From positions 1 through 64,000 of the forward strand of contig JAKQDD010000134.1 in NCBI GenBank assembly GCA_029556615.1: a stretch of DNA of 64,000 bases, read 5' to 3'. Of this stretch, positions 1 through 64,000 are shown one piece after another. The position numbers were made by a program, and so were the translations under genes. Position 1 is the stretch's first letter, and every line of letters starts with the position of its first letter. The stretch is from Verrucomicrobiota bacterium. Its GTDB lineage: Bacteria; Verrucomicrobiota; Verrucomicrobiia; Limisphaerales; J093. Under the pieces are notes generated by a model that was given only the letters and a program-made list of their open reading frames with translations, was not told the DNA's origin and did not search any database.

Positions 1-321
1 CGCTTGGGTGGGATCGCCGTTCCATAGCAGCAGGTGCAACTGGTGCGGGTCCAGCGAGAGCGCCGCCCCACTCTCCTTCCGGGGCCACGCGGTGAAGCGC
101 CCTTGCGAAAGGCGTTTCTGGCAGAGCCAGAACCCCTGGCCATCGTACATCAGACACTTGAGAGCGTGCCGGCGACGCGAACAAAAGACGAACAGCACCC
201 CCGCCAGGGGATCCGCGTCCAGCACTCGGCGACAGAGGGCTGCCAGCCCGTCAATGCCCTTGCGGAAGTCGACCGGTTCGACCGCCACCAGGATCCGCAT
301 CTGCGGGGTGATCTGGATCAT
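1..321 (-). CDS. tnpB: IS66 family accessory protein TnpB (Orf2), cut by window edge
   Basis: Minus-strand translation MIQITPQMRILVAVEPVDFRKGIDGLAALCRRVLDADPLAGVLFVFCSRRRHALKCLMYDGQGFWLCQKRLSQGRF is typical IS66 TnpB; overlaps tnpA by ATGA. Confidence 0.9.
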   Translation of the reverse strand, partial: MIQITPQMRILVAVEPVDFRKGIDGLAALCRRVLDADPLAGVLFVFCSRRRHALKCLMYDGQGFWLCQKRLSQGRFTAWPRKESGAALSLDPHQLHLLLWNGDPTQA

Positions 322-749
322 CGCGCTCGTCGCCAGAAACTCTCGGCCAGGGCGACCAGCGTCGCGGTGTCCCCGCGCACCCGCAGCGTCATCCGGGCGG
401 CGCCACCCTCGCACAGTTCCACCACCGACTCGCCCCCACCAACCTCGGGAACCTCCACCAGCTTCTCCTCGACAAACTCGGGCCTACAGCGCGCCGACGA
501 AGCTTCGGCCCCGCCGGAGGATGTCACCACCACGGCGGGCGAGCGCGGCGCTACCCGCTCCCGCAGCTTGTAATAGTCCAGCCGCAGGGTGCGGGCCACC
601 CTGCTCGGACCCTCGCTGCGCGCCAGTTCCCTGGCCGCCCGCCACAGGCCCTCAGGCAGACGCGCGCGCCCGGTTTGCCTCCGGCGCCAGGCATGGACTT
701 GCTTTTCCAGTCGGTGAAGGTCGCTCGTCGTAAACGTCTCGGCGCTCAT
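318..749 (-). CDS. tnpA: IS66 family accessory protein TnpA (Orf1)
   Basis: 143 aa with N-terminal HTH and C-terminal MTLRVRGDTATLVALAESFWRR, immediately upstream of tnpB. Confidence 0.8.
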   Translation of the reverse strand: MSAETFTTSDLHRLEKQVHAWRRRQTGRARLPEGLWRAARELARSEGPSRVARTLRLDYYKLRERVAPRSPAVVVTSSGGAEASSARCRPEFVEEKLVEVPEVGGGESVVELCEGGAARMTLRVRGDTATLVALAESFWRRAR

Positions 750-1373
750 GCGTGGTTCGGCTGTTGATCGCTGCCGCAGAACCTACGCCGATCCCGTCCC
801 AGTCTTCACGCACGCTTGCCGAAGCAACACGCTAAACCGGCCTCACCAGCCGGCTAAAGGGACGGAGTTCACCACCCGTCACGCCCGTGTTCCGTAGCGC
901 GTGGTGCCATGAGAGCGGCTCGCCACGTGCGAGGGAGGCTTCTGGAAGTAATCCTTCGACTCGAAGAGTAATCTCCAGATTCTATCCCATGCCATGAAAC
1001 CCAAATGGTGGTTGAATACGGGCGAGCGAGAAACGCTCCGCCGTGTAAACCGGCGGAGTTGTCTGGCTCAAAGCGGGTGCGAGGCGAACCAGGAGCGCCT
1101 CAAATCCCCCGGCGGGATTCGGACCACAGTTCCGCAGTCGCGGGACCCATCGGGTGCAAGGCTCGACAGGTTCGTTTAACGCGCGCTGGCGTCGGGAGCC
1201 TGGCGGTGGTGACATCGACCAGCCGGAGGCGGACAACTTCATGAAAACAACCCCCATCTTTTGCCCCTGCGGCCTGTCGTGCGGAACCCCGACGGGAGTG
1301 GATTCACTGGCCCATTGCACTGGAAGCGGCTCGGTGGTAAACTAACCAGTGAATGGTTAATTTCACGACTGCC

Positions 1374-1637
1374 ATGACTACCGTCAGTGCATTGGACGCC
1401 AAGACCCGTTTCGGGGAATTGCTGGACCGGGTGGTGGCGGGTGAGGAAATTGTGATCACCCGACACGACAAACCGGTGGCCCGTATTCTGCCTGAAGGCC
1501 GGCGCAGTCTGAGGCAGGTCGGTGAGGCCGTGGATACCTTGTTCCGGTTGCGGGGGCGGATCGCTTCCCGCACCAAGGGTGGCCGGGCGCTCACCCAGGG
1601 TGAGATCAAGTCCGCCATCGAGGAGGGGCGCCGGTGA
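1374..1637 (+). CDS. Phd/YefM-type antitoxin
   Basis: MTTVSALDAKTRFGELLDRVVAGEEIVITRHDKPVARILP is a classic Phd/YefM N-terminus; overlaps downstream PIN gene. Confidence 0.9.
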   Translation: MTTVSALDAKTRFGELLDRVVAGEEIVITRHDKPVARILPEGRRSLRQVGEAVDTLFRLRGRIASRTKGGRALTQGEIKSAIEEGRR

Positions 1638-2056
1638 GCCTGCGCTGGGTCGTCGACGCTTCGCTCGGACTGGCGTGGGTGCATCCCCATCAGGCGACGG
1701 TTGAAACGGACCGCCTGCTTCGCCGACTGACTGAAGGCGTAACGCTGGTCGTGCCGGCCCTCTGGTTTCAGGAAATGGCCAACGCCCTGCTGGTTCTGGA
1801 GCGGCGACGGAAGCTCAGAGCGGAGGAGCGTCGAGAGGCGCTCGCCACTCTGGGCGGATTGAACGTTACGGTGGATTTTGAAGGGGCCACGTTGGCTTTC
1901 GGCAAGGTTTCGGAGATGGCGGAGAGATGCGGCCTGTCGGTCTACGATGCCACCTACGTGGAGTTGGCACTCCGCGATGGCCTGCCTTTGGGCACCACCG
2001 ACGAGGCTCTGCGCAAGGCGGCACGCCAGAGCGGCATCCCATTGCTCATTGGATAA
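1634..2056 (+). CDS. VapC-like PIN-domain toxin
   Basis: VVDASLGLAWV...QEMANALLVLERR...YDATYVELALRDGLPLGTTDEALRKAA contains the PIN acidic residues; coupled to antitoxin. Confidence 0.9.
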   Translation: MSLRWVVDASLGLAWVHPHQATVETDRLLRRLTEGVTLVVPALWFQEMANALLVLERRRKLRAEERREALATLGGLNVTVDFEGATLAFGKVSEMAERCGLSVYDATYVELALRDGLPLGTTDEALRKAARQSGIPLLIG

Positions 2057-2478
2057 CCGCGATGCCCGCTGAGGGGCGAACGAGGGGACTTCGGACGCCA
2101 GAATTGCCGTCGATGCACCAGCGAGCGGTCTGCATCCCATGAGCTGTCTTGGCGCTCCAGAAATGGGGTAGCGCCGCTGGAGGCCGAAAGCGAAGCGGGC
2201 CTTGGCTCGCGGCCGGAAGCGTGCGCCTGGGGCCCGTTTCTGGGGCGCGTGGTCACCCTGCCCTGGAGAACCAGAGCCGGTTAGGTCACCCGCCATGCCT
2301 TCCCGCCATAACGCTGTTTGGAGGTGCGTGATGGAGTATCGATGCGAGGCCACTTCGGTGGCCGGGTTCGTTCAGCAACTGGCGGTGGGCAACATCGCCC
2401 ACGGCTATTAAATGCGTTTTCCTTAGGAAAACGCACGATTTCTGGATGATAGACAACGGTTTTAGACTTGCGGAAGGC

Positions 2479-2554
2479 TGGTGGAGCCGAGGGGAGTCGA
2501 ACCCCTGACCCCCACAATGCCATTGTGGTGCTCTACCAACTGAGCTACGACCCC
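2479..2554 (-). tRNA. tRNA-Ala(GGC)
   Basis: Minus strand GGGGTCGTAGCTCAGTTGGTAGAGCACCACAATGGCATTGTGGGGGTCAGGGGTTCGACTCCCCTCGGCTCCACCA; cloverleaf with anticodon GGC and encoded CCA. Confidence 0.95.
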
Positions 2555-2613
2555 AGCCAAAACCGGCGCGCACTCTAGTCCCCGCACGCCCGTTGTCAAA
2601 TCCGAAAGCTCAT

Positions 2614-2880
2614 CCCGGATCCTCGCCTAACGCGTGTGGCGCGAACGTTCGCCATCGGCACCGGGTGGGTTTTCGCCTTGAAGGCGCGTGGGGTGTCGGC
2701 TCCGGGGTGGCCCGCCCGCTCGCGGGCGGGTTCTATAGGGTATGGAGGGGATGGGCCCGCCCTGGGGGCGGGCAGCCAAATCCGCGGGAACCGCTGACGG
2801 GGCGGCTCAGGACGCAGGGTCCAGCCCAGGAGGTTGAGCCGCAAGGGACGCTTACGCGCGGATTTGGGCTCATGCCCACC
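2614..2880 (+). repeat. Left copy of ~230-260 bp inverted repeat
   Basis: Shares long near-identical blocks with the reverse complement of 3897-4122, e.g. CGGATCCTCGCCTAACGCGTG, GGCGCGAACGTTCGCCATCGGC, TTCGCCTTGAAGGCGCGTGGGGTGTCGGCTCCGGGGTGGCCCGCCCGCT. Confidence 0.9.
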
Positions 2881-3841
2881 ACTCCCGCGGCCGGTTCTGG
2901 ATCTCCGGGCTCGCCAGGAGCGTGCGAACCAGGCGCGCGTTGGCGTCCACCTGGAAGTCGAACATGCCGACACAGATGAAGTCGGCGCCGTTCTCGAAAG
3001 CGTAGCGGAAGCCGGCCTCGGGGCGGATGGCGCCGGCGGCGAGGGTTTTGAAGGCGATCCACGGTTTGGTGATGGCCAGCATCGCGCGGATCGTGCGTTC
3101 GGGATCCAGGTCCCAGTAGTTGTCCGCGGGATTGTCGACCACGTCCAGGGTCTGATCCGGACGGCGGGTGGACCAGTAGTTCACGGGATGGAGGGTCTTG
3201 ACGTAGAACTCGGCACCGAGGTTGTCCTTTTCGGATTCGAGGATGACTTCGAGCTTGTGCGCGCCGATCCCGGCGGGCAAACCCTGGCGTCGGACGAGCT
3301 CGACGCAGCGGCCGAGGAGGTCGAGGTGCCCGCTCTTGTACCACTGATCGCCGATGACTCCCTGAACGTAGACGGCCGCGGCGCCGAAGTCGATGGACCG
3401 CTGAATATCCGTTTTCCAGTCGTTGATCTCGGGGTGGCCCTCGGCGATCCACTGGATCTTGCCCCCCTGTTTCCAGTGGCGGGCGAAGAGATCCATGGGC
3501 TTCTTGGCGGGATCGGCGATGATGGTGTTGACGCCCTGGGACTCGAGGCGGGCGAGGGTTTCCAGAACTTTGGCTTCGGTATTGTAGGCGCGCATCAGGG
3601 AAGGCACATAGTGGAGGTCGCGGGAGTGAGCCCAACCGCTGATGAGGTTGCCGCCGGAAATGAGCCGGCTGACGGTCAGCCTGCCCAACTTGCCGTGGGG
3701 GAGCGTGCCGCTCGCGGCCGTGGCCGATGGTGGTCCGGCAGGGGCGGTTGCGGGGTCGGCAGCGTGCGCTGCGGCGGTGGCGGCGGCGGAACCGACGACG
3801 GTTCGGGCGAGGAAGGTGCGGCGTGTCAGTTTCTGGTTCAT
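2870..3841 (-). CDS. Tat-signal secreted protein, aldolase/aldo-keto-reductase-like TIM barrel
   Basis: MNQKLTRRTFLARTVVGSAAATAAAHA twin-arginine signal; body resembles planctomycete/verrucomicrobial secreted Tat proteins. Confidence 0.65.
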   Translation of the reverse strand: MNQKLTRRTFLARTVVGSAAATAAAHAADPATAPAGPPSATAASGTLPHGKLGRLTVSRLISGGNLISGWAHSRDLHYVPSLMRAYNTEAKVLETLARLESQGVNTIIADPAKKPMDLFARHWKQGGKIQWIAEGHPEINDWKTDIQRSIDFGAAAVYVQGVIGDQWYKSGHLDLLGRCVELVRRQGLPAGIGAHKLEVILESEKDNLGAEFYVKTLHPVNYWSTRRPDQTLDVVDNPADNYWDLDPERTIRAMLAITKPWIAFKTLAAGAIRPEAGFRYAFENGADFICVGMFDFQVDANARLVRTLLASPEIQNRPREWWA

Positions 3842-3896
3842 GACGGCGGGCTCCTGCGAGCGGCTCCAGCCTTTCGGACCGCCGGGAGGATGTCAA

Positions 3897-4122
3897 CAGG
3901 CGGGAACCGACCCCAATCCGCGCGTAAGCGTTCGTTGCGGCTCAACCTTCTGGGCTGGCCCAGGCGCCTTGAGCCGCCCCGTCCGGGGTGTCCGCGGATT
4001 GGGAAGCCCGCCCGCCAGCGGGCGGGCCACCCCGGAGCCGACACCCCACGCGCCTTCAAGGCGAAACCCACCAGGAGCCGATGGCGAACGTTCGCGCCGC
4101 ACGCGTTAGGCGAGGATCCGGG
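3897..4122 (-). repeat. Right copy of ~230-260 bp inverted repeat
   Basis: Reverse complement matches 2614-2880. Confidence 0.9.
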
Positions 4123-4200
4123 TTTCGCGCCTGCGCTTGACGGTGGGGGAGGGGCGATCAAGGATGAGCGGGCACGGACTCCGTGTGAAGTGGAGGCACC

Positions 4201-4839
4201 ATGATCAGAACTCGTTGGTCGGCGGTCGGGATGCTGTGGGCGGTTGTCGCGGCTTTCAGTCTTCCCGCGTTTGGGGCGACGATTTCCTGGAAGAACTCGA
4301 GGACCGGGGCGGTCGAGGCGGCACGGAATTCCGCAAGGCTGATTCTCCTGCTCGCCGGGCGCGACACCTGCGGCAATTGTCAGTATATGAAGGAGACGGT
4401 GTGCGAGTCGGCCGGGGTGCGCCCCGTGCTGCAGGCGAACTATGTCTGCTGGTACTGTCCGGTGGACTACTCGACGGAATGGTATGCCTACGCCAGCGGG
4501 CTGGGGAGCTTCACGCTTCCGCTGATTTGCGTGGTGGACCCTGGGGATGCCACGGCGTACCTGGATCGGACCACGGCGACCCAGACGGTGTCCGCGTTCA
4601 GCGGCCGGCTCGGCTCGCACCTGCCGACACAGCCCATCGCCCTCGTCCTGGTGCGCGACACGGTCTCCCACCTTGCCTGGGAGACCGAGAGCCCGATCCG
4701 GTATCGTGTCCTGCGATCGCAGAATCTGAAAGCGTGGTCGTTTGTCGGCGGGATCGTTCCGGGGACCGGGTCCACGGTGAGCATCGATGACACGTATACG
4801 GCCCCGGGTTGTTTCTACAAGGTGCTGGGGTTTCGCTGA
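4201..4839 (+). CDS. Secreted thioredoxin-fold-like protein
   Basis: Signal peptide followed by LILLLAGRDTCGNCQYMKETVC (CxxC in thioredoxin context). Confidence 0.55.
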   Translation: MIRTRWSAVGMLWAVVAAFSLPAFGATISWKNSRTGAVEAARNSARLILLLAGRDTCGNCQYMKETVCESAGVRPVLQANYVCWYCPVDYSTEWYAYASGLGSFTLPLICVVDPGDATAYLDRTTATQTVSAFSGRLGSHLPTQPIALVLVRDTVSHLAWETESPIRYRVLRSQNLKAWSFVGGIVPGTGSTVSIDDTYTAPGCFYKVLGFR

Positions 4840-4891
4840 GCGAGGACGGAGCCAGAGGTTGCCGGCACCGCGGTTGGTCGCGTTCGGTCTG

Positions 4892-7138
4892 CTATTGGGC
4901 AGTCGCAGCGGCTTGGTTGCTCACGGCGCTTTCCGTGTCGATGCCGGCGTCGAAGACCCCGTTGCCATTGCAGTCGTTCCAGGCGGTGACGACGTACGTG
5001 TACGTGACACGGCTGGTGAGCCCGCTGTCCTTGTAGGTCAGGATGCCGGGTCCCACGCCCGCCCGGAACTGGAGCTTACCCGACTGGAGGTAATAGACGC
5101 GGTAGCCGCCGTTGGGGGCCGGGTTGCCCGCGGTCCATGTGAGCGAGACGCTCTTCTTGCCGGCTTTCGCGGTCAGATTGTGAGGAGTTCCCGGCGTCAT
5201 GCACGGCGGCGGGGGAGCGGTCCCCCATGATGCCGTCGCCATGACGTGGGGTTCGGCCATCCCGGTGTTCAGCCAGGCGTTCAGCAAGTTCACGCCTTCG
5301 TTGGCCAGGAACGCGTTCGCGCCCGTGTTCGCCAGGTAAAGAAACTGGACGTACTCCCAGCTGGTCGGCTGATAGAGGAGCTGGATCTGGGCATAGGCAG
5401 CGCCTGTCGGGCGATTGAGGGCGATCTCATCCCAGTAGTTGAAGGTGCCACCGGCCGCCGGTGAGCCGTATTGTGTGGCGGGAACGGGCAGAGCGTTTCG
5501 CGCCCGGGCCTCGTTGTAGGTCATGCCGTACGGTGGGATCCGGTTGTCGGACACGACCGTGTTGTTCAGGACGAAATGGAAGGACTCATGCGTGGTTCCA
5601 GGGGCCTGTGCGGCGAGTTCTGCGAGGGTATACGTCACTGTTCCGCTCACCCGGTCAAAACTGAGAGGCAAGCCTGTGGAGTAGCCCAGGGCGAGGAGTT
5701 GCTTGGCCCATTCCTGGGTGAGCCCGTAGTGCGCTTCGTAGACGATGGTGTCCTCGGGGTCGAGGAGGGTCTTCACCGTGGTGGGCGTACCGTTGATGGT
5801 GACCGTGAGAGGACCGTACGCGCCGTCCTCACGCAGCAGGTTGTCGGTCGCATCATACCATTTGACGTTCAGCCACATTCTGCGGCCTTCAGGATACCCG
5901 GAGATCAACTTGTGTCCGGTCAGATTGAAGATCGTCAGAGTATCGCCCACGACCTTGAGGGACGCCCCCATGTTCAGCTGTTGGATGGCCCGGTCTTTGC
6001 CGGCCTTGAGAGCGTCGATTTGCACGGTTGTCAATCCGCCTCCCAGCCGGAGAGTGCCCTGAGCGTTCTGGTAGAGTATGGCGTCCGGCATCCAGTAATT
6101 GCCGCCGGTCATGTCGTGCAGGGGGAGATCCGGTCGGGTCGGGACGCCGGCCTTGTTGCAGCCGACGCCGGTGGTGGCGCGCAAATGGCAGGTTTGACAG
6201 CTGAAATAGCGCGGGGTGCCGTCGGCGTAATTGCCCTTCGCGCTGTCGAAAGCGGCCTTGATGGCCCCCGCCTTGAGGTCTGCCGGGAGGCCCGCGTAGC
6301 CGCTGACGAGGGTTTGTGACAGGGCGCCGGCCCGGTACTCGCTGTAGGTGCGCTCGACGATGCCGTACTGGAAGGGGAAGTTGTTGAAGGCAGCTTTCTC
6401 GTCGACCGGTGACCCGAGGACTCCGCTGGCGACCACAGGATCAGCGGTGGTTTGTGTCCCGTTGTTATGGGCGAGGTCGCCGACCGCGGGGTTGGAGACG
6501 TCGTGGCACGTGCCGCAGTAGTCGATGTCCCGATGGAACTTCGACTGGATGAACTGGTGGCGTGCGACGGCGTCGCTGTAGGGGCCGAGCTTTTGGTTGC
6601 CGCCCCAGAGGGACTCCATGCCGCTGCCGTAGTAGCCTTGGCCGGCGCCGTTATTGGCGACGAACGGCGGGTTCATCATTCCGAGGAGCTCCAGGTTGTT
6701 GGGGTTGGTCATCTTGTGGCAATTGTCGCATTCCACGCCGTCGGCATCCCCGGCGAGGAGACCGGAGCCGTCGGTGGGAGTGGACCGACCGCCATACCAA
6801 CCGCCGGTGCTGTGACAGCGGATGCAGAGGTCACCCGAGCCGTCGAAGTCCTGCTCGGCAATCGCCAGCGTGGCCCAGAAGATCGGGTCGCGGCCCGCAT
6901 TGGCCATCATGCTACCGCGCCAGTTGAAGGCGGGTTCGACGGCTCGATTGTAGCCGCCGTGGCAGTTGTCGCATTTGTCCGGCGACTCCAAGTTGCCGAC
7001 TTCGCCGGGCTGAGTGCCGGGCTGTTGGATCTCGTTGGGGACCACCAAGGCGGCCAGGGCGATGGAGAGGCCGAGGAGTGCCGAGGCGGCGACGATATTG
7101 CGAGGCATCCGTTTCATGAGCGTTCCTGTGGTTCTCAT
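4892..7138 (-). CDS. Multihaem c-type cytochrome with C-terminal fibronectin type III domain
   Basis: Five CxxCH motifs (CDNCH, CIRCH, CDNCH, CGTCH, CQTCH); signal anchor MKRMPRNIVAASALLGLSIALAAL; FN3-like LTAKAGKKSVSLTWTAGNPAPNGGYRVYY. Upstream part of the ORF is antisense to the next gene. Confidence 0.8.
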   Translation of the reverse strand: MRTTGTLMKRMPRNIVAASALLGLSIALAALVVPNEIQQPGTQPGEVGNLESPDKCDNCHGGYNRAVEPAFNWRGSMMANAGRDPIFWATLAIAEQDFDGSGDLCIRCHSTGGWYGGRSTPTDGSGLLAGDADGVECDNCHKMTNPNNLELLGMMNPPFVANNGAGQGYYGSGMESLWGGNQKLGPYSDAVARHQFIQSKFHRDIDYCGTCHDVSNPAVGDLAHNNGTQTTADPVVASGVLGSPVDEKAAFNNFPFQYGIVERTYSEYRAGALSQTLVSGYAGLPADLKAGAIKAAFDSAKGNYADGTPRYFSCQTCHLRATTGVGCNKAGVPTRPDLPLHDMTGGNYWMPDAILYQNAQGTLRLGGGLTTVQIDALKAGKDRAIQQLNMGASLKVVGDTLTIFNLTGHKLISGYPEGRRMWLNVKWYDATDNLLREDGAYGPLTVTINGTPTTVKTLLDPEDTIVYEAHYGLTQEWAKQLLALGYSTGLPLSFDRVSGTVTYTLAELAAQAPGTTHESFHFVLNNTVVSDNRIPPYGMTYNEARARNALPVPATQYGSPAAGGTFNYWDEIALNRPTGAAYAQIQLLYQPTSWEYVQFLYLANTGANAFLANEGVNLLNAWLNTGMAEPHVMATASWGTAPPPPCMTPGTPHNLTAKAGKKSVSLTWTAGNPAPNGGYRVYYLQSGKLQFRAGVGPGILTYKDSGLTSRVTYTYVVTAWNDCNGNGVFDAGIDTESAVSNQAAATAQ

Positions 7139-7199
7139 GCCAACCGCCGCGACGCCCCAACCCTGCCGACAATGCCTGCATTCAGGCCGGTCACGAGCA

Positions 7200-8567
7200 T
7201 CACGACGGGCTGTTGGTGCCCTTATGCAGCACTCGTCCGAGCGTGTCGAGTCCCAAAAGCCCCATGGGGAAGTCCTCGAGCAGGCCGGCGGGATTGAATG
7301 GGAGGGGGCGCGGCGGGCCGCAGGGGTCGAGCAGGCCGGCGGCGGCTGGATCTTCGAGGCAGTTGGCCGACACCAGGAGGTGCTCGACGGATAACGTGTC
7401 CCGGATGCGGACCACACGCGCTTGCTCCGGATCGTCCACGGCCAAGGTCGAGAGAGCCGCCTCGATGGCGTCGCGGTCGGTCTCGAAGTGGATGGGGATC
7501 TTGGCGCCCTGGATCGAGAGGGCAGTGAGTGCGTTGGTGATGGTGGCGCGGGGATCGATGCTGTGGACCAGTCGGGCCGTGGTGAAATCGGCCATGCCGA
7601 TGCCGATGGCATTGCCGTGGCTCTCCGGGGTGAGGTCGCGGACGAACACGCGCCGGACATGCGGATGACGATGCGGTTCGTCCTCGGCGAGGGAGTATCC
7701 GTGGATGCGGCGGCCGATGACGGCGGGGTCCATGCCGGTGCCACTGAGGTTCTTCCCCATGCGATCCACGATGAGGAGATCGATTTCCGCGAAGGGCAAT
7801 CGGGGCATCAGGGCGTTGGCCTGGGCACAGAGGTCGGGTTCCTCCGCCTCGATCCGGTCCGGGGGCAGGACGACCAGGCGGGCCAGCTCGTGCCGGGGGC
7901 CTTCGACGATCCCGATTCCCGCGCGGAGCGGCAGGTGGCGGAGCAGGAGGCTGGCGGATTCGCGGAGAACGACCTCGTGACCGTGGCGGCTGCCGGCGCG
8001 GTGGAACGTCGCCGCGCCGGTGGGCTTGCCGAGGCCCACCACGAGCATCTTGAGCAGGCCGCTGCCCAGGCGGCCGCCGAAATCCGTGTGAGGCTTGATG
8101 CGGTTGATCAGGATCAGGGCGTCAGCCCGCAGCGCCGGGGTGCTGCAGACCACGAGGGTCCCGAGGGGTGTGGATCCGATCGAGGTGACGTCGAGTGAGG
8201 CGTCGATCGGGATCCCGAGACGCTCGCTCGTGACGCCGTACCCGGCGAGCAGCGCGGTTTGGCCCTCGGCGGTGGCGCCGCCGTGGCTCCCCATGGCGGG
8301 GATGAGGAACGGGCTCAGCCTGGCGGAGCGGAGCGTCTCGATCGTGGCGGACACGAGGGTGTCGAGGCCCGTGATGCCGCGGCTGCCGACCGCCACGGCG
8401 ACCCGTGCACCGGGTTCGAGTCCGGACAGAAGTGGCGTGAGCTGGCCGCGGATCTCGCGGGGAGCGTCCACGGGTGTCATCGGAGCGTAGCGCTGGCGCA
8501 CGGGCACGAGGTCCGGCAACCGGCATGGCTTTCCCTCGACGGCTGGCGGCGGGAGGACCTGGGGCAT
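7200..8567 (-). CDS. LarA/DUF2088-like (nickel-pincer lactate racemase family-like) protein
   Basis: VAVAVGSRGITGLDTLV...FLIPAMGSHGGATAEGQ...NRIKPHTDF resembles LarA N-domain family proteins. Confidence 0.6.
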   Translation of the reverse strand: MPQVLPPPAVEGKPCRLPDLVPVRQRYAPMTPVDAPREIRGQLTPLLSGLEPGARVAVAVGSRGITGLDTLVSATIETLRSARLSPFLIPAMGSHGGATAEGQTALLAGYGVTSERLGIPIDASLDVTSIGSTPLGTLVVCSTPALRADALILINRIKPHTDFGGRLGSGLLKMLVVGLGKPTGAATFHRAGSRHGHEVVLRESASLLLRHLPLRAGIGIVEGPRHELARLVVLPPDRIEAEEPDLCAQANALMPRLPFAEIDLLIVDRMGKNLSGTGMDPAVIGRRIHGYSLAEDEPHRHPHVRRVFVRDLTPESHGNAIGIGMADFTTARLVHSIDPRATITNALTALSIQGAKIPIHFETDRDAIEAALSTLAVDDPEQARVVRIRDTLSVEHLLVSANCLEDPAAAGLLDPCGPPRPLPFNPAGLLEDFPMGLLGLDTLGRVLHKGTNSPS

Positions 8568-8603
8568 GGGAGGAGGGGAACGTTGGGGCAGCGCCGTGGG
8601 GGG

Positions 8604-10415
8604 TCACGGACGACCCGGGACGGATCCGGTTGGGGGCGGGTTGGTCCGCGGCGCGAGGCGGTCGAGTTTCTCCTGGTACTCCTCAGCCAGGCGGGATTGT
8701 TCCAGTGCACGCGCCAACGGGATGGCCTCGCGGTAGATCGTGGCGAGACTGCCGAACTTGGGATTGTCCTTCAGGAACCGGGCGTAGGCGGCGAGCGCAT
8801 CGGAGTCGCGCTTGAGTTTCACCAACGTGCGTGCGATGGCGAGCTGGAGGGCCTGGCGTTGGACCGGGGTGGTCGGGAGTTTGCTGGCGGCGTTCAGCGC
8901 CTCGAGAGCGCGGGAGGCGTTGTCCGAGAGGAGGAGAAGGTCCGCGAGCTTCTGCTGGAGCAAGGCGCTGGTGCGTGTCTCCGGGGCCGCCTGAAGGGAC
9001 GCGATCGCCTGAGCAGGGGAATCTCCTCCGGCGAGCCGGCGATTGACGGCATGCAGGAGGACCCAATCGGAGGGCGTGCGGCGCGAGGTGGTGTCCGGGG
9101 CGTTGGCGGCGGCGCCTGGGACGCGGGGCCGGTACAAGGGATCGCCGAGGAGGGTCGCCTGCCAGGAGAGGGCGGGCAGGGCGCAGTAGGCGGCTTCTCC
9201 GAAGGTGGCGCCTTCCTTGAGGAGTTTGGAGTAGAGGACGCCGACTTGGACAGTGGTATCGAGGAACGGTTCGTGCACATAGCCGATGGTGGCGGCGGCG
9301 CCGGAGGCGAGCAGGTTGCCGACCCATGAGCTGGCGTTGCGGATCGTGTTGGCGTTGTAGGAATGAAGATGGTAGGCGATCGCGCCGGGCTGGAATTCAG
9401 CGCCACCTGCCAGAAACGGCCCGGAGGGGGAACCGTCGTACCAGCCGGCGTAGAGCGCGATCTGGGGCATGAGCGTGGCGGCGTCGAAGGTGCCCGGGAG
9501 GTTGTCCACGGCACACTCGAAGCCCAGGTCGCGGGCGACGGTCGCGGCCGCGTTGATCCAGTCGTCGCCCCGCTTGTATCCGCTCTCGGTGAGGTTGCGG
9601 GTGTCGAAGTAGGCCCGGCCACAGAGGCCTCGAGCCTCGGCCTCGATCGCCTTGTCGACCAGGCTGCGGGCGACGCTGGCGCTGGGCCCGTCAAGGCGGG
9701 TCACCATCAGCAGGCCATTGGTGGGATGCAGCCGGGAGAAATTCGTGAAGCCGAAAAAGGGGTTCTTGGCGGGGCCCGCGATGGAGAGCTTGCGATCCAG
9801 CAGGGGCAGGAGCGCGAGCTCGCTGTCGACGGCGGCGTGATTCTGCTGCATCGGAACGCCGGGCTTGGCGGCGGCGGGCGGGGGCGCGTTGGTGTCTTCG
9901 GCGATCTTTGCGGGCACGCCGTAGCAGAGGGCGAGATACCGGATCCGGGCTTGGACTGGGATGCGAATGACCTCGCCGGGGCGGTTGGTGGTGGCGGGTC
10001 GGATGGCGGAGTAGAAAGAGACCAGCTTGCGGCGGTCGAGTTCCTGGATGAGGGGTTCCTGGAGCTGGGCGCGGAACTCGGCGCGCGTCATGGTCTCGCC
10101 CTTGGGCAGGGGCAGACCGATGACGTGCGTGGCAGGCAGACCGCGCACGCGGGCGTAGTGTTCAGCGACGAGGCGCGAGTCCGGGGCGACGTTGGCGTTG
10201 TAGACGACGGCGACGGGCGGGGGCACGGACTCGGAGGCGGCGGCTGCGGTCTTGCCGGTGATTGAGGCAAGAGCCGCTGCGGTGGTGAGCACGAGGGTCC
10301 GTCCCCAGGCTGTCAAAACTGAAAAGCGGCGGCGCATCACAAGCATGAGACGGTGGAATTGGCCCGTCTCTTCAGCCTCGAGCCTTGGGTGGATGGAAGG
10401 AGGCAGGGTGTTCAC
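8604..10415 (-). CDS. TIGR03790-family protein
   Basis: [47 protein letters not shown] is diagnostic of the family. Confidence 0.8.
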
Positions 10416-11194
10416 GTCAGGGAAACGCGGAGTCCGTCGTAGGCGAAGGCGACGCCCTCGGGCAGTTCCGCCTGATCGACGTCGTGATCGAAGTCATGGG
10501 TCAGATGAGTGAAGAAGGTCTGTCGGGCGGCGATGCGTCGGGCGGTGGTGAGGGCCTCGTCGAGGCACATGTGGGTCGGGTGGGGCGACCGGCGGAGGGC
10601 GTCGAGCACGGCCACCTCGACGCCGCGGATGCGGTCCACAACGGCGGGCGGCACCTCTTTGCAGTCGCTGAGATAAGCGATGCGCGGCCGGTTCCCCTGG
10701 GAGAAGAGGAAGCCGAGGGTTGTCAGGCTGCCGTGGGGAAGCGGGAACGGGGTGATGTCGAGGTCGCCAAGGCGGAATGGGCCGTCGATGAGGTGTGGTT
10801 CGGGGATGAAATACCCGCGGGGAATGGGGCCGCCGTGGAAGGCGTAGTTGAAGACGCGGCGCAGGGCGTCGAGCGTGGCGGCGGAGGCGTAGAGGGGCAG
10901 GGGACCGTTCCTGAGATCGCAGAAGCGCCGGCAGTCGTCCAGCCCCATGATGTGGTCGGCGTGCGCATGGGTGAAGAGGACGGCATCGAGCCATCGGATG
11001 TTCTCGCGCAGGATCTGCAATCGGAACTCGGGTGTGGTATCAACCACGAGCTTGACGGCTCCCGTGGCAAGGTAGACCGAGGGCCGGGTGCGATGGTTCC
11101 TGGGGTTGGCGAGGAACGAGGGGGGATATTCCTTCCCAATGATGGGCACCCCCTGCGACGTGCCGCTGCCGAGAAATGTCAGCTCGAGTCCCAT
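10412..11194 (-). CDS. MBL-fold metallo-hydrolase (PhnP-like)
   Basis: [16 protein letters not shown]...[15 protein letters not shown] (HxHxDH). Confidence 0.85.
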
Positions 11195-11489
11195 GACCGG
11201 TTTCGTTGGCGTCACGCTATCGCGGCTGCCGTGCCGGAATCAAGCGTCGGACCTCAGAGCCTGTTCAGTGACAGAGGAGAGACGACGGAGATCTGAAGGA
11301 AAAGTGCAGGGAGGGCCGGCGCACTCGAAGACCTGTCGGCCGCGCCGGCCCCCCCCGATCCACGCGGTAGCGTTTTGGAGTGCGACTGCCCTCAGCCGCC
11401 TTCCCACAGAGAACCGAGCACAGTTGAGCTTTCCAATTCCGGGGGTCCCTTTATACAATATGGGGGAGGCGGCGGCCTCGGATCGACTC

Positions 11490-13199
11490 ATGCTGAGCAC
11501 CCTGCGCATACGGAACATCGCGTTGGTCGCAGATCTGACCTGGGAGCTGGCGCCGGGCTATGTGGCGATCACCGGGGAGACCGGGGCGGGCAAGTCGATT
11601 CTGATCGACGCGCTCGGCCTGGTGCTGGGGGGGCGTGCGGATCGCACCTTGCTTCGGAGCGGGGCGGAAAACGGGAGCGTCGAGGCGGTCTTCGAGTTGC
11701 CCGGGTCGCGTGCGGCGCAGGGGGAATGGCTGGGCGCGAACGGGCTCGAGGCCGCGCCGGATGGTCTCCTGGTTCTGAAACGCACGATCACGGCGGCGGG
11801 CGCCAATCGGCAATACGTGAACGGAGCCCCGACCAGTCTCGCCATCCTCAGCCGGATCGGCGATGGGCTGGTGGATTTCCACGGGGCCCACGAACACCAG
11901 TCCCTGCTTCATCCGGCGCGGCAGTTGGCCATCCTGGACGCGTTCGGAGGGCTCGAGGACGAAGTCAAAGCGGTGCGCGAGGGGGTGTTGCGCCGACAGT
12001 CGCTGGACCGGGCGCTGGCGGAGTCGGGGGGCGACGAGCGGACCCAGCTTCAGCGGCTGGATTTGCTGAGGTTTCAGGCGCAGGAAATCGAGGCTGCCCA
12101 GCTCCGTCCCGAGGAGGAGCAGGAGCTTGATGCCGAGTACACCCGAGCCCACAACGCTGCCCGGCTGCTGGATCTGGCCGAGATGGCACGCCAGGGGTTG
12201 AGCGACGATGAAGGGTCCGTCCGGGCTCGAATGGGCGAGGTCGGTAGGCTCTTGCGGGAGTTGGGCCGTCTGGACCCTGGCGCGGAGGGCTTTTGCGGGC
12301 TGCTCGATCAGGCGGGGGGCGTGCTCCAGGACCTCGAGCGCGAGTTAAGCCGGTACCGGGACCGCATCGACATCGATCCGGCCCGGCTCCAGGCGCTCGA
12401 GGATCGCCTCAACCTCATCCAGAGCCTCAAACGCAAGTACGGATCCACGGTCGCCGAGGTGCTCCGCTACGGGGCACTGGCTCGGGAGGAACTGGCGGGG
12501 ATCGAAGGCCGCGCCGGGAGCCGAGCCCGGATCGAGGCGGAACGGGAGGCGTTGAACCAGACGCTCATCGCGGCCGGACACGCGTTATCCAAACGGCGGC
12601 AGGCAGTCATCCCGCGCCTGGTGCGGCACGTCCTGCGCCAGTTGCAGGACCTGGGTTTCCGGCAGTCGCGCTTTGACATCCTGCTGGCCGGCGCGCCGCC
12701 GGCTGCGGACGCCGAGGGCGTGCCGGCAGGTCCGGGGCTCACGGGGTTCGATGGCCTCGAGTTTCAGTTCTCGCCGAATCCCGGGGAACCGATGCAACCG
12801 CTGCGGGCGATTGCGTCTTCGGGCGAGCTGGCCCGCGTGATGCTCGCCCTGAAGACGGTGCTGGCGGCCGAGGACAACGTGCCGGTGCTGGTGTTCGACG
12901 AGGTCGACGCAAACGTGGGAGGGGAAACCGCGAACGTGCTCGGGGTCAAGATGCGGCAGATTGCCGGGCGCCGGCAGGTGCTGTGCATCACCCATCTTGC
13001 ACCGGTCGCGGCGCGAGCCTCCGCCCATTATGCGGTGACGAAGCACGTGCGCGATGGACGTTCCGTGACCGAGATCGAGCAGTTGGACCGGGAAGGGCGG
13101 ATCCGGGAGTTGGCCCGGATGCTGGGTGGCGCCAGTGCCGCCGCGCGGCGTCACGCGGAAGCGCTGGTCGCGGAAAACACAGCAGCCCAGGGGGCATGA
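11490..13199 (+). CDS. recN: DNA repair protein RecN
   Basis: MLSTLRIRNIALVADLTWELAPGYVAITGETGAGKSILIDALGLVLGGRAD...VLVFDEVDANVGGETANVLG...QVLCITHLAPVAA. Confidence 0.95.
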   Translation: MLSTLRIRNIALVADLTWELAPGYVAITGETGAGKSILIDALGLVLGGRADRTLLRSGAENGSVEAVFELPGSRAAQGEWLGANGLEAAPDGLLVLKRTITAAGANRQYVNGAPTSLAILSRIGDGLVDFHGAHEHQSLLHPARQLAILDAFGGLEDEVKAVREGVLRRQSLDRALAESGGDERTQLQRLDLLRFQAQEIEAAQLRPEEEQELDAEYTRAHNAARLLDLAEMARQGLSDDEGSVRARMGEVGRLLRELGRLDPGAEGFCGLLDQAGGVLQDLERELSRYRDRIDIDPARLQALEDRLNLIQSLKRKYGSTVAEVLRYGALAREELAGIEGRAGSRARIEAEREALNQTLIAAGHALSKRRQAVIPRLVRHVLRQLQDLGFRQSRFDILLAGAPPAADAEGVPAGPGLTGFDGLEFQFSPNPGEPMQPLRAIASSGELARVMLALKTVLAAEDNVPVLVFDEVDANVGGETANVLGVKMRQIAGRRQVLCITHLAPVAARASAHYAVTKHVRDGRSVTEIEQLDREGRIRELARMLGGASAAARRHAEALVAENTAAQGA

Positions 13200-13342
13200 G
13201 AGGACGGAGGACGAGCAAGCAGGGAGCGTGGAGCCAGAGCTCAGAGCAGCACAGGCTACCTGACGCCACTCACGTTCGCATGTTTTACACCTTCTCGGTC
13301 AACGCACAGCCGGCGCCTTTCATCACTCAAGGCATGCGGGCA

Positions 13343-13573
13343 TTAGCCGTTGCCGCCGGTGCGGAGTCGCCGGGGGCGGCGTGCGAAGAAGTAGATGAGC
13401 GCACCCAGGATGTGCGTGAAGAGGATGATCACGATCCACACCAGCTTGTCATTCCCTTCGCTCGGTTCGTGCAGGGCACAGTCCACCAACATCCAGATCC
13501 AGAAGACCGTGCCCGCAATCGCCAACAGAACGCCAAGGAAGAAAATCGGCAGTACGATCAGGTCTAGTCCCAT
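13343..13573 (-). CDS. PLDc_N-domain small membrane protein
   Basis: Two hydrophobic helices with WIWMLVDCALHEPSEGNDKLVWIVIILFTHILGALIYFFARR. Confidence 0.7.
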   Translation of the reverse strand: MGLDLIVLPIFFLGVLLAIAGTVFWIWMLVDCALHEPSEGNDKLVWIVIILFTHILGALIYFFARRPRRLRTGGNG

Positions 13574-14022
13574 CGCTTGAGTCTCCACAGGGTTGCTCCG
13601 CCACATCACCAGGTTCCAGTCGGTGTCTCTCTCCATCAATACTCCCGTTATCGGATCCGTCGATTACAATCCCCGGCGGACTGTGCAGGCCCGCCCGCGG
13701 CTACAGATGGGTCCCCGCGAAGCCGGCTCTTCCCCCCCGATCGGCGATCCGGCCCGAATCTGTGCAGGGAGGGTGCCTCGCCGATTCAGGGCGGAGCACC
13801 GATTGCCGTCCGCAGGGAGATGCTGTAGCCGCCCGCGCCGAGGGCGGCTGGCTGTGAACCCCTATCGCTCCGCCCGGGACAGAGCACAGAGGACAGTCCC
13901 CTGTACCCGCCTCGGTCAGCGCCCGCGGCTACAGGTTGATCCTGCAGCCGCCCTTCCGCTGCCGCGGCAGTGGGTCGGCGTTGGGCATTGAACATGACCC
14001 CCGGGGGCGCTAGGCTGACTTC

Positions 14023-14583
14023 ATGAATACGATACGACGCTCGATCTGTTGTCGGCTCTGCTCGCTGGGTCTGGTTCTCACCCTCGCCGGGGCGGTCCTT
14101 GCCCCTTGCGGTCGGGCGGCGGACGGCGAATCCGAGTTCAGCAAAGCGGTCATCGATCTCGGCATGGTCGTGAAGGACGCCGGACGAACCGCAGCATTTC
14201 TGACCAACGCCATCGGGTTCAAGGAGGTGCGCGGTTTCCCGGTCACGAGTGAACTGGGCCGCAAGATCGGTCTGATCGACGGGCACGCAGTCGACGTGCG
14301 GGTTTTTGTGCTTGAGGACGGTGAGCCCGCGACCCGGATCAAGGTCCTGTCGTTCCCGGAGGCGGGTAGCAAGCCGGCGGACCAGGCGTGGATTCACTCG
14401 ACCCTCGGGTTCCGGTACTTGACCCTGTACGTGAAGGACATCAACCGCGCTCTCGAGCGGTTGAAGAAGGCGCAGGTCAACCTCCTGGGCGAGACGCCGG
14501 TCGATCTCGGGGGCGGGACTTCCCTGGTCGCCGTGAAGGATCCCGACGGCAACTTCATCGAGCTGATCGGACCGCGCCGCTAG
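14023..14583 (+). CDS. Exported VOC/glyoxalase-fold protein
   Basis: Signal peptide then VIDLGMVVKDAGRTAAFLTNAIGFKEVRG...VAVKDPDGNFIELI. Confidence 0.75.
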   Translation: MNTIRRSICCRLCSLGLVLTLAGAVLAPCGRAADGESEFSKAVIDLGMVVKDAGRTAAFLTNAIGFKEVRGFPVTSELGRKIGLIDGHAVDVRVFVLEDGEPATRIKVLSFPEAGSKPADQAWIHSTLGFRYLTLYVKDINRALERLKKAQVNLLGETPVDLGGGTSLVAVKDPDGNFIELIGPRR

Positions 14584-14669
14584 AGTCCTCGACTTGTGGA
14601 ACGTGTGGTCAACAGGTCAAGTATGCTCCCTGCGGTTCCAGGCCTTCCCTCCTTCCGTCGAGGACTCTA
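14581..14669. repeat. Short palindrome-ended dispersed repeat, copy 1
   Basis: TAGAGTCCTCGAC ... GTCGAGGACTCTA perfect 13 bp terminal inverted repeats; interior similar to 20055-20145. Confidence 0.85.
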
Positions 14670-14782
14670 CGATGGCGGGGCGCGGAAGAGAGGGTGGGCA
14701 AGCACAGCAGGGTCTTCATGAACCTCAGGACCCGAGCTGGGTCTGAGGCGGCGCCTTTTCGCTGGAACTCGATCGAGCAGCT

Positions 14783-15003
14783 AGTGTGGTGTCCCTCAAA
14801 GGGGTGGACATTCGCGCCAAAGCGAATCCTGACAAACCGGCAGCCGCCACCAGCGCGCTCGACGGTTCGGGCACGGTGATTCTCAGATCGCGGAAGTCGA
14901 CGAAGTCCGTTCCGCCTCCGGACCCATCGGTGCCATAGCCAGGGGTGGTGATGCCCGCGAGGTTCAGATCGACGTACTGATAATCGACAATCCACTTCCG
15001 TCT
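14783..15003 (-). pseudogene. 3' remnant of a PEP-CTERM-sorted protein gene
   Basis: Minus strand RKWIVDYQYVDLNLAGITTPGYGTDGSGGGTDFVDFRDLRITVPEPSSALVAAAGLSGFALARM; VPEP plus hydrophobic stretch, in-frame TGA shortly upstream, no start codon. Confidence 0.65.
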
Positions 15004-15086
15004 CGTGGTTCAACCGCTGACGATTGTCAGACCTGACCCCTCCGGCCTCGGTGAGGGCGGCGCGAAGGCTGTTCGCGTTTTCCTCA

Positions 15087-18000
15087 TCACCGGCCATGGT
15101 CAGCGCCTGCGGCCACAGACTCGGCCTGCGCCTGTAGTTCGGTCCGGAGTCGCACCGGTCCGAGCAGGCCGGCGGGCAACAGCGGGGCATCCTTGCTCAC
15201 GGTGGGCGCGAGGAGGAAGCTCATCCTCTGGCCGGCCGGGAGCGCGGCGTCGCCGACGAGGCGGTTGTTCCAGACATTGACGATCTCGATCTCGAGCGTG
15301 TTGCTGCCGGGGCGCGCCGCATCGGTGATGTCGAACTGGAACGGCGCCAGCCAGCGTGTGCCGATTTCTCGTCCATTCACCCGTACCGTGGCGAGGTCGC
15401 GCACGGAGCCGAGATCAAGGATCAGGCGGGCTCCGGCCTCGGTGGCGACGGGTGAGGGCAGGGCAAAAGGCTTGCGGTAGACCGCCGCGCCGGAGAAATG
15501 GCGGATGCCGGCGTCGGGGTGGCGGGTCCAGTCGACAAGCGGTTCGAACGTCACGCGCTCCGGCGCGCCCCGGCCGGGTGCGAACTGCACGTCCCAGGGG
15601 CCATCGAGGACGCGAGTGTCGGGCATGGCCGGCACCGTCAGCCTGCGGGTCGTGCCGTCGGCCATGAGCAACTCGTAGTCGCCCCGTTGGGCGGCCTGCG
15701 CGGCGATCCTGCGGCCGGTTCGCGTGAGTTGCAGTCCGGGGCCGCCGCCGGAGCGGTCCGGTCGCGGCATGGCGCGGGCGAGGTCTGCGACCTCGGAGTC
15801 ATTCAAGGCGCGGCCGATTTCCTGGACCTCACCCGCCTGGCCACGGAACTGGGCGAGGGGACCGGCTTGGGCGCCCGAGTGTACCACGTGCTCGCTGCGC
15901 AACCCGGTGGCAGCCGGGACGCCGTCGAGGTAGAGAGTGGGCTGGCCGTCGCGATAGACGACCGCGAGATGGGTCCAGTCCCGCAAGGGGGCCGTGTGGA
16001 CCAGGGTGGCGGCGAAGTAGTTTGCGGCGTGCTCGAGGACGCTCACGCCGTTCGTGCCCACGGCGAGGCCGCAGCCGGCGTGGCCGGTGCTGGCGAACTG
16101 GTTGCCGTGGGGAGCGGCCAGCAGATCGTTGCGTTTCCAGCCCAGGGCGGCGGCGCCCTGGCGGGAGGCGCTCTGCAACTCCGTGGCGGCTTCGGGCTTG
16201 ACCCACGCGGCCAACGTGAAGTGGTTGGGCGGGATCACGGCGGTCGCGGTGGCGGCGGATGGGACCCGGGTGCCGAGCAGTTCGCGGCCGTCGCGCTGAA
16301 CGGAGACAATCCGGTTCGCGGCGTCCACCGCCCGGTCGCGCAGGACGACGAACACCGAGCCGTGCGGGCCGAAGGCAAGGGGCAGTCGCACGATGCCGTT
16401 GCTGACATCGTACACCGCGGGCCGCTCGATGCGGCCGGAGTCCGGCCACCACAACTCCGGGGCCTTGTCGCCGGCGCGCAACGCGACGGTCGCCGTCAGT
16501 GGCGAGGGCTTGGGATGCGCCACAAAGTAGAGATCCGCAGCCCCCGACCGGCGATGGGTGAAGCGGAGAGGGGCGGACGCCTCGAAATCGGTTGCGGAGC
16601 CGAGGGCCAGCAGCACGTCTGCCAACGGCCGGCCCCAGACGACGCGGCCTCGGCCGAAGGTGCGTTCCCCGGGTTGGGCGGTGTTGGCACCGCCCCAGAG
16701 TTCCGCAGCCAGTTGTCGCACTTCGGCATCGCATCGCGGATGGTTCTGCAGGCTCGGGGAGCGCGAGGGCGGCCTGCCCAAGACGGTGGCCCCGGCTTTG
16801 ACGAGGTCGCGGACTTTGCGCAGAACCTCCGGGCGCATGGTGTCGAGTTCCGGCAGCACGAGCACGCGGTAGGTGGTGCCGTGGGGCAGGGTCAGGACGC
16901 CATCCTTCACGGACAACTTCGTCTCGATCACGTCGGCGTTGATGTAATCGAAGTCGCGGCCGGGCGGCAGTTGGGGCTGACGGACGCCGGTCATCTTCGG
17001 GGCGTCTTCGCCGATGAAATAGGCCACGTCGGCGACGCGGTGGCCTTGTTGCAGCAGCCAGCAGCAGCGGCGGAGGTAGTCCACCCACGTCTTGCTCCGC
17101 TCGAACCAGGTATTATGCCGGTTGAATTCGGTGCCGAACCACGCATTGACGCCGGGCACTTTGTCCTCCCACGGCTGGTGGATGCAGACGTGCAGGACGA
17201 AGTGATTCACGCCTTCACAGAACGCCCAATCGCCGCGGGCCTTGAGCGCCGCGGGCGCGTTCTGGAACGCCGGGCCGCCGGTGAAGGACTCTGCGGAGAC
17301 GAACGGCTTGCCGTAGGTGTTGGCGCACGAGGAGGCCGCGCGGCACTCGATCGAGCCCAGGTCGCCGGTGACCCAGTATTCGCCGCCGATGCGGTCCGAC
17401 TCGCCGCCATACTTCAGGAACTCGCCCGGGAAACCCCAGTGCCCGTAGTTCTCGAGCCACAGGCCCAGCCCGTGCGGCCTGCAGGCGTCGCGCAAACCGC
17501 CCACGTAATCCGTGGCCACCCGGTCCGCGACCAGCCGTCGCAGATCCCAGAGGAAGCGCTCGCTTTGGTCGGCGCTGCCGACCAGGCGTCCGCTCAGGAC
17601 CGGCAGCCACGGCTTGGGATCGTAGCCGTAACGCCGCCGGAATTGGGCGTCGAAGCCGTCGGTCCAGTTCTGCGACCCCATCTCATAGCTGTCCGCCACC
17701 ACCCGCTTGAACGCCTTCCGCTCGGACGCCGGCAGGCGGCGGAGCACCTCGCCGATGAACGCGTCGAAATGCTGCTGCGCCAGCGCGCGGTTCATCTTGT
17801 CGACTTCGAGTCCCTGGCCCTCGGGTGAGGCCGGGGAGTTCCTCATGCCGGTCGGCGTCATGCCGATGCGCTGGAGGACCCACTCGCCCGCCGGCACATC
17901 CCAGGTGAGCGTGCCGTCGGCGGCGACCTGCCGGGTCAGATCGCGGACTTCCGCGGCGGGAATGACGAGCTCCCCGGAATCCGGTTCCGCCTGGGTTGGC

Positions 18001-19019
18001 CAGAGGTAGGCGTCCCAGAGCGGCAGCGGCGTGGGGTGCATTTTGCCCAGCTGTTTCTCGATAACGGACTCGAGCCGCGCCGCGCCGGAGAGGTTCACTT
18101 CGGCCAGAACCGCCGGGCCGCCGGTCGAGACCTCCGAGAAGACGACCCGGAACCGGTTGGCGGTGGTGGGTGGGATCGACACCGTGACCGGGCCGCGTGG
18201 CAGGAAGCCCACGCCGAGCGCCATGTTCGATCGGTCGCATGAGAAGCGCCGGACGGTCTGCCAGCCGCCAGTGGCCGCGGCCACTTGAAGGTCGCACTGC
18301 GCAGCCAGGGCCCGCTCGCCGGGGACGATCTCGATCGAACGCGCGGTGAAGGGCGTGTCCACGGCAAACTCGACGATGATGGGGCTCTCGCCGCGCCCGG
18401 CCCGGGCGGGGAACTCGATGGACGTGGCGCTGTCGCCATCCGCGAGTCTCGACGCGTCGGCAACCCCGGGCGTGCAGCTCACGCGCGGCGCGTGGTGGCG
18501 CAGCGAATCCGCATCGTGCCGGGGTGCGGGAAACGCGAGCAGCACGACATCCTGGAACGGCTCCCGGGGGACGGGCAATCTTCCGGTGAATCGCTGCGGG
18601 CCGGTCACGCGCATCTCCGCGGTGGCGAGATAGCGCATCGTCTCGGTGGATTGGATCCACGGGCCGCCGGACTGGCTCCAGCCGGGGCAGTTGAACATGC
18701 CGATGTTGACCCCGACGCGCCCGCCCTCGCAGATGGCGTGTTCGATCAGCGCCCACCATTCCGGGGAGAGCACCTTGATGTCGCCGGCCGGCACGTCGTC
18801 AAGATGGATATTGCCGATGAGCGCCTCGCCGATGCCGACGCGGGCCATCGCCTCGAGATCGCGCGTGATGCCCTCCTTCGAGAGGTGGTCACTGATCCAA
18901 TACCAATAGCACCAGGGTTTGGTTTGGTCCGGCGGGTTGGCAAAGCCGGATTCAAGGCGCCCGGCAGCCAACGCGGCGAAGGCCGGAAGCACGGCAAGGA
19001 GAAGGCGAAGTGATTTCAT
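15087..19019 (-). CDS. GH106-like (alpha-L-rhamnosidase family) glycoside hydrolase with LamG-like insertion
   Basis: FANPPDQTKPWCYWYWISDHLSKEGITRDLEAMARVGIGEALIGNI N-terminus; LamG-like FTLAAWVKPE...WTHLAVVYRDGQPTLYLDG. Confidence 0.75.
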   Translation of the reverse strand: MKSLRLLLAVLPAFAALAAGRLESGFANPPDQTKPWCYWYWISDHLSKEGITRDLEAMARVGIGEALIGNIHLDDVPAGDIKVLSPEWWALIEHAICEGGRVGVNIGMFNCPGWSQSGGPWIQSTETMRYLATAEMRVTGPQRFTGRLPVPREPFQDVVLLAFPAPRHDADSLRHHAPRVSCTPGVADASRLADGDSATSIEFPARAGRGESPIIVEFAVDTPFTARSIEIVPGERALAAQCDLQVAAATGGWQTVRRFSCDRSNMALGVGFLPRGPVTVSIPPTTANRFRVVFSEVSTGGPAVLAEVNLSGAARLESVIEKQLGKMHPTPLPLWDAYLWPTQAEPDSGELVIPAAEVRDLTRQVAADGTLTWDVPAGEWVLQRIGMTPTGMRNSPASPEGQGLEVDKMNRALAQQHFDAFIGEVLRRLPASERKAFKRVVADSYEMGSQNWTDGFDAQFRRRYGYDPKPWLPVLSGRLVGSADQSERFLWDLRRLVADRVATDYVGGLRDACRPHGLGLWLENYGHWGFPGEFLKYGGESDRIGGEYWVTGDLGSIECRAASSCANTYGKPFVSAESFTGGPAFQNAPAALKARGDWAFCEGVNHFVLHVCIHQPWEDKVPGVNAWFGTEFNRHNTWFERSKTWVDYLRRCCWLLQQGHRVADVAYFIGEDAPKMTGVRQPQLPPGRDFDYINADVIETKLSVKDGVLTLPHGTTYRVLVLPELDTMRPEVLRKVRDLVKAGATVLGRPPSRSPSLQNHPRCDAEVRQLAAELWGGANTAQPGERTFGRGRVVWGRPLADVLLALGSATDFEASAPLRFTHRRSGAADLYFVAHPKPSPLTATVALRAGDKAPELWWPDSGRIERPAVYDVSNGIVRLPLAFGPHGSVFVVLRDRAVDAANRIVSVQRDGRELLGTRVPSAATATAVIPPNHFTLAAWVKPEAATELQSASRQGAAALGWKRNDLLAAPHGNQFASTGHAGCGLAVGTNGVSVLEHAANYFAATLVHTAPLRDWTHLAVVYRDGQPTLYLDGVPAATGLRSEHVVHSGAQAGPLAQFRGQAGEVQEIGRALNDSEVADLARAMPRPDRSGGGPGLQLTRTGRRIAAQAAQRGDYELLMADGTTRRLTVPAMPDTRVLDGPWDVQFAPGRGAPERVTFEPLVDWTRHPDAGIRHFSGAAVYRKPFALPSPVATEAGARLILDLGSVRDLATVRVNGREIGTRWLAPFQFDITDAARPGSNTLEIEIVNVWNNRLVGDAALPAGQRMSFLLAPTVSKDAPLLPAGLLGPVRLRTELQAQAESVAAGADHGR

Positions 19020-19189
19020 AGCACGGCGGAGATGTTCCGGGAATGCCGGGCCAGCGCAAGCCTGCGCTGGGAGGCAACCGGTTCGATGCCGACGGAGAGG
19101 CGGACGATGTGGGGACTGACACCGAATGGCGTGCGCCGATCGAGGGGCATGGAGGGCATCGTGGTCAGGACGGGGATGCAGTCCCGCCT

Positions 19190-20056
19190 TCAAGCGGCAA
19201 GACGCGGAACGTTGCGGTGCAGGACGAGGGTCCCGATCGGGTGCCCGATGTGCCGGGCCACGACCGGACACTTGACCTTGAACAGGAAGACGAGGTTTCG
19301 ATCGCAGCCCTCGAGGGACTCGAAGTTGGCCTGGCCCTTGGCGATGATCAGACCCGCCTCCGCAAAGCGCCGTCGAAACTCCGCGCCGCAGACCTCGAGC
19401 ACCACGCCCGGAGTGCCGCTGCCGGTGTCCATCACCGGGATCCAGCCCTCGAGGCCGGCCACCGCCGCATCGGCGCGAAGCGCGTCGTTGATGGCCGGAC
19501 CGCCCTTGACGACGACGGTGATTCGCTCCCGCGGCAGCAGTTCGAGTAGAAGCCGGTCAAACACCAGCTCTCCGGCATTGTCCGCGAGAAAGAGAATGTC
19601 CGGTGCCGCTGCCGCCGCGGCGAAGAACCCCTCGACGTCGCCCTGGAGAGGCGCAGCGTAGGAGGTCTCGATCGCCGCGGGGATCTGCGCCGCCGTCAAG
19701 TCGCCCTTGACGCCGAAGTCGATGGCGTTGGCGGCGATGGCGAGCTTCACGACAGCCGCGCGCGGGTTCGCCGCTGCCCTCAGGCGCTCGCGCCAGGCGG
19801 GGAGCAGCGCCAGCGCGAGCCGGTTGGACTCCTCTTTGGCGCGCCGATAGGGGTCAGCCTGCCCGGTCAGCTCGCGAACTCTGCGGTGAATGGCCGCTCC
19901 GAATCGGGCCGGCGTCTGGTCGAGATCCATCTGGCTGGCCTGCCGGAGCACCTCGCGCAGAATCCGCTCGTGGACTTTCGGGTCGTCGGTCGCCAGGCGG
20001 GCGACATTGAGGGCTTGCGACACAAAACAGGAGAGACAGTCCAGGGTGCTGTTCAT
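19190..20056 (-). CDS. DUF89/ARMT1-like damage-control phosphatase
   Basis: MNSTLDCLSCFVSQAL...DILFLADNAGELVFDRLLLELL...NFESL...VFLFKVKCPVVA. Confidence 0.85.
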   Translation of the reverse strand: MNSTLDCLSCFVSQALNVARLATDDPKVHERILREVLRQASQMDLDQTPARFGAAIHRRVRELTGQADPYRRAKEESNRLALALLPAWRERLRAAANPRAAVVKLAIAANAIDFGVKGDLTAAQIPAAIETSYAAPLQGDVEGFFAAAAAAPDILFLADNAGELVFDRLLLELLPRERITVVVKGGPAINDALRADAAVAGLEGWIPVMDTGSGTPGVVLEVCGAEFRRRFAEAGLIIAKGQANFESLEGCDRNLVFLFKVKCPVVARHIGHPIGTLVLHRNVPRLAA

Positions 20057-20145
20057 CGAGTCCTCGATTTGTGGAACGCGTCGTCAGCAGGTCAAGCATT
20101 GTCCGGTCCGGTCCCAGGCCTCCCCTCCTCCCGTCGAGGACTCGA
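20055..20145. repeat. Short palindrome-ended dispersed repeat, copy 2
   Basis: ATCGAGTCCTCGA ... TCGAGGACTCGAT ends; shared interior TTGTGGAACG.GT.GTCA.CAGGTCAAG...CCAGGCCT.CCCTCCT.CCGTCGAGGACTC. Confidence 0.85.
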
Positions 20146-21031
20146 TATTAGCGAGGCGCGGAGGCAGGGAGCCCCGCTGCCCCCCACGGTTCCTCTGGAC
20201 GGCATGCTTCATTGGTCTGAGGCGCGCCTCGCCAGGATTCGAAAGCGAGCCGGCAGGCGGCCCCCCGGGAGCCGCCATCTCACACCATTCAAGGCGCGCC
20301 CGGCAGACCTCGTGATCGCCGCCTCGGACGAGCGAATGATAGTGGATCGTCGGCGTCTTCTCCCAGAGGCGGACGCGGAGGAGGTCGCCTTCGTGCACTT
20401 CGTCCACGTAGTTCACGTCAAGCCCGCGCAGGGAGTGTTCGAGGTAGAATCGGTTGGGGTATGCGTCCAGGATCCAGCGGAGGTAACGGCCGCTGCTGAC
20501 GTGCGAGTTCACATCGATGTCCGTGTACCGGACCGAGGTCGAGAAGGCCTCCGCCCACGGCCCATCCTCCGTGAGCTTCTCCGGATTCCGATCGAGGGCC
20601 GGCCTGTCGCGCAGGTGAGCCAGGTGAGGCAGGAGAGTGCCAAGGCGTTGCGGCCGTTTCGAGATCGAATCGAGCACAAGCCAGGCGCTCGAGCCCGCCG
20701 CCACGCGCTGGTCCGCATCATTCACGATCTCGAAATCGCGGAGCGCAAACACGGATTGCGCGGGGCGCGGCCAGGTCCGCAGCGTCACGGAGGCGCCCCA
20801 CCGCGGGTATTCCCGGACCTCGACGCGCAGGCGCGAGAGAACCCAGAACCTGCCTTGGGCGGCCAAGGGTGCGAATCCGACGCCGAGGGCTTCCGCATGG
20901 TCCCAGGCGGCCTCGAGGAAATGCTGGCAGAGGCTCGCCGTCGTGGCGTGATGCGTAAAATCAACGTCCGCCGAGCCCATACCCAGCGATACGACCCAGA
21001 CGGGAGGGTCAGGAGCGGCGGTTGTCATCAT
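20084..21031 (-). CDS. Acyl-ACP thioesterase (double hotdog)
   Basis: VDFTHHATTASLCQHFLEAAWDHAEALG...RFWVLSRLRVEVREYPRWG...VRYTDIDVNSHVSSGRYLRWILDAYP. Confidence 0.8.
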   Translation of the reverse strand: MMTTAAPDPPVWVVSLGMGSADVDFTHHATTASLCQHFLEAAWDHAEALGVGFAPLAAQGRFWVLSRLRVEVREYPRWGASVTLRTWPRPAQSVFALRDFEIVNDADQRVAAGSSAWLVLDSISKRPQRLGTLLPHLAHLRDRPALDRNPEKLTEDGPWAEAFSTSVRYTDIDVNSHVSSGRYLRWILDAYPNRFYLEHSLRGLDVNYVDEVHEGDLLRVRLWEKTPTIHYHSLVRGGDHEVCRARLEWCEMAAPGGPPAGSLSNPGEARLRPMKHAVQRNRGGQRGSLPPRLANIESSTGGGEAWDRTGQCLTC

Positions 21032-21339
21032 CCAGGATCGGTGGCGTGGGCGGTGTAGAGCGGCATTCGTCGTGCCGCGCCGGGTCACGGGCCCGCGCTC
21101 TGAGCGCGGCAGTCGCGTTCCCCCAACGGGGCCTTCGAGGTGTGAGTATACCGGGATCCAGGCCCTCGTGCCAATCCGGGAAAGTCCCGGGCTCAGGCTT
21201 CGAGTGCCCGGTGCACGGCGAACCGGTGAACCGGAGGTGGGTGCTGACCGGCATCCCGGACGGTTTGCGGAAGCCCCCGTGCGCGAACTCGAGGGCTCGT
21301 GCGCCAGATCCCATCGGCACATAAAACCTGAACTCCAGA

Positions 21340-21392
21340 CCTTCAGACTCATAACCTGAAGGTCGCTGGTTCAAATCCAGCCCCCGCAACCA
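21340..21392 (+). tRNA. Truncated tRNA-Met(CAT) 3' fragment, probable att-site remnant
   Basis: CCTTCAGACTCATAACCTGAAGGTCGCTGGTTCAAATCCAGCCCCCGCAACCA has anticodon arm, T arm, acceptor 3' strand and CCA; no matching 5' acceptor strand or D arm upstream. Confidence 0.75.
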
Positions 21393-21807
21393 ATTTAAGT
21401 TGCGCCGCAACGACTTAAGCCGCTGGCCTTCAGCGGCTTTTGCGCTTTCTTGGCACACTTCCTGAATCCTGCCCCTCCCATGTTCCAGTATTCGCCAGAA
21501 ATGACCAGAAAGTCGCAGAACCAAACATTCGCCAAACATTTCGGCGCTGAAAACCGCCTGACGAGCGCAGGTTCAAGTCGCCTGCGAGAACAGGTCGAGA
21601 AGCCCGCCGACTTTCAGGAAGGATAAAACGCCGCCACCGGGGCGCTTCGACAGCGCCTCGCCGGTGCCTCGACGTGAATGATGCGTACAGAAAACGCCCA
21701 GGCAATGCCCTGAATTGGTTTGTAGCGTGCTGGCGTGGACCCAGTGCCCTTGGGCGCGAGCAGCTTGCCGGGATCGTCATCAATGAATACTCTCGCAGGA
21801 GACGGTT

Positions 21808-22650
21808 ATGCCAGACCACGAATATGATCTTGTTGGGCAACGAAGGCTCGCTGACGATGACCTTGCAGAGGCGGCGAAAGCCACAAATGAGTATTCAGTC
21901 AGCCTGATTAACGGGAACAGCCTGGTTGGGTCTGGCACTCTGGTTTCAATCGGCCGTGCCTGTGGCATTCTGACGGCGGACCATGTCTGGCAAGCGGTGA
22001 AGCGGGGTGAAGCAAAGGACCATTTCTGTCTTGTCCTTGGGTCCGAGCTTCAGAGGTTCGAGTATTCATTTCAGGAATGCACACCGGTCATTGTGGGGGA
22101 GTATTCTTCACAGCACGCGGAGGCAGGTCCGGACTTGGCTTTTATCCGTCTCGACAACCTTCTGAAGCTCGGAACCATCAGGAGTCGAAAGTCCTTTTTC
22201 CCTCTTGAAGCCCAGAAGGGGAAGATATTCGATCAGATGCCAGTTGACCGATGTCCGTGGTTGGTGTGGGGCGCCCCTGATGAAAAGTCCCGCCGGTTTT
22301 CGACTGAATCAGGCGAGCCGATATTGAAGCTCACTCACTTCGCAGGGGCGTCCGAGTTCAGTGAAAAGGTCGACCGAGAAGGATTTGACTACGTCAAGGT
22401 GCGAATCCCATCGGGTGACGGCAACTTCCCAAGCCGGTACGGTGGTGTCAGCGGTGGGGGAGTCTGGATTCCGTTTCGGCTCTCAGAAGACCCCAAAGGA
22501 CAGGTCCTGAAGACCAACGTTAGCCTGTTGCTGGCCGGGGTCGCCTATTATGAAATCGAGGAGGAACCACGCTACATGACGCTCCTCCTGCACGGCCCAA
22601 AGTCGGTCTATGGCCGCGTCATTGATGAAGTGCTCCAGCGTTGTCCCTAA
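21808..22650 (+). CDS. Trypsin-like serine peptidase fold protein, phage-edge cargo
   Basis: Ordered His (GILTADHVW), Asp (GPDLAFIRL), Ser (GGVSGGGVW) motifs; opposite strand to phage structural genes. Confidence 0.6.
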   Translation: MPDHEYDLVGQRRLADDDLAEAAKATNEYSVSLINGNSLVGSGTLVSIGRACGILTADHVWQAVKRGEAKDHFCLVLGSELQRFEYSFQECTPVIVGEYSSQHAEAGPDLAFIRLDNLLKLGTIRSRKSFFPLEAQKGKIFDQMPVDRCPWLVWGAPDEKSRRFSTESGEPILKLTHFAGASEFSEKVDREGFDYVKVRIPSGDGNFPSRYGGVSGGGVWIPFRLSEDPKGQVLKTNVSLLLAGVAYYEIEEEPRYMTLLLHGPKSVYGRVIDEVLQRCP

Positions 22651-22719
22651 TGGGCCGCAGCCGTCAACGCTTCATGTTTCAGCACATGACGCTCAGAAGC
22701 AACTCTGCCGTCTTGGGCG

Positions 22720-23265
22720 TTATATTGATCCCTTAATTAGCCCCTTCTCGACCAGGGCGGCGCGGAGTTCGTTCGCCAGCGTGATGACGGTGGCGAGGTC
22801 GGTGGCAGCCGCTTGGTTGGCGTTCGCCCGCTGGGCAGTCGGCGTCGCGCCGTGGAAGCCGACCTTGGCAGCCGTGCCCGCACCGACGGTAATCTCCCAG
22901 GAATAGGACCCCGCGTGGCGCTTCACAGCGCCGTCGGCGACGTTCCAGACCAAGTAGCCGGTCGGGATCGTGCCGCTGGCCGGATCGGCGGTCACTGCCG
23001 CCGCCTTGACCTGCTTCCAGGTGCCCGGCGTGCCGGCTACGGTGCAGACCCATCCTCCGCCCAGCGTGTCGCGCCAGAACTCATCGAAGACGTGCGTTCC
23101 GCTGGTTGGCGGACCGATGACGGTGGTGGGCGAGCCGTTCTGGTAGGTGCCTTCACGCTTGGCGGTGTCGGCAGCCAGGACCTCGAAGTTGTCCTGGACC
23201 AGCGCCATGAAGTTGGCGGCGTTCTCGACATCTTTCAGCCGCGGGTGTGGAGGGATGGTAGCCAT
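22720..23265 (-). CDS. Phage structural protein, unknown
   Basis: Position at distal end of tail module. Confidence 0.5.
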   Translation of the reverse strand: MATIPPHPRLKDVENAANFMALVQDNFEVLAADTAKREGTYQNGSPTTVIGPPTSGTHVFDEFWRDTLGGGWVCTVAGTPGTWKQVKAAAVTADPASGTIPTGYLVWNVADGAVKRHAGSYSWEITVGAGTAAKVGFHGATPTAQRANANQAAATDLATVITLANELRAALVEKGLIKGSI

Positions 23266-23274
23266 AGGATTGGG

Positions 23275-23577
23275 TCAGGGAGTTGGGCGCAAGGATTGAA
23301 CGAGCCGGGTCAAGGCATCGACGGTTTCGGCGACGTTGGTGGCGCCGTGTTGTCCGAGGGCGTCGGTGCCAAAGCTCTGGGTCTTGTCGGTCTGGATGGC
23401 CTTGAGTTTCGAGACCGTCTGGGCACTCGAGAAGAACGCGGTGCCCGTGATGCGCGTAGTGATCGTGCGTTCATTGGGGCTTTCATCAATCTGGGTCACG
23501 CTGAAGCGGGCGCACCCGGCCAGGCCGAGCAAGCCGACGGCGGCAGCGCAGGAGAACTTGAACTGGTTTCGATTCAT
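23275..23577 (-). CDS. Small lipoprotein
   Basis: Lipobox LLGLAGC. Confidence 0.5.
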   Translation of the reverse strand: MNRNQFKFSCAAAVGLLGLAGCARFSVTQIDESPNERTITTRITGTAFFSSAQTVSKLKAIQTDKTQSFGTDALGQHGATNVAETVDALTRLVQSLRPTP

Positions 23578-25886
23578 ACTTTGCGGACGGTGATTTCGTC
23601 ATAGTCGAGGCTGCGAAAGCCTCCGCGCTCGGAGTAAGCGTGAAGGCTGAAATCAGTTTCGCCGCCGAGGTAGGCCACCAGATCGGCGTTGGTGATGGTC
23701 AGTGGACCGGTCGCTGAGTAAACGGCGATCTCGCCCTTGAAGATGCCCGTCGCCCCATAGACCGAGATGAGCGTGCGGCTAGCCTGCGGGGCGAGGTCTT
23801 GCGTGGTGGGCGTGAAGGAGCGGAGGTCGCTGACCGTGTCCCACTCGACCAGGATATTCTGGCCGGTGCTGTAGGTGGGCGCGTAGCCATCGCCGAACAC
23901 GCGCAAGTTGATCGGCGGCGGCGGGCAGTAGGCCCGACGTTGAACCGTGAGCGCAATCGCGGGACAAACCGAAAGGTCGAGTTCATCCTGCAACAGGAAC
24001 GGCTGGACCTTGAAGCGTGCCGTGGCGAGCGACGGGTTCCAGGCCAGTTCGTGCGTCAGCGGCGGGTTCTGGCCGATGACCAAGGCGAACACTTCGGCCC
24101 CGATCAGGTGCGAACGTCGGCGGGTCCCGAACCTCGCCCGCAACACTTTGATCCGGTAACGGCCGGAGGACACCAGCGTGGCGGTGTAGCCGAGCATGAT
24201 CTCATCGCCGACAAACAGGCGCATGGGACCAGCCCGTAGGGCGCTGTCGTAGGCAACCGATTCCAACGTCCGGTCGGGGCTGTCGAACGCCACATCCAGT
24301 TCGGCGGTGCTGTCCTCCCGGAAGACCGTTGCCGGGAACGCGGACTGAAGCGTGCCCCGGAGGGCGAACACGCCACTGCTGCCGACCTGGTCATAGCTGT
24401 TCAGAGAGGCTTCCACGTAGCCGTTGAAGCCGTTGGTGATCCGGTCGCCGCGGGCCACCAGGAACAACACCCAAGGGTCGAACTCGCGCGTGTAGCCGAA
24501 GGGCAACTCGACGATGCGCGTGGCGCTGGGGGCCGATGCGTTAAACGTCTCTTCGGTCAGCGACGGGTCTTCCGAGACGTCAGCCAGGTTGGCGTTCAAG
24601 TAGCCCCGGTCCTCGCGCCAGCGCAGCGTGACCTCGGCGCGTTCAGGAGCGGACTGCGTCTTCTCCAGAACGCGGCAGAGAACGCCGCTCAGATTCGAGG
24701 GCGCATAAGTGAGGTAGAACAGGCTCCCGGCGGCGAGCTGGTCCGCCGAGGACTTCTTCACGCGAAGGGTGCCTTCGATATAGGGCAGCGCCTTTTGCCG
24801 GCAGATCGAAGCGGCGATGAGCCACGCGGTCTTCTGCCGGGTCACCCACGGGCGAGAAACGGACAGCCCCCGCGTCGAACCGACGACGGCGAAGTTGCCC
24901 CGGTCGCGCCAGGACACCGATTCATCGGCGAACTTGCGATCCCGGTTGCGGAACCGGACGAACACTTCGTTATAGGTGTCCCACCAGGAAACGGATTGGA
25001 TGTCCGGCGGCTCGGTCAGGTCGGTGGCGTCGAGTGTCGGTTCACCGCCCGCTGCGCCACGCACCAGGCCGATACCGAACCGGCCCCGGTCGTCATAGGT
25101 CATGTACCCGTCGATGTGGTCGAACAGCGTGGCGAGCGTCTGCTGGAATGACGTGGGACTGGTGATGACGGGCGAGATGCCCAAGCCTTCGGTCCGCAGC
25201 GTCGCCGCCGTGGCGCCCAGCAGGGATTGATTGAGGCGGTCGATGGAAAGCCCGAGGCCGTAGCGGGGCGACTCCCAGAGGTCGCCCAGGACCGCAATGG
25301 GGTTCACGTCATCGCCGATGTCCGCTTCCACCGTCAGCCAGGGGACCGAAGGCTTGCGCCGGCCCTGGATTTCGACGTTGGGGACGTTGGTGCGGTTGCC
25401 CAAGGACCATTCGATGAAGACGGCGTAACACTGGTTGCGATAGGCGGGATGGGAAACTCCCGTCGTAGCTAGTTCGGGGTCCTGGGTCTGCGTGGACGTG
25501 CCCCAATAGAGCCGCAGCGTGCCCCGCCCGCTCATCGTGATGTCGAAGTAATCGGAGGTTGGTCCTCGCGTGACGGGGCCTTCCCAAAGCAGGTCATCAT
25601 CGAGGTAGATGGCATCAAGCCGGTCGATGGGACCCAAACAGAACGCCACGGCGAAGGAGCAGTAGTAGTTGTAGCCGACCGTCTGGGTCTTCTTCCCGAC
25701 CTTCTTTTTGACCTCTTCGGACCGGACATCCCACGGCTCGCTCAGGAAGGTGCCGCCGAGGCGGAATATGCCGGCCACGTAGGGCAGGACGCGGCCCTGC
25801 TCGTGCGTGTCCAGGCGCGAGGTATCCAGGCCCAGCGGCTTGGGCTTCTCGGCGGGCAGGTTGTCGGCGGATGAACCAAAGCTCAT
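23574..25886 (-). CDS. Phage tail tip / host-specificity protein (gpJ-like)
   Basis: MSFGSSADNLPAEKPKPLGLDTSRLDTHEQGRVLPYVAGIFRLGGTFLSEPW; size, order after NlpC/P60 gene. Confidence 0.75.
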   Translation of the reverse strand: MSFGSSADNLPAEKPKPLGLDTSRLDTHEQGRVLPYVAGIFRLGGTFLSEPWDVRSEEVKKKVGKKTQTVGYNYYCSFAVAFCLGPIDRLDAIYLDDDLLWEGPVTRGPTSDYFDITMSGRGTLRLYWGTSTQTQDPELATTGVSHPAYRNQCYAVFIEWSLGNRTNVPNVEIQGRRKPSVPWLTVEADIGDDVNPIAVLGDLWESPRYGLGLSIDRLNQSLLGATAATLRTEGLGISPVITSPTSFQQTLATLFDHIDGYMTYDDRGRFGIGLVRGAAGGEPTLDATDLTEPPDIQSVSWWDTYNEVFVRFRNRDRKFADESVSWRDRGNFAVVGSTRGLSVSRPWVTRQKTAWLIAASICRQKALPYIEGTLRVKKSSADQLAAGSLFYLTYAPSNLSGVLCRVLEKTQSAPERAEVTLRWREDRGYLNANLADVSEDPSLTEETFNASAPSATRIVELPFGYTREFDPWVLFLVARGDRITNGFNGYVEASLNSYDQVGSSGVFALRGTLQSAFPATVFREDSTAELDVAFDSPDRTLESVAYDSALRAGPMRLFVGDEIMLGYTATLVSSGRYRIKVLRARFGTRRRSHLIGAEVFALVIGQNPPLTHELAWNPSLATARFKVQPFLLQDELDLSVCPAIALTVQRRAYCPPPPINLRVFGDGYAPTYSTGQNILVEWDTVSDLRSFTPTTQDLAPQASRTLISVYGATGIFKGEIAVYSATGPLTITNADLVAYLGGETDFSLHAYSERGGFRSLDYDEITVRKV

Positions 25887-25887
25887 A

Positions 25888-26343
25888 TCACAACTCCACA
25901 ACGGGCCGGTAGGTGGCGACCAACCGCCGGCCGTAAGTCGGGTCATCCAGTTGGCCGTACCGCACCCGGCGGCGGGCCAGGGCGTGAATGAACCGGGTTC
26001 CCCCGACGCACACGCCCAGGTGATGAACGCAGCGTCCGAACTGGAAGCAGAACACGTCGCCGACTTCGCCGCCCTGTTCGATCCGCTCGAACTTCGGGCA
26101 GGCATCGAGCCAGTCGAGCAGGACACTGCGCTCAGCGTGCTGGCCGGCGTCGATGGCGTACGCGGGGAACACGTAGCCCTCGATGTGACCGGCTTCGCGA
26201 AATATCTCCGCCCCCAGGTGAACACAATCGACCCCGACGCCCTTGAGGGCGGCGAAGGCGTGGAACGGCGTACCCACCCAGGACTCGATGATGGCCCGCA
26301 GGCGTTCGCGTTCTTCCGGTGTGTTGATGAGTGGGCGAGTCAT
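25888..26343 (-). CDS. NlpC/P60 phage tail peptidase
   Basis: GVGVDCVHLGAEIFREAG Cys motif with GEVGDVFCFQFGRCVHHLGVCVG His motif. Confidence 0.8.
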   Translation of the reverse strand: MTRPLINTPEERERLRAIIESWVGTPFHAFAALKGVGVDCVHLGAEIFREAGHIEGYVFPAYAIDAGQHAERSVLLDWLDACPKFERIEQGGEVGDVFCFQFGRCVHHLGVCVGGTRFIHALARRRVRYGQLDDPTYGRRLVATYRPVVEL

Positions 26344-27800
26344 TTCTTGGAGGCGTCCAGGTTGGGAACTTCCATCGCTTTCAGGGTGAGGTTCTTCAGG
26401 GCGTAGCGGTGTCCGCCGAAGTTGGCGAAGTTGGAGAACTTGGACGCGCAGGTTTCCGGCGTGCCGTCGCAGCCGGGGATCACTTTGCAGGGATCGGAGA
26501 CGGCAGCGTAGAACAGCCGGTGGTTCAACGTCAGGGTGATCTGGCTTTCCGACTCGGCGGTGCTGGCCAGGATGGTGCGCTGCTCAAACTCCGCCCCGGT
26601 CCCCACGGCAATCCAGCCTTCGGCGAACCAGTTGGCCGGCAACCCGGCGAGGGATGAACCCATGATCTGAACCGTGGTCGTGGTGGCGGCGGACGCGAGC
26701 GCGGCGGACTTCTCGAACGCGGCTTGCGATGCGCGGCAGGTGTTCGCCTCGAAGAGCCGGTAGTTGCAGCGGGGTTGCAGGAAGAAGTGCGGCACGGTGC
26801 CGCCGAACACGTCGAGGAAGGAAGCGCACTTGGCGGTGGCGGTCTTGCCCTTCACATCCACCGACAGGACCCGCCCGCGAAAGAGGACATTCTGCGTGGC
26901 CAGGTCGGCGTAGTCGGTCACCAGCACCTCGACATCGAGCGGCATGGCGAGAGCGCACGGGCAGAGTTGGTAGAGCGGGCTTTCCGGTTCGAACTCGGCT
27001 TCGATCTGAAGTTCCTCGCGGTCGCCTTGCGTGCTGTGCGCCAGTTGCGTGTGGGTGATTCGCTTGGCGAGCCAGACGATGTCGCCCTCCTCCTCTTCCA
27101 AGTCCCAGGCAAACGACGTGAAGCGCCAGTGAACGAGCGTGCCGCTGCCGGACGTGGAGAAGTGGTAGAGGTAGATCGGCTTGGTGCCGACTTCATAGGC
27201 CACATATTCGAGCGGCAACTCGACCACGCGCACGAAGCGGACCATCTGCTGTTCGCCGCCGAACTCGCCGCGTTCGGCGTCATCGGCCAGGCGAACATAG
27301 GACAGCGTCACGGCGCGCCAGGTCGAGTCCACCGCCGTCGCGAGCGCGGCGCTCAGGACAACGGTTTCGGTTCCATCGGAGTTGGCCGTGCAGGATTGGA
27401 CCTTGGCGAACTGGGTGGCCGCGCCGGTCTTCATGAACGCCACGTGCAGTTCGGGGTACTGGTTCAGGTTCGCCGCCAACCCCTGTCCCCGAATCTTGAA
27501 TGAACTCGTGCTGATGCCGGCCACGATCTCGAAGGCGGCATTCGGTCCCGGCAGCCAGAACCCGACCAGCCGTCCGTTCAGGTCGGCGAACCAGTCATCA
27601 AAGGCGTCGATGGCGGTTTCGGAATCGAGTTGAACCTGGAACTGCCAGACCTGGATGACGTGCGTTTGGTCGCCCCAGTAGGCTTCCGCGCCGAAGCCCA
27701 GGTCGATCTCGCGCAAGTCATACTCGATGCGAGCGGTCGGGGTCCGCGCCCAGTCAATGGGCCAGTCGAACACGGGGCGGCTGAGGTAGGTGGTAGCCAT
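26340..27800 (-). CDS. Phage tail protein, BR0599/DUF2163-like
   Basis: CKVIPGCDGTPETCASKFSNFANFGGHRYA and FLQPRCNYRLFEANTCRAS Cys pattern. Confidence 0.75.
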   Translation of the reverse strand: MATTYLSRPVFDWPIDWARTPTARIEYDLREIDLGFGAEAYWGDQTHVIQVWQFQVQLDSETAIDAFDDWFADLNGRLVGFWLPGPNAAFEIVAGISTSSFKIRGQGLAANLNQYPELHVAFMKTGAATQFAKVQSCTANSDGTETVVLSAALATAVDSTWRAVTLSYVRLADDAERGEFGGEQQMVRFVRVVELPLEYVAYEVGTKPIYLYHFSTSGSGTLVHWRFTSFAWDLEEEEGDIVWLAKRITHTQLAHSTQGDREELQIEAEFEPESPLYQLCPCALAMPLDVEVLVTDYADLATQNVLFRGRVLSVDVKGKTATAKCASFLDVFGGTVPHFFLQPRCNYRLFEANTCRASQAAFEKSAALASAATTTTVQIMGSSLAGLPANWFAEGWIAVGTGAEFEQRTILASTAESESQITLTLNHRLFYAAVSDPCKVIPGCDGTPETCASKFSNFANFGGHRYALKNLTLKAMEVPNLDASKK

Positions 27801-27805
27801 GACGT

Positions 27806-28552
27806 TCAAGCCCACTTGGCGACAATGATGTCCGACAGGTCGAGGTACTGGCCCGAATGCGTCGCGCCGACCACCACCTGCGTCAGGTTGCCGTTGGTCG
27901 CCTCGCTCACGGCCAGGCTTGCGTAGGTGCGGTTGGTGAAGCCCGCGCCGAGGAAGGTCAGGGCGTTGGCAACCGACAGTGCCTCGCCCGCTTCGATGAA
28001 CTTGGCCTGCGTGCAGGTCGAGCGAGTCTGCCAGGTAGTAGTGCTGGACGACTCCTCATTGAAGATGGCGTCCACCGTCCAGGTCGCGCCCTTGGTGAAG
28101 ACCAGGAAGCAGGCCGTGGCCACACCCAAGACCGGACGCGGCATCCGGTTGGGCGTCCAACCGTCGTGGTAGCGCATGATCCCGGAAACGAGCGTTGTTT
28201 CGGTGGTGTTGATCCGCTTGATGAGGTCGCCGAAGCCGCGCTGGCTCCAGGAACCGATGTACTCGTGCCAGCAGGTGCCATCGCTCTGGCTGGCCCAGGC
28301 AGTCGCGGCAGCGGATCGGGCGAACAGGGCGTGGCCGGTGCTGCTGAAGATGCCGCCGCCGGCCGCCGCCAGACCGAAATGAATGCGGAAGCCGGTCGGC
28401 ACGGCCACGTCGCTACCCATCGACCAGCGCACGCCGACCATGAGTTTGGTCCAGTCGCTGCCGACCTGGATGGGGCGCATGCCGCCTTCCTGGGAAAGGC
28501 GCAGCACCTTGTCGGTCGCGCCCGAGATGGTTCGAGAGATGATTGCTTTCAT
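27806..28552 (-). CDS. Phage tail-associated protein, unknown
   Basis: Overlaps neighbouring tail genes (ATGA at 28549-28552). Confidence 0.5.
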   Translation of the reverse strand: MKAIISRTISGATDKVLRLSQEGGMRPIQVGSDWTKLMVGVRWSMGSDVAVPTGFRIHFGLAAAGGGIFSSTGHALFARSAAATAWASQSDGTCWHEYIGSWSQRGFGDLIKRINTTETTLVSGIMRYHDGWTPNRMPRPVLGVATACFLVFTKGATWTVDAIFNEESSSTTTWQTRSTCTQAKFIEAGEALSVANALTFLGAGFTNRTYASLAVSEATNGNLTQVVVGATHSGQYLDLSDIIVAKWA

Positions 28553-29517
28553 GATTCGGGTTCCCAGGTCCAGCCGCCGGACCATTCATCGCCGCCGTCG
28601 AGCGTTTGGGTGAGCGGGTCCTGGGTTGAGTAGGTTTCAAAGGAGTCATAGGCGGAGTATTCGGGCGGCTGCGCCTCGAAGACCCACGCGCTGGACCAGC
28701 CGCTGCCGCCGTCGTGAACTTGCGTGCTCGGGTCTTGCGGCGTGTAGGTCTCGAAGTAATCGAAGGCGATGACGCCGAACGGACAGACCTCCCAAATCCA
28801 GGCGGCGGTCCAGCCCGCGCCCTTGTCGAGCGTGCTAGTGACGGGATTCTCGAAGGCGTAGCAGTCGAAGCTGTCGCCCGCGCCGGGAATGGTGAGCGGA
28901 ATGGCGCAGTCATCCACTTCCGGCGGGATCAGGGCGAGGTCTTCGCGGGAATGGAGTTGGCGAATTTCAACGGGGACTTGAACGTGCCAGTCGGTCCGCA
29001 CGTCGAGGTCACCGACCTCAAGTCGGCCCAGGATCATCGGCCAGCAGAACCAGCCAGCCGGGTAGGTGCGGGTCAGGACGGCCTCAACGGTGAGCGTGGT
29101 GTCCACCAGGTTCACGATCTGGCGGACTTCCCAGTTCGCATACTCATCAGCGTTCGGGGAGCAGAAGAACAGCGGGTCGCCACTGCCGAATGCCCACGGT
29201 GTGCTGGCGGCGAGCTTCACGGTCTTCGAGCCGGCCAGGGCTTCGGCCAAACGGATGCCCCGGCCCCAGAACGGGACCGCCGCCAAGCCGCTCTTGGCTG
29301 AAGCGCGCAACCGGTCGATCAGCAAGGCCCGTTCGGCGACGTTATAGGGCGAGACGGTGAAGCGCAGGCTGTGGCGACCCTTGGTGCGAACGGCCACGCG
29401 TTCCTCGGAACCGTTCACAGCGCCCGCAATCCCGGTCTCCCAGGTGCGCGTCCATTCGACCCGTTCGGTCCAATCGGGCAGGTGCGGTAGGATGACGTGA
29501 TCGTTAAACGTTTCCAT
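28549..29517 (-). CDS. Phage tail protein with three C-terminal aromatic/acidic repeats
   Basis: Repeats DSFDCYAFENPVTSTLDKGAGWTAAWIWE / DYFETYTPQDPSTQVHDGGSGWSSAWVFE / DSFETYSTQDPLTQTLDGGDEWSGGWTWE. Confidence 0.65.
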   Translation of the reverse strand: METFNDHVILPHLPDWTERVEWTRTWETGIAGAVNGSEERVAVRTKGRHSLRFTVSPYNVAERALLIDRLRASAKSGLAAVPFWGRGIRLAEALAGSKTVKLAASTPWAFGSGDPLFFCSPNADEYANWEVRQIVNLVDTTLTVEAVLTRTYPAGWFCWPMILGRLEVGDLDVRTDWHVQVPVEIRQLHSREDLALIPPEVDDCAIPLTIPGAGDSFDCYAFENPVTSTLDKGAGWTAAWIWEVCPFGVIAFDYFETYTPQDPSTQVHDGGSGWSSAWVFEAQPPEYSAYDSFETYSTQDPLTQTLDGGDEWSGGWTWEPES

Positions 29518-29520
29518 GCG

Positions 29521-31953
29521 TCAACTCGGGATGCCGACCTCGACTCGCTTGCGCCGGACAATGTCCATGATGAGCGCTTCGCCTTCGCTGGACGCGATGA
29601 AGTCTTTGGCGTGCTTGCGGTCATCGACCAGGACCAGATTGACGGCGGCAGAGCGGCCCGAGGGAGAAGCCGACCCCGCCGCCGTCGTGCCCGGAGCGCG
29701 AGTATCCTGGGCGAAGCCTGCGCCTTGAGGTTGGGCATAGAACTGGGCGGTGCGGTTGTTCATGGCGTTGACAACCCCCGCGCCGTAGTGCCGGACGGCG
29801 GCGGCGTTCAGGACGCCCTCGCCGTTCGAGAGCCGGGCCAGGATAGCGTCGTCCTTCGGGCCGCCGGGTCCGCGCACGATGCCACCTTCGGCGAACGCGC
29901 CACTGATAGCGGCGATGGCGGCGATCAGGGCCGCCGTGCCGACCAGGGCCGCGACGCCGTAGCTGGAAATGGAAGACATCAACGCGCCGGGCGCTTTCGC
30001 CGCCGCGTCCGCCGCGCCTTCGGACGTGCTGAAGGCGATGTTCTTGGCGGCCATGAGGGCGCGCTTGACGATCCATTCGGCGAACATCCGGCTGATGGCG
30101 GAGATGACGCCGTTGATGATCGAGGAACCGATGTTCCGCAGGGCGTCGCCCCAATCCATCGTGCCCTTGATCAAGCCCTCGATGCCCTGCTGAACCCCGT
30201 CGATGGCGCTGCCGATCACGTTCCCGAACTGACGGGCGACCGACTCCGCCGTCGTGCCCATCTGGTTTTCGAGTTCGGTCATCGTGGCCAGCATCTGGTC
30301 ACGGTAGGAGTACGGATCGGGGGCGTTCTCGACGCGGTTCAGTTGGGTCTGAACCCCGTGCCGCTCGCTTTCCAGTCCGCGCATGGACTGGCTGAGGTTT
30401 TCGCGGACATCGGCGTCCTTCTCGACGGCAAGGCGTTCGCGCAGTCGTTCGATTTCGCGGTCGATGAGACCGATCTCTTCGCGCAACAGAGCGATGCGCT
30501 TCTGATACTTGTCCGCTTCTCTGGTTCCGAAGTCGGAGTCGAGCCGGGCCATCTCATCGGCCACCGCCTGCCGGCGGCGTCGGAGTTCATATTCGGCTTC
30601 GCGCAACTCGCGGGCGATCCGCTTGCGCCGGTCATCGGCGGGGTCCAGTTCCAAGTCCGTGCCCCGCCCGGTCTCTGGCGCGTGCGGCAAAGGAGCCGGG
30701 AACCAGATCGACGCGAACGCCCGTTGCAGTTCCTCGAAGCCCTTCTTCCCTTCCTCGATGAACGTCTCGGCAGTCCGGGTGGCGCCTTCATAGGGCGTAG
30801 TGAAGGCATCGAGCAATGCGTCGCCCGTTTCGCCCCAAGAGGACAGCACGGAACTGGCGAGGGTCTTCATCGCCTGGGCGATCTCGATGCCCGCCGTCTT
30901 CGCCTTGTCCTTCGCCTCGCCGAAGTGACCTTGGGCGACCAACACCATTGCCTGGGCCAGCTCGCCCATCGCCCGGAGGGCCACCTTCATGTACTCAATC
31001 CAGGCGCGGATGATCTCGATGGGTTGTTCCCAAACTCGGGCGACCAGACGACCGAAGGCCACGAAGGCTTTCGCGAGCGCATCCAGATAGACCATCCACG
31101 TGCGCCACCAGACGCGCCCGGTGACGATCAGAAACTGCACGTCGAAGATGATGTAGCGCATCGCCTCCGCGAGCAGTTCGGCCCCGCGTCGGACTAAGTC
31201 ATTCTGTTTGATCCACTCGATGAGCCGGTTGGTCAGGTCGAGCAGGACGGGCAGGAGTTCCGCGAGGGCGGTCCGAGCCAAACCCTGAACCGCCAGGTGC
31301 AGCTTCTGGAAGTTGTCGTTGAGCGCGTTCGCGCCCGCTGCTGCGTCCGGTGCGACCACGAGACCGAAGGCCCGCGCTTCATCCATCATTTCCCGGATAC
31401 CGTCGGCCCCCGAGTTCAGCATCGGGATCATGCTCAGGCCCTGCTTGCCGAACAGTTCCAAGGCGAGCGTGGTCTTCTCGACTCCATTGGGCATCGCGGC
31501 GAAACGCTGGGCGATGTCGGCGAGCAGGTCCCGGTGGGGGCGGAAGTGGCCGTCGGCGGTCTTGATCTCGATGCCGAGGGTGGCGAAAGCGTCCGAGTTG
31601 GACTCGGCGGCCTTGGCGAGGAATTTTAGCGCGTTGTGAAGTTCCTCAGCGGAGGACTCCGAGATGGTCGCGGCGTAGTCGAGGGCCGTGAGTTCATCGG
31701 CGACGATGCCGAGCTTCTGGCCGGCCTCCGCCGCCTTGTCCATGTCACCGAGCGCCTGTTTGAGTTCGGCCCCGACGCGATAGACCGACAGACCGGCGAG
31801 GAGCGTGCTGCCGATGGAGAGCGCGAAGCCTCGCATCCGGCCCGCCGCCATTTCGAGCGGCCCGGTGACGGCCTCACGCAGACGGCGCATGCCCGCCTGG
31901 ACCGTAGCGAGTCCAGTCAGCTTGACGACAACTTCAACGGTGTCGGCGGGCAT
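29521..31953 (-). CDS. Phage tail tape measure protein
   Basis: 810 aa, helical/coiled-coil, upstream of tail tip genes and downstream of tail chaperone genes. Confidence 0.85.
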   Translation of the reverse strand: MPADTVEVVVKLTGLATVQAGMRRLREAVTGPLEMAAGRMRGFALSIGSTLLAGLSVYRVGAELKQALGDMDKAAEAGQKLGIVADELTALDYAATISESSAEELHNALKFLAKAAESNSDAFATLGIEIKTADGHFRPHRDLLADIAQRFAAMPNGVEKTTLALELFGKQGLSMIPMLNSGADGIREMMDEARAFGLVVAPDAAAGANALNDNFQKLHLAVQGLARTALAELLPVLLDLTNRLIEWIKQNDLVRRGAELLAEAMRYIIFDVQFLIVTGRVWWRTWMVYLDALAKAFVAFGRLVARVWEQPIEIIRAWIEYMKVALRAMGELAQAMVLVAQGHFGEAKDKAKTAGIEIAQAMKTLASSVLSSWGETGDALLDAFTTPYEGATRTAETFIEEGKKGFEELQRAFASIWFPAPLPHAPETGRGTDLELDPADDRRKRIARELREAEYELRRRRQAVADEMARLDSDFGTREADKYQKRIALLREEIGLIDREIERLRERLAVEKDADVRENLSQSMRGLESERHGVQTQLNRVENAPDPYSYRDQMLATMTELENQMGTTAESVARQFGNVIGSAIDGVQQGIEGLIKGTMDWGDALRNIGSSIINGVISAISRMFAEWIVKRALMAAKNIAFSTSEGAADAAAKAPGALMSSISSYGVAALVGTAALIAAIAAISGAFAEGGIVRGPGGPKDDAILARLSNGEGVLNAAAVRHYGAGVVNAMNNRTAQFYAQPQGAGFAQDTRAPGTTAAGSASPSGRSAAVNLVLVDDRKHAKDFIASSEGEALIMDIVRRKRVEVGIPS

Positions 31954-31957
31954 CGGT

Positions 31958-32182
31958 TCAGGTCCCTCCGGTCAGCAGGCCCGAGGCGAGCGCCTTGCCC
32001 GCCAGCGCGGTGCGCTTGGAAGCGGCGTCCAGAAACGCCAGGAACTGACGCAGTGTCAGTCCCATCACCCACGCGGGCGGGTAGCCCTGCCAGACCAGGA
32101 AATCGACAGCCCGCGTCAGCGGGCGCTCGCGGTCACGTTGAACACGCCGCGCAGGGACTGGCCCACCCCCCGGAATTTTCCC
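31958..32182 (-). CDS. -1 frame extension of tail assembly chaperone (gpT-like) via predicted frameshift at GGGAAAA
   Basis: ORF in exact -1 frame: IPGGGPVPARRVQRDRERPLTRAVDFLVWQGYPPAWVMGLTLRQFLAFLDAASKRTALAGKALASGLLTGGT. Confidence 0.75.
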   Translation of the reverse strand, partial: GKIPGGGPVPARRVQRDRERPLTRAVDFLVWQGYPPAWVMGLTLRQFLAFLDAASKRTALAGKALASGLLTGGT

Positions 32183-32526
32183 AGCAGGTCCTCCCGGAAG
32201 TTGGTTTGCACCGCCGCTTCGAGCAGGGTGAGCGCCTGCGAGGCGGACAGCGCATCCAGCCGTTCCTGTGGCAGGCCGGTGGCCTTTGCCAGCAGCGTAT
32301 TGGCCAGCTCTCCGCTGGAGAGCACCGCTTCGCGCAGCTTCTCGGCATTCAGTCGGAAGGACCCGTCCGGCCCGACCGCCTGCGCGCCGAGCACCTGTTC
32401 GATGCTGTGGGCCAGCTTTTCGAGGAACCGCAGGGTGTCGACCCAACGCAGTTCCCGCACTTGGACCTTTTCGGTCCCGATGTCCACGACCCGCACGGGG
32501 TCGAGCAGTTCCAGTTCAGTTTCCAT
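32116..32526 (-). CDS. Phage tail assembly chaperone (gpG-like)
   Basis: Located between tail tube and tape measure; contains in-frame slippery heptamer. Confidence 0.7.
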   Translation of the reverse strand: METELELLDPVRVVDIGTEKVQVRELRWVDTLRFLEKLAHSIEQVLGAQAVGPDGSFRLNAEKLREAVLSSGELANTLLAKATGLPQERLDALSASQALTLLEAAVQTNFREDLLGKFRGVGQSLRGVFNVTASAR

Positions 32527-32585
32527 CGCGCTCCAGTTGTTCGGGGGCCGCCTGACGCGACGATCCCCTCAAGGGTTAGCCCGCG

Positions 32586-33335
32586 TCAGGGCTGGTAACG
32601 GCGTTTGATCGTGGGCGCCGAAGTCGGGGTGGCGCGCACGGTGTACTTCCCAAACTCGCCGGTCTGTTCGGGCCAGGCGGTTACCGTCAGGCAACCGGTG
32701 AAGGTAATCTCGCGCAGCGGCACGCCACTGAACTGATTCGTTTCGAGGATCTTGATGGACCCGCGGAACAGCACCTGGCTGTTGGCGGTGTAGTTCTCGA
32801 ACGTGAGCGCCGCATTGCCGAAGGTCAGGCTGATGTCATCGCCGTCCGACAACGTGACGCTCCCCGCCAGGATCGTGATGATGCCGGTGTTGAGGTCGAG
32901 GGTGTAGTCGGTCCCTTCCACCAGGCTGGTCACACCCTTCTTGACCACGACGGTATTGAGGTTGACTACGCCCACGAAGAAGCAGCGGCCTTTCTTGATG
33001 CCCGTGATCGTGGCCGTGCCGGCCGGGGCGGTGGCCGCTGCCTGGTTCACACTGGACGGAGTCGTGGCCAGGTTGAGCAGCCGGTGGTTGAACACGTCCA
33101 TTTCATCAAGGGTGAACTCCCACTTGTTGTGGACGGTATCCAGTTGCTCGTCATTGACGTAGCGGAAGCCGCCCTGGGCGACCATGCGCTGCTTGTACTG
33201 GTTCTCGGGCACGTGCTTGTAGTCGGCGACGTTGCCGCAGTCCAGGTAGCCAGACTCGCCGCTCGGTTGAACGAACAGGCGAGCGGTCAGTTTCTCGTGG
33301 GCCTCGATGTGGCCCAGGGTGATTTGGGTAGGCAT
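32586..33335 (-). CDS. Phage tail tube protein
   Basis: Position and beta-rich sequence upstream of chaperone/tape measure. Confidence 0.7.
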   Translation of the reverse strand: MPTQITLGHIEAHEKLTARLFVQPSGESGYLDCGNVADYKHVPENQYKQRMVAQGGFRYVNDEQLDTVHNKWEFTLDEMDVFNHRLLNLATTPSSVNQAAATAPAGTATITGIKKGRCFFVGVVNLNTVVVKKGVTSLVEGTDYTLDLNTGIITILAGSVTLSDGDDISLTFGNAALTFENYTANSQVLFRGSIKILETNQFSGVPLREITFTGCLTVTAWPEQTGEFGKYTVRATPTSAPTIKRRYQP

Positions 33336-33338
33336 GAG

Positions 33339-33512
33339 TTACTCCGTTTCGGTGGGTTCAGGTTGGGGATTGATGGTTGGGTCGGCGTCGGGTTCCCGAG
33401 CTGCGTCCGCTTCGATGAGGTTACGGGCGCACGGTTCGGGCAAATCGAGCACGGTGCCAGGGGCGAACTTCCTTCCGTTCACCCAGTGTTCTTGGAGCAG
33501 TTGAATGTTCAT
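33339..33512 (-). CDS. Small phage protein (57 aa), absent from ORF track
   Basis: MNIQLLQEHWVNGRKFAPGTVLDLPEPCARNLIEADAAREPDADPTINPQPEPTETE; fills gap between tail genes; overlaps next ORF by ATGA. Confidence 0.7.
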   Translation of the reverse strand: MNIQLLQEHWVNGRKFAPGTVLDLPEPCARNLIEADAAREPDADPTINPQPEPTETE

Positions 33513-34018
33513 CGGGGGCGGGTGGCTTGCGCTTCCTTGAGGAGGCGCTGATAAGTCGCGTCGGGTGTCGCGGAGCGGGTGGCCGCCAACGCAGCCGGCT
33601 TGGCCGTCAGTGCCAGGTCCAGCCCGGACCGAGCGCCGACGATGAAGGCGCGCACGTTGGAGTCGCCGCTGAGTTCAACCTGCTTGCCCAGGATCAAATC
33701 GATGAACATCACGCTGCCGGTGAGTGCGAGATTCCCTTCGGGGCTGGACAACCAGTTCAGGCCGTTGGTCGCGGCGATGCTCGCGGCGGTGGCGAGGTCC
33801 CACTTCCCGGAAGCTTCCAGGGCGGCGAAGCCCTCACGGGCCTTTTCGAGTTGGGCGCGCGAGTCCGGTTGCTTGATCAGGAGCGCCTTGGCCGAGGAAT
33901 AGGCGGCGAGGCGCGTGACCGTTTCGATGCGCGAGGGAGTGACCCACGTCGGCAGCGTCGTGCAGCCAACGGCCAGGGCGAACAGGGCGATGGGGATTAG
34001 GGCGAGTTTGGGCTTCAT
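33509..34018 (-). CDS. Phage lipoprotein, unknown
   Basis: LALIPIALFALAVGCTT lipobox. Confidence 0.5.
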   Translation of the reverse strand: MKPKLALIPIALFALAVGCTTLPTWVTPSRIETVTRLAAYSSAKALLIKQPDSRAQLEKAREGFAALEASGKWDLATAASIAATNGLNWLSSPEGNLALTGSVMFIDLILGKQVELSGDSNVRAFIVGARSGLDLALTAKPAALAATRSATPDATYQRLLKEAQATRPR

Positions 34019-34350
34019 GGGGTTCGAGGTTGGTGGTGACGGTCTCGTTCGAGTTCCGCTTCCCGATAGAAGCAGGGGCGCGAACGAAGCTCTTCGGTCA
34101 ACGCGTTGATGGTGGAGAGGGTCGCGGTCGCCTGATTCATCATCTGGCGCACGAGCCAGGCGCTAAACAGGAGCGACACGATAGCGGTGACCAGGGAAAG
34201 CCAGACCACGTCCTTTTCCCGCGCCACGTCGGCGGCGCGCAGGATCGGGTCCACGGCTTCGGAGGTCGCGGCGACCAGGGACAGGCAGGCCATCAGCCAG
34301 AGGGCGACCGCCACCCAGGACAAACGGTGCAAAGTCTCGACACGCTTCAT
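34015..34350 (-). CDS. Two-TM membrane protein, holin-like candidate
   Basis: LSWVAVALWLMACLSLVAA and VVWLSLVTAIVSLLFSAWLV segments. Confidence 0.45.
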   Translation of the reverse strand: MKRVETLHRLSWVAVALWLMACLSLVAATSEAVDPILRAADVAREKDVVWLSLVTAIVSLLFSAWLVRQMMNQATATLSTINALTEELRSRPCFYREAELERDRHHQPRTP

Positions 34351-34805
34351 AGGGTTCCGGTCGTAGTCAGGGGCTTCACGTAGGCGGTGGTGAGAAGGTT
34401 CAGGATGACCCGATTGGTGCCGTCCACCTTGCCCAAGTTCTGCCAAGCCGGGTCATACATCTGGAACTCGAACCGCCCCTTGCGCCCGCTGAGCGCTTCC
34501 AGGCCGGATTGCAGCAGCTTTTCCCAGGGCAGGTTCAGCCCACCGTGGCGGTTTCGTTCGACGTTCTCCTCGATGACGATGGGGACATAGACCAGATGCG
34601 CGGCCACGCCGTCATTGGCCAGCGCCGGAATGCCGAAACTGGCGATTTGCCACACGATCAGGACGACGCCTTCGGTCTTGAGCGCGTGTTCGCGTCCGGG
34701 CGTGCGTTCATAAGTGCCGTCATCGAGCAGTACCGGAACACCCGCCAGCGTCGGATGCGCCTCGAGGCCCTCTTTGACCGCCGCTTGAATTTCCCAGAGG
34801 TTCAT
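34347..34805 (-). CDS. Phage tail terminator/completion-like protein
   Basis: 152 aa, order in head-tail connector region. Confidence 0.5.
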   Translation of the reverse strand: MNLWEIQAAVKEGLEAHPTLAGVPVLLDDGTYERTPGREHALKTEGVVLIVWQIASFGIPALANDGVAAHLVYVPIVIEENVERNRHGGLNLPWEKLLQSGLEALSGRKGRFEFQMYDPAWQNLGKVDGTNRVILNLLTTAYVKPLTTTGTL

Positions 34806-35524
34806 TTGTGGAAGCCTCCTTTACGGGATGCGTCGGCAGCGGCTTTCTCGATGGAAGCGACAATCTCCCGGCGGCGGGCGCGAAAGGCACCGCTCAGAAC
34901 ACGGTCCACTTCGGTATCCGCGGCCCACTCGCTGTGATTCAGCATCCGCACGTAGGGATTGAGGCTTTGGGTCCGGTCTTCGACCGATCCGGTGCCGGCG
35001 TGTCGCGCCATCCAATCGGGTACGCTGCCGCCCAACTGCGTGACGGCTTTCACCCAACCGGCCTTTGCGCGACCGACGCGCTGTTGAACCTGGCGGATGT
35101 AGTCGCGAACTTCAGTCGCGTCCGGCGTCGCCACCTTCGCCGACTTTCTCACGCGCCCGCGCGAATCGCGTTTAGACGTGTGCAGTTCGGGACTGAACGG
35201 CTTTACGGCGAACCCGGCGAAGGGACCTGTTTTGAACTTGGCCAGCACGACTTGCAGGGCGGTGTAGTCGCGCTCTCGAATCAGCTTGCGGATGCCGCGG
35301 CTTTTGAAATCGGCGACGCGTAGGGGCGTGACGGCGCGTTGAATGTCGCGGGCCACGGCCTTGCGGCCCTGAGCGCGAGTGGCCGGCGGCGTGAACTGGA
35401 TCAGTTTCTTGCCGAGCAGCATCGACTGATACCGCACCGCCTGGCGGGCGTCCTTGCCCAACGCCACCACGTAGCGGCTGACCGCGTCGTTGAACTCGCG
35501 GGTCTGGACGGTGAGGTCAAGCAT
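34802..35524 (-). CDS. Phage minor head-tail (HK97 gp10-like) protein
   Basis: Order and basic composition. Confidence 0.45.
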   Translation of the reverse strand: MLDLTVQTREFNDAVSRYVVALGKDARQAVRYQSMLLGKKLIQFTPPATRAQGRKAVARDIQRAVTPLRVADFKSRGIRKLIRERDYTALQVVLAKFKTGPFAGFAVKPFSPELHTSKRDSRGRVRKSAKVATPDATEVRDYIRQVQQRVGRAKAGWVKAVTQLGGSVPDWMARHAGTGSVEDRTQSLNPYVRMLNHSEWAADTEVDRVLSGAFRARRREIVASIEKAAADASRKGGFHK

Positions 35525-35849
35525 GGGCGACCTCCACCGTGAAGCGGACCAGCAGATTATTAGGCGTGTCCTCGACCGCCACCACGCGATGACTTCCGCC
35601 GTCGCTGGTCAGTTCATCGCCGACGGCGACCTTGGGCAGCCCGTCGCGCAGGGCATAGAAGCTGTCTTGGCTGCGTTCCTCCGGGCCGAACGCATACTCG
35701 CCTTCCGCCGCCGGGGCGGCCTTGAACCCCGGCGCGTGATCCGCGAGCGCGGTAAACTCAGTTCCGCTGCGGACATGCGTCAAGCGACGCCCGCGCACCA
35801 GCAAGTGGGCGCGGATGCCGGCCAGGCGACATTGTTCAATGATCGTCAC
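35517..35849 (-). CDS. Phage head-tail joining protein-like
   Basis: Order; GDELTSDGGSHRVVAVEDTPNN beta pattern. Confidence 0.45.
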   Translation of the reverse strand: MTIIEQCRLAGIRAHLLVRGRRLTHVRSGTEFTALADHAPGFKAAPAAEGEYAFGPEERSQDSFYALRDGLPKVAVGDELTSDGGSHRVVAVEDTPNNLLVRFTVEVAHA

Positions 35850-36061
35850 GTGCCCTCACTGCCGGGTTTGGTCTTCTTGGGTTTGGCGGAAGCGGACTGC
35901 TGGGGTTGGTTCAGCAGCCAGGCCACATCGCGGTTCCGCCGGGCCAGCCTGCGCAACCGGGCGTCGCGGCCTTTCTCGACCTGCATGCGCTGCACGCGCT
36001 TCAGGTCCAGGGCCGTCAGCGCTACTGGTTGCGGGTAGGGATCGACTTTGGGCGTGCTCAT
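35846..36061 (-). CDS. Small phage protein
   Basis: 71 aa, ATGA overlap. Confidence 0.4.
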   Translation of the reverse strand: MSTPKVDPYPQPVALTALDLKRVQRMQVEKGRDARLRRLARRNRDVAWLLNQPQQSASAKPKKTKPGSEGT

Positions 36062-36067
36062 GGCGGG

Positions 36068-37093
36068 TTATCCGTTGGTGCGGATGCAGATGGCACCCAC
36101 GCGGTTGGCGGTCGCCAGCACCAGATTCCAGTTGGCGATGGTTCCGAGTTCGGCGTTGCTCGGACTCTCGGCGGCGGGCGTGCCCACCCACTTCATGCCG
36201 TTCAAGTGCATCACGAACCGGGTCCGGTCGTAGATGATCTCGTTATTGAGCCCGAACTTCTTCTCCATCTGGAGCGCGGCCACATCCACCACGTCGGTCT
36301 TCTGCGGCTTCTCGCCCTTGGCGATGATGCCCTTGGCGAGCAGGTAGGTGTCATACACGAACCCGTTGGTGGTGCCGGCGCGGACCAGCGATTCGCTGGT
36401 GTAGATCGGAATGCCCCGGTAGGTGCGGATGGTCCACGGCCCCCGGCTGGCCTTGTCGAAGCTGGTCTCATCGGCCAGTTCGAGCGCCGCCAGGATGGTG
36501 GGATGGAGCCAGAGCGCGCCGTCCATGAGGTCATCGGCCAGTTCACCCATCAGGCTCTTGGCGTGGATGAACAGTTCGACGCTCATCAACTGGTCGGCGG
36601 TCGCCCCGTCGCCCGACTCATCGAAGGCGTCCACGCGGACAGGCTTCAACGGGGCGGCGACACCGGACGCGCCCGCCGAACCGAACGCCCCGCGCACCAT
36701 CGCCAGCAGGGTCTTCTGGCGCTGCTTGAGTCGGCGCTGGACCATCTGGGCGGTGATTTCGCCCACCGGGTCTTCGCCCGACAGTTGGGCCGCGAACGCG
36801 GTGGCCGAGCTTTTGCAGACCCGGTTGCAGGCGACGGCCTTCATCTGGCCGGACGTGATCTTGTTGTCCACGGCCGGTTCGGTGTTCTCGACCTGGATTT
36901 CGTCATCCTGGTCGGTGATGTCCTTGAAGAAGGGGATCATCGCGACTTCGCCCGGCCCGGAAGCGAGTTCCGCGGCTTTGGGGTTATCGACGACGACGCC
37001 CGAGTTGAACAGGATCGGGAACGTGGCCTGTTTTTCCCGCATGGTTTGAAGCCAGATGTCGGGAATCCAGAGGTCGCTGATCGTGGTAGGCAT
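36068..37093 (-). CDS. Phage major capsid protein
   Basis: MPTTISDLWIPDIWLQTMREKQATFPILFNSGVVVDN...; position downstream of protease/scaffold. Confidence 0.85.
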   Translation of the reverse strand: MPTTISDLWIPDIWLQTMREKQATFPILFNSGVVVDNPKAAELASGPGEVAMIPFFKDITDQDDEIQVENTEPAVDNKITSGQMKAVACNRVCKSSATAFAAQLSGEDPVGEITAQMVQRRLKQRQKTLLAMVRGAFGSAGASGVAAPLKPVRVDAFDESGDGATADQLMSVELFIHAKSLMGELADDLMDGALWLHPTILAALELADETSFDKASRGPWTIRTYRGIPIYTSESLVRAGTTNGFVYDTYLLAKGIIAKGEKPQKTDVVDVAALQMEKKFGLNNEIIYDRTRFVMHLNGMKWVGTPAAESPSNAELGTIANWNLVLATANRVGAICIRTNG

Positions 37094-37127
37094 AGAAGTG
37101 TGGTGCTGAGTGGTGTTGGGTCAGGGT

Positions 37128-37553
37128 TCAGGACTGCGGGCGGAGTTCGGCGAGGGAACCGACGCCCTTGACCGCCAGCACGCGCTGGGTCGGCGTCAGA
37201 TCGGTCTGCGCGGGCGCTTCCTTGTGGTCGGCGGCTTTCGGACGCAGGCCCAGCTTCTGGACCTCCGCCGCCACCGCCGTGTTGAAGTCCGCCATCTTGG
37301 CGGTCAGTTGCGCGTTCTCGGCCTTCAACCGGGTGAGTTCCTCGCCCGCCACCTTCGCGGCGGTTTCGAGCGGGCCAATTCGACCGGCCAGTTGATCTGC
37401 GCGTTGGGATGCGGCAGCCGTCTGCTGCTGCGCCGTTTCGAGCAGATCGGTCGCGGCGGTCAGTTCCGCCGTCAGCCGCTGGTTGTCGGCGGTGAGCCGT
37501 TCATTGATGGCCAGGATGTCTTCCTGGTCCGGGATGTTGATCTTGTCAGGCAT
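37128..37553 (-). CDS. Coiled-coil scaffold-like protein
   Basis: Heptad-rich ERLTADNQRLTAELTAATDLLETAQQQ between protease and capsid. Confidence 0.6.
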   Translation of the reverse strand: MPDKINIPDQEDILAINERLTADNQRLTAELTAATDLLETAQQQTAAASQRADQLAGRIGPLETAAKVAGEELTRLKAENAQLTAKMADFNTAVAAEVQKLGLRPKAADHKEAPAQTDLTPTQRVLAVKGVGSLAELRPQS

Positions 37554-37584
37554 AGGTCATGACTTTCTTGCAGGAGCGGGAACG

Positions 37585-38412
37585 TTACGCTTCACGCGCC
37601 AATCGGCGGGCTACCGCCTTGGCGTAATCGAGGTCTCCGAGGGCATCCACCAACCCCTGGCGCTTGGCTTGGTGTCCGTCGAACACCTGGCCTTGCATGG
37701 CATCGTCGGGAACCCCTTCGCGGGCGCGCAAGACATCGGCGCGGAACACGTCGAAGGACCGCTGCGCCTGCCGGGTGAACTCGGCGGCGTGGTCTTCGCT
37801 GATCGGCGCGCCCGACATCCCCGCCGCTTTGAAGGTCCCCTCCTTGTTCGTGAACACCTTCACTTCGATGCCGGCATTGGCCAGCATCCGGTGGAAGTCC
37901 ACCACCGACACGTAAGCCCCGATGCTGCCCACCATCGCGCTCCGGGTGGCCACGACGGCGGACGCTTGGGAACCGATCCAGTAGGCCAGGGAGCACATCA
38001 TGCCCCCGACCCAGGACACGGTGGGCTTGGCCGATTTGAAGACCGCATCGGCGATCTCCGCGCCGCCGACCGAGAATCCGCCGGGCGAGTTGACGTTCAG
38101 AATGATGGCCTTGGCTTCCGGGTCGGTTTCTAGGCGGCGGAAAGCGGACAGCACTTCGGCGCTGTCCTCGAACCCGTCGAAGAACATCTCCCCCAGGTCG
38201 GGCCGGTAGGCCAACACGCCGCTGACTTCGAGGACCCCGATTCCGTTCTCGACCATAGCGCGGGGCGCCAATGCCTGACGCGCCTTGCGCCAGGATTCGG
38301 GTTCGCCCGCAGCCGGCTGAAGAACTCCGCGCAGCAACGCTTGCGCCGCTCGGACTTCAATCAGCGGCACCTGCGTCGCCAGCATCGTCAGAAGACTTTT
38401 CTGCATCGTCAC
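37585..38412 (-). CDS. S49/SppA-like phage prohead protease
   Basis: AIILNVNSPGGFSVGGAEIADAVFKS...AMVGSIGAYVSVVDFHRMLANAGIEVKVFTNKEGTFKAAG. Confidence 0.9.
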   Translation of the reverse strand: MTMQKSLLTMLATQVPLIEVRAAQALLRGVLQPAAGEPESWRKARQALAPRAMVENGIGVLEVSGVLAYRPDLGEMFFDGFEDSAEVLSAFRRLETDPEAKAIILNVNSPGGFSVGGAEIADAVFKSAKPTVSWVGGMMCSLAYWIGSQASAVVATRSAMVGSIGAYVSVVDFHRMLANAGIEVKVFTNKEGTFKAAGMSGAPISEDHAAEFTRQAQRSFDVFRADVLRAREGVPDDAMQGQVFDGHQAKRQGLVDALGDLDYAKAVARRLAREA

Positions 38413-39928
38413 TGGAGTCGGGAACGTTACGCTTCATTTTGTTTTCGCCCTCCGCCGCAGCCCCTTTCGCCGACGCCAGACCGAAGCTCGCCATGACCGT
38501 TTCGATGGGGATGCCGTGCTCCTGGGCGACCGCCTTGGCGCGGTCCAGGATGTAGTCGATTTCCTCGAAGACCTGGTCGGTCTCCCGCCGCCAGGATCGC
38601 CCACGGTTGCCGTAGTGGTCCCGACGACTCATCAGACCCCGTGCCACATCTTCGCGCTCCTGGGCCATCTCCCGCCCGGCGTCGATGGTGATCTTGGACG
38701 GGCCGATGAAGTCGCACCGCGCCCAACCGTCGGTGCTGGGGAGCGCCCCGGACGTGATGGCGCTGGCAATCACCCGCTGCCAAGCGGAACGCCCCAACCG
38801 GGCGGCCACCTGCTTGCGGCGGTCGAACTTCCGCTGGGCCTTGCCGTTGACCGCCCGCTGGTTGGGACCAGTCAACTTCTCATCGAGGAAGAAGGCCGGC
38901 GGCAGGCCCATCCCCGCCACGAAGCAACCCGCCAGGTAGCTGATGACTTCGATGTTATTGGCCGGGGCACTCGGCGTATTGACCTGCTTCAACTCGTGGC
39001 CTTCCGGCACCGTCGGGATGTCGCCCGCAACCAGGTCGGCCACCGTAAAGCCGCGCTGCTTGGCGTTGGTCTCGGCGGGCGGTTCTTCTTCGGTCGAGGC
39101 TTCCCCGGAAGGTTCGGGCGGACTGCCCCACGGGTTTTCTTCCAGCGGCGCACCTTGGATGGCGAGGGTAAGGACGGTGGACAATTTCGAGAGGACCTTT
39201 TGAAAGCCCTTGATGTCGTTCCCGTCCCGCATGTCATTCGCCCCGCGGCGAATCGGACTCATGCCCCGGTACTGGGTGTACCGTTCTAAATCGAACAGGT
39301 GAACCAGCGCGTTGGCGTCGAGGAAAGTCTGGCCGTCCAGCCAGTAGCCAAGGACCCGCCCCTGTGTGTCGAGCTGGATGCCGTCGAAGATGCGGTCATC
39401 CGCCACCGTGGGCTTCTCGATGCGCCAGGACTCCAGAAGCTGGATCTGCGGGAAGCCGGCCTCATCGGTCCACAACGCGAACACTTCGCCGTCGGTGTCC
39501 AGGTAGAACGACCCCAGCCGTTGCAGGTCCCAGAAATCAAACCGCCCCGTGAAATCGGCGCGGTCGGCCCAGTCATCGAAGAGGCTGTTGGCGGCTTCAT
39601 TCCACTTCCGGTCGAGCGTCGCCGCCCGTGGGATCATGGGCGTCGAGTAGTTGGCGACCAGGTCGGTGGCGTAGAACACCAAGCCGACGTTGTCCCAAAG
39701 GTAGCGGGCGACACTCGCCAATTGCAGCCGGTTGAACTTGGACAGCAGCCGGTGGACGTAGAGGCCCGTGGCCGGGATCGGCGTCCGGTGGTCCACAACG
39801 TTCAATGCCTCGAAATAGTGCCGGACGGGCGTGACGGCGGGGGCGGTGTTAGCCACTTGCGGCGAGCGGTTGTTGGATGGCCGCTTCGGCGGTGGCGTGG
39901 GGAACAGGCGGCGCAGGAAGGGAATCAC
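38357..39928 (-). CDS. Phage portal protein (lambda family)
   Basis: KWNEAANSLFDDWADRADFTGRFDFWDLQRL...FFLDEKLTGPNQRAVNGKAQRKFDRRKQ. Confidence 0.85.
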   Translation of the reverse strand: MIPFLRRLFPTPPPKRPSNNRSPQVANTAPAVTPVRHYFEALNVVDHRTPIPATGLYVHRLLSKFNRLQLASVARYLWDNVGLVFYATDLVANYSTPMIPRAATLDRKWNEAANSLFDDWADRADFTGRFDFWDLQRLGSFYLDTDGEVFALWTDEAGFPQIQLLESWRIEKPTVADDRIFDGIQLDTQGRVLGYWLDGQTFLDANALVHLFDLERYTQYRGMSPIRRGANDMRDGNDIKGFQKVLSKLSTVLTLAIQGAPLEENPWGSPPEPSGEASTEEEPPAETNAKQRGFTVADLVAGDIPTVPEGHELKQVNTPSAPANNIEVISYLAGCFVAGMGLPPAFFLDEKLTGPNQRAVNGKAQRKFDRRKQVAARLGRSAWQRVIASAITSGALPSTDGWARCDFIGPSKITIDAGREMAQEREDVARGLMSRRDHYGNRGRSWRRETDQVFEEIDYILDRAKAVAQEHGIPIETVMASFGLASAKGAAAEGENKMKRNVPDSSDDAEKSSDDAGDAGAAD

Positions 39929-40263
39929 AGGACAGCCTTGTGGAATGTGGGGTGGAGGCGGTTGTAGCGGGGCACGTCGAGCGGCGGGTTCTCCGGGTCG
40001 GCGAGGGTGTTGACCCACTCCAACGACTCTTCCGCCATCACGGCGAGTTCGGCGGGGGTGTAGGCGCGGTCGAAGGTGAACGTAACCGACCCGCCCGCCT
40101 CCGCCGCGGTCAGGACCGTCTGGCCGTTGACCACGTTGGCGGCCCACTTCTGAGTCACCAGCGCTTCCAGGGCGCTGACCAGGGTGGCCCCTTCGGTCAG
40201 TTGCAGCTTGAGCGCCCGGACCAGCATCCGGACTTCCAGTCTTGGACGTGCCGTCACGCCCAA
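39925..40263 (-). CDS. Small head-tail joining (gpW-position) protein
   Basis: Immediately upstream of portal, stop overlaps portal GTG start. Confidence 0.45.
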   Translation of the reverse strand: MGVTARPRLEVRMLVRALKLQLTEGATLVSALEALVTQKWAANVVNGQTVLTAAEAGGSVTFTFDRAYTPAELAVMAEESLEWVNTLADPENPPLDVPRYNRLHPTFHKAVL

Positions 40264-40323
40264 GCGGGAACGTTACGCTTCAACACTACCCTACAGGCGG
40301 ATGGCGTGCTGATCATTCTCGAC

Positions 40324-40980
40324 ATGGCGACTCCAAATGGTGACCTTCTCGAAGGGGCAAAGACGTGCGGCGGACCACAAAGTCTTAAGCCCGGAAAGGC
40401 TATCGCGATGTTCGATCCCAGAGCAGACTTGTTCTTTGAGGACCCTCGAAATCCCAGGCGCCCGCCGGGGATGCTTGGCGTACTGTACCTGTTGCGGCAG
40501 GATGTTCTGCGTTGTCTCATGCCAGACCCCACGGGCAACAGCATTTTTGGGCGTTCCGCACTATGGCCTGGCGGCATGGCTATTCTCGCGGGTATTGACC
40601 TCTTGGGTAAGTTCTACGCAGGTGACGATACCATCGGTCAGGTCGGACAGAGGTTCACGAGTTTCATCAGGAAGTACCTCCAACCACTCTCGCCAGGCGA
40701 TGAGGATGTGCTCTATCAGCTTCGGAATTCGCTTCTCCACTCCTTCGGGCTCTATTCGAGTGCGCGCGCACAGACGTATCATTTCATGCTAACAGGAAAG
40801 GGAGGTGTGCCGTTCATTCAGCAGCCTAGGACGACTTTCTATCAGGTGGACCTCATCGTGCTGCATGAGCGCTTTGAACGCGCCATAGTAAGCTACGTGA
40901 ATGACTTGGAGGCAGACCCGAACCTCCAAACCAAGTTCTTGACCATGTTCCCGAACTACGGGGCAATCGAGATCACATGA
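40324..40980 (+). CDS. Cargo (moron) protein with HEPN-type RNxxxH motif
   Basis: Opposite strand inside late operon; LYQLRNSLLHSFGLYS contains R-N-x3-H. Confidence 0.5.
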   Translation: MATPNGDLLEGAKTCGGPQSLKPGKAIAMFDPRADLFFEDPRNPRRPPGMLGVLYLLRQDVLRCLMPDPTGNSIFGRSALWPGGMAILAGIDLLGKFYAGDDTIGQVGQRFTSFIRKYLQPLSPGDEDVLYQLRNSLLHSFGLYSSARAQTYHFMLTGKGGVPFIQQPRTTFYQVDLIVLHERFERAIVSYVNDLEADPNLQTKFLTMFPNYGAIEIT

Positions 40981-41031
40981 GGGATGACGAGATCATGTGG
41001 GAAAGCAGACGCTACAAGAAATTCGGTGCAT

Positions 41032-42855
41032 TCAGCAGTTCAGCGGTTCTTCATGCCTTTCGGGCGTGTGTTCAGGAGTCGCCTTCAGGCACCCCGAAAT
41101 GACTGCCGCCGCGTCGATCATCAGTTCGCAATCCAGGTAGTGGTTGTCCCGCCGCTTCTGAACCCACAGCACCTTGATCCGCCCCCGCGCATCTTCACGC
41201 TCTTCCCTGACCTCCGCCGTCACCTGGTCGATATAGTCCCGCCCGGTCTTCTTCGGAATGCTCCACTGGCCGACCACGCCGTGCGTGAACAGGGCCAGGT
41301 GATCCTTCAGGCTGGGATTCGACCACTGGAAGAGCGGCAGGTGACGGCGCACCCGCGCCCGGCGCGTCCCCAAGCTCGGATCGACCAGCACGCGGCGCCA
41401 CACCCGGCGCACGGTCTTTCCGCTGCGCGGGTCCTGGCTCAGGAACCACTCGGCGTCATCCCCCTTCATCGCCTTCCAGCCCGTCGCGAGGCAGAACCGG
41501 TACACTTCCGAGGCTTTGAAGCCTGTGTCGATCATCGCGTTGACCACCGGCACGTTTAGTTGGCGGCGAACTTCCTCGAGTTCTGAGGTCGTGTTGCAGC
41601 GACCGTAACCGATCAGCCGGCTCGCCCCGCCCGGTCCGAAGGCCCGCGCCACCCAGAAGTAATGTTCGCCGCCGCGTGCCTGGCGGTCCGCTGCCAGGAA
41701 GCGAGTCTTCTCCAACGGCCACGGATCGCCGAAGTCGTAGTCCCCTTTGCGCTGCTGCACGTAGTCATCGCTCGTGATCAGCCACCGGTCGAGGTCCCAA
41801 GGCTCGCCCAGCGTTTCGGTGACAAAGGTGAACATCGGCTCGATGTCCCCCTCGATCCTCATGGCGTCCACTGCGGCCAGGAACTCCTCGACGATGGACC
41901 GCCACTCGATCCAATGCGGCAGCAGCGCGTTCCAGGTGTAGCTGACCTTGGACTTCGGGGCGTTGGGATTCTGCGGCACGAAGCGTCCGTGGTTCTCGAT
42001 CCACCGACGGTCCACGGGCGTGTCTTTGATCCGTTGCCCGCAGCCGACGCACTCGAACCGGATCGTCTCGGCCAGGGCGTCGAACCGCCACTTGCCCTCG
42101 GGTTTGGTGGTGTCGTTCGAATCCCACTTCAGTTGCTCGAATGCGAGCGGCTGAAGTCGCTGGCAGGCCGGGCATTCGAAGTGCCAGACCCGCTGGTCCC
42201 CAGCGCGGTAGGCGGTGTCCATCGCGTCGCCCTTGGTGCCCGGCGTCGAAATGAGGAACCGGCGCGAGTTCCAGAAGGACCGCGTCCGCTTCAGGACCAT
42301 TTCCAGTCGCCCCGGCGGGTAGTTGCGCACTTCATCGCAGAAGAGCCACCGGATGGGTTTGGACTGGAGCCGGGCCTTCGACCCGGACCATCCTGCGTAG
42401 AAGGGCATCCCGTCGAAGGCGAACCCGGTCAGCGTCGGTTCCGCCATCCGTTCCTTGACCGGGCGGCAGGTCTCGAATGTCGGCGTCAGCCGGTCGCGGA
42501 GGAAGTCCCGGAGTTCATCCTTGGTGGCCGTCACCCACATGGCGGGGCCGGGGTCTTCCGCAATCGCCCAACACGCACAGTTCATGACGGTCTGGGTCTT
42601 CGCGCTCTGGGCGGCGCACTGGACGGCGATGTCCCGAACGCTGTTGTTGGCGAAATCCTCCATGACGGCGCGAACCCAGGGCGACGCATCCGAACGCCAC
42701 CGGCCCGGTAGGGGCGAAGTTTCATCGACGTGGACGTGTTCTTCGCACCACTGCCACGGAGGACGGCGGTCGGCTGGCTTGCAGGCGGCGCAGAAGCCTT
42801 CGATGAGCGGGTGTCGCGACTTTCCCACGCCCGAAGGCGGAACGTTACGCTTCAA
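41032..42855 (-). CDS. Phage terminase large subunit, GpA family
   Basis: VQCAAQSAKTQTVMNCACWAIAEDPGPAMWVTATKDELRDFLRDRL...WLFCDEVRNYP...ECPACQRLQPL/ECVGCGQRI zinc-binding. Confidence 0.9.
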   Translation of the reverse strand: MKRNVPPSGVGKSRHPLIEGFCAACKPADRRPPWQWCEEHVHVDETSPLPGRWRSDASPWVRAVMEDFANNSVRDIAVQCAAQSAKTQTVMNCACWAIAEDPGPAMWVTATKDELRDFLRDRLTPTFETCRPVKERMAEPTLTGFAFDGMPFYAGWSGSKARLQSKPIRWLFCDEVRNYPPGRLEMVLKRTRSFWNSRRFLISTPGTKGDAMDTAYRAGDQRVWHFECPACQRLQPLAFEQLKWDSNDTTKPEGKWRFDALAETIRFECVGCGQRIKDTPVDRRWIENHGRFVPQNPNAPKSKVSYTWNALLPHWIEWRSIVEEFLAAVDAMRIEGDIEPMFTFVTETLGEPWDLDRWLITSDDYVQQRKGDYDFGDPWPLEKTRFLAADRQARGGEHYFWVARAFGPGGASRLIGYGRCNTTSELEEVRRQLNVPVVNAMIDTGFKASEVYRFCLATGWKAMKGDDAEWFLSQDPRSGKTVRRVWRRVLVDPSLGTRRARVRRHLPLFQWSNPSLKDHLALFTHGVVGQWSIPKKTGRDYIDQVTAEVREEREDARGRIKVLWVQKRRDNHYLDCELMIDAAAVISGCLKATPEHTPERHEEPLNC

Positions 42856-42952
42856 GGCGCGGGTAGTAGCCTACCGCTGGCCGGGCGGTTCCGGCGCGTC
42901 TCGCACCGGTTCTCGCCGTTTCTCGCGGCGGTTCTCGAAGCCGTTCGACCAC

Positions 42953-42982
42953 GAAAAAGGCCCCTCAGTCGCCCGAGGGGCC
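42953..42982 (-). terminator. Rho-independent terminator
   Basis: Minus strand GGCCCCTC-GGGCGACT-GAGGGGCC-TTTTTC. Confidence 0.75.
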
Positions 42983-43004
42983 GTGTCGTCGGCGAGGTCG
43001 CCGC

Positions 43005-43349
43005 CTACTTCGCCGCCATGAGGTCGAAGGCCCGCCGGAAGAACCGTGCCCGGCCCGTAATCCGGCGCACGATCTTCACCGCCTGCGCGTCGGCGACTTT
43101 GAAGGCCGCGCCGAGTTCCTTGGCGATGTCCTCTTTCTCCTTCCCGCTCAGGAACAGGAACGTCACCAGCCCGCTCTTGCTCTCCTTCAGTTCCTCGACC
43201 GTGGCGGGCAGCCGGTCCGCCGGTTCCTCATCCTTCTCGACCTTCGCCGCCGGTTCCTTCCTGGCCTTCGCCGTTTTCGGGGCCGGGGCCGGGGTCGGGG
43301 TTTGGGTCTTCGCCGTCTGTTCTTTCTTCGCTTCTTTGTTGTTTTTCAT
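43005..43349 (-). CDS. Phage protein, unknown
   Basis: 114 aa, Lys/Ala/Pro-rich N-terminus. Confidence 0.4.
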   Translation of the reverse strand: MKNNKEAKKEQTAKTQTPTPAPAPKTAKARKEPAAKVEKDEEPADRLPATVEELKESKSGLVTFLFLSGKEKEDIAKELGAAFKVADAQAVKIVRRITGRARFFRRAFDLMAAK

Positions 43350-43633
43350 TGTGTGCTCCGTTCTTTGTTTTGTTGTTGTTCCGCACCGATCGTGAGGCTC
43401 GCTACGGTGGAGCGGTGAGAGTGTCCAAGGGAATCCATGGAAATCTTGTCCCCGGCCTCGCCGGCCCAGGGCGACGCGGACTCATGCAATTCGAGGGAAG
43501 CCGGGGCGACGGTCTGAAGTCGTCGGGCGACCTCGACCGCGCCGCGCTTATAGACGCAGAGGCAGACCAGTTCCCCCGCCGTATCGCGGACCGCCCAGAA
43601 CCGCCCGTGCTTGGTGATGGTGAAGGCGTTCAT
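43346..43633 (-). CDS. Phage hypothetical protein
   Basis: Overlapping phage-operon ORF MNAFTITKHGRFWAVRDTAGELVCLCVYKRGAVEVARRL. Confidence 0.5.
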   Translation of the reverse strand: MNAFTITKHGRFWAVRDTAGELVCLCVYKRGAVEVARRLQTVAPASLELHESASPWAGEAGDKISMDSLGHSHRSTVASLTIGAEQQQNKERSTQ

Positions 43634-44064
43634 GAGAGCGGGATGAAGCCTTGGTTGTGCTCTTGGATGGCGCGGTCATAGGCCGCTTCGATGACGCCTT
43701 GCAGCGTGTCGCAGTACACATCCCGCTGGCAGGCCAGGACCATCGACCCCGGCTGCCGTTGGCGATGCGCTTCGACCAGCCACACCGTGTAAACGTCATT
43801 GGGTTCATAGGCGATGATCAGCGTCCACACGTGGCCGCGCTTCCCGTTGACCCGGCATTGCAGGCCAACCTCGTAGTCCACGAAGCCTTGGCCGCCCTCG
43901 GACACCAGCCGGGAAGGCCGACTTGACCGGTATTCGCCGTGGGGTTCGGCACATCGGTAGGTGAAGGCGCTTGCACCGACGTAAACGAAAGCGCCCCGCA
44001 ATCCCAGGCCGCCCGCTTGCGCGATGATCGCCTGGACCGTCTCAGGTAATGATTCAGTTTTCAT
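43630..44064 (-). CDS. Phage hypothetical protein
   Basis: 144 aa, overlapping phage-operon ORF. Confidence 0.45.
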   Translation of the reverse strand: MKTESLPETVQAIIAQAGGLGLRGAFVYVGASAFTYRCAEPHGEYRSSRPSRLVSEGGQGFVDYEVGLQCRVNGKRGHVWTLIIAYEPNDVYTVWLVEAHRQRQPGSMVLACQRDVYCDTLQGVIEAAYDRAIQEHNQGFIPLS

Positions 44065-44109
44065 CGGCTAGCCTCGTAAAGGGCGCGCCGGTGAAAGGTC
44101 CAGTGTCGA

Positions 44110-44751
44110 TCAATCCGCCTGCTGCCACGCGTTCAGCCGCTCATCCAGCGTGTGCAACTGCTTTAGGATGTCATCCTCTTCTTCCTTCAACCGCGCTTCG
44201 ATCACGGCGACCGTCTGGCCTTCCAGAGACGGGGCCGTGCGGTGAACCCGCGTCACGACCTTGCGAATGGCCGCGCCCAGTTCCGCCCCCAGGTGCGTGA
44301 CTTCCTCGACCGGTATCAGCTCGCGCTTCAACTGCCGCAGTTCGACCTTCAGCTTGGCGTTCTGCAAGACGACGTGCTGGGCGCGTTCCTGGTCGTAGTT
44401 GACCAGCGTCCGGTCGGGCGACGCGAACAGCCATCGCAACAGCGCGGCGAGATACACCCGGCTGCCGCGAAACGCGGAGCAGCCGTTGCGCTTGGCGTGC
44501 TTGATGGTCGAGACGGGAATGCCGGTCGCGGCGGCGCAGGCTCCGATGCTGTCATAGGCATCCTGCATGACCCGCGACTGCTCGCGCTCGCGGTAGTAAC
44601 GCAGCAGGCCCTGGATTGTGGGGACAAGCTCGTAATGGCCCTCCACGGCCTTCGGGAACCAGCCCTCGACTGCCAGCTCGCGCAGCCGGCGGTCGGTCAA
44701 GCCCGAGAGCCTGGCGAGTTGGGCAATGGCGATGGTGCCGGTGTCGGCCAT
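44110..44751 (-). CDS. Terminase small subunit-like (Nu1/DUF1441-like HTH)
   Basis: IAIAQLARLSGLTDRRLRELAVEGWFPKAVEGHYELVPTIQGLLRYYRERE. Confidence 0.65.
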   Translation of the reverse strand: MADTGTIAIAQLARLSGLTDRRLRELAVEGWFPKAVEGHYELVPTIQGLLRYYREREQSRVMQDAYDSIGACAAATGIPVSTIKHAKRNGCSAFRGSRVYLAALLRWLFASPDRTLVNYDQERAQHVVLQNAKLKVELRQLKRELIPVEEVTHLGAELGAAIRKVVTRVHRTAPSLEGQTVAVIEARLKEEEDDILKQLHTLDERLNAWQQAD

Positions 44752-44753
44752 GA

Positions 44754-45422
44754 TTACCGCTCCGGGGCTGCGAGGATCCAACCGATGAACTCGCCGACCT
44801 GGAAGAAGGTCCGCGCCGCCTTCGGCAGCATCAGCGGATCGAGCGGGCGCTGATAACCAGCCAGGGAGAGTTCCTTGCGCAGGATGTCATCAGGCTTCGC
44901 ACCCACGGCGAGCTTCTGTTGCAGCGTCAGGCGGCTGAACGCGGTCCCTACATAGCCCGGCGGCATTTGGACCTTGTCCACGATCAGTAGTGCCCCGCCC
45001 GGCTTGGTCAAACCCTGCAACCGCCGCAGGAATGACGCCCGCGTGTCCACCGGCAAGAACATCAGCACCAGGAAGCAGACCGCGAAATCGAAGGGCTTGT
45101 AGTCGTACGACACCGCATCGGCCACGACCAGTTGCGGCGGTCCTTCATACCGGTCGGCCATTTCGCGGCTCTCTTCGACGGCGAAGAATCGCGCCTGTCG
45201 CTGGATGAGCGTTTCCTTGAGGGCCAGGCCGATGTTCCCCGTCGAGGCGCCGATGTCGTACACGACACCGTTGCGCGGAATGTAGTGCCGACCGAAATGG
45301 GCCACCGCGTTCGTCGCGAGGTCATACCACGGAAGCGACTCGCGCACGTGCTGGTCGAAGTGCTTCGCCACCGCACGACTGCGGAAGGTCCAGTGCTGGG
45401 GGATTTCAAGTGAGGATTTCAT
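44754..45422 (-). CDS. CmoA-like class I SAM-dependent enzyme (candidate carboxy-SAM synthase)
   Basis: VVYDIGASTGNIGLALKETL...FFAVEESREMADRY...FDFAVCFLVLMFLPVDTRASFLRRLQGLTKPGGALLIVDK follows the CmoA layout; overlaps the upstream MTase by 17 bp. Confidence 0.7.
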   Translation of the reverse strand: MKSSLEIPQHWTFRSRAVAKHFDQHVRESLPWYDLATNAVAHFGRHYIPRNGVVYDIGASTGNIGLALKETLIQRQARFFAVEESREMADRYEGPPQLVVADAVSYDYKPFDFAVCFLVLMFLPVDTRASFLRRLQGLTKPGGALLIVDKVQMPPGYVGTAFSRLTLQQKLAVGAKPDDILRKELSLAGYQRPLDPLMLPKAARTFFQVGEFIGWILAAPER

Positions 45423-46854
45423 CGCGGATGTTTGTAGCGATTGCCGCCATCATTACTGGGGGCACGGCCCGCCCAAGCCGCTCCCACTGCTGCGAATACG
45501 TGCCAGTCAGAATGAAGTCATCGGGGAAGGCGCAGATGCGCTTCAACTCGGCGATGGTGAGCTTCCGCTTCTCCGTCGGGTGCGTGACGCTCGCCACCCC
45601 TGGATGCCCGTGCGCCGCGCAGATCGTCGGGCACGGATGATCGGGATGCGGTCGCACCAAGTTGAAGTATTTGTCCGACGCCTGGCCGGGCTTCAGTTTA
45701 TCCCACTCGCGAGCGATGGCGTAACCGGACATGTCCACCTCGAACTGGTTCGGCTTGGTCCCCAGGATCGTCGGGCACGGTTGGTCGAGGTCATACTCGC
45801 GCCCCTTCTCATCGAACGCCGCGCCCGTCCCGCCCTTCAATCGCGCTTCGACCAGCATGGATTGCGTTTGCGTCGCCAGGACGGCGGGCGCTGGCCCGTC
45901 GGTCAAGTCTTTGCCTTCGGCCCACCCGTTGCCCTGTGGTCCCTGGATCACCTTCGCCTCGACCAGTTCGAGGCCCTGATGACTGGTAGCGGCGTTGTAG
46001 GCCCGCCCCGCACTGACGGTGGGACTGGGAGCGTCCGCCGATTTCCATGCCGGGCCGTACTTCCCGCGCACGACCCACGGCAACGCCTCGCGCAAGCTGT
46101 AGCGGTAGGGCAGCGGCTTCGGGAACACGGGGTCCTTGCCCAGGTCTTCGCGCACGCCAATGAAGATGGTCCGTTGCCGGGCCTGGGGAACCCCGAGCCA
46201 CTGGGCATCGAGGACCTTGCAGCCCACCCGGTAGCCACACGCCTTCAGCCTGGCCAGGATTTCGAGGAAGTAACCCTTGGCCACACCTTTCACCAACCCG
46301 CTGACGTTCTCCGCCACGAAGGCGCGAGGGCGCAACCCTTCGAGCAGTCGCACGTACTCGAAGAAAAGGTCATCCACTCGCTGGACTGTGTCGGAGTATT
46401 TCTTCGCCTTGCCCCAGTGCTTCTCGCGCTTGCCGGCGGTGCTGAAGCTGGCGCAGGGCGGCGACCCATCCAGCAGATCGAGTTCGCCGACCTTCAGTCC
46501 GACCGCCTCGAGGATTTCGGCGGGCTGAACCTTCCGAATGTCCCGCGTGTCGAGGATCGTGTCCGGGTGGTTGGCCCGGTACACATCCGCCGCCGCCGGG
46601 ATGAACTCGCTCGCCCACGCCACACGGAAGCCGGCCATCCGGTATCCGAGACAGGACCCACCGCAACCGCTGAACGTCGAGATGACGCGCAGACCGTTGT
46701 GGGGCACGGCAGCGATCTCCGCCATGCTGGGGACGCGGTAGGGTGGTTTGTCAGTCTTCACGGCAGAAGTTGAGGATGGCGCGGGCGACGACCGACGCGC
46801 CGCACCAGCGCTGGTCATATCGGTGTTGGATTTCGACTTCGCGGTCCGCATCAA
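45406..46854 (-). CDS. C5-cytosine DNA methyltransferase with Arg in motif X
   Basis: Motif I ISTFSGCGGSCLGYRMAGF, IV GSPPCASFSTAGKR, VI FVAENVSGLV, VIII QARQRTIFIGVR, X RLGRAVPPVMMAAIATNI. Confidence 0.92.
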   Translation of the reverse strand: MMRTAKSKSNTDMTSAGAARRSSPAPSSTSAVKTDKPPYRVPSMAEIAAVPHNGLRVISTFSGCGGSCLGYRMAGFRVAWASEFIPAAADVYRANHPDTILDTRDIRKVQPAEILEAVGLKVGELDLLDGSPPCASFSTAGKREKHWGKAKKYSDTVQRVDDLFFEYVRLLEGLRPRAFVAENVSGLVKGVAKGYFLEILARLKACGYRVGCKVLDAQWLGVPQARQRTIFIGVREDLGKDPVFPKPLPYRYSLREALPWVVRGKYGPAWKSADAPSPTVSAGRAYNAATSHQGLELVEAKVIQGPQGNGWAEGKDLTDGPAPAVLATQTQSMLVEARLKGGTGAAFDEKGREYDLDQPCPTILGTKPNQFEVDMSGYAIAREWDKLKPGQASDKYFNLVRPHPDHPCPTICAAHGHPGVASVTHPTEKRKLTIAELKRICAFPDDFILTGTYSQQWERLGRAVPPVMMAAIATNIRDEILT

Positions 46855-47041
46855 AGGCGGGAAGTCCGGCCCGCGCCTTCAATGCCTGCGCTTGGTGCGA
46901 CAGGCACATCCGGCAAACCAGTAGTCCGGCCAGCGCGTCGTCGATGCCGTCGATAGCATGGCGCAGCGTCTGAAGGTCGGTGTTGGGCTTCGGCGCACTC
47001 ACGACGGCTTGCCACTCCACCGGTAGGCGCATTTTGGACAC
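46751..47041 (-). CDS. AroQ-type chorismate mutase-like protein
   Basis: LQTLRHAIDGIDDALAGLLVCRMCLSHQAQALKARAGLPAFDADREVEIQHRY matches the AroQ helix 1 pattern LR..ID.ID..L..LL..R and downstream K...G....D..RE. Confidence 0.82.
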   Translation of the reverse strand: MSKMRLPVEWQAVVSAPKPNTDLQTLRHAIDGIDDALAGLLVCRMCLSHQAQALKARAGLPAFDADREVEIQHRYDQRWCGASVVARAILNFCRED

Positions 47042-47574
47042 TGGAACTCGGTCGGCAGATTTTCATCGACGGCGGTGAAGTCCTCCGGTGGCGTCGGTTC
47101 GGGTGGGTCGGCCAGCAAGCCCGCCAGCGCGTTCGCATCGAACCCGGCCAGGTCGAGGTCGAAGTCCGCCGCCTTCAATTCGCCCAGGACTTCCTTCAAC
47201 GCGGCGCTGTCCGCTTCGGCTAGCTCCGCCAGCCGGTTGTCGGCGATCAGGTGCGCCCACTCATCGGCGTCGGTGGCGAAGTCCTGGAAGTCCACAGGCA
47301 CTTGGGTCAGTCCGAGGACCTTCGCCGCTTCATAGCGCCCGTGGCCCGACACAATGAAGCCCGACCGCTTCGACACCACAATGGGCGAGCGCCACCCTTG
47401 GTGGGCGATCACCTTCGCGAGCAAGGCCACCTGCGCCTGCGGGTGTTGGTTCGGGTTGCGGGGGTTCGGGACCAGCTTTTCGAGCGGGACCAGTTCATCG
47501 AAGGCGCAATTCACCGCCGGCCCCGAGGCGTCTGGCGGAACTTCTGCGCGTTTTTTGGGTTTTCGTTCGTTCAT
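46999..47574 (-). CDS. ParB-like nuclease-domain protein with C-terminal CxxC knuckle
   Basis: LVPLEKLVPNPRNPNQHPQAQVALLAKVIAHQGWRSPIVVSKRSGFIVSGHGRYEAAKVLGLTQVPV; ends CPKCAYRWSGKPS. Confidence 0.85.
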   Translation of the reverse strand: MNERKPKKRAEVPPDASGPAVNCAFDELVPLEKLVPNPRNPNQHPQAQVALLAKVIAHQGWRSPIVVSKRSGFIVSGHGRYEAAKVLGLTQVPVDFQDFATDADEWAHLIADNRLAELAEADSAALKEVLGELKAADFDLDLAGFDANALAGLLADPPEPTPPEDFTAVDENLPTEFQCPKCAYRWSGKPS

Positions 47575-47692
47575 GTGCGTTGTCGGCGCTGGCGCCATAC
47601 CTGCTGGCCACCGGGGGTAGGCAAAAGATTCCTTTCCCAACCCCTCTGCGGGGGCGGCGGTTCGGCCAGCGCTGTTCTCTGGGCGGTCTCGA

Positions 47693-48289
47693 TCATTCTC
47701 TGCCGGTTCTCGTGCGTTGCGACGGCGCGACAGTGGCGACACCGCCACCGGGTTGCCGCGGCGTGCTCTCGCACTGCGAGGCACCTGCCGTTCTGCCCCG
47801 GTTCGGGCCGGCCTGCTGCCGTTCACCCGAAGCGGGAACGTTACGCTTCAACTTGGATTTGGCCTTCCTGCCGCGAAGGACGGGCGTGCGATGGCGCAGC
47901 CAATTCCAGGCATGGCGCTGGCCCCGGTTGCGCCAGCGCAGCAGGCGGCTGTAGTAGCCGGTGTAGTTGGCCAGCGCGGCGATCCGCACGCCGCAGCGGC
48001 GAGCGAGCCTGCGGATGGACGGGTTGCCCTCGAAGTAGGCGGGACTCAGGACCCAGGCCAACGCGATCAGGCGCAAGCCGAGGGATTCGGGCTGGATGCG
48101 GCGACTGGACAATGGCAGGAGCATCTGGAGCAGGCGGATTACAGTCTGGGATAGCCGCTGGTCATTGTCCCCGCTGCTCGCGTCCTCATTCAGCCGCTGG
48201 TAGAGCGCCTGCCAGTCGAAGCCCTGGTCGGGGGCGTCGAGCGGGTCGCGGTTGTCCGCCATGAAATCCTCATCGAACTCTTCCTTCAC
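47693..48289 (-). CDS. Phage hypothetical protein
   Basis: 198 aa ORF overlapping the upstream gene; contains a boundary-motif copy. Confidence 0.45.
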   Translation of the reverse strand: MKEEFDEDFMADNRDPLDAPDQGFDWQALYQRLNEDASSGDNDQRLSQTVIRLLQMLLPLSSRRIQPESLGLRLIALAWVLSPAYFEGNPSIRRLARRCGVRIAALANYTGYYSRLLRWRNRGQRHAWNWLRHRTPVLRGRKAKSKLKRNVPASGERQQAGPNRGRTAGASQCESTPRQPGGGVATVAPSQRTRTGRE

Positions 48290-48675
48290 GTCGCATCCTC
48301 CTTGGGTTGGAAGTCCACCCGCGTCAGAACTTGGACGCGGGGTTGCCAGATCAGTTGCTTGCCACCGCGCTGCGCCTTCACCTTTCGCCAGGCCCAGAGT
48401 TCAAGCGCGGTGCCCGGCGTGCTCAGCCAGTCCAGGCATTCTTGCGCCCGCTCTTCGGTCAGTTTGCGGAAGTGGCCGGCGAAGTCCTGCCCGGTGCACT
48501 GGACGCCCACGACGCCGCGCTGCGGATCGAGGGCGAGCACGTCGATGATGCCGAACAAGTCTTGCCGGATGCCGTGCGGACCACCGTACGGGTTCCACTT
48601 CTCGACGATGGCGCAGACCAGGCCCTGTTCGCGTAACGCCCGAAGCGTCCGTTGGGTAGGTGAAAGGCCCTTCAT
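48286..48675 (-). CDS. Candidate small PD-(D/E)XK/VRR-like nuclease
   Basis: GIRQDLFGIIDVLALDPQRGVVGVQCTGQDFAGHFRKL resembles D...(D/E/Q)xK-type cores. Confidence 0.5.
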   Translation of the reverse strand: MKGLSPTQRTLRALREQGLVCAIVEKWNPYGGPHGIRQDLFGIIDVLALDPQRGVVGVQCTGQDFAGHFRKLTEERAQECLDWLSTPGTALELWAWRKVKAQRGGKQLIWQPRVQVLTRVDFQPKEDAT

Positions 48676-48695
48676 TGCACGCCTCCCTCGGCATT

Positions 48696-48740
48696 GGGCA
48701 GAAATACCCGCGCCCCCTTTAGGGGGCGGGTTTTCTGCCC
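48696..48740. other. Long near-perfect hairpin in phage intergenic region
   Basis: GGGCAGAAATACCCGCGCCCCCTTTAGGGGGCGGGTTTTCTGCCC. Confidence 0.8.
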
Positions 48741-48814
48741 ATCAAATTCCTGACTGCCCATAGCGGGCATGGGGACAAGAGTTAAACGTCTGCCGTTCTG
48801 TGTGTTACGCATGG

Positions 48815-50065
48815 TCAATTATCCTCCGAAAGGGTTTCTGCCCAGTTGCCCGTCCAGTCATGAGTGGGCAAATGATTGTTGCCCATAGCCTTTCCCTTCT
48901 CGGTCAGGACGTAGAGCTTCTGCTTCCCCTTGATGGTGAACCTGATCCAACCGTTGCTGAGGGCGTTCTCGATCAGAGTGCGAACCGTCCCGTCCGAGCA
49001 GCCCAACACCTGACTGCCCATCGCCCGGTAGGTCCTCTGGCTCTGTCCTTCATTGGCGGCGATGCAGTGGAGAATCTCGACGGGATGAGTTTTTCGCCTA
49101 CGCCCCGGCCCACTGTCCGCGAGCAGTTCCTCGACTTCCGCTGGATCGGCCTTCCGCCAGCAGATGACGCCGACATCCCGGTGATGGGCGATGAATTGGG
49201 TGACGGTCGGCTGCTTGTCGTCATCCTCCCACCGCAACCGTTTTCCACGCTTCGGCGCACGCAGCTCGAACACAGAGTCTGAACCAATGGACCGGAGCGC
49301 GAGCGCCGCCCGCGCCGGATTGATCCATTCCGCTGACCCCGCGCCGAGGTAGGCGTAGTCCCCGGCTTCCCAGTTGTCCTTTTCCTTCCCGCGAAGCGGC
49401 TTGTTGGTGTGGTGCGCCAGGATCATCCCGACCTGGTGCCGGTGCAGGAGCGGATTCAAGAGTTCGCGCATGAACCGGCTTACATCCTTCTGGCTATTGC
49501 TGTCCCCGCCCAGGTAGGCGAAGGCCGGGTCCACCATCACCAGGTCGAAGGGACCGTGTTCGGTCAGGAGCGCGTCGAGGGTCAGGGCGAACTTGTCGCT
49601 GCTCCGGTCGTTGACCGTGCAGACCATGATCCGGCTCGACGCCTGCGCCTTCTCCGCGGGTGTCAGTTCGCAGCCGGCCAGGACGCCATCGCGCATCTCG
49701 GCCAGGTCCCCTTCGTCATTCTCCGCTTGGATCAGCAGGATGCGCATCCCGCGCTCGCGGTAGGCCGTCCCCGGCGTGATGCCGAAGAGGGCCTTACCCA
49801 GGGCGAAGTGAATGGCCAGTTGCATCAGCAGGGATGACTTGCCCACCCCAGTCGGTCCAAGCAGCAGGCAGACACCGCCCCGGTAGAGGAAGCGGTGCAT
49901 GATCAGTTCACTCGGATCATTCTCCGCCGGGGGCGTGCGCAGGTCATCGAGCACCCGCACCACGGGCAGGGCCTCGATCTTGACCACTTCCTTCTCGACG
50001 TTCTCCGCGTCGGTAGCGGGCAGGAAGCCGGACAGTAGATGGTTCAGCGGGGAGGCTTCAGACAT
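48815..50065 (-). CDS. RepA/RecA-like AAA ATPase (phage replicative helicase-like)
   Basis: GGVCLLLGPTGVGKSSLLMQLAIHFALG Walker A; FDLVMVDPAFAYLGGDSNSQKDVSRFM Walker B; GMILAHHTNKP. Confidence 0.85.
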   Translation of the reverse strand: MSEASPLNHLLSGFLPATDAENVEKEVVKIEALPVVRVLDDLRTPPAENDPSELIMHRFLYRGGVCLLLGPTGVGKSSLLMQLAIHFALGKALFGITPGTAYRERGMRILLIQAENDEGDLAEMRDGVLAGCELTPAEKAQASSRIMVCTVNDRSSDKFALTLDALLTEHGPFDLVMVDPAFAYLGGDSNSQKDVSRFMRELLNPLLHRHQVGMILAHHTNKPLRGKEKDNWEAGDYAYLGAGSAEWINPARAALALRSIGSDSVFELRAPKRGKRLRWEDDDKQPTVTQFIAHHRDVGVICWRKADPAEVEELLADSGPGRRRKTHPVEILHCIAANEGQSQRTYRAMGSQVLGCSDGTVRTLIENALSNGWIRFTIKGKQKLYVLTEKGKAMGNNHLPTHDWTGNWAETLSEDN

Positions 50066-50948
50066 AGGCGGCCTCTGGGTTGAAGTAGAGGACATGCTGG
50101 CGCGCCGCAGGAACGCCTTCGACCACGCGCAGGCCACCGGGCATCCGCAGCCAGCCGCAGATGTCCCAGCGCGTCGGGTCTGCGCCCAGCAGACAGGCGA
50201 CGCAGAAAAACCGGACTTGGTCGCGGGCGTTGTGGCGGTCCACGCGGAACCACCCGTGCAGGCTCTTGCCGCCGGAATCGACCACCAGGACCAGCGGGAT
50301 GAACGTCGCCAACTGGGTGATGAGCCGAGCCTGCTGCGCCTTGGTCAGGTTCGGATCGTCGAACTCGGCAACCAGGTGCCGGCGCAGGCCGGTGTTGTTC
50401 TGGCAGCGGGGCGAGGGCTTGCCCCGGTAGTTCAGCGCGGAGCGTTCCCGCATCGGATTGACCACGATGAACTGAAGCCAGTCCGCGTCGGCGAGGGTTT
50501 CCTCGAGGGGCCGGACCATTGCCCGCTCGGTGTTACGGCCCGAACAGATCAGTTCACCGGGACGGAAGAGGCGTGGCAGGACATCGCTCGCAGCCAAGCC
50601 CGCATCGCGTTCGACATCGAAGGCGGGCGCCACGTCGGCGAGGACCTTGGCAATGAGCGCCGGGTTGGGTTCCGGCCAATCGACCGGATGCCGACCGAAG
50701 TTGACCTGCGCCGCCGGGCGACCCGCATAGGCGAGCTCGACAGCCCCTTCGATCTCGGCGTCAGGCACGGGGCGATGGACCACGAAGTCATCGCAGCACC
50801 GGCGCAGGAAAGCGAAGGACTGCTCGGCGCTGAGTAAGTGACGCAGGCCGCTGGCAACCTGGGCCAGCCAACGATGAGTTCCGCCGGGACCGGGCATAGC
50901 CCGCAGGCGTTCGGCGGTTCGATGGGAAAAGGGGTAGAGCAGAGCCAT
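50058..50948 (-). CDS. Archaeo-eukaryotic primase-like protein
   Basis: VLVVDSGGKSLHGWFRVD motif seen in phage AEP-like primases; adjacent to RepA-like ATPase. Confidence 0.65.
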   Translation of the reverse strand: MALLYPFSHRTAERLRAMPGPGGTHRWLAQVASGLRHLLSAEQSFAFLRRCCDDFVVHRPVPDAEIEGAVELAYAGRPAAQVNFGRHPVDWPEPNPALIAKVLADVAPAFDVERDAGLAASDVLPRLFRPGELICSGRNTERAMVRPLEETLADADWLQFIVVNPMRERSALNYRGKPSPRCQNNTGLRRHLVAEFDDPNLTKAQQARLITQLATFIPLVLVVDSGGKSLHGWFRVDRHNARDQVRFFCVACLLGADPTRWDICGWLRMPGGLRVVEGVPAARQHVLYFNPEAAYV

Positions 50949-50954
50949 AGGGGG

Positions 50955-52787
50955 TCACTTCGCGTAGAAGGGCATCAACTTGCCCTCGACCTTCAGCGGA
51001 AGGTGAGGTGCCCAGAGGACGGGCGTTTCCATGATGGCGATGATCTGGGCGAGGTCCTGGTCGGCGCTCGCTTCGGGCAACTCGAACACGAGTTCATCGT
51101 GGACGCTCAGGACGGGCACGAAGCCCGCCTGGGCGCACCTGAGCCACGCCGACGCCAAAACATCCCGTGCTGTCGCCTGCGTCCAGTTCTCGGCGATCAG
51201 CCCTCCGTACACGTGCATGCGTTCGCCGGCCACCGTGGCGGTGGTGTCATCCTTCGAGACCACCACGTCGCGGTAAAACAGGAACCGCTTCAGCGCCGGG
51301 TTGTGTTGCATACAGGGGAGCGGCAGAGCGTAGCGGCGGCCGTCGCACACCGCGCAGGCGTCTTGCAGTCGGTTCCAAAGGTCCACGACCAGCGGGTTGG
51401 ATCGGCGGAAGTCCTCGACGATGCCCTTGGATTCATCTTCACCCAGTTCGAGGCCGGCCATCACGCGGGCTACGTCGATGAACTTGCGCCAGCCGCAGCC
51501 GAAACCCAGGCCCAGGACGCGAGCCTTGGCCAGTTGCCGCAGGTTTGACCCTGTCCGGTCACACCACGCTTTGAGTGATTCCGATTCTGCGTAGCCCATC
51601 GTGCGCCGGGCGTGAATTTCATAGGCGTCGGCGTTCGGGTTGTCGCGGAACAGGGCGAGGGCCTCGGTGTCACCGGCCAGGTAGAGCAGCACCCGGTTCT
51701 CGATCTGGCTATAATCGGCGACGGCGAGAACGTGCCCAGGCGGGGCGATGATGGCGCGGCGCAGGTCCACTCCCTCGGCGGTCTTCCGGTTCAAGTTCTG
51801 GAGGTTCAGCCCGCCACCACCCGACCACCGGCCCGTGCTGGCTCCGAAATACTTCAGTTCATACGCCATCCGCCCCGTGGGCATCCGGCGGGCTTCCATC
51901 GACTCCAGTACCTTCGCCGTGCGGTTGGCGGACCGGACCCGCTGCATGTGCCGGACCCAGGTAGCGGCGTCCGAGTCGAGGTGCTTCTTGAGCCACCTCG
52001 CGAAGCCGGGGTCGGCGTTCGACGTGGAAGGCGGCGCGGGCACGCCGATCCGTTCGCAGGCCGCCTCGAACTGCTTGACCGAGGTGGCCGGCTTCCAGGG
52101 CAAGGCGTCGGCGATGCTGCCGGCCAGGTCTTCCAGTTCGAGTCGCTTGGCACGGACATACTCCCAGTCAACGGCGAGGCCGTGCCGACCCATTTCGGAG
52201 GTCAGATCGAAGAGGCGGCGCTCGTGCGCTGGCCAATGCCGCTCCAGGTGATTCCATAGGGCCAGGCTCGCCAATGCGTCTCGACCGGCATAGCGGCTGA
52301 TCTCGACGGCAAGGAAGCAGTCTTCAGTAGGATGCCGACCCTTGGCCCGGTCGCGGGGGCCTTTGTCGAGTGTCTCGCCGAACACCGCCTTGACCGCGCC
52401 CGCCAAGTCTCGCGGCATTTGCAGATAAGCGCACAGGGCCGCACTACAGACCCAGGTCGCCGCCGTCGCCGACGCGGCAGGGATCGTGCCCAGTTCCTGG
52501 AGCCGCTCGAACACGGCGCGGTCGAAGTCTCGATGGTGGCTGACCCACGTCCGCCCCGCGATGGTCGCCCATGGGAACTTCGACGGCGCGCAGACGCAGG
52601 TCCGCTCGCCGTCAGTCACGGCCGCCAGGTACGCCTGAAAGCGAGGGTCGTGGCAGTAGGCCCACAGGCCGAGTTCGGCGACCGAGTAGGTAGCGGTATA
52701 AAACGTCTCGAAATCGACCGCGACCGTGCCGCCGCACTCCGCCTGCGCCCACGCTTCCGGCGTGATCATGTTCGGCTCGGGAATCAT
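50955..52787 (-). CDS. Family A DNA polymerase (phage PolA)
   Basis: VDFETFYTATYSVAELG exo motif; LNLQNLNRKTAEGVDLRRAIIAPPGHVLAVADYSQIENRVLLYLAGD motif A; LSVHDELVFELPE motif C. Confidence 0.95.
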   Translation of the reverse strand: MIPEPNMITPEAWAQAECGGTVAVDFETFYTATYSVAELGLWAYCHDPRFQAYLAAVTDGERTCVCAPSKFPWATIAGRTWVSHHRDFDRAVFERLQELGTIPAASATAATWVCSAALCAYLQMPRDLAGAVKAVFGETLDKGPRDRAKGRHPTEDCFLAVEISRYAGRDALASLALWNHLERHWPAHERRLFDLTSEMGRHGLAVDWEYVRAKRLELEDLAGSIADALPWKPATSVKQFEAACERIGVPAPPSTSNADPGFARWLKKHLDSDAATWVRHMQRVRSANRTAKVLESMEARRMPTGRMAYELKYFGASTGRWSGGGGLNLQNLNRKTAEGVDLRRAIIAPPGHVLAVADYSQIENRVLLYLAGDTEALALFRDNPNADAYEIHARRTMGYAESESLKAWCDRTGSNLRQLAKARVLGLGFGCGWRKFIDVARVMAGLELGEDESKGIVEDFRRSNPLVVDLWNRLQDACAVCDGRRYALPLPCMQHNPALKRFLFYRDVVVSKDDTTATVAGERMHVYGGLIAENWTQATARDVLASAWLRCAQAGFVPVLSVHDELVFELPEASADQDLAQIIAIMETPVLWAPHLPLKVEGKLMPFYAK

Positions 52788-53587
52788 GCCGGCGTTTGCT
52801 GTCGGGGGTCATAACCTTTGATGTAGCGCCAGAGCGCGGCGACCATGCGGAACGCCTGCCAGTCACGCGGAACGTCGGGATGCTTGACCACCACGACGCG
52901 GCCCGGTTCGGTGGTCGAGATGAAGATGTTGGCGGCGAGCAACCGGCCTACGCTCTCCTCGCCCCAGTACGTGGCGCCGTAAGCCGCGAGCTGCATCGCC
53001 TGGTTGTCATAGGCCACGACCTCCTCACCCGGCCTGGTCTTGCGCGTCTTGTAATCGAGGATGCCGATGCCGGTGCGGCCGTAGCGGAAGAGCACGTCGG
53101 CGGTGCCCGCGAAGCCGTGCTGCTTGTTCACCAGCTTGACTTCGCGGTCGATGATTTCGATGCCGACTTCCTGCCGCCACTTCAGCACCGGCTCGACGTA
53201 AGGCCGCAGGTCATCGGCGTATGGTTCGCCCGCCATCGCCAGTTCGAGCGCACCATGAATCATGGTGCCGAGGTCGGCGGCTTCCTCGACCTGCTCGAAG
53301 GCCGCGTTCCGCACGCGGTTGCACCAGTACTCTTCGGACTCGTCTGAGGTTTTGGGCGTGCGCAGCGACGCAATCGCGACTTGGTCGAGCTTCCACTTCT
53401 CCAGACCCGGCCTGGCGAGGACGCCGAGGATGCTCGTCACGCTGGGGTAGAGTCCCAGGCGCTTGGCGTCCTTTACCGTGGTTGGACGTTCGCCGCGACC
53501 GTCAGCGGTCGGCAACTTGTGAACGGGAGTCCCGTCGAGCCGATACCAGTGACCCGACGGGACCTTCGATTTGGAGAGAACGGCCAT
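52784..53587 (-). CDS. PD-(D/E)XK exonuclease (Cas4/RecB-like)
   Basis: GTMIHGALE...GFAGTADVLFRYGRTGIGILDYKTRK. Confidence 0.88.
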   Translation of the reverse strand: MAVLSKSKVPSGHWYRLDGTPVHKLPTADGRGERPTTVKDAKRLGLYPSVTSILGVLARPGLEKWKLDQVAIASLRTPKTSDESEEYWCNRVRNAAFEQVEEAADLGTMIHGALELAMAGEPYADDLRPYVEPVLKWRQEVGIEIIDREVKLVNKQHGFAGTADVLFRYGRTGIGILDYKTRKTRPGEEVVAYDNQAMQLAAYGATYWGEESVGRLLAANIFISTTEPGRVVVVKHPDVPRDWQAFRMVAALWRYIKGYDPRQQTPA

Positions 53588-53589
53588 AC

Positions 53590-54159
53590 TCAGAACGGGA
53601 TGTCGTCATCCGGGGCCGTGACGTTGGGAGCCGCCGGGGGCGGCGTTGGAACCTGCGCGGGTGCTGGCCCAGGCTGAGGGCGAGGTTGCGGGGCTGCGGG
53701 TGCCGGGGCCGGCTGCGGCGCGGTTTGACCGAAGCCCGCCGGGACGGGCGATAGGGCGGCGATGGCCGCGAACACCCCGCTGCCGTCGCGGCGTTGGATG
53801 TGTTCGACCGTCAACAGGCACTTCGCCCCTTTAAGCGAGCAGTAGTCCCACCCATAGGTGGGCGCGCGACCCAGCAGGCTCTTGAGGAAGCCGAATAGGG
53901 CCGACTTCTCATTGCCCGAGATTTTCATCTGCTTGCTGGCGACGCGATGTGGGTTGCCCTGCGCGTCGCGAAGGCCGAAGAGGAAGCAGGTCAAATCGAC
54001 CTTCTCCATCTCGGTTGATTGGAACTTCTGGCGTGTGACGCCGAACTCGTCATGGATGTCAATGACGGTCGCGATGAACGTCCCCGCGGGAGCGAGGGCG
54101 TCGCCGATCAACGCGGCGAACGGGTTATTGTGGCTGCTGGGTTGAGCGAGGATTGCCAT
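53590..54159 (-). CDS. SSB-like phage DNA-binding protein with DDDIPF tip
   Basis: Pro/Ala-rich linker ending APDDDIPF, the SSB C-terminal interaction motif. Confidence 0.65.
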   Translation of the reverse strand: MAILAQPSSHNNPFAALIGDALAPAGTFIATVIDIHDEFGVTRQKFQSTEMEKVDLTCFLFGLRDAQGNPHRVASKQMKISGNEKSALFGFLKSLLGRAPTYGWDYCSLKGAKCLLTVEHIQRRDGSGVFAAIAALSPVPAGFGQTAPQPAPAPAAPQPRPQPGPAPAQVPTPPPAAPNVTAPDDDIPF

Positions 54160-54189
54160 AGTGGTCTTGTTCCTTTCGGGTTGAGGGTT

Positions 54190-54423
54190 TCAGTTGCGGG
54201 TCTGCCGCTCGATGGCGGCGAACATGACCCAGTTCACGGAGGTCGCGCACATGACAGCCATGACGGCGACTGCTTTGGGATTCGGTCCCGCCGTTGCCGC
54301 CACCAGCCAGGCGATGCCGCCCAGTAGCGCCACGTAGGTCAGGAAGCCCCAGACTGCGAGTGCGAGGTTTCGGTAGGATTTGAACCAGTCGATTCTGCGA
54401 TGTTGCTCTTGCGTGTCATTCAT
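54190..54423 (-). CDS. Small phage membrane protein
   Basis: Two hydrophobic segments. Confidence 0.45.
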   Translation of the reverse strand: MNDTQEQHRRIDWFKSYRNLALAVWGFLTYVALLGGIAWLVAATAGPNPKAVAVMAVMCATSVNWVMFAAIERQTRN

Positions 54424-54806
54424 ACTGCGTTTGCTTGTTTGCTACCGGCCGGGTTGAGTTGGCGTCGGACTGGCCGGGAAAGACCGTCGCCAAATTGGAA
54501 TCGTGCGAGGGCGCGGGCATCGCGGCCTTCGGCTCGAAGGGCTGCTTGCCGACGCTGAAAGGCATCGCTTCGGAAGTACGCCTCGACTTCGGTGAGGCGG
54601 TAGCGGCGGTAGCCGCCCAGGTCGTGACCCGGAACGCGCCAGCGGCGCAGCGTCCCCCGGCACACGCCCAAGCGCCGGGCTAACTCGGAGAGGGTGAGGT
54701 AGGCTTCGGGCTTGGGCAGTTGTCCCTGCAACAACCGCAGCGCCTCTTCCCGTCGTTCGGGCGGAGCCGCCATGGCGGCGGCGATGAGATCTTCGAGGCC
54801 GGTCAC
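54420..54806 (-). CDS. MerR/excisionase-type HTH protein
   Basis: AYLTLSELARRLGVCRGTLRRWRVPGHDLGGYRRYRLTEVEAYF. Confidence 0.8.
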   Translation of the reverse strand: MTGLEDLIAAAMAAPPERREEALRLLQGQLPKPEAYLTLSELARRLGVCRGTLRRWRVPGHDLGGYRRYRLTEVEAYFRSDAFQRRQAALRAEGRDARALARFQFGDGLSRPVRRQLNPAGSKQANAV

Positions 54807-54994
54807 GGTGCGTCCTCCCCGAATCGGAAGCCATACTCCCGCCACAGGTCCGAGACCGCTTCGGCGTTGCCTTCGCTCGCAAGAGCGCGAAGCTGCCGGA
54901 AACGGGGATCGGTAGCGCGTCGCTCGACTTGCTTTGCAGTCTCAGGGAGAACTTGATGGGTCTTCGGTGGACGTTTCCTGTTGTCTGTGGCCAT
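54803..54994 (-). CDS. Small phage protein
   Basis: 63 aa, overlapping. Confidence 0.4.
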   Translation of the reverse strand: MATDNRKRPPKTHQVLPETAKQVERRATDPRFRQLRALASEGNAEAVSDLWREYGFRFGEDAP

Positions 54995-55003
54995 GAGTCC
55001 TCC

Positions 55004-55198
55004 TCAGCAATCGAACAGCTCAAACGCTGGCTTATGCAGGACCTCAGCGATCCGTTGTTTCCGGTCTGCATCCGGGCGAACGCGCCCGGTCTCGATTCTC
55101 GAAATCTCGATTTCCCTGGTGCCGACCTTCTCGGCCAGTTGCAGTTGTGTGAGCCCCTTCAGGACCCGCGCCGCCTTCAATCGTGTGTTCGCCGCCAT
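55004..55198 (-). CDS. XRE-family HTH regulator (phage repressor candidate)
   Basis: LKAARVLKGLTQLQLAEKVGTREIEISRIETGRVRPDADRKQRIAEVL. Confidence 0.85.
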   Translation of the reverse strand: MAANTRLKAARVLKGLTQLQLAEKVGTREIEISRIETGRVRPDADRKQRIAEVLHKPAFELFDC

Positions 55199-55217
55199 AG
55201 CTGTCTTTTTCTTTTCT

Positions 55218-55236
55218 GTGGCGAACCGTTCGCCAC
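55218..55236. promoter_or_regulatory. Palindromic operator candidate 1
   Basis: GTGGCGAAC-C-GTTCGCCAC perfect 9 bp arms, 20 bp upstream of XRE start. Confidence 0.6.
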
Positions 55237-55262
55237 TTTTACCCCTATGGCGTGACTTTCCC

Positions 55263-55278
55263 TGTCCCTGACGGGACA
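55263..55278. promoter_or_regulatory. Palindromic operator candidate 2
   Basis: TGTCCC-TGAC-GGGACA. Confidence 0.5.
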
Positions 55279-55290
55279 AATCGTGTCTCA

Positions 55291-55331
55291 GAAAAAAAGA
55301 AACCCCGCAGAGGGGATTCCCCTGCGGGGTT
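55291..55331 (-). terminator. Rho-independent terminator of the restriction operon
   Basis: Minus strand AACCCCGCAGGGGAATCCCCTCTGCGGGGTTTCTTTTTTTC. Confidence 0.85.
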
Positions 55332-55349
55332 GGAAAGGTTGAAAGGCGG

Positions 55350-56525
55350 CTAGTTCGCCCAGGTCACTCCGTCCGGTGGCTCATACACGAAGCAGCCGGC
55401 CACACCAGCCTTGGCCCTGGCCCCTCTGCGCCCGGTAAACCGAGCCGAGGGATTCAGCAAATACTTTTCGATGTGCTCCGCGAATGGGCCATAGACCGGG
55501 TGCGGTTTCCCCTCTGCATTTTTTTCACTGATCAAATTCTTGTGCAGGCGTTGGATGGCTTTGCGCACGGCGCGGACCGTCTTTTCCGCATTTGTCTCGG
55601 GTCGCTTCCCGGCCTGCTTGCGGACCCGCGCCAGCTCCTCTAGGCGCTCCCGCGCTTCGTCCTTTTCCACTTCGGAGGCATCGTCACTGTTCAACGTGGC
55701 CATCAGTTCATTGGCCTCTTTTTCAATGGCCCGCCGGCTTCCCGCCTCATCCTTGCCCATGCTGATCTCCGGGATGTCGGCATAGCCGAACACCCGCGCC
55801 GCCAGTTTAGTGCCGTGAATCGGCTCCTTGGGTGGATTCTTCAACAGGTACGCGACGTAGCGCAGGCCCTTTTCCTCTTTCCACTCTGCCGACTTCCAGT
55901 CAAAGACGATCTTCCAAATGCCGCCCCCGTTGCGCAGCGCATACCGTGGTCCGCCATCTCCCTCGATGGTCACACCGCCATCCGTGATCCCCTGTTGCTC
56001 CAGCCATTGCGCCATGTCCTGCTTGATCAGTTGCGCCATCTCGCCCATCCGCCGGCTGACAATCCGGTCAATCGCCGCGTCGAAGTCCGGGCGGCGAATG
56101 GTTGTCTTCTTCTTGGCGTCAATGGCGAAGTGCCCGAACGCGGAGTCTGGCGTCCGCAGCGTCGCAAAAAATTTCGGGGCCTCTTCCTCGTTCAGTTTCG
56201 TGGCGATGGCCGCCAGCCGGGGCAAATCCTGCTCAACGAGCTGCGTGGCCACTGCCCGTGTGGCAGCGGACAAGACGACCGTTCCAGCCTGGCGCAGCAT
56301 CCCCACCAACGCCCCCAACTGTTCCCGCATGGCGTTGTAGCCGCACAATTCCAAGTTCGGCAGGGACTCCCGGAAATTCGCGAACACCTCTGCCAGCAGC
56401 TCTCCGCTTCGGTCCGTCTTGCCGATCTCCTGGCGCACCGGCGCCATGGCCGCGTGAATCCGGGCGAAGATCGTCTGCGTGACACGATCCAGCGGAACTT
56501 GTTCGATGGGCTGCTTCCCTGGCAT
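55350..56525 (-). CDS. Restriction-island protein of unknown function
   Basis: 391 aa ORF, last gene before terminator. Confidence 0.6.
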   Translation of the reverse strand: MPGKQPIEQVPLDRVTQTIFARIHAAMAPVRQEIGKTDRSGELLAEVFANFRESLPNLELCGYNAMREQLGALVGMLRQAGTVVLSAATRAVATQLVEQDLPRLAAIATKLNEEEAPKFFATLRTPDSAFGHFAIDAKKKTTIRRPDFDAAIDRIVSRRMGEMAQLIKQDMAQWLEQQGITDGGVTIEGDGGPRYALRNGGGIWKIVFDWKSAEWKEEKGLRYVAYLLKNPPKEPIHGTKLAARVFGYADIPEISMGKDEAGSRRAIEKEANELMATLNSDDASEVEKDEARERLEELARVRKQAGKRPETNAEKTVRAVRKAIQRLHKNLISEKNAEGKPHPVYGPFAEHIEKYLLNPSARFTGRRGARAKAGVAGCFVYEPPDGVTWAN

Positions 56526-56534
56526 GACTGGTCC

Positions 56535-57245
56535 TCACAACGAATACAGGTCCCCATTTCGGCGGAACCAATCCTCATGCTGTTTGTGGTCGGGCGAGGC
56601 CCGCCGCAACCGTTCATAGAACGCCGGGCTGTGGTTGTGCTCGTGGATGTGGGCCAGCTCGTGCATCACCAGGTAGTCAATACGCTCCGGCGGCAGCAGG
56701 ATGGTCCGCCAATGGAATAAGATTTTTCCTGTATGCGTGCAGGAGCCCCAGCGGAACCCCAGGTCTCGGATGCCGATGGCCTTTGGCTCCGCCGCCATCC
56801 GCCCCTTCAGCGCCCGCACGCGGCGTTCAATCCATTCCGCCGCCCGTTCGCAATACCACTCCACAAACAGGTCCCGCCCCTTGCTGGCCTTGGCCAGCGG
56901 CAGATAGAACCGGTCATCCTTCAGCACCAGCCCCGTGCTCCCGTTCGCCGCCGCCTCATCACTCACCAGCTTCAGCCGGTATTTCCGCCCCAGGTAGTAG
57001 AAGCCCTCGCCGGAGACAAACTCCTTGGGTGGCGGCCCCTTTTGCGTGGCCTCTTTGCGCCCCAGCGCCGTGTAAATCCACATCTGCTTTCCGCGCACGA
57101 TCTTTTCGATCTCGGCGACGCTTAGATGATCAGGCACCGCGATGACCACGCCCCCGCCGCGGTCAATCGTCAGGTCAACACTCAGCCGCCGGACACTCCG
57201 GCGGACCTCGACTGTCAGCCCGTCAATTTTCAGATGCTCACTCAT
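56535..57245 (-). CDS. YgjP/M48-type metallopeptidase (type I R-M associated)
   Basis: FRWGSCTHTGKILFHWRTILLPPERIDYLVMHELAHIHEHNHSPAFYERL (HELAH). Confidence 0.9.
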   Translation of the reverse strand: MSEHLKIDGLTVEVRRSVRRLSVDLTIDRGGGVVIAVPDHLSVAEIEKIVRGKQMWIYTALGRKEATQKGPPPKEFVSGEGFYYLGRKYRLKLVSDEAAANGSTGLVLKDDRFYLPLAKASKGRDLFVEWYCERAAEWIERRVRALKGRMAAEPKAIGIRDLGFRWGSCTHTGKILFHWRTILLPPERIDYLVMHELAHIHEHNHSPAFYERLRRASPDHKQHEDWFRRNGDLYSL

Positions 57246-60200
57246 GCAACCAGAAACCGCCGCCGGTGGTAGGCCAGTTCCCTAATCCGCGTGGCCAGCT
57301 CCCGCACGTTGTTCTTGAAAACTCGTTGCCCATCCACCCGGCACCAGCGCAGCTCGTTATACACCGTCGTTTCCAATGCCTGTTGGCTGGCCATGTCCCG
57401 CCAGAAGTCCACCTTGCGGATTTCTGCCTGGATCACCCCCACCAGTTTCACCGTCACCTTCACCACTTCTGGAAATGCGGCGTCTTCCGGTTTTAGCGCG
57501 GCCCCTCCATCGGCTTCTGCCGCCTTCTTCAGCACATCAAAGAAGGGCGCCTGCACCTTGGGCTGAATGCCCGCCACGGTTTCTTCCCGTCCTTCCCGCA
57601 CTTCCTTGTCCAGGAACTCCCGCAGCACCTTCTCCAGTTCGTTCCAGTTTTCCCGCAGGGCCTGCAAGATCGAATCCAGCTTCTGGCTCAGGGTCTTGAA
57701 CCGTTCTGGGTCCTCGTTCAGGTGAATGCTGATATGATAGCGGATCGCATGGAGCATTTCGGACGCCCGGCTCTTCGCTGACTTCTTTCCCTTCACCTGC
57801 TCCTCGAACGCCGTGTCCAGGATGTCCACCGGCGGCCCGGCGGGGTTCACCCCTTGGGCGCTGATGTATTCGTCAATCAACTGCCGCACCTTTTGCGCCA
57901 CCCCCAGCAAGTTCAGTTGGCTGTCCCGGTATAAGTTCGCCGCCACTTTCGCGATGAACCCGAGAATCTTGGCATCGCGCAGGTATTTCTTCCCTTCCGG
58001 CAGCGGCAGCACCACGTCTAGGCTCAGGTAAAACAGCCGGAGCTTCCCAATGAAGTCCGCCCGCACCTTCGCGTCTGCCAGCAGGTCCACGCATGCTTCG
58101 ATGTCAGTGATGTCAGACACCCCGCGTGTCCGGAACACGTCCATCACCTGCCGGTGCCGGTCTTCCAGGCGGGGGATTTCCTGCTGCTTGGTTTCCAGCC
58201 CGCCGCCCTCGCCCTTGCCCCCTTCGCCTTCTTGCAACGCCTGTTTCAGGAACTGGGCGATGCCGATGTAATCCACTACGTAGCCATGCTCTTTGCCCCG
58301 CTTCTTCCGGTTCACCCGCGCAATCGCCTGCAAAAGCGCGTGCTCCCGGATCAGCCGGTCCACGTAGATCACCTGTTCCACCGGCGCGTCAAACCCGGTC
58401 AACAGCATGTTCTGCACACACAGGAAAGCCAGCCCGCTGCACTTCGCCGGGTCCGGGTGTTCCAGCGGCAGCTTGAACTGGCGCTCGTATTCCTCCCTCT
58501 TTTCCTGGTCGCTCCACTTGCCCCAAGAGGGTGGGTCGTTGTGGTTGTGCGAAATCACTGCCGCAAATTCCAGCTTCTTGATCCGCGCCAGCATCGGATG
58601 CACCGCCACCAGGTATTGCTTCGCTTCATCGAGTTGCGCGAGTTCCCCTTCCGGCAGCGTCAGCAGCGTTGGGTCCAGCGCCTCCAGTTCCACCACCAGC
58701 TTGTCTTTGGCCGTTTGCAGGGCCTCCTGGTAACGCATGGCCGCCAGTCGGCTGGTGGCCACCACTTGCGCCTTGAACCCGCCCGGCAGAATCTCGCGCA
58801 CATAATGGCGCAGCATGTCATCCGCCTTCGCCCCAATCAGCTTGGGTGCCTCCAGTACTCGCGGCTGGGTGGCATACAGGTTCATGATCACCTGTAGTTC
58901 CGCCTCCGTGTACTGCCGGAAACGGAACCGGGCCACGGTGTCCAGTTCTGCCGCCCGCTCCACCAACCCTTCCGGTATCCGGCCTTCATATAGAATCCGC
59001 ACCGTGGCTTCGTCATCCACCGATTGGCGCATGCCGTATTCGTCAATCATCGGCCCGAAGATTCGGAACGTATTCGCCCGCTCCGACTTGAAGATCGGCG
59101 TGCCCGTAAACGCCACCTTGGCCGCATTGGGCAGACCCGTCATCAGGTTGGCATGCAGGGTCCCCGCCTGGTCCCGGTGGCCTTCATCCACCAGCAACAG
59201 GATTTTGTTCGACTCGTTCAGGATCGGGAACGTCTCTTCCCCCTTGGGGATGCGCTGCCGCAGCACCCGGCCCTTTTGCGCCCCGGTATCCGCCGCAGGC
59301 TCCGGCTCGGGCTCTGCCACAAATCCAATCTTCTCTTCTTCTGGCGTCACCGCCAGGTCTTCCGCGTCCGGCTTCTCCCGCAGTTCCATCCCGTGTTGCG
59401 GCGGCAGCCGGTATTCCAGCACCTCGTAATTCGGATCATGGTCCTGGCTCTTTTGGATCATGCAGAACACCAGGTCCGGCCCTTCCTCGCGCAAAATCCG
59501 TTGCACGCGCTCCGTTGGCGATTCCAGCCGCTTCCGGTCTTCCTTGTTCGGGCGCAGGTTTTGCCCCGACAGCGCCATCGTCTCCCGCAACTGCTTCTCG
59601 AGTTGGGTCCGGTCTGTCACCAGCACGATCTTGAAGTCATGCAGCCCTTCCGTGGTTCGCATCTTGCGCACCACATACACCATGGTGATGCTCTTGCCGC
59701 TCCCCTGGGTGTGGCCGACCACGCCGCCGCGTTCATCTACATCCCCGCTTTCCTGCCGTGTCTTGCCCGCCTTCAGCCGCTCGACGATCTTGTGCGCCGC
59801 ACGGTATTGCTGATAGCGCGGCACGATCTTCACCGGCTTCCCGTTGTCCTCGCTGAAAAGCACAAAATTCCGCAGGATGTCCAGCAGGTGCGCCGGTCGC
59901 AGCATTCCGGCCGTCAGGATTTCCTGGCTCTTCAGTTGGCCCGGCTCTTTCCCCAGTTCCGCCGCCACTTGTTCCAGCGGCACCGGGTGCGTGTCCTTCC
60001 ATTCCTGGTAAAACTCGTATTGCGCCCCCAGCCCCGCCGCCCTCGTCTCGTAAAACCATGTGGACACCATGAGCTGGTTGAAGTGGAACAGGTGCGGCAC
60101 GCCCTCTTCTTCCGCCACATCTTCCCGCTGGTTCGAGTAGCGCAGCAGTTGGTTGATGCCCTCGTTCATCGGTTCGATGATCGCCGGGCTCTTGCACTCC

Positions 60201-60829
60201 ACCACCGCCAGCGGGATGCCGTTCACGAACAGCACGATGTCCGGGATCACGAATCCCTGCCGCCCGATGAACTCCACCCGGAATTGGTTTACCGCCAGGA
60301 AGTCGTTTCGCTCTGCCGCCTCGAAATCAAACAGCCGGATGCGCACCTCGTCTTCCCGTGCCCAGGCCGGTTTCTCTGCGTAGGCCACTTTCACCCCGCG
60401 CGCCAGCTTTTCCGTCAGCTCCTTGTTCTTCGCCAGGCCCCCGGTCGCTTCCGACCGCTCCAGTTCCCGCATCGCCCGCTCAATCGTCAGGTCATCCAGG
60501 TATTCGTTACCGTCCGGGTCCAGGTTCAGCTTGCGGATGGCTGCCCGCAGCCGCGGCCTCAGCACCGTCTCACGGAAATTCTCCCGCTCCGTCTTCTGCG
60601 GATAGTCCAGGTCGCCCCGCAGGTATTTCCACCCCATGCCGGCCAGTTGCTTCAGCATCGGGTATTCGACTTCCGTGTACTCGCACGGGTCCTGCCGCTC
60701 CAGGTCCTCCAGCGGAATGGTCTCGACCTCTTCCGCCCTCGTGTCTGCGCCGGTCTTGGCTTCTTGCTTCGTTATCGCGAACTGCGGCGACGCGGCTTTC
60801 TTCTGAGTTGTCTCCGTCAGCATCTTCAT
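57242..60829 (-). CDS. hsdR: Type I restriction endonuclease subunit R
   Basis: VIPDIVLFVNGIPLAVVECKSP nuclease core; VGHTQGSGKSITMVYVVRKM; LLVDEGHRDQAG. Confidence 0.95.
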   Translation of the reverse strand: MKMLTETTQKKAASPQFAITKQEAKTGADTRAEEVETIPLEDLERQDPCEYTEVEYPMLKQLAGMGWKYLRGDLDYPQKTERENFRETVLRPRLRAAIRKLNLDPDGNEYLDDLTIERAMRELERSEATGGLAKNKELTEKLARGVKVAYAEKPAWAREDEVRIRLFDFEAAERNDFLAVNQFRVEFIGRQGFVIPDIVLFVNGIPLAVVECKSPAIIEPMNEGINQLLRYSNQREDVAEEEGVPHLFHFNQLMVSTWFYETRAAGLGAQYEFYQEWKDTHPVPLEQVAAELGKEPGQLKSQEILTAGMLRPAHLLDILRNFVLFSEDNGKPVKIVPRYQQYRAAHKIVERLKAGKTRQESGDVDERGGVVGHTQGSGKSITMVYVVRKMRTTEGLHDFKIVLVTDRTQLEKQLRETMALSGQNLRPNKEDRKRLESPTERVQRILREEGPDLVFCMIQKSQDHDPNYEVLEYRLPPQHGMELREKPDAEDLAVTPEEEKIGFVAEPEPEPAADTGAQKGRVLRQRIPKGEETFPILNESNKILLLVDEGHRDQAGTLHANLMTGLPNAAKVAFTGTPIFKSERANTFRIFGPMIDEYGMRQSVDDEATVRILYEGRIPEGLVERAAELDTVARFRFRQYTEAELQVIMNLYATQPRVLEAPKLIGAKADDMLRHYVREILPGGFKAQVVATSRLAAMRYQEALQTAKDKLVVELEALDPTLLTLPEGELAQLDEAKQYLVAVHPMLARIKKLEFAAVISHNHNDPPSWGKWSDQEKREEYERQFKLPLEHPDPAKCSGLAFLCVQNMLLTGFDAPVEQVIYVDRLIREHALLQAIARVNRKKRGKEHGYVVDYIGIAQFLKQALQEGEGGKGEGGGLETKQQEIPRLEDRHRQVMDVFRTRGVSDITDIEACVDLLADAKVRADFIGKLRLFYLSLDVVLPLPEGKKYLRDAKILGFIAKVAANLYRDSQLNLLGVAQKVRQLIDEYISAQGVNPAGPPVDILDTAFEEQVKGKKSAKSRASEMLHAIRYHISIHLNEDPERFKTLSQKLDSILQALRENWNELEKVLREFLDKEVREGREETVAGIQPKVQAPFFDVLKKAAEADGGAALKPEDAAFPEVVKVTVKLVGVIQAEIRKVDFWRDMASQQALETTVYNELRWCRVDGQRVFKNNVRELATRIRELAYHRRRFLVA

Positions 60830-61743
60830 TGCGCCTTTTCCGGCTGCTCTGTCAGCACATAGCGCGGGCGCCCGCTGCCCACCCTGGTTTCCATCACCTT
60901 GATCTTCACCCGCTCCCCGAGCAGGGCATTCAGCTTTCCGGCGTCCTCAATGCAGGGACCCACCTTGCCCGTGATCACCCGGTTATCATCCTGCACCTGA
61001 AATTCAAAAGTCCGGTGCTGGGGCAGCACCCCAAGGAACTGCCCGGCTAGGCCCATGCCGGTTTCTTTCACATTCTGTTCCCCCAGCCGTTGCAGGCTCC
61101 GTTGCACATCGCCCGGATCAGTGAACCGCACCTTCCGCTCCCGGTATTCCAGTCCGCACGACGCTTCCGCTTCCACCATCACTTTCAGGAAAGTCCGCAC
61201 CGCGTTCAGTGTCCGGCCATCAATCTCCGACAACACATCCGCCAGTTCGTCATCGTTGCTCTCGCGGGTGCGATCCAGGATGGCTTGCGTCTTTTCCAGC
61301 GCCACCGCGACCGAGGAACCATCACCCTCCAAGGGCAGTTCATCCTGGTATTCCTCGACTTCAAACCCGAACGACCCCGGCACCGTGTTGGTGATCAGCA
61401 GTTGGTGTTCTTCCTTGTTGGGGATGGGTCCCTTCGGCTTGAGCGGCCCGGTGGCGTGCGAGGCGGCCATGGCCGTCACCACGTCCGTAAAGGACTTCAT
61501 GGCCTCTACCCCGAACTCGGCGAAAATCCCATGGCTCGCCACCACCGGCTTGCCCCGGAACGTCACCCGCGCCCGCGCCGGCTCCGGCCCGAGCTTGGGT
61601 TCTTTGCCGATCAGGCCCTCAAGTTCCTTTAACCGCTCTTCCAGACCCATCCGGTCCAGCGCCGCGCTGGCCGGAATGTGTGAGAGCATGAGCATCAGTT
61701 CCTTCTGCTCTACCACCAGTTGAAGATGTTCATTGCGCGTCAT
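60826..61743 (-). CDS. Restriction-island accessory protein, unknown
   Basis: 305 aa; ATGA overlaps with flanking genes. Confidence 0.55.
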   Translation of the reverse strand: MTRNEHLQLVVEQKELMLMLSHIPASAALDRMGLEERLKELEGLIGKEPKLGPEPARARVTFRGKPVVASHGIFAEFGVEAMKSFTDVVTAMAASHATGPLKPKGPIPNKEEHQLLITNTVPGSFGFEVEEYQDELPLEGDGSSVAVALEKTQAILDRTRESNDDELADVLSEIDGRTLNAVRTFLKVMVEAEASCGLEYRERKVRFTDPGDVQRSLQRLGEQNVKETGMGLAGQFLGVLPQHRTFEFQVQDDNRVITGKVGPCIEDAGKLNALLGERVKIKVMETRVGSGRPRYVLTEQPEKAQ

Positions 61744-62315
61744 GGCTTTGCTCCTTCCGCGTTCATTGCCAGGTTTTTCTTCGCCGCCTCGTCTCCGGCG
61801 GGGTCCAGGTCCACTTCAATGTAGCCCTTCCAAAGGCCGTTTCGCCGGTGGGACCACATGCTGTACCAGTACCGGCTCCGCTCTACCAGGGTTTCGGCCG
61901 GGGACCCCAGTTCCACCATGTAAGCGTCCACTTTGTATTGGTCCTTCGTATTGACCAGCACCGGCATCCCGGCCGTCATGATGTCGGTCTGTGTCTTGCC
62001 CGCTGGCAGGTAGTAAAACGTCACCACGTCCACGTCCTTGGGCGCTCGTTGCTCCAGAATCTCGGTATTCTCCAGCATGCTCCCGTCCAGCCACTGGAAT
62101 CCTCTCGCCAGTCCCAAACCGTGCAGCGCCTCGCGATACCTCAGGAACCCTTCCAGAATCTTTGCCCGCTCCGGCGTGGTATTAAAGTGCAGCACCACGT
62201 TCACCAGCGATGTCCGGTACGGCGACCGCGCCGACGGGTTGGTCGGCGCTCCCGTCGGGTCAATCGGCGGCAGCACCCCCTGCGCGTTCCATTTCGGTAT
62301 CGGGACTGTGCTCAT
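61740..62315 (-). CDS. DUF6932-like nucleotidyltransferase-fold protein
   Basis: WNAQGVLPPIDPTGAPTNPSARSPYRTSL...RGFQWLDGSMLENTEILEQRAPKDVDVVTFYYL (GS...DVD pattern). Confidence 0.7.
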   Translation of the reverse strand: MSTVPIPKWNAQGVLPPIDPTGAPTNPSARSPYRTSLVNVVLHFNTTPERAKILEGFLRYREALHGLGLARGFQWLDGSMLENTEILEQRAPKDVDVVTFYYLPAGKTQTDIMTAGMPVLVNTKDQYKVDAYMVELGSPAETLVERSRYWYSMWSHRRNGLWKGYIEVDLDPAGDEAAKKNLAMNAEGAKP

Positions 62316-62348
62316 ATTTTCGTGTTCTGCTATTCGTTCGCTTCCCGC

Positions 62349-64000
62349 TCACGCCTTGCTCAGCGCCGTCTTCGGTATCATACCTTCCCGGCGCATCCAT
62401 TCCAACGCCCTTAGCCATCGTTCTCTCGGGATCGCCTGCTTGCTCTCGTGCCACCGCAGCAGCACTTCATCTACAATCGCCCCGTCGCCCACGGCCTTGC
62501 CCTCGCTGGCCAGAACCCGCCAGGCTTCATACAGCGTCGCCAGTATCTCGCACCGTTGCGTGTCCAACGGCTTCAGCAGGTCAATCACGGCCTGTATCTT
62601 CGCTTGGGCGCCGCCCCAGTATTTCTCAAACCATGGCCGGTGCTCCCCGCGCTTCGCCAGCGGCACATAGGACCACCCCGGCGGCTTCTCCCCGGCCTGA
62701 CTGTTCTGTTTCCCGCCGGTGCGTGGCACCTTGTCGAACCACTGTTTCTTGCTCAAAAGCGCATCCACCGACCGCAATAGCCGGTTGTCGAACGGCCCCG
62801 CCGCCGCCCGCAGGTAATGGCTCTCCAGTTCCAGTTCCGCCAATTGCTCCACCAGGTAGAGCGTCTTCATGAATTTCACGTGCCCGAATGTGATGTCGCC
62901 GTGCATCTGGTCCACCACTTCCGCCGCCAGCACCGCCCGCTTAAAGTGGATGTTTGCCCCTAGCTTCACCACCTTGCCTTCTGGGGAGTCACCTGCCGGG
63001 TCGCTCACCAGCTCAGCAGGAACACGCACCTGCCCGGCAAGCAGGTCATGCGCAATACCCACCTTGAGCCGTAGGAGTTTTCGGAAGAGTCGGGTCTCCG
63101 ATTCAATTCGGATGGGCACGGCCCGCAGAGCGTCCGCGATTCGAGCCCGCTCATCTCCATCCGGCCAGGGTACCACGAGAGAGCGGATTTGAGCGTAATT
63201 CAGTCCCTGCCTGTTGCTTCCTGCATTGAGCCGATCAATCTGTGACTGCCCGAACGGTGACCCAAGGAACCCAGCAAGGAATACCGCATCCTCTTCTCGC
63301 GGCGATGGTCCTACCCTCAGGCTGCAAACGTGCTGGTTCACATTCGCAGGGCCTAGCCCAGTCGGGAACGGGCAACATCTCCCAATAGAGGCCCCCGTGA
63401 TGTTCAGCAATACATCGTGTGGCAGGATTTCACTCCGGCTCATTGCTCGGTGAGTTTCCAGTCCGATGAAGGCCACATCGTCAAGCAAGAGCCCCTCGAA
63501 CGCTACGTTTTGGCTCCGTATGAAAAGCACTCCATCTTTTCGATACACTTTCTGGCCGCCAGTCGGCGTGAGGCCGCTCCCAACGTGCGAGCACAGTTTC
63601 CCTATGGTTTCCACGGTCCAGCAACTCGGCACTAGGCCCACTGGTGTCCGTTTGAATTGCTCCGGATGGAGCTTCGGATTTCGCAACTCTCCATCCGGTC
63701 CTATCCCTCGCCTTAGCAGGTCCAGCACCAGCCCCGCCTTGACTTTGTGCAGCTTCTTGATGACGCACGCCGTTTCTCGGAGCGCTTGATCAACATCTTG
63801 CAGAATCCTGGCAATGGCATCTTGCTCCGGCGGCTCAGGCCGCCAGATTTCTGCCTCTTGAAATGCGGCCGTTGGCAGCCCATACCGCGTCAGCCCGTTG
63901 CACACCCTGCCAAAGTACCGGGCCAGCCGGTGGTGGCGGATTTGCTTCGCCAAAAACACCGGGTTCACTTCGTCCTGGTCAGGCCGTACCAGTGCGAGGT
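62349..64000 (-). CDS. hsdS: Type I restriction specificity subunit with Panacea/SocA-like C-terminal extension, 5' end beyond window
   Basis: TRD: CSHVGSGLTPTGGQKVYRKDGVLFIRSQNV...; extension FGHVKFMKTLYLVEQLAELELESHYLRAAAGPFDNRLL; reading frame stays open to the window edge. Confidence 0.8.
   Translation of the reverse strand, partial: LALVRPDQDEVNPVFLAKQIRHHRLARYFGRVCNGLTRYGLPTAAFQEAEIWRPEPPEQDAIARILQDVDQALRETACVIKKLHKVKAGLVLDLLRRGIGPDGELRNPKLHPEQFKRTPVGLVPSCWTVETIGKLCSHVGSGLTPTGGQKVYRKDGVLFIRSQNVAFEGLLLDDVAFIGLETHRAMSRSEILPHDVLLNITGASIGRCCPFPTGLGPANVNQHVCSLRVGPSPREEDAVFLAGFLGSPFGQSQIDRLNAGSNRQGLNYAQIRSLVVPWPDGDERARIADALRAVPIRIESETRLFRKLLRLKVGIAHDLLAGQVRVPAELVSDPAGDSPEGKVVKLGANIHFKRAVLAAEVVDQMHGDITFGHVKFMKTLYLVEQLAELELESHYLRAAAGPFDNRLLRSVDALLSKKQWFDKVPRTGGKQNSQAGEKPPGWSYVPLAKRGEHRPWFEKYWGGAQAKIQAVIDLLKPLDTQRCEILATLYEAWRVLASEGKAVGDGAIVDEVLLRWHESKQAIPRERWLRALEWMRREGMIPKTALSKA

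What the first reader, a model, noticed from the sequence alone, without database searches (positions are those of the whole stretch)
44754..47041. Candidate natural DNA carboxymethylation system: chorismate mutase + CmoA-like enzyme + C5 DNA methyltransferase in one coupled phage cassette
Seen: three consecutive, overlapping minus-strand genes encode an AroQ-type chorismate mutase (46751-47041), a C5-cytosine DNA methyltransferase (45406-46854), and a CmoA-like SAM-dependent enzyme (44754-45422), between ParB-like and terminase genes. Established: chorismate mutase converts chorismate to prephenate, and CmoA converts prephenate plus SAM to carboxy-S-adenosyl-methionine (Cx-SAM), normally for tRNA cmo5U. 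Inference: the phage makes its own prephenate and Cx-SAM and the C5 enzyme transfers carboxymethyl to cytosine, giving 5-carboxymethylcytosine (5cxmC) as an anti-restriction modification. I know 5cxmC only as an engineered DNA product, so a natural pathway would be new.
Basis: partly seen in the sequence, partly recalled or inferred. Interest (0 to 1): 0.97.

Follow-up and report, generated by a model that had tools for sequence, protein, structure and literature searches.

The report
Phage DNA-carboxymethylation cassette with chorismate mutase
A Verrucomicrobia prophage carries the enzymes of a recently published DNA modification (5-carboxymethylcytosine) and, wedged into the same operon, its own chorismate mutase, which probably makes the prephenate the pathway needs; the modification is already known, the built-in precursor supply appears to be new.

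Summary
The three genes are real. The window's C5 enzyme is a CmoX relative. Its best PDB match is CmoX itself (8YF3, E 2.7e-66), and it has the diagnostic Arg where ordinary C5-methyltransferases have Asn. The CmoA-like protein is a divergent phage CmoA.

The new part is the chorismate mutase, an 83-aa AroQ protein (46751-47002) that starts on the ParB stop codon and ends on the CmoX start. Six catalytic-site residues are invariant in 18 intact copies; median dN/dS is 0.25. It was gained once at the ParB/CmoX junction in a Verrucomicrobia (Pedosphaerales) prophage clade, lost at least twice, and occurs six times in this genome. It is absent from all other CmoA phages checked. The host's only other chorismate mutases are fused to prephenate-consuming enzymes, and no non-prophage CmoA was detected. 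Best reading: a self-supplied prephenate-to-Cx-SAM-to-5cxmC pathway. Yang et al. left prephenate supply open. Nothing was tested biochemically. No CmoY-type ligase was found in the prophage.

The parts
46751..47002 (-).
   Evidence: PF01817 36.5 bits; conserved GTGA junction; AlphaFold pLDDT 93, Foldseek top 24 hits nearly all labelled chorismate mutase or DAHPS-CM complex; dN/dS 0.25
46838..46963 (-). span holding the six invariant catalytic-site residues (E. coli CM R11, R28, K39, D48, R51, E52 = codons starting 46963, 46912, 46879, 46852, 46843, 46840)
   Evidence: alignments of 11, 18 and 17 copies; coordinates
45406..46761 (-).
   Evidence: best PDB match 8YF3 = SpCmoX, E 2.7e-66; start conserved
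46453..46455 (-). codon of the catalytic Cys of the SPPC motif
   Evidence: motif described in PMC12783734
45469..45471 (-). codon of the Arg equivalent to SpCmoX Arg350 (binds the Cx-SAM carboxymethyl group; Asn in ordinary C5-MTases)
   Evidence: alignment, survey, coordinates
44754..45422 (-). phage CmoA-like carboxy-SAM synthase, 222 aa
   Evidence: phrog_4752 1.4e-42, TIGR00740 1e-12, PDB 4gek 5.9e-9, fold nearest to CmoA 1im8/4iwn/4gek
46999..47826 (-). ParB N-terminal-domain protein, translationally coupled upstream gene
   Evidence: PF02195 at cut-off, phrog_620 1e-37; ParBc neighbours of CmoX reported in PMC12783734
44110..44781 (-). terminase small subunit, next gene downstream
   Evidence: phrog_57 6.9e-16
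41032..42855 (-). terminase large subunit
   Evidence: PF05876/PF20454, phrog_15
22720..54423 (-). approximate extent of the tailed prophage (tail, tape measure, major head, protease, portal, terminase, cassette, DNA polymerase A)

Best explanation
This is a CmoA-CmoX DNA carboxymethylation module of a tailed prophage of Verrucomicrobia (Pedosphaerales) that has added its own precursor enzyme. The stand-alone AroQ chorismate mutase turns host chorismate into free prephenate. The CmoA-like enzyme uses prephenate and SAM to make Cx-SAM. The CmoX-like enzyme transfers the carboxymethyl group to C5 of cytosine in phage DNA, giving 5cxmC, probably as protection against restriction. Shown here: gene anatomy, families, diagnostic Arg and Cys, invariant mutase catalytic-site residues, conserved coupling, single gain and later losses in the clade. 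Shown elsewhere for homologues: SpCmoA makes Cx-SAM and SpCmoX makes 5cxmC. Inferred: the activity of these proteins, that the mutase feeds CmoA, and the anti-restriction role.
For: CmoX-like protein: best PDB hit 8YF3; Arg with SPPC in all 99 ORFs in which both motifs could be read, counts including repeat fetches. Published biochemistry of homologues (PMC12783734). CmoA fold and family. Mutase: Pfam, fold, six invariant catalytic-site residues, dN/dS 0.25. Mutase placed exactly between ParB and CmoX with both coupling overlaps, whereas copies without it have ParB directly coupled to CmoX. Every close relative of this mutase found lies in the cassette; one gain, two later losses. The host's own chorismate mutases are fused to prephenate dehydratase+ACT and to prephenate dehydrogenase, and the only CmoA-family hits in the genome are the six prophage copies.
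Against: No biochemistry on these proteins. The CmoA-like protein scores far below the TIGR00740 cut-off and has Glu at the E. coli Arg199 position, although validated SpCmoA has Glu there too. Most CmoA/CmoX phages do without a mutase, so host prephenate often suffices. The mutase lacks the C-terminal extension that carries Gln88 in the E. coli enzyme (own alignment).
Confidence: 0.75

Rival explanations
1. The module makes 5cxmC (or a derivative), but the chorismate mutase serves another purpose, such as redirecting host chorismate to phenylalanine/tyrosine during infection as an ordinary auxiliary metabolic gene.
For: Stand-alone phage chorismate mutases without CmoA/CmoX nearby exist (Morganella phage Rgz1 L344, huge phage LR756508 L346). 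A rumen virome paper lists the gene as an aromatic amino acid AMG.
Against: In this clade the gene sits only inside the CmoX/CmoA operon with overlapping start and stop codons, and no close relative was found outside it. Prephenate is the known co-substrate of CmoA (PMC12783734).
Confidence: 0.15
2. The C5 enzyme is an ordinary 5-methylcytosine methyltransferase and the CmoA-like protein an ordinary methyltransferase; the neighbourhood is coincidental.
For: PF00145 and generic Methyltransf_11/25 domains match; no Arg at the E. coli CmoA Arg199 position.
Against: Arg at the CmoX Arg350 position; SpCmoX accepts only Cx-SAM according to PMC12783734; closest solved structure is CmoX; fold of the partner is nearest to CmoA; CmoA-CmoX pairs are widespread (PMC12783734).
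Confidence: 0.05
3. 5cxmC is only an intermediate: an unrecognised ligase of the prophage or host attaches an amine, as CmoY does with glycine in phage S-B43. (Compatible with the best explanation; it concerns the end product.)
For: CmoY homologues accompany many CmoX genes (PMC12783734; 64 of 264 loci here); many prophage genes here have no assigned function.
Against: No Asn_synthase domain on the window's contig; no ligase domain among the prophage genes scanned against Pfam; no SpCmoY match in the cassette clade.
Confidence: 0.2
4. The mutase protein is no longer a free enzyme but a structural or regulatory partner, like chorismate-mutase domains attached to or complexed with DAHP synthase.
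For: Nearest folds are the short Mycobacterium/Corynebacterium mutases solved in complex with DAHP synthase; short C-terminus.
Against: All six catalytic-site residues checked are invariant under purifying selection.
Confidence: 0.1

Closest known systems
CmoA-CmoX-CmoY 5cxmC / 5gcxmC system of Synechococcus phage S-B43 (PMC12783734)
   Same: CmoA homologue plus C5-MTase homologue with SPPC and the Cx-SAM-binding Arg; ParB-domain neighbours as reported for many contigs
   Different: Here a chorismate mutase is part of the operon and no CmoY-type ligase was found; host lineage is Verrucomicrobia; gene order differs (ParB-CM-CmoX-CmoA versus CmoA-CmoY-CmoX)
Moraxella phage Mcat8 ParB-CmoX-CmoA cassette (L063)
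   Same: Same order ParB-CmoX-CmoA upstream of a terminase gene; CmoA 44% identical
   Different: No chorismate mutase anywhere in the phage record; all three genes annotated only as hypothetical proteins
Short AroQ chorismate mutases of Mycobacterium tuberculosis / Corynebacterium (2w1a, 5mpv, 5hud)
   Same: Three-helix AroQ fold, about 80-90 aa
   Different: Those bacterial enzymes serve aromatic amino acid synthesis in complex with DAHP synthase; this one is phage-borne beside CmoA/CmoX
Bacterial tRNA CmoA (E. coli)
   Same: Fold and family
   Different: Pairs with CmoB on tRNA; the Arg199 position is Glu here
Engineered M.MpeI N374K carboxymethyltransferase
   Same: A basic residue replaces the conserved Asn so that Cx-SAM is accepted (described in PMC12783734)
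   Different: Laboratory mutant; here the Arg is natural

Membership tests
CmoX (DNA cytosine C5-carboxymethyltransferase) | C5-MTase fold with catalytic SPPC motif | tested here: met
   PF00145 3.8e-54; SPPC, Cys codon at 46453-46455
CmoX (DNA cytosine C5-carboxymethyltransferase) | Arg at the SpCmoX R350 position (Asn304 of HhaI) | tested here: met
   GRMVPP/GRAVPP aligned to 8YF3; Arg in all 99 relatives with both motifs readable
CmoX (DNA cytosine C5-carboxymethyltransferase) | CmoA encoded nearby | tested here: met
   cmoA directly downstream, ORFs overlap 17 nt
CmoX (DNA cytosine C5-carboxymethyltransferase) | uses Cx-SAM and forms 5cxmC | not testable with these tools
   needs LC-MS
CmoA (carboxy-SAM synthase) | CmoA fold and family | tested here: met
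   phrog_4752 1.4e-42; Foldseek top hits 1im8, 4iwn, 4gek
CmoA (carboxy-SAM synthase) | curated TIGR00740 cut-off (193 bits) | tested here: not met
   48 bits
CmoA (carboxy-SAM synthase) | Arg199 salt bridge to the carboxylate (E. coli, PMC3663124) | tested here: not met
   Glu184 at that column; validated SpCmoA also has Glu, so the feature does not define phage CmoA
CmoA (carboxy-SAM synthase) | Glu/Asp at the E. coli Glu164 position | tested here: met
   Asp149 by alignment; PMC3663124 says only Glu or Asp occurs there
CmoA (carboxy-SAM synthase) | converts SAM and prephenate to Cx-SAM | not testable with these tools
   needs enzyme assay
AroQ chorismate mutase | CM_2 profile above cut-off and three-helix AroQ fold | tested here: met
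   36.5 vs 27 bits; helices 6-44, 52-65, 70-82; top folds are chorismate mutases
AroQ chorismate mutase | active-site residues R11, R28, K39, D48, R51, E52 (E. coli numbering, residue list from own knowledge) | tested here: met
   invariant in all 18 intact copies
AroQ chorismate mutase | Gln88-type contact from the C-terminal helix | tested here: not met
   protein ends before that position (own alignment); short bacterial AroQ enzymes are its nearest folds
CmoY ligase branch (5gcxmC) | asparagine-synthetase-like ligase in the neighbourhood | tested here: not met
   no PF00733 on the window's contig C9; no SpCmoY match in the cassette loci

The most novel reading that the evidence does not exclude
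A phage DNA-modification operon that carries its own primary-metabolism branch-point enzyme: phage chorismate mutase makes free prephenate for phage CmoA, so DNA carboxymethylation does not depend on the host's prephenate pool, in a host whose own chorismate mutases are fused to prephenate-consuming enzymes.
Probability: 0.7. Interest if true: 0.62.

Novelty: new variant of a known kind. Interest (0 to 1): 0.55.

Why it matters
Yang et al. left open where phages get prephenate for Cx-SAM. This clade suggests one answer, and it is directly testable: phages with and without the mutase exist as close relatives. It would also be a clear case of a supposed auxiliary metabolic gene whose job is DNA modification rather than host metabolism, and a warning for virome surveys that list chorismate mutase, asparagine synthase and DNMT1 as separate metabolic genes.

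Tried and rejected
Treating natural 5cxmC as new: rejected, published. The 104-nt CM/CmoX overlap: start-choice artefact. A general association of chorismate mutase with phage CmoA: rejected; PF01817 in 5 of 49 whole records, all five close relatives of the window phage, in 0 of 49 others, and in no other of the 264 viral CmoA loci in hand, checked with a home-made profile over flanks only. A CmoY ligase in the prophage: none found. tblastn of the mutase against named phages: no match; generic chorismate mutases gave a few unrelated phage or host-like hits without CmoA/CmoX in the stretches fetched. Arg199 as a test of Cx-SAM synthesis: not usable, since validated SpCmoA lacks it.

Full report
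Observation. The three ORFs are present on the minus strand as described. Pfam puts 46751-47041 in CM_2 (36.5 bits, cut-off 27) and 45406-46854 in DNA_methylase (3.8e-54); 44754-45422 hits generic methyltransferase domains and, more specifically, phrog_4752 (1.4e-42) and the CmoA profile TIGR00740 (1e-12, below its cut-off). Around them lie a ParB-domain gene upstream and TerS and TerL downstream; tail, head and polymerase genes place the cassette in a tailed prophage of roughly 22.7-54.4 kb.

Gene starts. Relatives show that the mutase starts with GTG at 47002, whose last bases form the ParB stop (GTGA), and that CmoX starts with GTG at 46761, 11 nt before the end of the mutase gene; both junctions are conserved in the intact copies of the main group (the divergent copy L158 has ATGA at the first junction and a longer C-terminus). 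In relatives without the mutase, the CmoX start sits directly on the ParB stop. The mutase is thus a clean insertion that kept translational coupling on both sides.

The C5 enzyme. The closest solved structure is 8YF3 (E 2.7e-66), which is SpCmoX of Synechococcus phage S-B43, a DNA cytosine C5-carboxymethyltransferase (PMC12783734). The SpCmoX residue that binds the carboxymethyl group, Arg350, replaces the Asn of ordinary C5-methyltransferases. The window protein has Arg there (GRAVPP; codon 45469-45471) and the SPPC motif (Cys codon 46453-46455). All 99 ORFs in which both motifs could be read have the same pair; this count includes repeat fetches of some loci, and 14 fragments or very divergent ORFs could not be read at one or both motifs. 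This argues strongly for Cx-SAM use rather than ordinary methylation.

The CmoA-like protein. PDB sequence matches are E. coli and Haemophilus CmoA; the AlphaFold model (pLDDT 85.5) is closest to CmoA structures 1im8, 4iwn and 4gek (TM 0.80-0.84), with guanidine methyltransferases such as CysG(N-16) next. E. coli Arg199, described as the carboxylate salt bridge (PMC3663124), is Glu184 here. SpCmoA, shown to be an active Cx-SAM synthase, has Glu at the same column (the E. coli sequence there was typed in and agrees with the 4gek alignment). Asp149 aligns with Glu164, where only Glu or Asp is reported. Membership is therefore likely but rests on fold, family and context.

The mutase. The AlphaFold model (pLDDT 93.3) has the three AroQ helices, and the best Foldseek matches are chorismate mutases or DAHP synthase-chorismate mutase complexes, led by the short Mycobacterium enzyme; single-chain E-values are weak (best 0.012) but probabilities are near 1. 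Positions equal to E. coli R11, R28, K39, D48, R51 and E52 are invariant in 18 intact copies, and median pairwise dN/dS is 0.25. The protein ends before the position of Gln88. It is under purifying selection and probably catalytic.

Distribution. The window genome (7.2 Mb; a Verrucomicrobia subdivision 3 / Pedosphaerales relative, since G227 of the same order carries a contig of the same length and cassette as UBA6082 DIXK01000067) holds six copies of the cassette with the mutase. Scans with the mutase profile found nine close relatives in other Verrucomicrobia genome contigs and five in viral contigs, all in the same ParB-CM-CmoX-CmoA position; more distant hits are bacterial mutases without CmoA/CmoX nearby. 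Within the clade, seven cassettes lack it (L002, L007, L008, L009, L157, L350, L351). A tree of CmoA+CmoX, built before L350 and L351 were fetched, needs three changes, most simply one gain and two losses. Outside the clade, PF01817 was absent from 49 further records and a home-made profile found it in no other of the 264 viral CmoA loci. Many of these are fragments, so absence is not proof.

Host. The host's own chorismate mutases are fused to prephenate dehydratase+ACT and to prephenate dehydrogenase, and the only CmoA-family hits in the genome are the six prophage copies (the assembly is incomplete). A free mutase could therefore provide prephenate that the host would otherwise consume or regulate; that is inference.

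What is known. Natural 5cxmC, the CmoA-CmoX pair, the CmoY ligase and ParB neighbours were published on 7 December 2025 (PMC12783734). That paper's main text does not contain the word chorismate and says prephenate availability needs further investigation; its supplements were not read. Only this paper was found for natural carboxymethylcytosine in the held library; papers and preprints outside that library were not searched.

Conclusion. The modification system is a new member of the published kind. The built-in chorismate mutase makes it a new variant. The supply role is the best-supported reading, about 0.75, and rests on anatomy, conservation and pathway logic, not on assays.

Noticed in passing
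G000 contigs C9, C33, C148, C176, C240, C241: One bacterial genome carries six related copies of the cassette (CmoA 86-100% identical), suggesting heavy polylysogeny by related phages; FR_27 (JAOSKK) also has several copies.
   Followed up: partly
L163, L166, L167: Decayed prophage copies in the FR_27 genome: CmoX is broken into several frames in L163 and L167, and the mutase reading frame is broken in L166 and L167.
   Followed up: partly
window 56535-63968: Type I restriction genes (HsdR 57242-60829, specificity subunit 62349-63968), a YgjP-like metallopeptidase and a DUF6932 protein lie just beyond the prophage.
   Followed up: no
L344:5851-6929: Morganella phage vB_MmoM_Rgz1 (Straboviridae) has a chorismate-mutase-like gene overlapping a gene annotated 'putative deoxycytidylate', near an arabinose 5-phosphate isomerase; no CmoA/CmoX in the stretch, and the R51/E52 motif is not evident.
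   Followed up: partly
L346:14959-15249: A 484-kb uncultured phage (LR756508) encodes a stand-alone chorismate mutase of about 90 aa with no CmoA/CmoX in the 30 kb read.
   Followed up: partly
L151:4983-9263: On Paenibacillus polymyxa plasmid pSC2 a TnpB gene lies between two genes annotated as cytosine methyltransferases next to a CmoA homologue, perhaps an insertion in a CmoX gene.
   Followed up: no
L148:4082-8687: Azospirillum plasmid p7 carries ParB-CmoX-CmoA with an IS256 element between CmoX and CmoA.
   Followed up: no
L005:4729-6014: CmoX is split into two overlapping frames in this viral contig, either a real frameshift or a sequencing error.
   Followed up: no
PMC10465536: A rumen virome survey lists chorismate mutase, asparagine synthase and DNMT1 as separate phage metabolic or defence genes; these might be CM, CmoY and CmoX of such modules.
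   Followed up: no
window 19190-20056: ARMT1-like damage-control phosphatase domain gene on the bacterial side of the window.
   Followed up: no
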